From the IMG/VR virus record IMGVR_UViG_3300027743_000065, positions 1-32,545 of that record: 32,545 nucleotides of DNA; one strand, 5' to 3'. Source of the DNA: a virus. The notes under the pieces are model-generated. The model was not told where the DNA came from. It worked only from the letters and a program-made list of their open reading frames with translations, and ran no database searches. Below, in pieces: positions 1 through 32,545 of the stretch (its first letter is position 1; every line of letters starts with the position of its first letter). Made by a program: the position numbers and the translations under genes.

Positions 1-1
1 A

Positions 2-64
2 TGCCCTATCTTTATAGTAAGATTGGATGAAGACGCGCCACTCGATCCACAATATAAATTCTAG
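2..64 (+). CDS. C-terminal end of a truncated upstream gene (partial)
   Basis: This frame is open from the window edge to a TAG at 62-64. The last 20 codons read CPIFIVRLDEDAPLDPQYKF. The stop lies 8 nt before the next start, inside the same short gap that holds that gene's ribosome binding site, which matches the tight gene packing downstream. No start codon is visible, so the protein begins outside the window. The fragment is too short to assign a family. A chance open frame of 20 codons is possible, so confidence is low. Confidence 0.4.
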   Translation, partial: CPIFIVRLDEDAPLDPQYKF

Positions 65-72
65 GAGGAATT

Positions 73-684
73 ATGGTTGCAACAAATAAGTTACAGCAGG
101 CGGCACGGAAGATGTCGCCTGATGAGAAAAAGATGGCCACAATCAGTCTCCTTGTAGCGAAGTATGTGGCCATTTCCGAGGAGATCGATTCGAGGGAGGC
201 CGATCTCAAAATCAGGAAAATCGATCTTCGTAACATTGTTGAGGTTGAACTTCCTGAGGCCATGGATGAACTGGGGGTCACGCAATTTCAAACAGCTGAC
301 GGCTTAGAGATTGAAGTGAATAATGAGACCGCCGGCAACATCTCTGAAGCCAATAAGGAAGCCGCCCATAAGTGGCTCAGGGATAAAGGTTATGGCGATA
401 TTATCAAAACCCAACTAATTATTTGGTTGGGTAAGGGAGAAGATAAGTTAAAGTCAATCGTAACCACGTTTCTTGATAAGAAGAAAATTGGTTACGAAGA
501 TAAGGAAGGAGTTCATGCACAAACGTTGAGAGCATTCATTAAAGAATGCCGCAAAAATGGCGTAAAGTTACCCGAAGATCTCTTCGGGTTATATGATTAC
601 CGTGTTGCAAAGATAAAGAAACTAAAGAAAGATATGAGTAAAACCAATGAAAAAACAACCCACGCCCGCGCCAGCAAAAAATAA
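73..684 (+). CDS. Conserved phage early protein of unknown function (203 aa)
   Basis: A strong Shine-Dalgarno site (TAGGAGGAATT) sits just before the ATG. The N-terminal half (about residues 15-75) is charged and helical, likely a short coiled coil, and includes the segment LPEAMDELGVTQFQTADG. The middle holds GKGEDK and then KEGVHAQTLRAF near residues 150-160, and the tail has LPEDLFGLY. From memory, this layout (coiled coil, 'GxGED', 'KEGVHPQTLKAF', 'P-DLFG') recurs in uncharacterised proteins of phage replication regions, resembling DUF7173. I know of no assigned function. It is the first complete gene of the plus-strand operon and overlaps the next gene by 38 nt. Its role in DNA metabolism is inferred only from position. 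Confidence 0.8.
   Translation: MVATNKLQQAARKMSPDEKKMATISLLVAKYVAISEEIDSREADLKIRKIDLRNIVEVELPEAMDELGVTQFQTADGLEIEVNNETAGNISEANKEAAHKWLRDKGYGDIIKTQLIIWLGKGEDKLKSIVTTFLDKKKIGYEDKEGVHAQTLRAFIKECRKNGVKLPEDLFGLYDYRVAKIKKLKKDMSKTNEKTTHARASKK
570..589 (+). repeat. Perfect inverted repeat inside the first gene
   Basis: ACCCGAAGA (570-578) is the exact reverse complement of TCTTCGGGT (581-589), with two bases between. In RNA this would fold as about 8 bp around a 4-nt loop. It lies 57 nt before the start of the next gene. No U-run follows, so it is not a classical terminator. Confidence 0.5.
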
Positions 685-1558
685 ACCGGTACAAAAAGCA
701 TCCGTGAAAACGGCTCCACCGAAGGGCACAAAGAATGCTCTGGTGGTGAAAGAAAAAACCGCACCACCAGTAATTGCATCGTTAGCGAATAAGATGTATG
801 CGAATCGTAGTCGAGGACTACAAAATATTACCCTTGATGATGTAGCCATACCTTTCGTATCGATTATTCAATCGGGATCCCCACAGAAAAATCCGCGGCA
901 TGAGAAATATATAGAGGGTGCCGAAGAAGGAGATATATTCAACACGGTTACGAATGAATTATACGCATCCGTGGATATTGTCCCTACGGCCTACAAGAAA
1001 GTATTTGTGGAGTGGAAGGATCGAAAAACCGGCGGTGGATTTGTCCGTATTCATGATAAAAATTCGGCAATCGTTCAGAATGCAAAACGTAATGAGGACG
1101 GTAAGATTGTTCTTAGTAACGGTAACCTACTCGTAGAAACAGCCCAGTTCTTCGTATTACTTGTGGATGTAGATAACCAGGACGATATCGTGGGGGTTCA
1201 ACGGGCCGTACTTGCATTCACAAGCACCCAACTCAAGAAATCACGGAAATGGGTCACTCAGATGCGTGAGTTAATGTTAGACGGTGATGAGGGATTATTT
1301 AATCCACCCATGTTCGCCTATATCTATACAATATCAACACAGAGTGAGTCAAACGACAAGGGTTCGTGGTTCGGGTGGAACATTGAGATAAATAAAATGG
1401 TTGAATCCGAAAGATTATTCGATTTAGCCCAACAATATTCGATATCGATCGACGCCGGTGAAGGTCCTGAGGTTGATTATAGTAAATCAGGAATGGACAC
1501 AGATGTGGTTCCTCCGGTCGAAGACGGCAATGACGACGATGAGCATGACGCCTATTAA
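647..1558 (+). CDS. Conserved phage protein, replication region (303 aa)
   Basis: The first 48 residues are rich in Lys, Pro and Ala and look like a disordered basic linker. The folded part begins near LQNITLDDVAIPFV, followed by QSGSPQ, KYIEGAEEGDIFN and VFVEWKDRKTGGGFV. The last 30 residues are very acidic and end in DDDEHDAY. A basic head and an acidic tail are typical of phage DNA-metabolism proteins; T7-type single-strand binding proteins carry such an acidic tail. A single-stranded DNA-binding role is therefore an inference from tail and position, not a family match. The gene sits directly before a primase. The start at 647 has a weak ribosome binding site and lies inside the previous gene, so coupled translation is likely. 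Another start further in is possible. Confidence 0.75.
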   Translation: MKKQPTPAPAKNKPVQKASVKTAPPKGTKNALVVKEKTAPPVIASLANKMYANRSRGLQNITLDDVAIPFVSIIQSGSPQKNPRHEKYIEGAEEGDIFNTVTNELYASVDIVPTAYKKVFVEWKDRKTGGGFVRIHDKNSAIVQNAKRNEDGKIVLSNGNLLVETAQFFVLLVDVDNQDDIVGVQRAVLAFTSTQLKKSRKWVTQMRELMLDGDEGLFNPPMFAYIYTISTQSESNDKGSWFGWNIEINKMVESERLFDLAQQYSISIDAGEGPEVDYSKSGMDTDVVPPVEDGNDDDEHDAY

Positions 1559-1600
1559 ATATTAATTGCGTAGTTAAATGTAGTCAGCATGTGTTATATA

Positions 1601-1625
1601 GGAGAGGGGCCAAAAACCCCTCTCC
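1601..1625 (+). promoter_or_regulatory. GC-rich hairpin in the leader of the primase gene
   Basis: GGAGAGGGG (1601-1609) pairs perfectly with CCCCTCTCC (1617-1625) around a 7-nt CCAAAAA loop. It lies in the largest gap of the early operon (1559-1642), 17 nt before the primase ATG and 8 nt before its GAGG ribosome binding site. No U-run follows, so an intrinsic terminator is not well supported. An mRNA-stability element, processing site or attenuator are alternatives. Confidence 0.55.
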
Positions 1626-1642
1626 ACTTTGGTGAGGTGGTC

Positions 1643-3151
1643 ATGAATGTAGTCGATAAATTTGCCGCTTTATTTCAGGGGCTCAAACGTGCTTATGGTA
1701 CGTATGAGATCGAAGAAGAAAAAGACGGTAAGAAAGTAGGGAGTGCAAGAACAATAGTAGGAAAGTATGATAGCAATAATTGGAAAAGTCATCTTAATGG
1801 TCATATCGGGTTAGGGATCATTCCGATCATGGACGATAATACCGTGTCATGGGGGGTAATCGACGTAGATCGTTACGATTTAAACCCGAAAGAATTTAGT
1901 TGTAGCATTCACACACTTCCTTTTGTAATGTGTCGATCAAAATCGGGAGGCCTGCACATATTCCTATTCACAAAAGAGACCGTGCCAGCATCATTGATGA
2001 AAAACAAGTTGACGGAAGCGGCGGGAACACTTGGATTTGGCGGGTGCGAAGTATTCCCTAAACAAACAAAGATAATTGCGTCTAAGGGTGATTTAGCTAA
2101 CTGGCTAAACATGCCTTATTTTAATGCGAAAGATACCGAACGTTATTGTATCGCGAATGGTACAATACTCTCGGTGGAAGAATTTATTGAATACGCTTAC
2201 TCGAAGCGTATTACAAAAAAGGAGCTCGAGAAATTTTCGGTACCGGTCGGCGGGCAATCTGACATATTCCCCGACGGTCCACCTTGCATAAATTATTTAG
2301 CAAAATTATCGTTCCCAAAGGGATCGCGTAATAATGGTCTTTTTGGTATCGGAGTTTACTTACGTAAATCTGATACCGAAAATTGGGAAACCGTACTTAA
2401 TGAATGTAATAAAAAATATATGAAACCTCCGCTCAATGTTTCGGAGGTTAAAATGGTAGTTAAGTCGTTAAATAAAAAGGTGTATAACTACAAATGCACC
2501 GACCAACCTTGTGTTTCACATTGCGATCGTGCACTTTGTTTAACTCGAGCGTATGGCATAACTGACGAATCTAATCACGTTATACCTGTGGTATCTTCGA
2601 TCATTAAATTCCTTACCGATCCCCCAATTTATTTTCTTGACGTTAATGGACGAAGGATCGGACCGGTGATTATAGACGAATTGATCGTGCCATTTCGGTT
2701 CCAACGTTTGTGTGCACAGGAATTAAATACCATGATCCCAACGATGAAAAGAACAGATTGGGACGGTATGTGGAATAGATTAATGGAGAATGTCGTAAAC
2801 GTGGATGTACCTTTCGAGGATTCAAACAAGGGACAACTCATGCAACGGTTGAACGAATTTTGCACGGGTCAAAAGATGACATCAAATATCGATCAAATAC
2901 TTGTTGGTCGAGTTTATTATAATGAGGAATTACTTGAGTATTGGTTTCGTGGCAGAGATTTCCTAGACTATATTTCTACACAATCATTTAAGGGGTTGGA
3001 CCCAAATGAGATTTACTCCATTTTAAAGAACTATGGTCTAACAAATAATACAATACAGGTAAAAGAAACGACGTTAAATGTGTGGGTTTACAAACCCACG
3101 ATTATTACAACACCCGTAGCGCCACACATGGAACCGGAGCACCCATACTAA
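1643..3151 (+). CDS. Archaeo-eukaryotic-type (AEP/PrimPol-like) primase
   Basis: The protein (502 aa) should make primers for phage DNA replication. GVIDVDRYD (Asp74, Asp76) matches AEP motif I, the metal-binding hDhD. SKSGGLHIF with His105 matches motif II (sxH). GGCEVFPKQTKI is the likely motif III region. A cysteine cluster further on (YKCTDQPCVSHC, then DRALCLTR) looks like the zinc-type module seen in phage AEP primases. The C-terminal part is probably a helical or winged-helix region. I chose the ATG at 1643 because GAGG lies 5 nt upstream. An in-frame ATG at 1589 would put the 1601-1625 hairpin inside the coding region and has no clear ribosome binding site. The stop overlaps the helicase start as TAATG. 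Confidence 0.85.
   Translation: MNVVDKFAALFQGLKRAYGTYEIEEEKDGKKVGSARTIVGKYDSNNWKSHLNGHIGLGIIPIMDDNTVSWGVIDVDRYDLNPKEFSCSIHTLPFVMCRSKSGGLHIFLFTKETVPASLMKNKLTEAAGTLGFGGCEVFPKQTKIIASKGDLANWLNMPYFNAKDTERYCIANGTILSVEEFIEYAYSKRITKKELEKFSVPVGGQSDIFPDGPPCINYLAKLSFPKGSRNNGLFGIGVYLRKSDTENWETVLNECNKKYMKPPLNVSEVKMVVKSLNKKVYNYKCTDQPCVSHCDRALCLTRAYGITDESNHVIPVVSSIIKFLTDPPIYFLDVNGRRIGPVIIDELIVPFRFQRLCAQELNTMIPTMKRTDWDGMWNRLMENVVNVDVPFEDSNKGQLMQRLNEFCTGQKMTSNIDQILVGRVYYNEELLEYWFRGRDFLDYISTQSFKGLDPNEIYSILKNYGLTNNTIQVKETTLNVWVYKPTIITTPVAPHMEPEHPY
3082..3099 (+). repeat. Perfect inverted repeat near the 3' end of the primase gene
   Basis: GTGGGTTT (3082-3089) is the reverse complement of AAACCCAC (3092-3099), separated by AC. 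It lies 52 nt before the helicase start, inside primase coding sequence. No U-run follows. Confidence 0.5.
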
Positions 3152-4674
3152 TGAAAACAACATTAATCATGGGACCCCCGGGAACGGGGAAAACAACCAC
3201 ATTAGTGAATATTCTAAAAAGTTCGCTTAAAAAATATAAGCCGTACGAGATTGCTTACTTATCGTTTACTCGTAAAGCCGCGTATGAAGCACGAGATCGC
3301 GTGATCACACAGGTCACCGGCTTTGCGCCCGAGGAATTTTTGTATATTTCAACGATACATTCGATCACGTTTAACCTCCTTGGATTATCCACAAGGGATA
3401 TGTTCGGATATGAACATGCTGTTTATCTTGGTAGGAAATTGGGTGTGGATTTATCAAATGTACATAGGGTTGTTGGTGATGATGACCTTCAGGTCGTTTC
3501 TTTTGCTCAGGATGAAGGTTCTATCATGTTGGCGATAGATAATTTTGCTCGGATCAAATGTATAACGTTACGCGAAGCGGCTAACCAGTTCAACTCAAGC
3601 ACTCCGATTGACTACGTAAAACTCGAATGGTTTTGCGAGAGTTATTCACGTTACAAGAAACATAACGGGATACTCGATTTCACGGACATACTCGAGCAAT
3701 ATATTGACCGTGGTATTGTCCCTAAATTGAAGGTCGTGATTATTGACGAGGCCCAAGATTTGTCATCGCTACAATGGCGCGTAATTGAAAAGTTAACTTG
3801 TAACGTTGATAAAGTGTATATAGCGGGGGACGACGATCAGGCTATATACGAGTGGGCGGGGGCGGATGTGGACAATTTCCTCCACATCAAAAAAGATGAG
3901 TATAAGGTCCTTGGTCAATCATACCGATTGCCGAGACAAATATATGAATATGCGAATCAGATCTCGTCAAGAATTGAGAACCGGTACCAAAAAGATTGGC
4001 TGCCGAACAATGACGAAGGATCGGTTTCGTATGTATCAAGTTGCGAGGAGTTACCGCTACAAACTGGTAACTGGATGATCCTGTGCCGTAACAAAATGTT
4101 TACAAAAACGTTTGAAAAACATTGTTGGTCGCAGGGTTTTTCATATAAGTCATACAACTTTGATTCATCAAAATTGGAGGCGATTACGGTCGCTAAATAT
4201 TGGGAAAAGATGAGGAATGGTTCGGCGTTGACGACGGATCAAGCGACATTGGTCTATAAATATCTACGCCCAGGTACGGGCGTGGACAAAAAATTTAGTA
4301 GAAATTTGAAATGGCGGCAGGACTTGCCGCTCACGATGAATAATCTCGTTGAATATTATGGACTATTAAAGACTGAGATATGGCACAAGTCGTTGGAGAA
4401 AATAAATCCAGGACTAGTATACTATATCATTGGTATGTTACGGCAAAAGGAACCGACAAATCACTATCGGATCCTGATCAGCACGATTCATGCCGTTAAG
4501 GGCGCAGAATGTGACAACGTGGTTGTGTGCCCTGATATGACGAATATGACCCATCTTTACATGAACAAGGATCATGCACGAGAAGATCGTGTCTTTTATG
4601 TGGCAACAACGAGGGCAAAAAAAGCTCTCTACTTATTATACCCGAAAAAAGAGCGCCATTATACGCTCCCGTAG
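3151..4674 (+). CDS. UvrD/PcrA-like superfamily 1 DNA helicase
   Basis: This 507-aa ATP-dependent 3'-5' type SF1 helicase would unwind DNA for phage replication or repair. The helicase motifs appear in order: motif I GPPGTGKT (residues 8-15), Ia region YLSFTRKAA, Ic region TIHSITFNLL, motif II DEAQD (near 199), motif III AGDDDQAIYEWAGAD, motif IV region GQSYRLPRQIY, motif V STIHAVKGAE and motif VI YVATTRAKKALYLL. It is shorter than bacterial UvrD or Rep (about 670-720 aa), mainly because the accessory 1B and 2B regions are reduced. The start at 3151 puts the Walker A motif at the usual N-terminal position and overlaps the primase stop by one base, so the two are probably co-translated. An upstream in-frame ATG at 3082 would add 23 residues with no helicase feature. 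Confidence 0.93.
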   Translation: MKTTLIMGPPGTGKTTTLVNILKSSLKKYKPYEIAYLSFTRKAAYEARDRVITQVTGFAPEEFLYISTIHSITFNLLGLSTRDMFGYEHAVYLGRKLGVDLSNVHRVVGDDDLQVVSFAQDEGSIMLAIDNFARIKCITLREAANQFNSSTPIDYVKLEWFCESYSRYKKHNGILDFTDILEQYIDRGIVPKLKVVIIDEAQDLSSLQWRVIEKLTCNVDKVYIAGDDDQAIYEWAGADVDNFLHIKKDEYKVLGQSYRLPRQIYEYANQISSRIENRYQKDWLPNNDEGSVSYVSSCEELPLQTGNWMILCRNKMFTKTFEKHCWSQGFSYKSYNFDSSKLEAITVAKYWEKMRNGSALTTDQATLVYKYLRPGTGVDKKFSRNLKWRQDLPLTMNNLVEYYGLLKTEIWHKSLEKINPGLVYYIIGMLRQKEPTNHYRILISTIHAVKGAECDNVVVCPDMTNMTHLYMNKDHAREDRVFYVATTRAKKALYLLYPKKERHYTLP

Positions 4675-4688
4675 AAAGGAGAAAGAAG

Positions 4689-4922
4689 ATGACGAGGAAT
4701 AGCATGAATAAGGAGCGACAAATTATTGATACGTGCCGATTATTAGAACAAATATTGGGGTTAGACCATGGCTTAATTACTAGTGATATATTTAACATGA
4801 TTAGTATTCTAATTATAGGAACATTTTATTCAGAAGAAATATCAGAAGAAATATACAAGTTGGCTGATGTGGTCGAGGAAACACTCGACCAAGAATTAGA
4901 AATAGCAAAATCATGGAGGTGA
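4689..4922 (+). CDS. Small hypothetical protein (77 aa)
   Basis: The ribosome binding site AAAGGAG is well placed before the ATG. The sequence starts MTRNSMNKERQIIDTC, has a hydrophobic stretch (MISILIIGTFYS) around residues 36-47 and an acidic C-terminal helix (EEISEEIYKLADVVEETL). I recognise no family. It lies between the helicase and a second tiny gene, whose start is 3 nt past its stop. Size, packing and composition fit the small accessory or host-takeover genes phages keep in early operons, but no function can be read from the sequence. Confidence 0.65.
   Translation: MTRNSMNKERQIIDTCRLLEQILGLDHGLITSDIFNMISILIIGTFYSEEISEEIYKLADVVEETLDQELEIAKSWR
4870..4891 (+). repeat. Perfect inverted repeat near the 3' end of the 77-aa gene
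   Basis: TGGTCGAG (4870-4877) and CTCGACCA (4884-4891) are perfect complements around a GAAACA loop. The hairpin lies 34 nt before the next start codon, inside coding sequence. Confidence 0.5.
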
Positions 4923-4925
4923 CAC

Positions 4926-5105
4926 ATGAGCATATCATTGAAAGAAGCTAAACGTTTAGTAAAAGAATTAGATGAACTTGATGAACTAACTGATTGGGAA
5001 TCACGGTTTATCGAGTCAATGGTTGATTGGGTGATTGAACAAAATCGTCACCCAACAGAAAAGCAATCGAATATATTACAAAGAATGGAGGAAGATTATT
5101 TATGA
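4926..5105 (+). CDS. Small hypothetical protein (59 aa)
   Basis: ATG at 4926 follows a GGAGGTGACAC ribosome binding site that overlaps the end of the previous gene. The frame runs to TGA at 5103-5105 and overlaps the next start by 4 nt (ATGA). The product begins MSISLKEAKRLVKELDEL and has 59 residues. It is predicted helical and acidic, with DELDELTDWESRFIESMVDW and a C-terminal ILQRMEEDYL. No family is recognised. The strong ribosome binding site and the ATGA coupling on both sides are the main support that it is real. The size suits a small regulator or an inhibitor of a host protein, but that is a guess. Confidence 0.7.
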   Translation: MSISLKEAKRLVKELDELDELTDWESRFIESMVDWVIEQNRHPTEKQSNILQRMEEDYL

Positions 5106-6313
5106 GACACATATTCGCCAAGAATGTAAATTATGCCTTCGTCGAAGGTATAACCTTAATCGGTAAATACCATATAGAAGTAGCACCGAGAGGTATGAAG
5201 ACGTTTGAATTTGATTCACCCGTTGTTACACAATACCAATTTCCATGCGAATGTATATTATTCAACCGGTTCCGCCAGATTAATCCATTTTTCCATTTCT
5301 TTGAATCATTATGGATATTGGCAGGAAGAAATGATGTGGAGTTTCTTCGTCAATTTAACGAAAAAGTTGTAGACTTTTCTGATAATGGTGGTCAATTCCA
5401 TGGAGCCTATGGATATCGATTAAGAAAACTTGAAAGAATAGTTATTCCGTCGTATAAGCGCACTATAATAGACACTATAACGATCAAGAGAGATCAGTTA
5501 GTCGAGATCGTAAAACTCTTGAAAAGAGATCCTAGTTCTCGGCAGGGGGTTCTTCAAATATGGGACCCGATAATCGACTTGAATGTCGAATCATCCGATA
5601 TTCCTTGTAACACGACCGCCTATTTCAAGATACGAGGCAATTATTTAAATATGTCCGTCTTTTGCCGGTCGAACGATCTCATCTGGGGAGCCTATGGTAC
5701 AGATTGTGTGCAATTTAGTACCATACAACAATATCTAGCCATGAAGTTAGGATTATCTGTAGGAACGTATCACCACTGGAGCGATAGTTTACACGTGTAT
5801 ATCGAACGACCAGATTGGGAATTATATAGTAGTATGGCTGAATGTGGACGATTACTCGCTGAGGATCCATATTTAACGGGCGACATTATTCCGAGATATA
5901 TAATTGGTGACGCCGATCAATTCGATCTTGATATGGAGTTATTTTTTCATATATGGAAAGAACTTTGTGCTAATATCGACCACATTTATGGAATAAATTT
6001 ATGCCCTGGACCCATGAGAAACGACAATTATGAATGGTACCATGACCTAATCGACCGTTTTGATCATCCATATTTTCGAACAGCCGTTATTCCAATGTTC
6101 GTTATGTGGCGATATCATTTATGTTGGAAGAAGTACGGTAAGTTACCGAAACATCATACCCCGATTAAGGATTTACTATATAGTCATGATGACTTAAGGT
6201 GCGATTGGATACTGGCCGCCGTAAGGTGGCTATTCAAGAAAGAACACAAAGAGGTTCTTCATGTTGACGATTGGATTTATTCTAGTAATTATCGTAATAA
6301 TTTTTTGGTGTAG
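5102..6313 (+). CDS. Thymidylate synthase-fold pyrimidine hydroxymethylase, possibly dCMP-specific
   Basis: Enzymes of this fold add a one-carbon group from methylene-tetrahydrofolate to C5 of dUMP or dCMP. Visible landmarks of the 403-aa protein are Glu68 in ESLWILAGRND (the conserved TS Glu), the nucleophile Cys169 in DIPCNTTAYF, phosphate-binding Arg189 in CRSNDLIWGAYGTD, and HHWSDSLHVY (224-233), matching the TS H-x-x-D-x-H-x-Y region. Asp201 falls where dUMP enzymes carry the Asn that reads the uracil ring; T4 gp42 (dCMP hydroxymethylase) has Asp there. That points to dCMP, but the alignment includes a one-residue gap and was done by eye. About 160 residues follow the core, unlike bacterial ThyA (264 aa). 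The start overlaps the 59-aa gene. Plain thymidylate synthase or dUMP hydroxymethylase are alternatives. Confidence 0.82.
   Translation: MRHIFAKNVNYAFVEGITLIGKYHIEVAPRGMKTFEFDSPVVTQYQFPCECILFNRFRQINPFFHFFESLWILAGRNDVEFLRQFNEKVVDFSDNGGQFHGAYGYRLRKLERIVIPSYKRTIIDTITIKRDQLVEIVKLLKRDPSSRQGVLQIWDPIIDLNVESSDIPCNTTAYFKIRGNYLNMSVFCRSNDLIWGAYGTDCVQFSTIQQYLAMKLGLSVGTYHHWSDSLHVYIERPDWELYSSMAECGRLLAEDPYLTGDIIPRYIIGDADQFDLDMELFFHIWKELCANIDHIYGINLCPGPMRNDNYEWYHDLIDRFDHPYFRTAVIPMFVMWRYHLCWKKYGKLPKHHTPIKDLLYSHDDLRCDWILAAVRWLFKKEHKEVLHVDDWIYSSNYRNNFLV
6215..6230 (+). repeat. Short GC-rich hairpin with a GNRA-type loop
   Basis: GCCGCC (6215-6220) can pair with GGTGGC (6225-6230), with one G-U pair, around a GTAA tetraloop, which belongs to the stable GNRA class. 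It lies 30 nt before the start of the overlapping small membrane-protein gene, inside the TS-like gene. Confidence 0.35.
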
Positions 6314-6548
6314 TATTGGAGGATTTTTCTGTGGTCAGGTTAATGTATTATGTAACAGTAAAATAATAAAACCTGACAAATATATGTATGTTTTTTGTAT
6401 TGTCCTTACGCCATATATACTAGTTCATCGTATTGGAGTATATTTAAATGTTAAAAAAGAAGAACGGAAAATTGATTTGGAGTCCAACAAAAGATCTACC
6501 AGACCTTTCGTCGGCAAGGATGATCGCAGTGGATACGGAGACCTATGA
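6261..6548 (+). CDS. Small two-helix membrane protein overlapping its neighbours (95 aa)
   Basis: Two hydrophobic helices are clear: TIGFILVIIVIIFWCSIGG (about residues 3-21) and YMYVFCIVLTPYILVHRIGV (about 42-61), followed by a charged tail. It overlaps the 3' end of the TS-like gene by 53 nt and the polymerase 5' end by about 100 nt, both in other frames. AGAGG lies 7 nt before the ATG. Without it there would be a 134-nt gap, unusual for this operon. The membrane part is coherent; the charged 3' tail may simply be what the polymerase reading frame allows. Function is unknown. A second small membrane protein follows the polymerase. Confidence 0.55.
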   Translation: MLTIGFILVIIVIIFWCSIGGFFCGQVNVLCNSKIIKPDKYMYVFCIVLTPYILVHRIGVYLNVKKEERKIDLESNKRSTRPFVGKDDRSGYGDL

Positions 6549-8385
6549 TCCACATCTATTGGAGAATGGTCCGGGAGGATATCGCGGTGATGGACGATTA
6601 TTAGGAATATCGATCGCCGTGGATGGTTGGTCATGCTACTTGCCGTTAACTCATCCTGTAATCGGTAACGATTATAACATGGATATTAATACAGTAAGAA
6701 GATGGTTTAACGATCAAATGACGAGGAGGAATCAACCTAAGGTTGGGGCCAGAATTATCTACGACCTCGAATGGTTGGACTCGTCGGGGTTTGAACTTTC
6801 GGGACCATTTTATGATGTCCAGGTCGCCGAACCATTACTAGACGAATATCGAAAGACCTATCACTTGTTGGGTCTTTGTCAACAATATCTTTCGGAAAAA
6901 GACTGGAAGATCACGAATCAACTTGAAGTCGATGCCGAACAATACATCGGTAAATTTAAAGGTGATGTAAGAAAATATTTGTGGCAATTACCTGCCGATG
7001 TTGTAGCTCCATACGGCGAAATGGATGCTATAAGTACGTTGAAGGTATTCAAGAAACAATTTCCATTGATTACATCTCAAGGACTTGACAATGTATTTAA
7101 TATTGAAACTTCACTCATTCCTATGCTCTTGGAGATGAGGAAAAAAGGAATACGGATTAATATGAAGAAAGCCAAGAAGAATATGGCGGTATTACAAGAA
7201 AGTGAACGTGACGCCATGAAGGAGATCAAAGATCTCGTCGGTTGGGAACTAGCTATCCGTTCCCCTGATGATCTTCAAAAAGCATACGATAAATTGAAGA
7301 TTGATTACCCGCTCACGAAGAAAACAAAAAAGGCTTCGATCACGTCGGATTGGTTACAAAATCAGGACGATCCGTTATCTTCACTTATACTCAAGACTCG
7401 ACGGATTAATACGGCATGGAATAACTTCATTGAGAAGGGGATATTCCAACACGTTTGTGATGGTCGTATTTATTGTACCTTTAATCAACTTCGTAGCGAT
7501 GAATATGGCACGGTATCAGGAAGATTCTCGTCTTCCCAACCAAACCTACAACAACAACCGGGAAGAACGGAATCATTCTCAGAACAAATTCGTGAATTGT
7601 ATGTTCCGGACTCGGGGGAGCAATGGTGGCAAATTGATTGGTCACAAATAGAGTACCGGTTCATGGTCCATTATGCCTACATCCGCGGACTAAGAAAAGC
7701 AAACGTGGCCAGGGATAAGTATTGTGATAATCCCAAGACCGACTTCCACCAAATGGTCGCGGATCTTTGTGGGATCGACCGTAAACCCGCAAAGAACATC
7801 AATTTCGGGTTGGCCTACGCCATGGGCAAGTCGAAGTTGGCCGTAAAACTTGGCCTTCCCAAGGCCGAGACTGATATAATCTTCAAGAAATATTTTGAGG
7901 AAACTCCGTTCATCAGTTTATTGTTGGAGGATGTGGGAAAAAGAGCGGACGCAAAAGGATACATCACCACGATTCTCGGTCGTCGGGCGAGGTTCGACTT
8001 ATGGGAACCAAAGGGAAATTACAAAGGTAAGGAAGATTACAAGGAACCGTTCAATCATGATCTAGCCGTGAGCGCGTACGGGGAGAATGTCGTACGGGCG
8101 CGCACGTACACGGCACTTAATCGTCTTATCCAAGGATCCGCGGCTGATTTGATGAAGTTGGCCATGGTAAAAACTTATGAGTCAGGTGTGTATGGGATTC
8201 TCGGAATACCAGGAATCACGGTCCACGATGAACTCGACGGGTCCATGCCGAAAACAAAAGAGGCTAAAAAGGCCCTCATGGAAACGGCCAACATCATGGA
8301 GACATGTTTAAAACTCGAGGTTCCAATCGCTACAGATGTTGCGATAGGTCCAGATTGGTACCATGTAAAGGACATAGAGAGATGA
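6448..8385 (+). CDS. Family A DNA polymerase with 3'-5' proofreading domain
   Basis: This is the replicative polymerase candidate (645 aa). The exonuclease motifs are AVDTETYDP (Asp29, Glu31; Exo I), ARIIYDLEWLD (Exo II) and YGEMDAIST (Exo III). Polymerase motifs follow: A, IDWSQIEYRF; B, RKPAKNINFGLAYAMG; C, TVHDELD. There is no 5'-3' exonuclease domain, as usual in phage enzymes. In motif B the residue equivalent to E. coli Phe762 is Phe, in the spacing R-K-P-A-K-N-I-N-F. The motif normally reads FGxxYG, and here the Gly after Tyr is Ala. GGAG lies 9 nt upstream of the ATG. The stop overlaps the next gene by 4 nt (ATGA). Confidence 0.95.
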   Translation: MLKKKNGKLIWSPTKDLPDLSSARMIAVDTETYDPHLLENGPGGYRGDGRLLGISIAVDGWSCYLPLTHPVIGNDYNMDINTVRRWFNDQMTRRNQPKVGARIIYDLEWLDSSGFELSGPFYDVQVAEPLLDEYRKTYHLLGLCQQYLSEKDWKITNQLEVDAEQYIGKFKGDVRKYLWQLPADVVAPYGEMDAISTLKVFKKQFPLITSQGLDNVFNIETSLIPMLLEMRKKGIRINMKKAKKNMAVLQESERDAMKEIKDLVGWELAIRSPDDLQKAYDKLKIDYPLTKKTKKASITSDWLQNQDDPLSSLILKTRRINTAWNNFIEKGIFQHVCDGRIYCTFNQLRSDEYGTVSGRFSSSQPNLQQQPGRTESFSEQIRELYVPDSGEQWWQIDWSQIEYRFMVHYAYIRGLRKANVARDKYCDNPKTDFHQMVADLCGIDRKPAKNINFGLAYAMGKSKLAVKLGLPKAETDIIFKKYFEETPFISLLLEDVGKRADAKGYITTILGRRARFDLWEPKGNYKGKEDYKEPFNHDLAVSAYGENVVRARTYTALNRLIQGSAADLMKLAMVKTYESGVYGILGIPGITVHDELDGSMPKTKEAKKALMETANIMETCLKLEVPIATDVAIGPDWYHVKDIER

Positions 8386-8582
8386 CAATAGAGCATGTTT
8401 TGTGGGGTATTATATTATGGTCCGCATTAATAATTATAACTGTATCAGTCGTGGTTGAAGTTGTCCACGTTAAACGAACAACTTATAAAATTGTCATGGC
8501 CGTATCAAGCATAATCCTAGGATTATTCGCCTTATTAGGTTTTATACTTTGGTTGATTGCTATGGGAGAGTATTATGTTTAA
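8382..8582 (+). CDS. Small membrane protein after the polymerase (66 aa)
   Basis: The start at 8382 overlaps the polymerase stop as ATGA. Two hydrophobic helices dominate: VLWGIILWSALIIITVSVVV (about residues 6-25) and AVSSIILGLFALLGFILWLI (about 39-58), with a short basic loop (HVKRTTYK) between them. No longer soluble part exists. Two short helices with a charged turn would also suit a pinholin or an inner-membrane inhibitor, but the gene sits in the replication operon, so lysis is not the obvious role. It ends by overlapping the nuclease start by 8 nt. Family and function are unknown. Confidence 0.7.
   Translation: MTIEHVLWGIILWSALIIITVSVVVEVVHVKRTTYKIVMAVSSIILGLFALLGFILWLIAMGEYYV
8511..8526 (+). 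repeat. Perfect 16-bp palindrome
   Basis: ATAATCCTAGGATTAT reads the same on both strands. It lies inside the small membrane-protein gene, 48 nt before the nuclease start. As DNA it could be a binding site for a dimeric protein; as RNA it would fold poorly because there is no loop. It may also be chance. Confidence 0.4.
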
Positions 8583-9234
8583 CACGGAAAAGGACTTGAA
8601 TCAGTTTTTACAAACTAAATTGGCGAGTCAAGCTCGATTGTTGCATTGGCAACGAGTAGAATCGTCCATCGGATCGGGAACCCCTGACGTCAATTTCTGT
8701 ATTGACTCACATGATTGGTGGATAGAGTTAAAAGTGATTTCTCTTAATACTATCACAAGAGAAACACAAATAAAGGTAAAATGGCGACCTGGGCAGGTCG
8801 CTTGGTTAGTGAATCGGATCAAAGCCGGTGGGAACGCTGGTGTTATGATCGGGGTAACTATTACTAGAGTAAATATGTCATCGTTGATATTTGTAAGATC
8901 GATCGAAGGGATTTTATCCCTTCGAGGATTTATTTCGATAAAAGATCTAATGAGTATGGATGGTGCCTATATCATGGATATTGAGTTACCTCGATTTAGC
9001 AACCTATTATATAATAGATTAATAAAGGAGAATGAGTATGATCAGTTTAACAAATTTGTTGAAACATCAGGAAGGGATAAAATTGCAGGCGTACAAGGAC
9101 AGTCTGGGGAATTGGACGATCGGGATCGGTACGTTAATCACCGACCCAGTCACCATCAAAGAACTAGACAAAGGAAGAAAGATAAAAATATCAAAAGTAG
9201 CAGCGGAATTTCTGTTACAAAAGGGAATAGATGA
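8575..9234 (+). CDS. VRR-NUC / PD-(D/E)xK-type nuclease with an overprinted tail
   Basis: The likely catalytic set is Asp38 in GSGTPDVNF, then Glu51-x-Lys53 in WWIELKV, followed by WRPGQVAWL near residue 76, where VRR-NUC proteins carry a conserved Q-x-x-W region. Such nucleases act in recombination or on branched DNA, and phages often encode them beside primase, helicase and polymerase. The core ends near residue 150. From about residue 155 the frame runs inside the lysozyme gene for 197 nt, giving a 65-residue tail rich in Arg, Lys, Ser and Gln with no recognisable fold. The start at 8575 is preferred because GGGAGAG precedes it and it overlaps the previous stop. A lost stop codon or a sequence error could explain the long tail. 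Confidence 0.78.
   Translation: MFNTEKDLNQFLQTKLASQARLLHWQRVESSIGSGTPDVNFCIDSHDWWIELKVISLNTITRETQIKVKWRPGQVAWLVNRIKAGGNAGVMIGVTITRVNMSSLIFVRSIEGILSLRGFISIKDLMSMDGAYIMDIELPRFSNLLYNRLIKENEYDQFNKFVETSGRDKIAGVQGQSGELDDRDRYVNHRPSHHQRTRQRKKDKNIKSSSGISVTKGNR
8784..8801 (+). repeat. Perfect inverted repeat in the nuclease gene
   Basis: GCGACCTG (8784-8791) and CAGGTCGC (8794-8801) are perfect complements separated by GG. It overlaps the codons of the W-R-P-G-Q-V motif, so protein coding constrains it as well. Confidence 0.45.
8903..8925 (+). repeat. Perfect 10-bp hairpin with 3-nt loop in the nuclease gene
   Basis: TCGAAGGGAT (8903-8912) pairs with ATCCCTTCGA (8916-8925) around a TTT loop. It is the longest perfect short-loop stem seen in the left arm. 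It lies 113 nt before the lysozyme start. There is no U-run of terminator quality right after it. Confidence 0.5.
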
Positions 9235-9514
9235 GGCGGTTGGGATTGTCAGCCGCTTTCTTGGCCCCAAATTTAAGTTAAGCGGCTATCGTCTTATGGC
9301 CCTACAAAGCATGGCTTATTGTATGGGCAACCGGTTGCTTCAATTCGAAAATTTATACGAAGCATTATTTAATGGCCAGTATAAACAAGCGGGTAAAGAA
9401 GTGCTTAACTCAAAGTGGGCAAAAAAGCAAGCCAAAAATAGAGCCATGGCTACGGCTTATATGGTCGAATACAACAAGCTTCCTAAAGAGTATAGATTCT
9501 TGGAGAAAAAATAA
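9038..9514 (+). CDS. Endolysin, T4-type lysozyme (GH24 muramidase)
   Basis: GH24 muramidases cut the MurNAc-GlcNAc bond of peptidoglycan and release virions. The protein (158 aa, close to T4 gpE at 164) shows the catalytic triad in the canonical spacing: Glu12 in KHQEGIKLQAYKD, Asp21 in YKDSLG, and Thr27 in NWTIGIG. The position of T4 His31 is Thr here (GIGTLI instead of GIGH). There is no signal peptide or SAR-type N-terminal helix, so it needs a holin to reach the wall. The start at 9038 is preferred over 9032 because AAAGGAG lies at normal spacing from 9038 and almost touches 9032. It begins inside the nuclease frame. The holin candidate is across the terminator on the other strand. Confidence 0.92.
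   Translation: MISLTNLLKHQEGIKLQAYKDSLGNWTIGIGTLITDPVTIKELDKGRKIKISKVAAEFLLQKGIDEAVGIVSRFLGPKFKLSGYRLMALQSMAYCMGNRLLQFENLYEALFNGQYKQAGKEVLNSKWAKKQAKNRAMATAYMVEYNKLPKEYRFLEKK
9251..9287 (+). repeat. Inverted repeat in the lysozyme gene
   Basis: AGCCGCTT (9251-9258) pairs perfectly with AAGCGGCT (9280-9287) across a 21-nt loop. No U-run follows. It is one more of the intragenic stems seen in the left arm. Confidence 0.35.
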
Positions 9515-9720
9515 TGCCTAAGAAAGCAAGAATTGACCTTATAATAAAAGAATTACAAGGGGAACTGCGATTTATTAATTGTAAAATCGATAAATCGCTA
9601 CAAAATGCGTCAAAAGATTTACATCAACATATGACGGAGGCTCTCGATAAGGCTTACGCGAAAGGACTAGCAAGAGCACTTGAGATAGTACAACATCACG
9701 GTATCCCACCAACCATGTAA
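9514..9720 (+). CDS. Small hypothetical helical protein (68 aa)
   Basis: The ATG overlaps the lysozyme stop by one base (TAATG), so the two are probably co-translated. The sequence begins MPKKARIDLIIKELQGEL and looks entirely helical, likely a coiled coil (ELRFINCKIDKSLQN, then EALDKAYAKGLARALEIV). No signal peptide or membrane segment is present. It is the last plus-strand gene before the junction. Position next to the endolysin could hint at a lysis-related role, but nothing in the sequence confirms it, and I recognise no family. Confidence 0.7.
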   Translation: MPKKARIDLIIKELQGELRFINCKIDKSLQNASKDLHQHMTEALDKAYAKGLARALEIVQHHGIPPTM

Positions 9721-9770
9721 TAAAAAGTTGGGTAGGACCAAGGAGACAGCCTAGAGATAGTCCTACCCAA
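9721..9770 (-). terminator. Rho-independent terminator ending the minus-strand operon
   Basis: TTGGGTAGGAC (9728-9738) and GTCCTACCCAA (9760-9770) form a perfect 11-bp stem with a 21-nt loop. Read on the minus strand the stem is followed by CTTTTTATTA (9727-9718), a proper U-run. On the plus strand no U-run follows, so the element mainly stops the late transcript, although the stem could also slow the early one. A second small hairpin, AGTCC-TTAC-GGACT, lies at 9774-9787. The space 9788-9803 holds nothing else. Confidence 0.8.
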
Positions 9771-9803
9771 TCAAGTCCTTACGGACTATGTGCAGCAAGA
9801 AGT

Positions 9804-10091
9804 TTAATTTGTATCCATTGTCGATGGTGGTACACCTTTAATCAATGAGCTTCCCGCACTCACCGCACTCCTTCCACCGATCGCGTTCAATCCAAATGCT
9901 ACACCGTTAAATACTACATCCTTAAATGTATAATTATCAGGTGATACGATAAACCAAGAAATAAGTACCCCTAACACGCATGCAATAATAGGGAGTAATT
10001 TATTATTTACGAGAGTTGGACGTAATTTTAACGGTTCAAGAATAAGAGCGATAATGACCCCTATCGTAATAGTATTGTTATCAAGATCCAT
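9804..10091 (-). CDS. Holin candidate (95 aa)
   Basis: GGAG lies 9 nt before the ATG. The protein has two or three membrane segments: ITIGVIIALILEPL (about residues 8-21), LLPIIACVLGVLISWFIV (about 32-49), and a weaker one, VVFNGVAFGLNAIGG (about 59-73), with a short hydrophilic end. Size and topology fit phage holins that form lesions in the inner membrane so that a cytoplasmic endolysin can pass. It is the last gene of the late operon, and the endolysin it would serve ends the opposite operon, about 290 nt away. Assignment rests on size, topology and position; no signature motif is visible. Confidence 0.65.
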   Translation of the reverse strand: MDLDNNTITIGVIIALILEPLKLRPTLVNNKLLPIIACVLGVLISWFIVSPDNYTFKDVVFNGVAFGLNAIGGRSAVSAGSSLIKGVPPSTMDTN

Positions 10092-10123
10092 GATGCTACT
10101 CCTTTATTTTAATGTATGGTTCA

Positions 10124-10978
10124 CTATTCTCTAAAAAGGTATTCATTACACCCTAAACTACCTCCGCAGGTTTTCATCTTTTCCAAAATAAAATTCCTTT
10201 TCCGGAAAAAATATAGTATTTCTTCCGGTTTTGCCACCTCGAAAGGGTATCCACCTACCCAGTCCACCATATTATGCCATCGACTCATCCCACGGTTCAT
10301 ATCGTACGTGGACCATGAGCGAAGATAATTAATTCTTGAGGAAATAAATCGGCGTGGTGAAAAAAACAAAGATAACGGATTAAAAAAATACATCAACTCT
10401 CTAGGAATCATCACGAAAAATATAAATGAATTTTGTAAAAATAATGGCAATTTATTATATGTCTTTTTAATTATATGCCAAAATTTGCTCCATCCATTTT
10501 GATCGTTATAAATTGATATATAAAGTAGTCCGTTAGTTTTTGCCAAATTGGTAACATTAGATAACGCTTGCCACATGTTACCCGTATGATGTAAAACACC
10601 CCAGGAATATACCACGTCATATTTTTCCAAACTCGTCAAGAAACTCTTGTCCAATATCGAACCCTCTTCTATAGTCCAAGAATCATCATTGGGGAAGTAT
10701 CTATTTTTTAATTCTCTTGTGCATGCGACTGATTGTAGGTCATAATCAAAAGAACATACTTTAGCGCCTAACCTGCGAGCGGCCAAAGAGAAAGCACCAC
10801 TACCAGAACCAACATCAATAAAACTTTTTCCTTTTAAATCACTAACATCTAACATGTCTTTCAAAGAGTTTTCGAATTTTACTATTCGTTCCTCATTTAA
10901 TAACAATAAAAAGTGCTTCCAATTTTGACCAAAAGCGAAACGTTCACCTGAGCATATCTCCTTATCGATACTAATCAT
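10124..10978 (-). CDS. SAM-dependent methyltransferase (class I, UbiG-like)
   Basis: The protein (284 aa) has SAM-binding motif I FIDVGSGSG (residues 53-61), an acidic ribose-binding residue in SFDYD (Asp78/Asp80) and the post-motif VVYSWGVLHHTG. The C-terminal half contains RGMSRWHNMVDWVGGYPFE and CGGSLGCNEYLF, which from memory mark a group of COG2227-like methyltransferases found in glycan gene clusters. A small molecule or sugar is thus a more likely substrate than DNA: no target-recognition region or DPPY-type motif is present. The gene is unusually AT-rich; two 60-nt blocks at 10381-10500 contain about 22% G+C. That fits recent acquisition (a moron). It could modify virion or host surface glycans, but this is not shown by the sequence. 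Confidence 0.85.
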   Translation of the reverse strand: MISIDKEICSGERFAFGQNWKHFLLLLNEERIVKFENSLKDMLDVSDLKGKSFIDVGSGSGAFSLAARRLGAKVCSFDYDLQSVACTRELKNRYFPNDDSWTIEEGSILDKSFLTSLEKYDVVYSWGVLHHTGNMWQALSNVTNLAKTNGLLYISIYNDQNGWSKFWHIIKKTYNKLPLFLQNSFIFFVMIPRELMYFFNPLSLFFSPRRFISSRINYLRSWSTYDMNRGMSRWHNMVDWVGGYPFEVAKPEEILYFFRKRNFILEKMKTCGGSLGCNEYLFRE

Positions 10979-10997
10979 AATAGTTTTGCCTTTTCAA

Positions 10998-11189
10998 TTA
11001 ATCCTTTAATTTAACATCACTATTGATGTGTAATTCACCGTTCGTGATTTCACACGAACGTAATAAATCGTTATAAATCAAATGATCGGCCTTAAGATCG
11101 ACCGTTTGAACGCTCCCACACCCAATGATTACAATGAGACTAAGTGTGGCTATAAATAATTTAATTTTGGAACAACAATTTGAGATCAT
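10998..11189 (-). CDS. Small lipoprotein (63 aa)
   Basis: A hydrophobic segment (LFIATLSLIVIIGC) ends in the lipobox I-I-G-C with Cys24, followed by Gly, which favours the outer membrane by the +2 rule. After processing only about 40 residues remain, including TVDLKADHLIYNDLL and CEITNGELHINSD. GGAG lies 8 nt upstream of the ATG, and the start lies 29 nt inside the preceding gene. Small phage lipoproteins near lysis genes are sometimes outer-membrane spanins or superinfection-exclusion proteins. No nested Rz-like partner is next to it, so neither role is established. Confidence 0.7.
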   Translation of the reverse strand: MISNCCSKIKLFIATLSLIVIIGCGSVQTVDLKADHLIYNDLLRSCEITNGELHINSDVKLKD

Positions 11190-11556
11190 AAATAAACTCC
11201 GTGACTCCTGTAATATTAGCCGTAGCCCCTGTTAATCGGAACTGCGTAGGTACGGCAGGTACCGTAAACTCTATTGTAGCACTTCTTGGGCTCTCGATCA
11301 TAACCGAACGATCCGTACCTCCGCGAATATATGACGAAACTGCGACCTCATATCGCCCGGGAACGAACGGGAGTGATACTTCCTTCACTCCCTTACCCGT
11401 TACGGCCGATTGAATCGGCCATGTGGTCGAGCCATATCTTCTCGCATATACTTTGTAGCCATCCACGATCTCATCGCTCGGGCAATCCCACATAAACTTG
11501 ATTTCCGTTGTGATGGCTAATGCTGCGAAAACTACAAACGACAATAATACATTCAT
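11161..11556 (-). CDS. Exported fibronectin type III-like protein (131 aa)
   Basis: The N-terminus is a likely Sec signal peptide (MNVLLSFVVFAALAITTE). The rest has the pattern of one fibronectin type III beta-sandwich: KFMWDCPSDEIVDGYKVYAR matches the first strands with the Trp and the G-Y-x-V-Y signature, and PGRYEVAVSSYIRGG the later strands. Such domains bind glycans or proteins on virions and on cell surfaces. It lies directly after the fibre gene and before the lipoprotein, both of which also begin with export signals. Its start is 12 nt beyond the fibre stop. Virion decoration and a secreted surface protein are both possible. Confidence 0.7.
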   Translation of the reverse strand: MNVLLSFVVFAALAITTEIKFMWDCPSDEIVDGYKVYARRYGSTTWPIQSAVTGKGVKEVSLPFVPGRYEVAVSSYIRGGTDRSVMIESPRSATIEFTVPAVPTQFRLTGATANITGVTEFIYDLKLLFQN

Positions 11557-11568
11557 AATAATTTACCT

Positions 11569-14500
11569 CTACTTCAGTATGGCGGCTTCCAATACGGATA
11601 GCCGTTGTAAAATTGATTCTTGATTATACTGTAACATCATGAGTAACTGTGACATGTTCACGCCCGTTACTTTACCGTTCTCATTGTACGATTTTAATTG
11701 GTCAGGAAAATCGGGATCTTTGATATCGACCCCAAATTGGTCCTTACGATTAGGGTTTGTTTTTGCTTGTACCCAATAGGCATGAGCCTTCGTGTATTCT
11801 TCTGGTTGGTCTACATAATCAGTTTCAACAGGTTCCTGACCGACACGCCAGTCGAATTTAATCAATTTAACCTTGGCTATTTTTTCAGGTCCTACCATCT
11901 CAAGACCGGATTGCTCAGTCGGTGGCATAACAAAATTTAAGTATCCAACTTCGCGAATGTTTTCTTTTAACCCGGGATCCGACCATAGATCCCATGATGT
12001 AGCAATCGGGTTTGTGGGCGCCCCTGAAGAAACTGTAATCACATTCAATATTTCAGTTTCCGTTGCATATCCGACTTTTGACGTCGGTGAACTCGACGCG
12101 ATCAAAACATCGTTGGCAAGTGGTTGATTAATCCAATTCATTTTACCTGTTTGACCGGATTGAATATATGGTTGAACAAGTCCTGGACCAAATTTATTAC
12201 CATTAATATAACCTGTCGATGGACTTGTTGAATAATCATCATAATAAATTCCCGGTGACGTACCGACATCATCACTGATAACATTATTTGCAATTAAAGT
12301 TCCAGTTGAATTTTGAATATCTATTGCAGCCGTATTTGTGGCTGCTCCGTTATTAAGAATGTAATTATTTAACAAACAAGTATTAATTGATAAAGAATTA
12401 TCTCCTATTTCAATACCACTAAGACTATTATTATAAATATAATTACCAATCACAAAAGTATAATCGGCGCCATCCCATATACGTATACCTGCTAAAGTAT
12501 TACTATAAACATAATTATTTTGTATACTATTATACTTGCCATTTATAATAGTAATACCTTCTTCGGTATTAGAATATGATACACAACTATTGATAGTTAT
12601 GTTATCACTACCTGTAGTTGTTGCAATCCCGATACCAGTATTATCTTTTGCAACACATCCGGTTAGTTGATTAAAATCTCCTGTTATTTGAAACCCATCA
12701 TTAGTATTATTTCTACTTGTACAACCGGTGCTAGTTGTAAAACCATCTAACTCAAAACCATTTGCCGAGTTACCGTAGGCCATACAATTCGATAATGAAA
12801 TATATACGTTAGCATTCGTATTTCCTACAACAAACCCATCTACTGCTCCAACAGCTAAACAATTTATTAATGATGTTTCTTCGGATACTCCTATAACATT
12901 AAATCCGGTTGTAATACAAGAAATTGCAACACAATTTATATAACTATTTCTTTTTGTGGTATCGGCCATATAACCGGTAGTACATGCGTATGCATAACAA
13001 TTTTGCCATAATACAGGGGTAAGTTGTCCTGCATCTGGACTACTAAATCCTTGGTTAAAATTCTCCGTCCAAACATGATCGACTACCGTATAATATGCAC
13101 GACTAACGTCGATACCAAAATAATATGCATTTGTTCTCCATGCAGTATTACCTATTAACTTAAAATCTTTTAATAAACATCCGGCCATTAAAGTTGAATC
13201 CCAATCGACACATATAATACCTGGGGTCGTAGATCCTGGCGTAGATGTAGCAATTAAAGCGGTAGAAAAACCACTACCAACTAGATTAATATTCGGTGTA
13301 GCTAATCGAATAATACTATTTAAGTTAAACGTTCCCTCAAGTAGTTTAACTGTACCGCCTCGCTTTCCAAGAGAGTTAATGGCGGCTTGGATCTCAAGGT
13401 TATCCGCCGTACCATCACATATATAATCCGCATAAATAGAATTACTAGAATCCGTGGCCGCTATAATGATCGTCTCGGCCGCGTGCCATGATCCTGTGGC
13501 CGTACTATTAATCCATTCGGAGCCATTATATTTGAGGACCTCATTTGTGGAAGGTCCGGTAAGTACGACGTCCGTAAGATCGTTAAGGGCGGAAGCACCC
13601 CCACCACCGGAAATATCATCGCTCGCTTCCCAAATAGTAGCGTCTGCGTTCCACTTGAGGACTTGGGTGTTAGACTTATTGGTCGCGGAAACATTTGTGA
13701 TATCTTCCATGGCCACGGATCCGGGACCACCGGATACATCATCACTTGCCTCCCAAATGGATTCTCCGGCATTCCATTTAAGGACTTGGGTATTAGACTT
13801 ATTGGCCGCAGAAACATTTGTGATATCTTCCATGGCTGTATACCCAGGACCACCAGAAATATCATTACTTGCTTCCCAAATACTTGCACCCGCATTCCAT
13901 TTGAGGACTTGACCGACGATCTTTTCGATTTCAGATACATCGGTGATATCCCCCATAGCCACACTTTCAAGTCCTGTTAGATCTTGACTCGCTTCCCAAA
14001 TTGATTCGTCGGCATTCCACTTGAGAACTTGGCCGACGGACTTGTTCGCCTGTGAAATATCGGTAATTATAGTTGTAGCCACACTCGGTAATCCAATATC
14101 GTCACTCGCCTCCCAGATGTTTGCTCCGGCGTTCCATTTGAAGACTTGCCCGACGGATTTATTCGCCTGTGAAATATCGGTAATTATAGTCGTAGCCACA
14201 CTTGTTAAACCAACATCATCACTTGCCTCCCAGATGTTTGCTCCGGCGTTCCATTTTAATGCATCTCCGACCACCTTATTCGTAACCGAAACATCAGGAA
14301 TATCATCCAACGAGTTTAATGGCGTAGCATTATTCGGAAATTTTGCTACAAATGCGGGTATATCCGAGTCGAACATGGGGACTGTCCCTGACGCCGGATT
14401 AATGATATTGAACGGAGTACCATTAATGACCATTGTGGCTGCAAGAATTTGATCCCCCGTTATATCTCCTGTAGCATTAATTACGTTCGCTTGGAATGTT

Positions 14501-14601
14501 CCCGTAATATCAGCATTCCCGTTCCATAAACGACGGCTCGTTTGAGCCATGACAATTTGGGAAACCATTAATACAAAAATAATAAACACATATTTTTTCA
14601 T
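11569..14601 (-). CDS. Beta-helix tail fibre/spike with signal peptide and S74-type C-terminus
   Basis: Domains of this 1010-aa protein in order: a Sec-like signal peptide (MKKYVFIIFVLMVSQIVMAQ); seven repeats of about 40 residues with core QVLKWNAGxxIWEASDD (residues 98-371); a right-handed beta-helix (about 375-850) with many N-x-x-x-N-x-G-I turns; and a C-terminal module starting at Ser874-Asp875 in WSDPGLKENI, ending with GVNMSQLLMMLQYNQESI and a coiled coil. Ser-Asp and Lys879 match the self-cleavage site of Peptidase_S74 intramolecular chaperones, which trimerise fibres. Beta-helix spikes often bind or cut surface glycans. A signal peptide is unexpected for a virion protein assembled in the cytoplasm. 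GGAG lies 9 nt before the ATG. Confidence 0.85.
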   Translation of the reverse strand: MKKYVFIIFVLMVSQIVMAQTSRRLWNGNADITGTFQANVINATGDITGDQILAATMVINGTPFNIINPASGTVPMFDSDIPAFVAKFPNNATPLNSLDDIPDVSVTNKVVGDALKWNAGANIWEASDDVGLTSVATTIITDISQANKSVGQVFKWNAGANIWEASDDIGLPSVATTIITDISQANKSVGQVLKWNADESIWEASQDLTGLESVAMGDITDVSEIEKIVGQVLKWNAGASIWEASNDISGGPGYTAMEDITNVSAANKSNTQVLKWNAGESIWEASDDVSGGPGSVAMEDITNVSATNKSNTQVLKWNADATIWEASDDISGGGGASALNDLTDVVLTGPSTNEVLKYNGSEWINSTATGSWHAAETIIIAATDSSNSIYADYICDGTADNLEIQAAINSLGKRGGTVKLLEGTFNLNSIIRLATPNINLVGSGFSTALIATSTPGSTTPGIICVDWDSTLMAGCLLKDFKLIGNTAWRTNAYYFGIDVSRAYYTVVDHVWTENFNQGFSSPDAGQLTPVLWQNCYAYACTTGYMADTTKRNSYINCVAISCITTGFNVIGVSEETSLINCLAVGAVDGFVVGNTNANVYISLSNCMAYGNSANGFELDGFTTSTGCTSRNNTNDGFQITGDFNQLTGCVAKDNTGIGIATTTGSDNITINSCVSYSNTEEGITIINGKYNSIQNNYVYSNTLAGIRIWDGADYTFVIGNYIYNNSLSGIEIGDNSLSINTCLLNNYILNNGAATNTAAIDIQNSTGTLIANNVISDDVGTSPGIYYDDYSTSPSTGYINGNKFGPGLVQPYIQSGQTGKMNWINQPLANDVLIASSSPTSKVGYATETEILNVITVSSGAPTNPIATSWDLWSDPGLKENIREVGYLNFVMPPTEQSGLEMVGPEKIAKVKLIKFDWRVGQEPVETDYVDQPEEYTKAHAYWVQAKTNPNRKDQFGVDIKDPDFPDQLKSYNENGKVTGVNMSQLLMMLQYNQESILQRLSVLEAAILK
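13492..14310 (-). repeat. Seven tandem ~40-residue repeats in the fibre stalk
   Basis: Seven in-frame units of 117-123 nt encode variants of DITDVSxxNKSxGQVLKWNA followed by IWEASDD and a Gly/Ser linker. Units 2 and 3 are nearly identical (both contain TTIITDISQANKSVGQV), as are units 5 and 6 (MEDITNVSA-NKSNTQVLKWN). This points to recent tandem duplication or exchange between units. The last unit is the most diverged. Copy number could vary among relatives and set the length of the stalk. Confidence 0.85.
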
Positions 14602-14612
14602 TGACCTATCTC

Positions 14613-15263
14613 CTATGCTCCATAATAAGCAATCTCTACGTTATCCGTTCCAACCGGAATTGCATCCAAATATTCCGGCGTTATTTGATCATAAGTTCCC
14701 GAACCGGGTGACGATTCTGTAACCTGATAATCCTTACCACTACCACGACGAAGTCGAAGTCCCTGAACATAAACTTCTACCGTCGTTGGATCCACATTCG
14801 CCCCAATTGGGAGTACGATCACAGCCCCAAGACCATCCTTAAAAGCCACAGTTTTATCGATTGGAATCGCGGACCCCGATCCTACGGCCGCAATTCCTAT
14901 CACATTTGTTCCATCACAATATACAAATTGCGCTTCGGTAGGGTTAAGTGTAACCCCCGATCCTGCGACCGTTTTAATAATCACATCAAAATCTGTGCCG
15001 TTGTGCCATAGCATATAGGCATGATTATTATTAGGAACGATCAAATTGACGTCGGCGCCAAGGGCGCCCGAACATTTGATCACAAGACACCTGATCACCG
15101 ATGTGGCCGTTGGGGTCACATTCCCTGATAACCCCGTAAGATCTACCGTCAACAGTCCCGCAATCGCCCCATCAAATATTTCGAAGGCCTCGTTTGCGGT
15201 GACCTCCTTTTGGTTCTGTGACTCCTCAATCAGAGTTACCGCTAAATTTGTGGTTGTACTCAT
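14613..15263 (-). CDS. DUF2793-like tail tip protein (216 aa)
   Basis: The segment LIEESQNQKEVTANEAFEIF near the N-terminus matches the pattern 'GQxQKHVTxNEAL-x-LD' known from DUF2793 proteins at the end of GTA-like tail cassettes. The rest is beta-rich, with a distinct C-terminal part (GANVDPTTVEVYVQGLRL, then GTDNVEIAYYGA). It lies between the hub and the fibre genes, so a role as adaptor between tail tip and fibre is reasonable but inferred. The start overlaps the hub stop (TAATG) and has GGAGG about 10 nt upstream. Confidence 0.7.
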   Translation of the reverse strand: MSTTTNLAVTLIEESQNQKEVTANEAFEIFDGAIAGLLTVDLTGLSGNVTPTATSVIRCLVIKCSGALGADVNLIVPNNNHAYMLWHNGTDFDVIIKTVAGSGVTLNPTEAQFVYCDGTNVIGIAAVGSGSAIPIDKTVAFKDGLGAVIVLPIGANVDPTTVEVYVQGLRLRRGSGKDYQVTESSPGSGTYDQITPEYLDAIPVGTDNVEIAYYGA

Positions 15264-18200
15264 TATACTATTGCCTCCGTTCCATATCCTCGATCGACAA
15301 TTGCACTTATTTGATATATGATAAGGGAGACGGGATCTCCCGGTGTTAATCCATCTGAAGTTTGATCCGCGGCCGAATATGTAATGGTCGGGGACGTGGC
15401 CACAATATTGCGCAGGACCGTACCCGTGGGCCCAATAATTTCAATGTCATACGATTCCGACGACTCACCCAATATCACGGTTCCACTCGCATTAACCCAA
15501 TCACCCGCTATTCTCGTACGTCTTTTCCATGTGACCGTTAAGTTATTTGAACCGTCACGTGTTCCAAATATGTAGCATGGACTGTATGGCATAAGAGGTT
15601 CGCCGATCGAGGCCACATCCACAACAGGTGCGTCCTCTAAATGTGAACCGATCGAAACTCCCTTGTAATACCGGTGAGCATTAATCTCTGCCGGCAATAA
15701 GTTATGTTTAAGGATCGTATAGGCGTCAAGTAAAATAAATGTGTCACCCGCGACATGTCCATCAATAAAATAGTTCGATCCTCTCCGACCACGAAGTAGG
15801 TTTGTAAGTCGGTATAAATTTGTCCCAGTTAGAGTAGCGGTGGTGAATTGAATCACCTCCCACCCCGTGCCGCATTTTAATAATGCGGCATTCGAACCGT
15901 TAAGAACCTGTAATTCCGTCTTTGATTCCAACGTCCCCCTTACAAGAGAGACATCGAGATATTTGTAACGTTCCCACGTGGCCCATTGATTTGACGTGCC
16001 GAGGGCATTCATCGCATGACCCCACGTTACCGAATGTAACGCAGTAGCTATTTCATCGTACAGTTTATTGTCCTGTGATTTGAATATGACCGCCCCGCGC
16101 CAACCCGTCAAGTAAGAACAAGCAGCAAAGTAGAGCGTTGGGGCCGATCCGCCGTAATCGTCGAAATCGCGGAGTAAGTTGGTATTGAGCGGAATCAATT
16201 CCGTCGGACCAACAAGTTGTAGCGTGTTAGTCAACAACGTTGACCCACCAAAACCCTCTAGTAATGAGGTATAGTTGTCGGGGTCGTTGTGTGATACTTG
16301 TAACTCGATCCCCAGACCACTTCCTACCGTCGCTTTTACAACCCTCACCGTATAAGAGGTTGTGCCGATCGTCAGGGTTCCCACATCCGATGGATCGATT
16401 AACATATAATTCGGCCCAAGACGAAGTTCATGTCCGACTCGCTCATTCCATATATGATAAAGATACTTGGCCGCAATTTGTTTGGCCTCGCTCGGAGTAA
16501 GGTCGATCGCTAACTCGATCGATTCGACCTGAGTCGATTTTACCGTATCGGCATGTCTCGCATGCCTTGCTACATTTTGTTGATAGGCTCTTTGACGATC
16601 GATAAAAACAACATCGAATTCTTTTGGGAGTTGGGATTCCTCGACTTGAATCTCGGAGTTCTTGACGTCGGACTCGACCCCAAGATCGTCTTCATCGATC
16701 GTAAATGAACTTGCATCGCCAAGTAGATTAAATTTTATTTTCCAATCGGATTCTACGCCATTCACAAAATAGCCAAGAAGTAACGGCATGATCGCAGATT
16801 TTGCACTCATTTGGCGACCGATAAGATATCCATACACATTAATAGCAGTTAAGTCAGTTACATCGATGTCCGCGGCCACTAACTTCTTTGATCGTACGGC
16901 CATGTCGGTGATGACATCATCTAATGTTTCCGGTAGTCCCGTCAATCGATCGAGATAACATCGCAGAATAGTATCATGAGTATAAGGTGAACCAAACACG
17001 GACGAATTATCTGCACGCCAAATCGATTTCGATTCGTCGTCCCAATAAATGTCACCAATACCACCATAAGATGTACCCCAATTCGACCATGAATATGGAC
17101 CATAGATCACCTCAAGAGTCGAGGCTTTTAAAATTGTGGCGCCAATATGACTGGCGATAATGATATTACCATTTTGAACACCAATACGAGAGTTCGTTCT
17201 AAACTGAGGATAGTTCGGAATATCAGTAGAAGTTGCTGTAGCAATAACCGACATGTCCTCGATGTCCCATTTAATTGCGGCTATACCGTCATAGTCGTAG
17301 GTTTGTTTGCTTGCAAATATAATTAATGAATGATCATCAGGATAATAAATAAAACTTGATGGTCCGTGAGGTAAGTAAGCGGTTAAACTGATAATTCCAT
17401 AAGCCCCCGTTACCACCTTTGGTGTACCAAAATATGTGTCTTGATCCGAATTATCCACAAGTATAGCGGATACGCGGTATAGTCCTGCACCGCTCGATGC
17501 TCCTGTAGCACCTATAATTCCCAAAACCCAAATGATCGAATCTTTATCGACAACCACATCAATCGGGCTATACCCACCACCGAACCATGATGAATTAAAT
17601 GAGATTCTGCCTAAATAACGAAGGTCGTCGAGTGACTCGTCCGGTTGTAAATCGCTTGTATCGAGAGCCATAAGATTACGCGAAATAAAATCAATACGTC
17701 CACCATAAAAATATGAGGCTACAATCAATACTTTTTCATACCCAACGAACTGTGGCATATTTGCTGCAATTGAAATACTATGTGCTTGTATACACCACCA
17801 TGCCGAAGCGTTCCATTGATTAATTAGTCCGCATTCGTCGATAATCTCCAATGTATTCGGGTCGATCTTATAATATTTATCGGTTTTAGTATCCACATCA
17901 TCTTGACACCAGATAAACCCCTCAGGGTCAATCGATAATGTAGTACTATTTAATGAAATACTTAACGTATTATATGCGACCTCGGCATTCGTTGTAATAT
18001 TAAATTTTGAAATTTTATTCCCACCTACCACATATATGTACGGGCGAATAGGATCACGTATAAAACAATTAGTGCCTGGATATGTTATTCCCGCGTTTGT
18101 CGGCCAAAATCGTTCCGACGGATATGACACGGCGCCGTTAAACGAGATCGTGGCTTCAATCAATGGGATTCTACCGCCATATTCTGTCAGATCAAAATCC

Positions 18201-18751
18201 TCAAATACTACATACACGATCCCACGATATGCGGTCGCATTCCCTACGCCCTTGATCGACTCGATCGTCGAATCAGGTTCCTGGGTCTCAGTTCCCTTGT
18301 AAAATTTGAACCGCACAGGTTTTGTAACATTTGTCTTAAGGTCACCCGAGTTTGTTATATCATAAATCAACTTTCCATCACAATATAGTTGTAAAAGATC
18401 GTATGCGGTCCTACCCGCAAAAGCAACCGCAAACGACTTGCTATATGTATATGTAATTTGAGTGGCGGAGGCACCTCCCTTTCCTCCCACTTTTTTCTTA
18501 TTGACCGTTTCATTAAGTTCCGTCGACCAAATCACAGAACCCGCCCAACGGTGTGTTCCGTAACCAATCGGCAAAGGTGTCCCATAATCGGCAGTTTGAA
18601 CTTTATTATCGGTTACCCGTGGACCATACATAGTTTGGTGTGGTGAAAATAACCATCCACCCAACATGGCGCCGGCAACCCATCCTACAGGTCCGACCCC
18701 AAATTGAGATCCTACGGCCGCTCCACCTACCGCTAACAATAATTGTGCCAT
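15263..18751 (-). CDS. Tail hub/tip protein, GTA-megatron-like, with beta-propeller-like insert
   Basis: This 1162-aa protein should form the central tail tip that contacts the cell surface and opens the channel for DNA. Residues 1-205 follow the N-terminus of GTA orfg15 proteins (YGPRVTDNKVQTADYGTPLP, WAGSVIWSTELNE, YRGIVYVVFEDFDL). Residues 600-860 fit the Phage-tail_3 hub region, and GTNLYRLTNLLRGRRG near the C-terminus is the typical 'LxRLLRGxRG' of that group. Between them (about 225-600) GTA proteins have a TIM-barrel glycosidase-like domain; here I see repeated beta-propeller-like strands instead (YIYVVGGNKISKFN, GFIWCQDD, SIIWVLG, SLIIFASK, NIIIASHIGATILK, DESKSIWRAD). The stop and start overlap neighbours by one base. 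Confidence 0.87.
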   Translation of the reverse strand: MAQLLLAVGGAAVGSQFGVGPVGWVAGAMLGGWLFSPHQTMYGPRVTDNKVQTADYGTPLPIGYGTHRWAGSVIWSTELNETVNKKKVGGKGGASATQITYTYSKSFAVAFAGRTAYDLLQLYCDGKLIYDITNSGDLKTNVTKPVRFKFYKGTETQEPDSTIESIKGVGNATAYRGIVYVVFEDFDLTEYGGRIPLIEATISFNGAVSYPSERFWPTNAGITYPGTNCFIRDPIRPYIYVVGGNKISKFNITTNAEVAYNTLSISLNSTTLSIDPEGFIWCQDDVDTKTDKYYKIDPNTLEIIDECGLINQWNASAWWCIQAHSISIAANMPQFVGYEKVLIVASYFYGGRIDFISRNLMALDTSDLQPDESLDDLRYLGRISFNSSWFGGGYSPIDVVVDKDSIIWVLGIIGATGASSGAGLYRVSAILVDNSDQDTYFGTPKVVTGAYGIISLTAYLPHGPSSFIYYPDDHSLIIFASKQTYDYDGIAAIKWDIEDMSVIATATSTDIPNYPQFRTNSRIGVQNGNIIIASHIGATILKASTLEVIYGPYSWSNWGTSYGGIGDIYWDDESKSIWRADNSSVFGSPYTHDTILRCYLDRLTGLPETLDDVITDMAVRSKKLVAADIDVTDLTAINVYGYLIGRQMSAKSAIMPLLLGYFVNGVESDWKIKFNLLGDASSFTIDEDDLGVESDVKNSEIQVEESQLPKEFDVVFIDRQRAYQQNVARHARHADTVKSTQVESIELAIDLTPSEAKQIAAKYLYHIWNERVGHELRLGPNYMLIDPSDVGTLTIGTTSYTVRVVKATVGSGLGIELQVSHNDPDNYTSLLEGFGGSTLLTNTLQLVGPTELIPLNTNLLRDFDDYGGSAPTLYFAACSYLTGWRGAVIFKSQDNKLYDEIATALHSVTWGHAMNALGTSNQWATWERYKYLDVSLVRGTLESKTELQVLNGSNAALLKCGTGWEVIQFTTATLTGTNLYRLTNLLRGRRGSNYFIDGHVAGDTFILLDAYTILKHNLLPAEINAHRYYKGVSIGSHLEDAPVVDVASIGEPLMPYSPCYIFGTRDGSNNLTVTWKRRTRIAGDWVNASGTVILGESSESYDIEIIGPTGTVLRNIVATSPTITYSAADQTSDGLTPGDPVSLIIYQISAIVDRGYGTEAIV
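15868..15890 (-). repeat. Perfect 9-bp inverted repeat in the hub gene
   Basis: TGCCGCATT (15868-15876) and AATGCGGCA (15882-15890) pair perfectly around TTAAT. It lies inside coding sequence near the 3' end of the hub gene and has no U-run. Confidence 0.4.
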
Positions 18752-19161
18752 TATAGGACTCCATTAAAACTATAGCATTCACGTGCCAGGTTCATCCATC
18801 TCTCGTCAAGATGATGTTCCACCACCATCCCACGAGTAAATAGGGCATGGATAATTAAGTTCGACCCACAATAAATACCCACGTGACATGGATATCTAGG
18901 TAAAGCAAAAGTAAGAATATCACCCGGTTGTCTCTCTTGTAGATACTTATGTACAAGATTTGACCTTAATTCGTTCATGAATATATGGCGATCGGGCGAT
19001 CTTTCATACGCCACATAGTCATAGTTTGTTAAACCAAGATCCTTACCGACACATATTATAAGTCCAATACAATCGATACCGTTACGACTACGACCCTGAT
19101 GAACGAACGGAGTTCCAATATAACATTTCGCGGCCTTAACGATATCATCTCGTATGATCAT
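18751..19161 (-). CDS. NlpC/P60 tail-tip peptidoglycan hydrolase
   Basis: The protein (136 aa) is a cysteine peptidase of the NlpC/P60 fold, probably cutting peptide cross-links in the cell wall so the tail can cross the periplasm. The triad is visible: Cys31 in NGIDCIGLI, His93 in YPCHVGIYCG and His105 in NLIIHALF. ERQPGDILTF precedes the His as in the family. It corresponds to GTA orfg14 by position between the DUF2163-like gene and the hub. It overlaps the upstream gene by ATGA. The ribosome binding site is weak, so translation is probably coupled. There is no signal peptide, as expected for a virion protein. Confidence 0.92.
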   Translation of the reverse strand: MIIRDDIVKAAKCYIGTPFVHQGRSRNGIDCIGLIICVGKDLGLTNYDYVAYERSPDRHIFMNELRSNLVHKYLQERQPGDILTFALPRYPCHVGIYCGSNLIIHALFTRGMVVEHHLDERWMNLARECYSFNGVL

Positions 19162-20009
19162 GCTTTTGCGTCCGGATATTCATAAAGAGCGTCCCTGCCG
19201 ATTACGTCAGGACACCCCCTAAAATTGACATAATTACTATAGGCCTTACAAGTAACTTCCCTCTTATCACAGCCCTTCCAAATATCTATCGTATCACCGT
19301 TCGCAATCGTGAACGGGGCCAACGTATACAAAGAGACTGTACCGTCCACGGTCGAAGTTTTAATTTCGTATGTTACACCAAGGTTGGCGCCTGATGTAAA
19401 TGTAACTTTCCCCTCGTCAAATACGTTAGCGGCTGAGTATATAATCCCCGTCGTCGTGAATGTTTTCTGATTCACGGCTACGTCGATTGCCCCCGATTGT
19501 TTGACGAGGGTTAAATCGTACCCACATCGGGTGTCGCCAAAATCGGCATCACATTCGGGACTAATGAGTCGTAATATATTTTGATCAAGAGCACTAGCAA
19601 GTCCCCTCAAATCGGCGATATACTTATCGTCCTCCATCCTTATCTCACCGATCCATCCTCTCTGTAATTTAATAATTCCCATGGTGAGATCCGCCCAATT
19701 GACCGTAAATACATAAATAGCCGCGTTCACGTATTTTTGAGCACGAATGTCATTCGCCGTAATGGCGGCGCTATCAAGGATGCTTGTAATCTCTTGGTTA
19801 TTCACCCCAAGATCTATATTCTGTACAAGGTTCGTACGGTCGTATCCCGTATTCGCTTTATACACGACCCCATCGTAAGTTAAATTACGATCGTGGTCAG
19901 TAAACCCAAGCACGGTTTCATCCTCACGGACGATTTTCCAGCATGTTGCCAATGTGGTTACTCGTCCAGCAATATGTGTGCCCAACTCAGACGAGCAACT
20001 CTTCGTCAT
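19158..20009 (-). CDS. DUF2163 / phage BR0599-like tail hub protein
   Basis: This 283-aa protein matches GTA orfg13-type hub proteins. The N-terminal part (ETVLGFTDHDRNLTYDGVVY) is the DUF2163 pattern, and the C-terminal part has the BR0599-type signature SPECDADFGDTRCGYDL, then GCDKREVTC and FRGCP. The cysteines of these segments are the kind that bind metal; phage lambda gpL carries an iron-sulphur cluster at the equivalent place in its tail tip. The start at 20009 is preferred because GGAGGA lies 5 nt before it; an in-frame ATG at 20054 lies deeper inside the DUF2460 gene and has no such site. It overlaps that gene by 23 nt and the NlpC/P60 gene by 4 nt. Confidence 0.88.
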   Translation of the reverse strand: MTKSCSSELGTHIAGRVTTLATCWKIVREDETVLGFTDHDRNLTYDGVVYKANTGYDRTNLVQNIDLGVNNQEITSILDSAAITANDIRAQKYVNAAIYVFTVNWADLTMGIIKLQRGWIGEIRMEDDKYIADLRGLASALDQNILRLISPECDADFGDTRCGYDLTLVKQSGAIDVAVNQKTFTTTGIIYSAANVFDEGKVTFTSGANLGVTYEIKTSTVDGTVSLYTLAPFTIANGDTIDIWKGCDKREVTCKAYSNYVNFRGCPDVIGRDALYEYPDAKA

Positions 20010-20661
20010 CTTTTTCCTCCACAATCGTGATTTGTCCCCATGTATGATTATCATAAAATTTCATCGAGGCCTTCATGTGATCAACCCCAAAACGGCAATG
20101 ACAATAAAACTCGAATGAAGCTTTTACAAGATGACCATTAGCCGGTAAATGACCGGCAACAAACGTGATTACACCGAGATTATAGTTGACGGTATAATCG
20201 ACCCCCTCTTCCTTGACCACACTATTGACCGTTACCGACCATGGGTTAGTTTCACCATCCCAGAATGAGGCTGAAGTCGACGGATTTATTTTTGTTAAAG
20301 TTCTTGTATAGGTATAAGCACCGGATGTATATAATTTTTTACATTGAAATTGGGTCAACGACCCCGTGCCCGTGCCAAGTGTTTGTAATGTAGCATAATC
20401 GTCTGCCCAATCGTGAAACTTGAACGAATAACCTTGACCATATCGAGCATAAAAGAAAGCCAATAAGGCTTGAAATTCCGTCTCACTTTTTACCGCATGG
20501 GCAACATCCCACTCACCCCTTGCAATCGACCAATCGATATTACGACGGTCGCGACCTCCCTTGGGGTCGAAGATTGTGGTTTTAAATTTAGGCCCCCCGA
20601 CCGCGTCCTGCGCGATCGAATCAGGAAATACCACATCATGAAATGATGCTGGAACGGCCAT
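19987..20661 (-). CDS. DUF2460 distal tail protein
   Basis: The protein (224 aa) shows the DUF2460 landmarks: FHDVVFPDSIAQDAVGGPKF at the N-terminus, RNIDWSIARGEWDVAHAVKS, then FFYARYGQGYSFKFHDWADD. In GTA-like tails this protein (orfg12) is the distal tail ring that joins the tube to the hub. It lies 2 nt after the tape-measure stop and overlaps the DUF2163-like gene, which is the conserved order. The C-terminus (IVEEKDDEELLV) falls in the overlap and also supplies the ribosome binding site of the next gene. Confidence 0.92.
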   Translation of the reverse strand: MAVPASFHDVVFPDSIAQDAVGGPKFKTTIFDPKGGRDRRNIDWSIARGEWDVAHAVKSETEFQALLAFFYARYGQGYSFKFHDWADDYATLQTLGTGTGSLTQFQCKKLYTSGAYTYTRTLTKINPSTSASFWDGETNPWSVTVNSVVKEEGVDYTVNYNLGVITFVAGHLPANGHLVKASFEFYCHCRFGVDHMKASMKFYDNHTWGQITIVEEKDDEELLV

Positions 20662-20663
20662 GA

Positions 20664-23651
20664 TTAACTCCTATTCCGCGCGCGCATGAGCGCATACGTT
20701 TGATCTTCATCGATTTGTTTTTTTGATTTCACAAATGTGCCCGGATCGGGCGTGATAATATTCCAACTATTATTGATGTTAAATACACGCTCCCCACCGC
20801 CACGTACTTCGACGGGGATTCTTTCCCCCGAAGGAATGGGAAGAAAAGCTTCCCTACGGTACTTTTCCCCCGCAAGGATCGTTGGGCCATTTGTAATTCC
20901 GGACGTGCTATGTGTACGCGTGGGCATGGAACCTCCGTCGCCAAACATCATAGATTTTGGGATCCACACGCCCCCGTTCGCCGCGGGCATGGGGCCAATA
21001 AAATTGGGTGATCCCGGTGCAGGAGCTTTACCACCGCCGAATAATCCGCCCAACCAATTGAATAATCCTCCACCACCCTGAGCCATATTTCCTAAACCCC
21101 CTGTCATATCTCCCCCCATCATACTCGCCATCATGGGACGCACGACCATGGCCCGAGTGATCTCCGATACCATCATATCGGAGAATGCTTTCATGTCGAA
21201 TGTTCCTTTTGTGATAAACTCCGTGAGCATGTCTTCAAGTCCCGAAAAAGCCTTTGACATAACGTCATAGGTTGTCTTTGCCGCGTCCGTCGCGGCATCT
21301 TTATAGTCCTTGAACGCAACCTTAGCACCCGACAGCCAAGAATTTTCTTGTAACATAAGTTGTTTCTCTTGTTCCTGTTGACGCTTGAACGCCGCCGTCA
21401 TGGCGTTCGCATAAGTCGTATGATTGATCAAACCTTCACCGACCAATTTATGAAGTTCCTTCACCGTCTTATTATATTCAGCCATGGCGTCGAACTGGCG
21501 CCGATATCCATCCGCCAATTGCTCCAAGGCCTCTTGTTGTTTCTTTAACTCTTCGTTGCGACGCTTGAGTTCGTCCGCGTTTATTTTTGCAACATCTGCG
21601 TTATATTTCTTTTCAAGACTGATAAGAACCTCATTTGTGGCGGATCTCATAGCTTTCTCTTGCTCCGCCGAAAGCCCCTTTGTTGCCAACCGATCAGTAA
21701 GCGCCCGTTCGAGTTGCAACTTTCCTTCATCATATTCAAATTTAGTCTGACTAAGTCTTTGTTCCACACCCTCAAGTCCTAACTGCACGGACTCATGTTC
21801 ATACCGGCGGCGAAGATCCGACATACTTTGAATATAATCCTTATACATGTCGGCGGCTTTTTCTTGTTCCTGTTTTTGTTTCTTTTGTGTTTCCTCATCG
21901 CTAGCCATATTAATAGGTGTTGGAGTTCGAGTAGGATCGGCATATCGACCTAATCCTTTTTTACCTATATTCTCAATCGACCGTTGATAATCATCTAATA
22001 CTCCTTTGCGCAATTCCTCAAAATATGAAGCCGAAGGAGGAATAATTTGGCCCTCGATCATTACGCCCGAGAGTTTGCCGATAGTCTTATTGTATATATC
22101 AGCAATCCCATTTAACGTATTTGTAAAAACGGTGATTACTTTCGACAGGTCCTCGGCCATATTAATCTGAAATAAATTAAAGGTAGTAGTCATCCCTGTC
22201 ACTTTAGCTTCCCAAATATCCGATACCATATTAATAGTATCAGCAAGTTTTTGGAGCAAATAAATTGTTTCATCGATCGGAAGGTGCGCTAATAATCCAT
22301 TCGAATCCTCTACCGCCTTGTTCCACTCAATCTGGGCTCCGGTTACAAGAGAGATAACGTGAGCCATGATCCGAATAATTCCTGAAATGGCGCTGAGGAC
22401 CGCGGTGAAGCCCGCGCCCATCCACTCATCGTTCGCATCGACCCATTTCTCCGTCGCCTGTGTGACGGCAATCAATGAATCTAAGAACTGACTTGTTCCC
22501 TCCGAAGTCATAAGTCCGAGTTTCACGAGCACTTTATCAAGGCTATTCATCAACGTGTCCCACTTGGCGTTGACCGTGGTCTTATAATCAGCCCATGCTT
22601 TTTCCGTCAAACCAAGCGATTGTTTCGTTCCGTCAAGCATCATTTTGACGCCAGCAAAGTCCTTGGCTTGTAGGGCAAGGATCCCCTGCATGGCTTCGAT
22701 CGACCCGTAGAACTTACCGTAGTTAACCCCAGCATCATTCGCGGCCTTGTTGAGCATCTCCAATGCCGGTATCAAACCCTTCGTCTGAATCAATTGAATC
22801 GCGGTTTGGTAACCCATATCCTTCAGGGCTTTTGACATCTCTTCCGTCGGGTTGATTAACTTTTGGAATAGGTTCTTCAATGACGTGGCGGCGGTATGAG
22901 TATTCCCCGCCGTTAATGTAACTTGAGCAAGTGCCGCACCAAGTTCAAACGATGTTGCACCCGCGTTGTGGGCGATTGCGGATACCTCACCTATGACTGA
23001 GGCGAGTTCCGCAAACGTAGTTTGGCCGTAATTTTCAATTACGAATAATAGATCTGATGCTTGGGTCGCGGTTTTAATCTCGCCCTCGAATGCGGCCATC
23101 ATCTTTGTGAGCGCAAGAATAGCCGTGGCTTGGTCGAGGTGTGCGGCTTTGGAGGCCTTTGATGCGACGGTAAGAAGATCAAGCGCATCGGCTCCCGCTT
23201 TTGCACCCGATGATATAGCATTATAATAGCCCGCGGCAAGATCGGATGGGCGTCCGAGGGCAGAGTCCAATGCCATAAGATCTTCCCTCATTTTGCCGAA
23301 AGGTGTACTTGTTACACGACCTAGATCGATGATGATAGATTGAAATTCCGCGGCACGACGGATAGCAGGAATAAGAGCCGCGGTCATGGCCGCGACCCCC
23401 ACGGTTACACCTGCGATAGCAAGACCGAGAGGGATCATGGTGCTACGTAGAGCCGTCGTACTTACGCCCATCTTTTCCAAGGTCTGCATGGCTCGACCCA
23501 TTTTTCCTTGGTAGGCGTCAGTCTTCGTACCGGTCTGATCGAGTTGCATACCTAACTTGGCGAGAGTACCCTCGATCTTTTTTACTTTTAAAGATCCGGA
23601 ATCATCTACGTCGAACTCTAGGACGAGGGGTGGTAACTGGCTGACTGCCAT
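20664..23651 (-). CDS. Tail tape measure protein
   Basis: This 995-aa protein sets tail length and is likely ejected ahead of the DNA. Residues about 80-350 form the TP901-type core (FQSIIIDLGRVTSTPFGKMR, AGYYNAISSGAKAGADALDL, SFELGAALAQVTLTAG). Then come hydrophobic helices and a long coiled coil (about 580-760, many Glu, Lys and Gln). Near the C-terminus AFSGLEDMLTEFITKGTFD matches the lambda-type tape-measure C-terminal domain. The start at 23651 (MAVSQLPPLVLEF) is preferred over 23714, because the longer form would only add basic residues overlapping the frameshifted chaperone; its ribosome binding site is weak. It overlaps the end of that frameshift product by 50 nt, as lambda T overlaps H. 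Confidence 0.93.
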   Translation of the reverse strand: MAVSQLPPLVLEFDVDDSGSLKVKKIEGTLAKLGMQLDQTGTKTDAYQGKMGRAMQTLEKMGVSTTALRSTMIPLGLAIAGVTVGVAAMTAALIPAIRRAAEFQSIIIDLGRVTSTPFGKMREDLMALDSALGRPSDLAAGYYNAISSGAKAGADALDLLTVASKASKAAHLDQATAILALTKMMAAFEGEIKTATQASDLLFVIENYGQTTFAELASVIGEVSAIAHNAGATSFELGAALAQVTLTAGNTHTAATSLKNLFQKLINPTEEMSKALKDMGYQTAIQLIQTKGLIPALEMLNKAANDAGVNYGKFYGSIEAMQGILALQAKDFAGVKMMLDGTKQSLGLTEKAWADYKTTVNAKWDTLMNSLDKVLVKLGLMTSEGTSQFLDSLIAVTQATEKWVDANDEWMGAGFTAVLSAISGIIRIMAHVISLVTGAQIEWNKAVEDSNGLLAHLPIDETIYLLQKLADTINMVSDIWEAKVTGMTTTFNLFQINMAEDLSKVITVFTNTLNGIADIYNKTIGKLSGVMIEGQIIPPSASYFEELRKGVLDDYQRSIENIGKKGLGRYADPTRTPTPINMASDEETQKKQKQEQEKAADMYKDYIQSMSDLRRRYEHESVQLGLEGVEQRLSQTKFEYDEGKLQLERALTDRLATKGLSAEQEKAMRSATNEVLISLEKKYNADVAKINADELKRRNEELKKQQEALEQLADGYRRQFDAMAEYNKTVKELHKLVGEGLINHTTYANAMTAAFKRQQEQEKQLMLQENSWLSGAKVAFKDYKDAATDAAKTTYDVMSKAFSGLEDMLTEFITKGTFDMKAFSDMMVSEITRAMVVRPMMASMMGGDMTGGLGNMAQGGGGLFNWLGGLFGGGKAPAPGSPNFIGPMPAANGGVWIPKSMMFGDGGSMPTRTHSTSGITNGPTILAGEKYRREAFLPIPSGERIPVEVRGGGERVFNINNSWNIITPDPGTFVKSKKQIDEDQTYALMRARNRS

Positions 23652-24464
23652 GATCGTCTCGTTTCTGCTTCTCTTGTTGCTCTCGTTCTTGACGTTCCTT
23701 TTCTTGAACGCCAAGTACTATCTCCTCTACGACACGTGCTTGATCGAAGAGAGATAGTTGAAAATCAGGGCCGAGTCCTTCCAGTTCCATGACCCTAAAA
23801 AATACGGCCCAATCGAACGTCCCATTCGCATTTCGGCAAAGCCACGTACGTTCTAATATGCTATGAATGAGCATATTATCATGATTGATTTGTGGCATTT
23901 CGTTCGGGCACGTATGGCACGGTAACCGTAGTCGGTGCCCGAGTTTTTCCTCTTTCTTTTTATATAATAGTTTACAAACCTCGTTACAATGGCGAGGTCC
24001 GAAGTTGACGCTACGAGAAGCAATCCAACTCCAGACCTGCTTTAGTTTCCCATTGCAACATCTTCTTTTTTGTCCTCAGGCACGTCCTCCTCGTCATCAA
24101 GGACGTGCGTCTCATCCTGGAACATTGCGAGCATGACGAGATTCGCGAAACTTGCACACCTTTCCGAAAGTAATTTTTTATTCTCAGGGGTGCATGGTAG
24201 GCTATGGCCATCTGGCCCACAAATATCATCCCAATCAACCACGGACGTGACGAAGCGTTCATTATCTCTAGCCGCGACATTGATTACGGCCTTACCCTTA
24301 TTGTGTTTGGTGTACCGTTTCTCAATTGCGAACTCTTGAGTACGAGACAACTTACGGTAAAAAATAGTAAAATGACTTTTACTGTAAACCGTACCTTCGA
24401 ATGCTTTGTTCGTGTTATCGATCGATTGGTTTTCTGACCTAGTTAAATCTAATATTAATGTCAT
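23602..24464 (-). CDS. Tail assembly chaperone, long form made by -1 frameshift (G-T type)
   Basis: The 140-residue upstream frame (24464-24042) continues after a -1 slip at 24045-24051 into an open frame that begins with CTA at 24045 and ends at 23602. This adds 147 residues and gives a predicted 287-aa product. The added part starts LKQVWSWIASRSVNFGPRHC, contains four Cys near LPCHTCPNE and ends in a charged coiled-coil tail. The added frame has no usable start codon for its first 49 residues, and a TGA closes it just upstream of the slip window. The two-product arrangement and position before the tape measure match lambda G and G-T, which chaperone the tape measure during tube polymerisation. 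Confidence 0.85.
23995..24051 (-). promoter_or_regulatory. Programmed -1 ribosomal frameshift signal
   Basis: On the minus strand the last codons read ATG GGA AAC TAA, giving the heptamer G GGA AAC (24051-24045) in the correct X-XXY-YYZ frame directly before the stop. After a 6-nt spacer (TAAAGC), AGGTCTGGAGTTG (24038-24026) pairs with CAACTTCGGACCT (24007-23995) over 13 consecutive pairs (two G-U), closing an 18-nt loop. Slippery site, spacer and stem are the standard parts of a -1 frameshift signal; lambda uses GGGAAAG in the same gene pair. Confidence 0.88.
24042..24464 (-). CDS. Tail assembly chaperone, short form (G type, 140 aa)
   Basis: This is the normal product of the upstream frame, ending at TAA 24044-24042. 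It begins MTLILDLTRSENQSIDNT, is mixed alpha/beta and ends in a very acidic tail (LDDEEDVPEDKKEDVAMGN). A GGAG site lies 9 nt before the ATG. It follows the tail tube gene and precedes the tape measure, as the short chaperone does in nearly all siphoviruses. In lambda the short form is made in large excess over the fusion. No sequence family was recognised with certainty; assignment rests on position and the frameshift architecture. Confidence 0.85.
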   Translation of the reverse strand: MTLILDLTRSENQSIDNTNKAFEGTVYSKSHFTIFYRKLSRTQEFAIEKRYTKHNKGKAVINVAARDNERFVTSVVDWDDICGPDGHSLPCTPENKKLLSERCASFANLVMLAMFQDETHVLDDEEDVPEDKKEDVAMGN

Positions 24465-24493
24465 TGGTGGTCTCCTTGTAAATAGATTATATA

Positions 24494-25957
24494 TTAAGCA
24501 TCATACGCCGGATTCAGATTGACTAAAGTTACCTTTATTGCTGTTGCATCCGCATCATCTTGGTAATATGCCTGGAAATCAAGATCAAGAACAACCCCCT
24601 GCGGACCAGCAATATCAGGTGAAGAGAACTGATACTCAAGTTCATCAATATTAAATGTCAACGAACTTTCTCCATCAGGATGCGTGAACGCTAGTTCAAG
24701 TGAAGTCTCCGTATCTTCGTTCGCTTTTTCAAGAATTGTGTCGTCTTCGAATACAGCCGAGATCGACCCACTGACACCGGCGATACCTGACGGAAGTCTA
24801 CGACGAACACCACCACCGCCGATCGTGAACCCGTCACCATCGAGATTATTTGATACATTCATGGAGAGTGTACGTAACAATTCGGTCGATACTCCACCCT
24901 CCTTTGCTGAACCATCCGCCATCTCATAACGTGAGAATGTATGCTCAGCTATATCGATCGCCCCACCGCCAATATAATCAGCATTATGAAGAATGGCTTG
25001 TACAGTTTTTGTAGATACTTGACCAGGGTCGACCGATCCGCCACGAGTAGTTTTAGCCGTCATATTTGAACCATCCGTCTTTACGGTAATGAAAGCTACC
25101 TTATAATCCGTGTCATAAATGATCATATCATCAACGACCGCGTCCGCTTGGGCAGCCGAAAAATCTACATCCCCTGCCGCACCGATCGTGATCGTGGAAG
25201 CAACTTTCACATCCGTTGATTTTACGTAAGTTGCCCCCATAATATCAAATGTAGCGATCAGTTGGTCCCCCGCTCCGTTTGCGGTAATTGACATACCGTT
25301 AATCTTGAGTCCTTTGAACAGTTGATAAATTGGGATATCGTGCGAACAATCGTGGGTCTCAAGAACAAATGACGGAAGTTCATCACAACTATTCACCTTA
25401 AATACGTGAGAGAATATAATCCTCTTGATTGATACGACCGCTTTTGCTGGGCTAGCGGCCACATCCACTACTGTATCAAGTCCATACGCATCTACGAGCA
25501 CACACACGGTCGTGCTTGTGATCGATTTAATATACGCGGTGACGTTCGTATTATAAATAATTTGATCACCCACCTGCCATGCCGTTTGTTCGACCGATAA
25601 CGTAGCTACTCCTGATGATATTACAATATTCGGTGCCCCCGTCTTAATATCGTCCGGCGTCGATGGAGTAGTCGTCGGATTACCAAGAAGCATAGCGAGA
25701 TGATGTCCAAAGTTTACACGATCAACGGGTACGACAAGTTGCCCCGTTACATCCTTGTTCCCCTTGAACGGTTTCATCGGATTCCGATTACCTCGTAACG
25801 TCGGGGACGTGTTCTTCGGGGTAACCGCCTTAATTGTGCATGAGTTATACGGGATCTTACGAGGTTTCTTTAAGGCCTCGGATTTTAGCGTCTTATAAGA
25901 CGCCTCACGGTCCCAGTACAATGTCGTGGATGCTCCACGTGCTTGTTCGTTTGCCAT
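24494..25957 (-). CDS. Major tail tube protein with two inserted beta domains
   Basis: The protein (487 aa) resembles phage tail tube proteins: LPSFVLETHDCSHDIPIYQL, then LFKGLKINGMSITANGAG and LIATFDIMGATYVKS match the tube-core pattern, with more core strands near the C-terminus (SLTFNIDELEYQFSSPDIAG). Two similar blocks interrupt the core at about residues 106-176 and 255-308, each with a G-x-A pattern and D-x-IIY (VGDQIIYNTNVTAYI and VDDMIIYDTDYKVAF). These explain the large size compared with the usual 170-350 aa and probably protrude from the tail surface. GGAGG lies 6 nt before the ATG. It lies between the tail terminator and the chaperones, as expected. Confidence 0.85.
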   Translation of the reverse strand: MANEQARGASTTLYWDREASYKTLKSEALKKPRKIPYNSCTIKAVTPKNTSPTLRGNRNPMKPFKGNKDVTGQLVVPVDRVNFGHHLAMLLGNPTTTPSTPDDIKTGAPNIVISSGVATLSVEQTAWQVGDQIIYNTNVTAYIKSITSTTVCVLVDAYGLDTVVDVAASPAKAVVSIKRIIFSHVFKVNSCDELPSFVLETHDCSHDIPIYQLFKGLKINGMSITANGAGDQLIATFDIMGATYVKSTDVKVASTITIGAAGDVDFSAAQADAVVDDMIIYDTDYKVAFITVKTDGSNMTAKTTRGGSVDPGQVSTKTVQAILHNADYIGGGAIDIAEHTFSRYEMADGSAKEGGVSTELLRTLSMNVSNNLDGDGFTIGGGGVRRRLPSGIAGVSGSISAVFEDDTILEKANEDTETSLELAFTHPDGESSLTFNIDELEYQFSSPDIAGPQGVVLDLDFQAYYQDDADATAIKVTLVNLNPAYDA

Positions 25958-25969
25958 TTCTTGCCTCCG

Positions 25970-26401
25970 TTACGTGATAATATCGAATGGTATATTATAA
26001 TTCTCTTGGTACCACCCCTTACGGGCTTCATCCACTTCCGTGGGTGACATGGTAAAGGAGGTTCCAAACTCTAATCGACAATTCCCTTCCGTGCCGACTA
26101 AAAACTTCTTACGCACGAGAAGTGTATCGAGCGTATCGGCAATTGTTTCTATATCCCCATGTCCCGTGCCTTTGCGCACGAACATTTGGATCGTCAACGT
26201 ACATGAGTGTCGTTCACCCAATTTCTGGGCAAGGTTTAATGTCTCATGTGTGGAATCCGCGGCGAACACAAACAAAGCAATATATTGTGTCAAGGCGTCA
26301 GTGACTAACTCCCTATTCATGAATTGGATACTAGTCAATGTCCATGACGTGTTGAACAAGGTCTCGATCTTTCGGTATGCTAGATTATTTATATTAACCA
26401 C
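25970..26401 (-). CDS. Tail terminator protein
   Basis: The protein (143 aa) sits between the gp10-like gene and the tail tube, where siphoviruses keep the terminator that caps the tube and joins it to the head. It has the expected size and alpha/beta pattern: helical N-terminus, then NRELVTDALTQYIALFVF, SCTLTIQMFVRKGTGHGD, a helix IADTLDTLL and a C-terminal strand pair. The G-x-G-x-x-E motif after the third strand (GTGHGDIETIADTLD) fits terminators of the gpU/tail-completion type. Assignment rests on position and secondary-structure pattern rather than a strong signature. It overlaps the upstream gene by 8 nt. Confidence 0.7.
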   Translation of the reverse strand: MVNINNLAYRKIETLFNTSWTLTSIQFMNRELVTDALTQYIALFVFAADSTHETLNLAQKLGERHSCTLTIQMFVRKGTGHGDIETIADTLDTLLVRKKFLVGTEGNCRLEFGTSFTMSPTEVDEARKGWYQENYNIPFDIIT

Positions 26402-26840
26402 GGTATCCCACCGCCTGTCTCCAAAGTTTAATGGCTCTTTCTCGACCCAGCACGTAGATCCCCTTTGGGGCTTGTTTGCTGTGGCCCATTTCTAATTTCC
26501 ACGCGTAAGCGACGGAGTTAGAAATATAAACGGTAAACTTCTTTTGATTTCCCCATCCCTTTTTTATTTGATCGACAACCGACTTTGCTTTTGTGATGCT
26601 CGTGGCTGCATTATGTAACGTACATTTCGGCGTGATCAGGGTTTTTCCCGACGTGTTGAGACTACCGATATTAATTTCATGACTTGCCCTGTACCTCCCC
26701 GTATCGACCGGTGAGATATAAACCATGTACGTGTACGTCGAGAATATAATCTCCCTCGCGATCTTGTATTGTTGGTCGATCGACTGCGAGGCTACAGCCC
26801 CGAACACCTTGAGTATATCGTCCATGTTGTGGTGTTTCAT
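26394..26840 (-). CDS. HK97 gp10-like neck/tail completion protein
   Basis: The central signature YISPVDTGRYRASHEI and the later YISNSVAYAWKLEMGHSKQ with APKGIY are the two hallmarks of HK97 gp10-like proteins: 'SPVDTGRLRxS' and 'YAxxLExGxSxQAPxG'. These proteins sit in the neck between head closure and tail terminator. The ATG at 26840 overlaps the upstream stop (TGATG) and has GGAG 6 nt ahead, so I prefer it over a GTG one codon earlier. Product length is 148 aa. No odd features were seen. Confidence 0.9.
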   Translation of the reverse strand: MKHHNMDDILKVFGAVASQSIDQQYKIAREIIFSTYTYMVYISPVDTGRYRASHEINIGSLNTSGKTLITPKCTLHNAATSITKAKSVVDQIKKGWGNQKKFTVYISNSVAYAWKLEMGHSKQAPKGIYVLGRERAIKLWRQAVGYRG

Positions 26841-27235
26841 CACAGTCTCCTAGCAATCACCATCCACGTTAAAGTTGTGGCGCCTAAACTTCTCGGATTA
26901 ATATCGACAATCTGATACTTAAGTCCACCGATCGTAAGCGTGTCCTTGGATGAAAGATCCGTGGGCACAGTACCGTTCACACGACTGATCGTTACAAAGA
27001 GATCTCCCCGTTCTAGGATCTCTATCTTGGATACATCCTCCAACGTGGCTGCCCGAATGGCCGCGGTCACAGTGTAAGTTGCGGTTGTGTCGGTCGATTT
27101 ACCCGTCGATGGAACGAACGCGCCCCTTGTGATACGGGTGATCGTTATACTTGTTGTAAATGTTAATCCTGGGACCATGGCCCCACTGAAAACATTCTTT
27201 ACGATATTACTGATGACCGTGTTAATAACAGGCAT
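26840..27235 (-). CDS. Head closure / head-tail joining protein
   Basis: The protein (131 aa) has a beta-rich sequence (TFTTSITITRITRGAFVPST, ATYTVTAAIRAAT, LTIGGLKYQIVDINPRSLG) typical of small head-closure proteins such as HK97 gp9, lambda gpFII or SPP1 gp16, which seal the connector after DNA packaging. Y-Q-I-V-D-I-N-P before the last strands fits their common C-terminal pattern. It precedes the gp10-like gene, in the usual order. Its own ribosome binding site (GGAATAATT) is weak. Assignment is from pattern and synteny. Confidence 0.72.
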   Translation of the reverse strand: MPVINTVISNIVKNVFSGAMVPGLTFTTSITITRITRGAFVPSTGKSTDTTATYTVTAAIRAATLEDVSKIEILERGDLFVTISRVNGTVPTDLSSKDTLTIGGLKYQIVDINPRSLGATTLTWMVIARRL

Positions 27236-27237
27236 AA

Positions 27238-27486
27238 TTATTCCACGTAACTTTTCTTTCCCATGAAGGTCCTTATTGTAACAACCTCCTGGAACGCATT
27301 TGAATCAAAATCGTCGGCCGCAAGTTCAAATAACTTTTTCGCATCACTTACTTCGACTTCGTTATCGACCACGGCCGTTTGAAATGACATCAATCTTCCG
27401 AATAACTTACTGTCCACGTCCTCAAACTCGTCGAAAAATCCTTCGTTACTATCCTTCTTTCCCCCTATCCATCGCTCGGTCATCAT
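27238..27486 (-). CDS. Small acidic hypothetical protein (82 aa)
   Basis: The sequence begins MMTERWIGGKKDSNEGFF and is acidic and mostly helical (FEDVDSKLFGRLMSFQTAVV, then VSDAKKLFELAADDFDSNAF). AAAGGA lies before two tandem ATG codons, so the exact start could be 27486 or 27483. No membrane segment, signal or metal motif is visible. It lies inside the head-tail connector genes with 2-nt gaps on both sides, so a structural or chaperone role in the neck is possible. I do not recognise a family. Confidence 0.75.
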   Translation of the reverse strand: MMTERWIGGKKDSNEGFFDEFEDVDSKLFGRLMSFQTAVVDNEVEVSDAKKLFELAADDFDSNAFQEVVTIRTFMGKKSYVE

Positions 27487-27488
27487 GA

Positions 27489-27707
27489 TTATCCTTTCTC
27501 GTATTGAATCCCATTGTCCCCCGGAAATGGTTCTAAATGGGGATTATTGCCCAATGAGATCTCATCGGGAATCCCATCGGGAAATGCTGCACATGTATAG
27601 TTACCCGTATCCGTCGTAAATGAACCATCCTTTTCTACCGGAGCCGTATTAGCGACTCCAAAGAAAAATTTACATTTACGAATATGGCACTTCGGTTCCA
27701 TCATCAT
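27489..27707 (-). CDS. Small Cys-containing protein after the MuF gene (72 aa)
   Basis: The sequence has PKCHIRKCKFFFGV near the N-terminus and YTCAAFPDGIPDEISLG, ending with PGDNGIQYEKG. I recall this pattern ('C-x4-C ... C-x-AFPxGIPxEI ... PGDxGI') from short uncharacterised proteins next to MuF or head-completion genes of other phages. Three cysteines could bind a metal with a further ligand such as His8, or across a dimer. GGAGG lies 6 nt before the ATG, and the gene overlaps the MuF stop by 4 nt, so their translation is coupled. The function is unknown. Confidence 0.75.
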   Translation of the reverse strand: MMMEPKCHIRKCKFFFGVANTAPVEKDGSFTTDTGNYTCAAFPDGIPDEISLGNNPHLEPFPGDNGIQYEKG

Positions 27708-30328
27708 GTCGATCCTCCGTATACGATCTCCTTTATAAAGTCCTCTAATTCTTTCGGGAGTAGTCCACGGTCCCCATACTCTGGATGAAGATAAGCCGCA
27801 AAAGCCTCCGCGAACATCTCCAATTCCGTCGAATCAGCATAACGAGAGATCTTATCCTTTATTATACCCTGATTTTTGAACTTTGTAAATAGTTCGAGAA
27901 CCTTAACTTTTTGTCTCTCTGTTATAATATTATGATAAATATAATGACCATATTCATGAGTCGTAACGGTCTCTATATCCTGGCCGATCGACCACTCACC
28001 AAACTTTAACGTGCCTCTTTGACGCTTAAGCAATGGGGCGCGTAATTCGATCAATCTCGTATTATTTGCAAATGTGTATGAATAGGCTCCTACTGCATTC
28101 CGTGACCCAGTTATCGGACCCGATTTTAATTCAAATAATTTAAGTCTACGAGTTTGGCGTACATTGGCCAACTTTTCATACAAAAATTCCGACTTATTCC
28201 AGATACTTGTTAATGCTTTACCGATACCATTATAAATTTCCTGAGCATTCGTTACCCCCTCCTCCGCCTTGCTCTTTGTCATCATATTAAACGTGTTCTT
28301 AAGTTCAACAAGTGACCAGGTCGCTTTTTCTTCGATCTTCATGATCGGTGCGGGTAACACACTCTCGGCAACCTGCTTATATCCGATGTACTTTTTGTAT
28401 TTTGCGAGAGCGTCTATATCCGTGTCGAAATCCATGCCGCCTGACCATTCACGATCACGGAGGATCCACTTACCGATCGATTGCGAGAATGCATCAGGAC
28501 CTCGCCCCATTGCTACATTACGCTCAAGATTCGCGAGATCCCAGATCGATCGTGGATCGACCTCGCTCACGAGCCGTCGTGCATAATTATATTCTTCCGG
28601 CGTAAATACCCGTGTCAGGGTATCTCTCTGCTCAATCAACCAATCACTAATATCGACTCGCAACTTATCCCATTCTTCTTGCTTCGGGATAAATCCCGCC
28701 CGTGCCCAGGCATAGGATCCGTCCTCTAATCCGGCCGTCAATTTAATACGTCGTACTCCTATGTCTTCATACAAACTCATCCAATTTCGTGCTATAATTT
28801 TAGCAATTCCTTGACCACGGAATCTTGGGTCAAGTTCAAGTATCGTATGATCGACAACCTTACGGTTGTTGGCCCCGCGAAAGATTTCACGTATAACGTG
28901 AACATCATTTGCAAAGCGATCAAGGCTCGTTCCGTTCTCCACGAGTCCTGCGTTCATAATAAAAGTGTTTCCGCTACGATACAAACTAACATTCTTTAAT
29001 GTGAACTTGTCCTCTAATCCATTACCGAAACCCTTATAGAAATCACGCGGTGGGATTCCGATCAGGTCATTGTATAACGTGGCTAGTTGGTCATCTCTAC
29101 GATCAAGCGTAAATCCTGCATCCAATAAGTTGTTCGTCGTAAACCTTGGATTTGTAACGGGTTTCCCGAACGGTGGTGGAACCTCTTTTGGTACCGGTGC
29201 AGCTACCATGGGCTCGATCTTCGGTTTGACTTTCGGCTCAACCTTCGGCTTAATTATATCCTCCGGTGTTGCTACAATCGGTGGTTTCTTTTCGATCGGA
29301 CTTAATAAGTCATTAACCGAGAGCACACGATTATTGACCACCATATCCTCGACCCGTAATTTACCCTCCTTATACAACTTGTAACGTGCAGGACCGAGGT
29401 ATTGTTTCTGCCATTCATCAGGTTGGTTGGCCAAAAAGTCTTTAAATTTCGTTTTTGCCGGTACCTGATCGACCTCCTCAATCTTCCATGTCGTCGAGGT
29501 CGTACCATCTTTATGATGAACGATATGCTTCGATTCTTTCTTAATCGACGGGCGCGTTCGCTCGTCGTCATAGTCGAAACGTGTTCGCGGCACGCGAATC
29601 GATCTACAAAGAACGTGAAGGGGAGGTGACGGTAAATCTGCTAGTTTCTTGGCGATCGTTCCGTCATAATTGGCGCAAATTAGGGTCGTGCGGATATCAA
29701 GTGTTGCTACGAATATGAAGTCTTCGATAATATCCGCATTCTCCTCATAGACCTCATCACGCGCCTTACTTGACACATGGTTGAAGGTCGTTCTTGCAAT
29801 CATAAGGGCGCCTTTTCGGCCTATACCCTCTATGTTACGTAAACGTGTCACAGCTTGCGGGACGGTCTCAGCAAGAATCACGGATTGAGCCATCTCATTT
29901 GTGATTCTATGTTTTACTGACGCAAGATTATTATCGATAAAATCTGTGACCGTTCCTCCCGGTAAAGGATCCGACATGATCACGCCGATTTGGCGTGCCG
30001 GTAGGGTGTAGGGTGTGTCGGCAAGGTCTTCTTTCTTTAGCGACATGAACTGTCGTTTCATGCCATTATATTCCGATTGAATAACCTTGGCCGATTGTTC
30101 ATCGATAATATCGGAGTATTTCTTTGTAGTCTCAGCAAGAACACCGGTCAATTCAAGTTGGGCACGTTCGTATCGCATGCGAGAGAATGAGCCGCTCGTC
30201 TCCGCTACCCTATTCGTGACAGAGGACAGGGCGTCTTGTAGTTGTTTGAATAAATCTTGAGACATCCCATTGGCGGCCGATTCGACCGCTAACGTGCGCC
30301 TCAAAATATACTCTTCCAACTTGGTCAT
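27704..30328 (-). CDS. MuF-type minor head protein fused to GNAT-like and HExxH metalloprotease-like domains
   Basis: This protein (874 aa) is far longer than a usual MuF protein (250-450 aa). Residues 100-250 are the MuF part: IARTTFNHVSSKARDEVYEE, then DIRTTLICANYDGTIA and PPLHVLCRSIRVPR. Residues 290-345 match the MuF-associated helical tail (QYLGPARYKLYKEGKL). A Pro/Lys linker (358-390, KPKVEPKVKPKIEP) follows. Residues 450-560 look like a GNAT acetyltransferase, with ELDPRFRGQGIAKIIAR (CoA-binding loop around 504-509) and YAWARAGFIP. Residues 665-874 contain HEYGH (791-795) and a downstream Glu pair in TELEMFAEAFAAYL (Glu837, Glu841), as in gluzincin-type proteases. MuF proteins enter the cell with the DNA, so the extra domains may be delivered effectors. 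Confidence 0.85.
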   Translation of the reverse strand: MTKLEEYILRRTLAVESAANGMSQDLFKQLQDALSSVTNRVAETSGSFSRMRYERAQLELTGVLAETTKKYSDIIDEQSAKVIQSEYNGMKRQFMSLKKEDLADTPYTLPARQIGVIMSDPLPGGTVTDFIDNNLASVKHRITNEMAQSVILAETVPQAVTRLRNIEGIGRKGALMIARTTFNHVSSKARDEVYEENADIIEDFIFVATLDIRTTLICANYDGTIAKKLADLPSPPLHVLCRSIRVPRTRFDYDDERTRPSIKKESKHIVHHKDGTTSTTWKIEEVDQVPAKTKFKDFLANQPDEWQKQYLGPARYKLYKEGKLRVEDMVVNNRVLSVNDLLSPIEKKPPIVATPEDIIKPKVEPKVKPKIEPMVAAPVPKEVPPPFGKPVTNPRFTTNNLLDAGFTLDRRDDQLATLYNDLIGIPPRDFYKGFGNGLEDKFTLKNVSLYRSGNTFIMNAGLVENGTSLDRFANDVHVIREIFRGANNRKVVDHTILELDPRFRGQGIAKIIARNWMSLYEDIGVRRIKLTAGLEDGSYAWARAGFIPKQEEWDKLRVDISDWLIEQRDTLTRVFTPEEYNYARRLVSEVDPRSIWDLANLERNVAMGRGPDAFSQSIGKWILRDREWSGGMDFDTDIDALAKYKKYIGYKQVAESVLPAPIMKIEEKATWSLVELKNTFNMMTKSKAEEGVTNAQEIYNGIGKALTSIWNKSEFLYEKLANVRQTRRLKLFELKSGPITGSRNAVGAYSYTFANNTRLIELRAPLLKRQRGTLKFGEWSIGQDIETVTTHEYGHYIYHNIITERQKVKVLELFTKFKNQGIIKDKISRYADSTELEMFAEAFAAYLHPEYGDRGLLPKELEDFIKEIVYGGST

Positions 30329-30331
30329 AGT

Positions 30332-30874
30332 TTACCTTACAAACTCGAATGTTCCACCATGTCTCGCATCGTCCGATAACCAGGGGCGCAAGAGCGCTTC
30401 GACCGCGGCGAGGGATCCCCCAGCCGCCTGCTCAAGTAACTCAGTATCGATTGTCTTAGATAATCCAAATTCTAAGTCCACAGTCTGATACACCCCAATA
30501 CTTTTGACCTGCTTCGCAGACCCCGATTGACCCGTAGTAGTATCCTGGTCGAGGTATTGCGCTTTAATCATCTCGAATTGTGCATACTTTATCTTACAAT
30601 GAATGATCGTGGTATCCACGTCATTGAGTCGAGGAAATTCGCGTGCTTGTTCGTCGACACCGTAATAAGGACCACGCAACTTTGTACTTATTAATGGGTA
30701 TCGGTCGATAGCTCTCGCGGCCGAGACTATTCTTTGAATCTTTATAGCTTCCGTAAATGCCGTCCAAATGGGGTTGAATTGTACATCGGCGAGAAAATAA
30801 TCATCCGCCTCCGCCAAGGTCCCATAACTATTAGCATTTACCCCAGCCACAGTTGTATCAAGCGATAGGACCAT
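30332..30874 (-). CDS. Head-tail adaptor protein, DnaT-like family
   Basis: The protein (180 aa) begins MVLSLDTTVAGVNANSYGTL and continues AEADDYFLADVQFNPIW, matching the 'ANSYxTLAEADAYFxxR...W' pattern of the DnaT-like phage family. AARAIDRYPL and REFPRL match the later 'ATRYIDR' and 'WPR' positions. Family members are thought to be connector (gp6-type) adaptors under the portal; the DnaT name is historical. GGAGG lies upstream and the start overlaps the previous gene by 17 nt. Lying before the MuF gene rather than after it is unusual compared with the common portal-MuF-scaffold-capsid-adaptor order. Confidence 0.8.
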   Translation of the reverse strand: MVLSLDTTVAGVNANSYGTLAEADDYFLADVQFNPIWTAFTEAIKIQRIVSAARAIDRYPLISTKLRGPYYGVDEQAREFPRLNDVDTTIIHCKIKYAQFEMIKAQYLDQDTTTGQSGSAKQVKSIGVYQTVDLEFGLSKTIDTELLEQAAGGSLAAVEALLRPWLSDDARHGGTFEFVR

Positions 30875-31217
30875 TTTTCATCGCCTCCTCTTGATCACGA
30901 TAATCTTTTACCATTGACATGTGGAACCGGCAAATATCATAACGATGACTAAACGCTTCTTCTAATCTTGCCACCGTTACGCCCTGGTGGCGTTGCTCAT
31001 CGGCGATACTTTCTATTTTCTTTATCAGCCCGTTCGATATTTGTAATTGCATGTTAGAAACCTGTATCGTCACCGACTTTTCAAGGCCGTCTACCTTCGT
31101 CGATAATTTACCGAAAGTGAAGGATATGATTGCAACATTAATCAATACAGTTAGAAATAATACGCACAAACTTATAATGATCGGGATAATACTAAATGTA
31201 TTTACAGCTTGTTCCAT
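30858..31217 (-). CDS. Membrane-anchored coiled-coil protein (119 aa)
   Basis: One strong N-terminal membrane helix (SIIPIIISLCVLFLTVLINV, residues 9-28, with hydrophobic residues continuing to about 35) is followed by a coiled coil (KLSTKVDGLEKSVTIQVSNM through IESIADEQ) and a charged C-terminus. This N-in or N-anchor topology resembles inner-membrane spanins and hemolysin-XhlA-like lysis proteins, but the position between a glycosyltransferase and a head-tail adaptor is not a lysis cassette. The upstream gene overlaps its start by 26 nt. No family is recognised. Confidence 0.7.
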   Translation of the reverse strand: MEQAVNTFSIIPIIISLCVLFLTVLINVAIISFTFGKLSTKVDGLEKSVTIQVSNMQLQISNGLIKKIESIADEQRHQGVTVARLEEAFSHRYDICRFHMSMVKDYRDQEEAMKNGPIA

Positions 31218-32079
31218 TAAATACTCCCATGCCAGCCAAAAGGTTAATAGTTAACCCTGACCGAATTTCATCCGGACTCCATTGAGTATACGCGACTCTG
31301 TTCAAGAAATCTTGAACAATTGTTTTATTAATTTGTATTGAATCTGTTAACCCACTATAATCGGATTGACAACAAGAAGCATACGGGGCCTCTTTATCAC
31401 AAAATACCGGTACCCCCGCGATCATGGCTTCAAACGCGATCCCGGACGAGTGAGTTACGACCGCTCTCGCATGCGTAACCGCTTCCATAGCCGTATTATG
31501 TATAACTTGTACGTGATGACATGATAATTGATAAAGGTCCGCCGTTCCCGGATGCGGTTTCCATACGATCGGTTTACTCGTATATTCACGAATTTTACGA
31601 ATTTGGTGTACCGCCCACGCCTCGACGTTCTCGAAACCCTTAGGTGGGTAGACTGAGCCCGCGAGCAATATATAATTTTCTTGCTTACGAGGAACACTTT
31701 CGGCGATAAGGCCAATTTCCTCAGCCCTATCAGGAGGGCATTCCTGCTCCATAAATTTATAACGATCGGTAACGAAGATAGTCCTGTACGATCTATTGAC
31801 CGGCCAGTATGAATCATCAAGGATGAACCGGCAACATTCGTGGGACGCGAGAACCTCTGAGTGACGTGGGTATGAACCGTTCACTACAACCGCGTCGCAT
31901 ACCTCTTTTCGACCGCTGGGGAACGACTTCAGGTCGATCCAGTCGATTGAGCAACCATGACAAATACACCCCGCCGCGAACAATTGTAGCGTGTCGGTAT
32001 TACGGGCTTCTTCAGAACTCAATCCAAGGAGACTACTAGTAGGTTTTACGAGTTGGCGACCATACAGAACTATCTTCAT
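31192..32079 (-). CDS. KpsS/KpsC-like glycosyltransferase
   Basis: The protein (295 aa) resembles the capsule-synthesis (Kdo-transferase) branch of GT-B-like glycosyltransferases. The visible marks are YILLAGSVYPPKGFENVEAW, the K-x-H-P type motif in SKPIVWKPHPGTADLY, and VVTHSSGIAFEAMIAGVPVF, matching the 'SSxxxFEAxxxGxPV' sugar-nucleotide site of that family. No membrane segment or signal peptide is present, so it acts in the cytoplasm. It could glycosylate virion proteins or change host surface sugars during infection. Its place among head-tail genes suggests a virion target, but that is inference. The ribosome binding site is weak (AAGG). It overlaps the next gene by 26 nt. Confidence 0.75.
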   Translation of the reverse strand: MKIVLYGRQLVKPTSSLLGLSSEEARNTDTLQLFAAGCICHGCSIDWIDLKSFPSGRKEVCDAVVVNGSYPRHSEVLASHECCRFILDDSYWPVNRSYRTIFVTDRYKFMEQECPPDRAEEIGLIAESVPRKQENYILLAGSVYPPKGFENVEAWAVHQIRKIREYTSKPIVWKPHPGTADLYQLSCHHVQVIHNTAMEAVTHARAVVTHSSGIAFEAMIAGVPVFCDKEAPYASCCQSDYSGLTDSIQINKTIVQDFLNRVAYTQWSPDEIRSGLTINLLAGMGVFNGTSCKYI

Positions 32080-32117
32080 TTTACCTTACCAATTGTGTTT
32101 GATCTATAAGACTAATT

Positions 32118-32137
32118 TGAGTGTAGCTTCTCACTCA
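32118..32137 (-). repeat. Small hairpin at the stop of the truncated right-edge gene
   Basis: TGAGTG (32118-32123) and CACTCA (32132-32137) can pair around an 8-nt loop. It overlaps the stop codon of the right-edge gene and lies about 40 nt before the glycosyltransferase start. The stem is short and no T-run follows, so it is a weak terminator candidate at best. Confidence 0.3.
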
Positions 32138-32545
32138 GGAGGTTCTTCATATCTGATGAACAGCTTAATGTCGTATCCCGGGGTCACGGTCGATACAAGA
32201 TCGGCACGAAGTACCCCTAATCCCTTGGCGTCTATAGGTCCGATGATCCCGACTCGATCGATCACGGCCTGAGGGATACGTAACGGTAATAATGTATCAG
32301 GAGGTTGATTAATCGAAGCCCCGCCATTTAACGTTACGTACATTCCGCTGGGGAACATGGTCCCGTTATTTGCCGCTACCGTCGGCGTGGTCGTATTGAT
32401 TACACTAATAAATATTTTCGGTGAACCTTTAATTTCAAACGACGCACCTTCGATATTCGTACCGCCAATCCCGGTAAAAGTCGTCGTAGTTTCACTGATT
32501 TTAAATACACCCGTGAAATCGGACGAGGCCCGAATCTCAGATGTT
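32131..32545 (-). CDS. Truncated structural protein, C-terminal part (137 aa visible)
   Basis: The frame is open from the window edge (first full codon ACA at 32544) to TGA at 32133-32131. It is beta-rich and has no charged helices: EIRASSDFTGVFKISETTTT, then GTNIEGASFEIKGSPKIF, VPGMFPSG-like turns, and a C-terminal DAKGLGVLRADLVSTVTPGY. The C-terminal 75 residues could start at an internal ATG (32358), but the frame continues upstream without a stop, so that start is probably not used. Position and composition suggest a head decoration or other virion surface protein, but no family is recognised. The 5' part is outside the window. Confidence 0.75.
   Translation of the reverse strand, partial: TSEIRASSDFTGVFKISETTTTFTGIGGTNIEGASFEIKGSPKIFISVINTTTPTVAANNGTMFPSGMYVTLNGGASINQPPDTLLPLRIPQAVIDRVGIIGPIDAKGLGVLRADLVSTVTPGYDIKLFIRYEEPPE

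Follow-up and report, generated by a model that had tools for sequence, protein, structure and literature searches.

The minor head protein of this virus is a MuF chain extended by a GNAT-like module and a zincin, and its gene is followed by two small genes, one of which belongs to a widespread family. We consider it probable, on balance, that together these form an enzyme effector load carried in the capsid, the delivery, activity and targets of which we infer. GNAT and zincin domains are already known as cargo of MuF or polyvalent proteins; the novelty is the module made of cargo and small partner genes. The window analysed is a 32,545-nucleotide stretch of viral DNA (IMG/VR record IMGVR_UViG_3300027743_000065).

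The chain is encoded by a single 874-residue open reading frame on the minus strand (27704-30328), the plus strand being full of stops in the same frame. The MuF core, Pro/Lys linker, GNAT-like motif and HEYGH motif described by the initial annotation are all present in this frame, and the residues it named (R504, G505, G507, A509, H791, E792, H795, E837 and E841) are correct. Shuffling the protein 5000 times produced HExxH in 1.0% of cases, a [RQ]GxG-type motif in 1.1%, and HExxH followed by a Y-x6-E-x3-E tail in 0.02%. Residues 1-341 (29306-30328, minus strand) are the MuF minor head protein core: residues 142-242 matched PF04233 above the Pfam cut-off (E 5.5e-7), residues 4-332 matched phrog_241, ‘head morphogenesis’ (E 8.5e-59), and residues 4-341 shared 33% identity with a 349-residue MuF protein from a syntenic locus, L198. 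The basic Pro/Lys-rich linker that follows (residues 342-400; 29129-29305, minus strand; pI 9.7) has three PP pairs between the MuF and GNAT profile matches.

The GNAT-like module spans residues 401-645 (28394-29128, minus strand), with a profile core at 427-562, RGQGIA at 504-509, GSYAWARAGF at 537-546 and a tail motif within 617-633. Its assignment to the GNAT family, as initially proposed, is supported at the sequence level: a profile of 50 homologues matched GNATs among solved structures (best E 2.6e-5), and 25 of the 50 matched PF00583 (Acetyltransf_1; best 4.3e-8), the window protein alone scoring 0.044, below the cut-off. Our own GNAT profile, of which the window is itself a member, matched the window protein with an E-value of 9e-28, and the acyl-CoA loop [RQ]xxGx[GA] is present in the window. 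Across an alignment in which near-duplicates were kept, the loop was for the most part preserved, position 504 being Q or R in 52 of 58 sequences, G505 retained in 48 and G507 in 53, but A509 was found in 35 of 58 and the RGxG loop was partly missing in some relatives. A tail motif, written after viewing these same sequences (ILRDREWSG in the window), followed the GNAT core in 44 of 56 distinct segments, compared with a shuffled mean of 1.5; judged from sequence, the module probably ends at about residue 645. The structural model was mediocre (pLDDT 74, pTM 0.55, strand 5 unformed). A Foldseek search with it placed mostly GNATs on top (best E 0.013), while the VIA list gave Z values of at most 6.4, its five top rows (Z 5.5-6.4) being non-GNAT.

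Residues 646-874 (27707-28393, minus strand; HEYGH at 791-795, Y830, E837, E841) clearly form, by profile and model, a predicted peptidase of the lethal-factor/Pro-Pro endopeptidase (M34-like) fold, in agreement with the metalloprotease first suggested. The homologue profile matched the lethal-factor/Pro-Pro-endopeptidase group among solved structures (E 5.5e-8), and the model (pLDDT 78, pTM 0.72) gave a fold match with Z 13.6 (rmsd 3.2 over 176 residues) and one to PPEP-1 with Z 11.5. Homologues had been retrieved with the patterns E[MG]FAE[AV]F[AS] and Y[AT]W[AL][RK][KA]G[FY], so that conservation of E837, E841 and the YAW motif is built into the pattern-found rows, whereas HExxH, Y830 and RGxG lie outside the patterns. 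HExxH was kept in all 21 rows of the zincin alignment, near-duplicates included, Y830 and E837 in 20 of 21 each, and E841 in 20 of 21 with D in the other. The domain thus combines the M34-like fold with HExxH and a downstream Tyr and Glu (E837, inside the retrieval pattern); E837 would be the third zinc ligand and Y830 the catalytic Tyr. The ATLF family of Pfam was matched by 12 of 20 zincin members, and none of the 10 Pfam families matched by these 20 at E ≤0.1 was, by name, a polyvalent MPTase model, a type for which 12 clades have been described (PMC5512222).

Joining MuF, GNAT and zincin in one chain was initially described as not a standard architecture. It was found in two of 76 mapped proteins (the window and L041), nearly all of them selected for carrying GNAT or zincin, and a further protein (L081) has GNAT and zincin on another head-protein base with an N-terminus of head-maturation/VG15 type; the arrangement is rare but not unique. 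Both domain types have established cargo roles. The same GNAT family was joined to MuF, at either end, in 23 of the 76, L066 and R7M being one and the same phage; cultured examples are Alteromonas R7M, Pseudomonas Lucjan and AIIMS-Plu-RaNi, and Microbacterium Jera. In L060, L064 and L069 the GNAT was joined to portal proteins, so the portal is a second GNAT anchor at the same vertex. Zincin occurred as its own gene in L008, L061 and L079, and at the N-terminus of MuF in L017 and L022; in L061 and L079, GNAT, zincin (profile E 1.4e-12 and 2.3e-14) and the small gene p72 described below were adjoining separate genes. These GNAT and zincin module types occur in varied orders, also beside ART and NUDIX domains. 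Among the papers listed by our literature searches we found none on MuF-GNAT fusions, and a search linking Pro-Pro endopeptidase with phage and capsid gave no paper at all.

A setting in a head gene cluster is supported, the MuF gene being surrounded by terminase, portal, major head protein, Ad1, Hc1 and Neck1. The head-tail adaptor Ad1 lies upstream (30332-30874, minus strand; phrog_477, E 1.3e-15) and the head closure gene Hc1 downstream (26840-27235, minus strand; phrog_161, E 3.7e-10). Two small genes stand between MuF and Hc1: p72 (27489-27707, minus strand; 72 residues), whose start overlaps the MuF stop codon and is shortly preceded by GGAGG, and p82 (27238-27486, minus strand), which encodes an acidic 82-residue orphan (pI 4.4). 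The initial annotation had passed over both of these genes. No match to p82 was found in phages, and a scan of viral contigs that detects close relatives only returned its own phage alone. Locus L198 is syntenic with the window (identities of 59% for the major capsid protein, 45% for Ad1, 33% for MuF, 31% for Hc1 and 30% for Neck1), yet its MuF core lacks cargo, p72 and p82, and Hc1 starts 60 bases after MuF. Cargo and both small genes are thus present or absent together in this one syntenic pair. The 64,533-bp contig ends in 123-bp terminal repeats and gave no match to PF00589 or PF00239, models that cover tyrosine and serine recombinases and leave other routes to lysogeny possible.

The p72 protein has CCCH and AFPxGIP motifs and matched phrog_33375 (function not assigned; E 2.2e-6) and no Pfam family; its best match among solved structures (E 0.0029, over 25 residues of an RNA polymerase III subunit) was taken as chance. 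At mapped loci p72 adjoined 15 of 20 zincin genes versus 1 of 47 others (12 of 17 versus 1 of 39 after clustering at 70% identity), and it was out of reach at 5 of the 20 zincin loci and at a MuF-ART-GNAT protein (L085). Such counts suggested a zincin-specific immunity protein, an idea weakened by a scan starting from p72, in which ART and HNHP cargo appeared too. One strict pattern recovered p72 relatives in 404 confirmed viral-contig stretches, of which the best 80 were kept and 79 analysed, the window's own phage (L192) being dropped; L118, L119 and L126 are the same contigs as L029, L028 and L024. Within these 79 of the best 80, an ORF with zincin, other HExxH, ART or HNHP motif lay just upstream of p72 in 67, and an HExxH ORF ended at most 1.5 kb upstream in 45, 41 of which the zincin profile matched. 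Final profile labels for the same set, in-sample for ART and HNHP since those profiles were built from its members, were zincin 39, ART with zincin 2, ART 12, HNHP 10, ART with HNHP 1, HExxH only 3 and none 12. By eye, L120, L122 and L196 among the unlabelled rows resemble PARP-type ARTs, and L138 and L186 look cargo-less. A likeness of the HNHP domain to JAB-type peptidases was considered and set aside, its profile giving nothing convincing among solved structures.

As a control, 80 of 498 confirmed loci found with the MuF core were taken and 76 judged, with L211, L228, L241 and L263 dropped for a contig end or too little room. Fewer than 40 residues followed the core in 75 of the 76 (L201 and L223, with an N-terminal GNAT, among them), and p72 followed none of these 75, although these MuF genes are the nearest to the window core and phage lineage and cargo status are therefore not separated. 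The one remaining judged control, L250, extends far beyond the core at its C-terminus (353 residues, HELFH) and was also without p72 in reach. In cultured phages, two queries found p72 in 6 and 7 of 50,697 records and a third in none. Flavobacterium phage lotta8-2 has a MuF protein with zincin (gp028; E 1.7e-10) followed by p72 (gp029); the Flavobacterium isolates comprise 38 virulent phages, on LMO6, LMO8 and LMO9, together with a single temperate one obtained from LMO6, and the available text of their description offers no proteomic proof for the ‘structural protein’ label of lotta8-2 (PMC7077304). In Brevibacillus phage Jenst, gp116 carries HEIGH two genes before p72 (gp114); the zincin profile misses gp116 at default filters and gives a weak match (E 7e-4) once filters are switched off, and no mass spectrometry for it was found in the available part of PMC4909266.

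We propose a cargo module of about 2 kb that comprises the linker, GNAT, zincin, p72 and p82 and lies after the MuF core and before the head-closure gene. The gp7 protein of SPP1 is a MuF protein located near the portal, inside the head. By analogy, the MuF core would tether the chain at a site in the head close to the portal, and the linker would let the enzymes hang into the DNA space. The chain would be packaged and would exit, whole or in pieces, with the DNA, and early in infection the GNAT may acetylate, and the M34-type zincin cut, host proteins. Zincin, ADP-ribosyltransferase and HNHP-motif cargo are all accompanied by this one family, so p72 could be a general helper of MuF cargo, acting as a chaperone, a docking factor or a factor that keeps the cargo inactive. 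More tentatively, p72 may be a general partner of effectors borne in the capsid: a single family of small CCCH proteins would service MuF cargo of unlike chemistry, in the way that adaptors or chaperones assist secreted toxins, and would move with that cargo as a unit which head clusters gain or lose while otherwise staying the same. Many small ORFs behind MuF toxins that have been regarded as immunity genes might then be loading or silencing factors, and the module might also serve integrase-less phages to hit the host at entry.

The main rival to delivery of both enzymes, which we regard as rather unlikely, is that the zincin is a processing enzyme which, ahead of ejection or in the course of it, cuts other head proteins or its own chain (for instance at the Pro/Lys linker), leaving the GNAT as the sole true effector. 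Processing of their own chain has been proposed for the zincin-like MPTases of polyvalent proteins, with processing of P1 DdrB as support (PMC5512222). Pro-Pro endopeptidases cut Pro-rich sites, as the substrate peptides in structure titles indicate, and the window linker has its three PP pairs; among the rows listed, however, such pairs do not track zincin, occurring in 4 of 13 MuF proteins with zincin cargo (the window, L016, L026 and L041) versus 3 of 9 with GNAT only (Jera, L056 and L073). With no clean association of this kind, self-cleavage at a Pro-Pro linker was set aside as a candidate, and the zincins found as separate genes or N-terminal of MuF also speak against a processing role. 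The initial annotation had not raised processing.

Unlikely, in our estimation, is a MuF polymorphic toxin of the classical kind, with p72, p82 or both acting as immunity proteins that neutralise the enzymes in the producing cell. A precedent of two immunity genes exists in the pneumococcal apk2, which is followed by iapK and aph1 (PMC12226406), and the acidic p82 had no relatives outside its own phage in our scans and is missing where the cargo is missing. It is lysogens that need immunity, however, and the 64.5-kb contig showed no tyrosine or serine recombinase; moreover, p72 is a single family beside unlike catalytic domains, which is more in keeping with a general cargo partner than with a cognate inhibitor. 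More improbable still is a structural or degenerate nature of the added domains, which would then remain in the head throughout: loop departures in some GNAT relatives would agree with decay, but HExxH, which lies outside the retrieval pattern, is kept in every zincin row over large divergence, and the same module types are shuffled in order, also beside ART and NUDIX domains.

How tailed phages deliver enzymes into the cell just as infection begins is a question that is far from settled. If the module is a capsid-borne effector load as we favour, a cargo with a recurring small partner offers a handle on packaging, silencing and ejection. The p72 finding also questions the reading of each small ORF after a MuF toxin as an antidote, and p72 can serve as a search marker for further capsid-borne effectors in viral metagenomes, given its 404 confirmed stretches.

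Among known systems, the MuF polymorphic toxins share with the window an N-terminal MuF domain (here PF04233), a C-terminal, putatively toxic enzyme (here, by profile, the M34-like zincin and GNAT), a head cluster setting and a small ORF downstream; the window differs in having two enzymes per chain, no integrase found and a small-ORF family common to unlike cargo (PMC5576092). In the same source metallopeptidase domains account for 20% of 191 MuF toxins, and the word ‘acetyltransferase’ is absent from its main text (Jamet et al. 2017). Phage polyvalent proteins (Iyer et al. 2017, PMC5512222) likewise place several enzymes in one virion-associated chain, and the window chain has the at least two enzymatic domains, encoded among virion genes, that distinguish them. 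Zincin is their commonest domain, GNAT and ART are also used, and PBECR and 2H are fused to MuF or portal; the window differs in its GNAT-MuF fusion and p72, neither a GNAT-MuF/portal fusion nor a p72-like gene having been found in the available text. T4 Alt, a protein also described in that paper, and similar enzymes are packaged in the head and modify the host. The window enzymes would, like Alt, enter with the DNA and modify host proteins, while Alt differs in being an ADP-ribosyltransferase. Alt is not known to have a MuF anchor. A table row in PMC3482391 assigns lethal-factor-type peptidases to PVC and T2SS and not to MuF. The window zincin resembles lethal factor and Pro-Pro endopeptidase in fold, in HExxH and in the downstream Tyr and Glu; it differs from them in sequence, with about 18% identity over the aligned part, and in being joined to a phage head protein rather than secreted.

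On the minus strand, a single open reading frame of 874 codons fills window positions 27704-30328, and the residues picked out by the initial annotation were all found to be correct in its 874-aa translation. A MuF minor head protein core (residues 1-341, minus strand; 33% identical over residues 4-341 to the complete 349-aa MuF protein of viral contig L198) is followed by a basic Pro/Lys linker (residues 342-400, minus strand), a GNAT-like module and then a zincin. The interpretation placed on these features, a two-enzyme payload entering the host, was upheld in part: support was obtained for both enzyme families (the GNAT by sequence only) and for the rarity of the combination.

A 64,533-bp IMG/VR contig that ends in direct repeats of 123 bp comes from the phage to which the window belongs; where they were compared (window 17707-32545 and the first 52 bases), the two sequences are identical. 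The MuF gene is preceded by the genes for terminase, portal, major head protein and head-tail adaptor and followed by those for head closure and neck. A search of the 64,533-bp contig for tyrosine and serine recombinases gave no hit, and ORFs for a DNA polymerase and for thymidylate-synthase-like and helicase-like proteins were recognised by eye, so the phage looks virulent. Within the head cluster, window ORF 31192-32079 (minus strand) resembles by eye a capsule-polysaccharide or glycosyl-transfer enzyme, and sugar-nucleotide epimerase-like ORFs were seen by eye near the MuF genes of loci L004, L006 and L008. In the window's phage, a 172-aa ORF with HEIIH (L003:4314-4832) that sits between the genes for portal and major head protein gave no PHROG match at 0.001 and is possibly a second small zincin.

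The proposal of a zincin-like domain was borne out. A profile of 20 homologues matched lethal factor (E 5.5e-8), and HExxH was kept in all 21 aligned rows, with Y830 in 20 and E837 and E841 in 20 each, the last two lying inside the retrieval pattern. The ATLF Pfam model matched 12 of the 20 members, the window's own score falling below cut-off. The structural model (pLDDT 78, pTM 0.72; eight of its last ten blocks average >90) aligned over 176 residues with the protease domain of lethal factor (Z 13.6, rmsd 3.2) and gave Z 11.5 against the Pro-Pro endopeptidase PPEP-1, placing the domain in the lethal-factor/Pro-Pro endopeptidase fold.

Taken by itself, the window's GNAT sequence yielded no firm assignment, its match to PF00583 (0.044) falling below cut-off. 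With homologues added, the assignment is good by sequence: PF00583 matched 25 of 50 homologues (best 4.3e-8), and their profile matched solved GNATs with a best E of 2.6e-5 and three chains at E ≤0.001. The structural model is only fair (pLDDT 74, pTM 0.55); the leading Foldseek hits were mostly GNATs, at E 0.013 or weaker, and in the VIA structure-comparison list non-GNAT folds came first. The family motif is GGYAW[AL][RK][AK]G[FY], of which the part from YAW to the end was used for retrieval, and Arg480 was conserved in 50 of 58 rows. A tail motif ending in WxG, defined post hoc from sequences already inspected, occurred in 44 of 56 distinct segments (shuffled mean 1.5). The same GNAT family was also seen in proteins of Glycomyces, Streptomyces, Actinoplanes and other actinobacteria (L098-L112, not L100), ranging from 354 to about 3,600 aa, several extending past the fetched stretch, with up to three GNAT copies per chain. 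In an alignment of 23 GNAT proteins (A6), single members matched 2'-5' RNA ligase/LigT, anti-CBASS Acb1 and peptidoglycan-binding Pfam models, and three matched a ParB-like PHROG.

Three home-made profiles were used to map 76 proteins, some of them near-duplicates and almost all fetched through searches for the GNAT or the zincin. MuF was joined to GNAT in 23 and to zincin in 15, and all three were united in only two, which agrees with the earlier view that the architecture is non-standard: the window (MuF-GNAT-zincin) and L041 (MuF-zincin-GNAT, with an ADP-ribosyltransferase (ART) before the zincin). GNAT preceded MuF in ten rows (Alteromonas R7M and Pseudomonas Lucjan included) and followed it in eleven others, including Microbacterium Jera; portal proteins were joined to GNAT in L060, L064 and L069, which links one and the same enzyme to two different portal-vertex components. 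In L081 the base that bears zincin and GNAT is of head-maturation/VG15 type, and the fragment L086 carries three zincins, ART, NUDIX and GNAT. The MuF-GNAT-zincin combination is rare, yet a reshuffling of recurring parts. MuF proteins with an N-terminal zincin were also observed (L006:4467-7430 and L007:4491-9029); by eye, these appear to bear an insert resembling an intein or HINT domain within the HPNC...CWC stretch of their MuF domain.

L198 and the window show synteny (identities: major head protein 59%, adaptor 45%, MuF 33%, head closure 31%, neck 30%). From the MuF end to the head closure start L198 has 60 bases, whereas the window's MuF core is separated from head closure by a linker and cargo of 533 residues and by two small genes. 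The first, p72, encodes a 72-aa CCCH protein; its start overlaps the stop codon of MuF and follows closely on a GGAGG. The second, p82, encodes an acidic 82-aa protein for which the scans revealed no relative beyond its own phage.

A profile seeded with the window's p72 revealed relatives adjoining zincin genes in loci already fetched. Counted ≤1.5 kb downstream on either strand where there were ≥600 bases of room, p72 was present at 15 of 20 zincin loci versus 1 of 47 zincin-free GNAT loci (after collapsing identical proteins, with the window's phage excluded and three loci dropped for too little room). Clustering at 70% identity gave 12/17 versus 1/39 (Fisher p 1.3e-7, no tree correction). 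The single p72-bearing locus among these 47, L061, has a separate zincin gene directly before p72, as does L079, in which p72 precedes the GNAT gene; at L024, p72 is on the opposite strand.

In a p72-first scan of viral contigs, 404 stretches were confirmed, the best 80 kept and 79 analysed (71 groups at 70% identity, 34 with zincin only). The partner was taken as a same-strand ORF ending ≤1.5 kb upstream, and the C-terminal ends of 33 zincin-less ORFs were inspected by eye. Profiles placed a zincin upstream in 41 stretches, and another three had an HExxH ORF; 13 others had an ART, firmly assigned from sequence (profile match to a solved ADP-ribosyltransferase, E 3.8e-23), and ten an HNHP-motif domain, leaving 12 unmatched upstream for zincin, HExxH, ART and HNHP by profile. 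In L129, L133, L141, L150, L154, L158, L165 and L181 a C-terminal HNHP...SFSxxD domain, carried by MuF-type or similar proteins, precedes p72; a search for a solved relative of this domain found none.

As a control, the best 80 of 498 loci from a scan for MuF cores close to the window's were kept (43 clusters at 70%) and 76 judged. All but one had <40 residues after the core, two of these with an N-terminal GNAT, and p72 was found at 0 of these 75, in a control that mixes phage lineage with cargo. The remaining MuF (L250:559-1161 plus the rest of the ORF) has a long extension and also lacks p72, which counts against a p72-cargo link. This extension comprises a Pro/Lys linker and a C-terminal domain with a different HExxH, HELFH, that our zincin profile does not match; the domain is possibly a third kind of cargo. 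p72 was likewise found at 0 of 16 MuF-GNAT proteins without zincin. On these results p72 accompanies certain cargo, neither MuF as such nor one single enzyme. C7, C12, C39 and H57 were invariant in 17 p72 sequences, which suggests a zinc site. Given this Cys3-His set, the unlike enzymes that share it and its usual position directly after the cargo gene, p72 is best interpreted as a partner of cargo in general. This cargo-linked family is the most surprising part of the analysis and is directly testable.

The window's MuF chain is best read as a capsid-borne load. The core would attach near the portal, where SPP1 gp7 is known to be located (PMC5576092), and the linker would give the enzymes reach; leaving the head with the DNA, they could then act on host proteins, the GNAT presumably by transferring acetyl and the zincin by cutting. 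Detection of one MuF toxin in virions, that of phage StB12, is cited in a passage of the same source (PMC5576092). Instead of or besides attacking the host, the zincin may process its own chain, as a passage on polyvalent proteins proposes for these (PMC5512222).

According to sections of Iyer et al. 2017 (PMC5512222), polyvalent proteins contain MPTase, GNAT and ART domains, and PBECR and 2H domains occur fused to MuF or portal. In the portions of Jamet et al. 2017 (PMC5576092) drawn on here, metallopeptidases occur in 20% of 191 MuF toxins, small ORFs lie downstream of MuF toxins, and virulent phages are without MuF proteins bearing a known toxin domain. Lethal-factor-type peptidases are listed under PVC and T2SS in an excerpt of Zhang et al. 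2012 (PMC3482391). The pneumococcal MuF toxin gene apk2 is described, in an extract of its report, as having two immunity genes downstream (PMC12226406), to which p72 and p82 of the window are, by analogy, a possible parallel.
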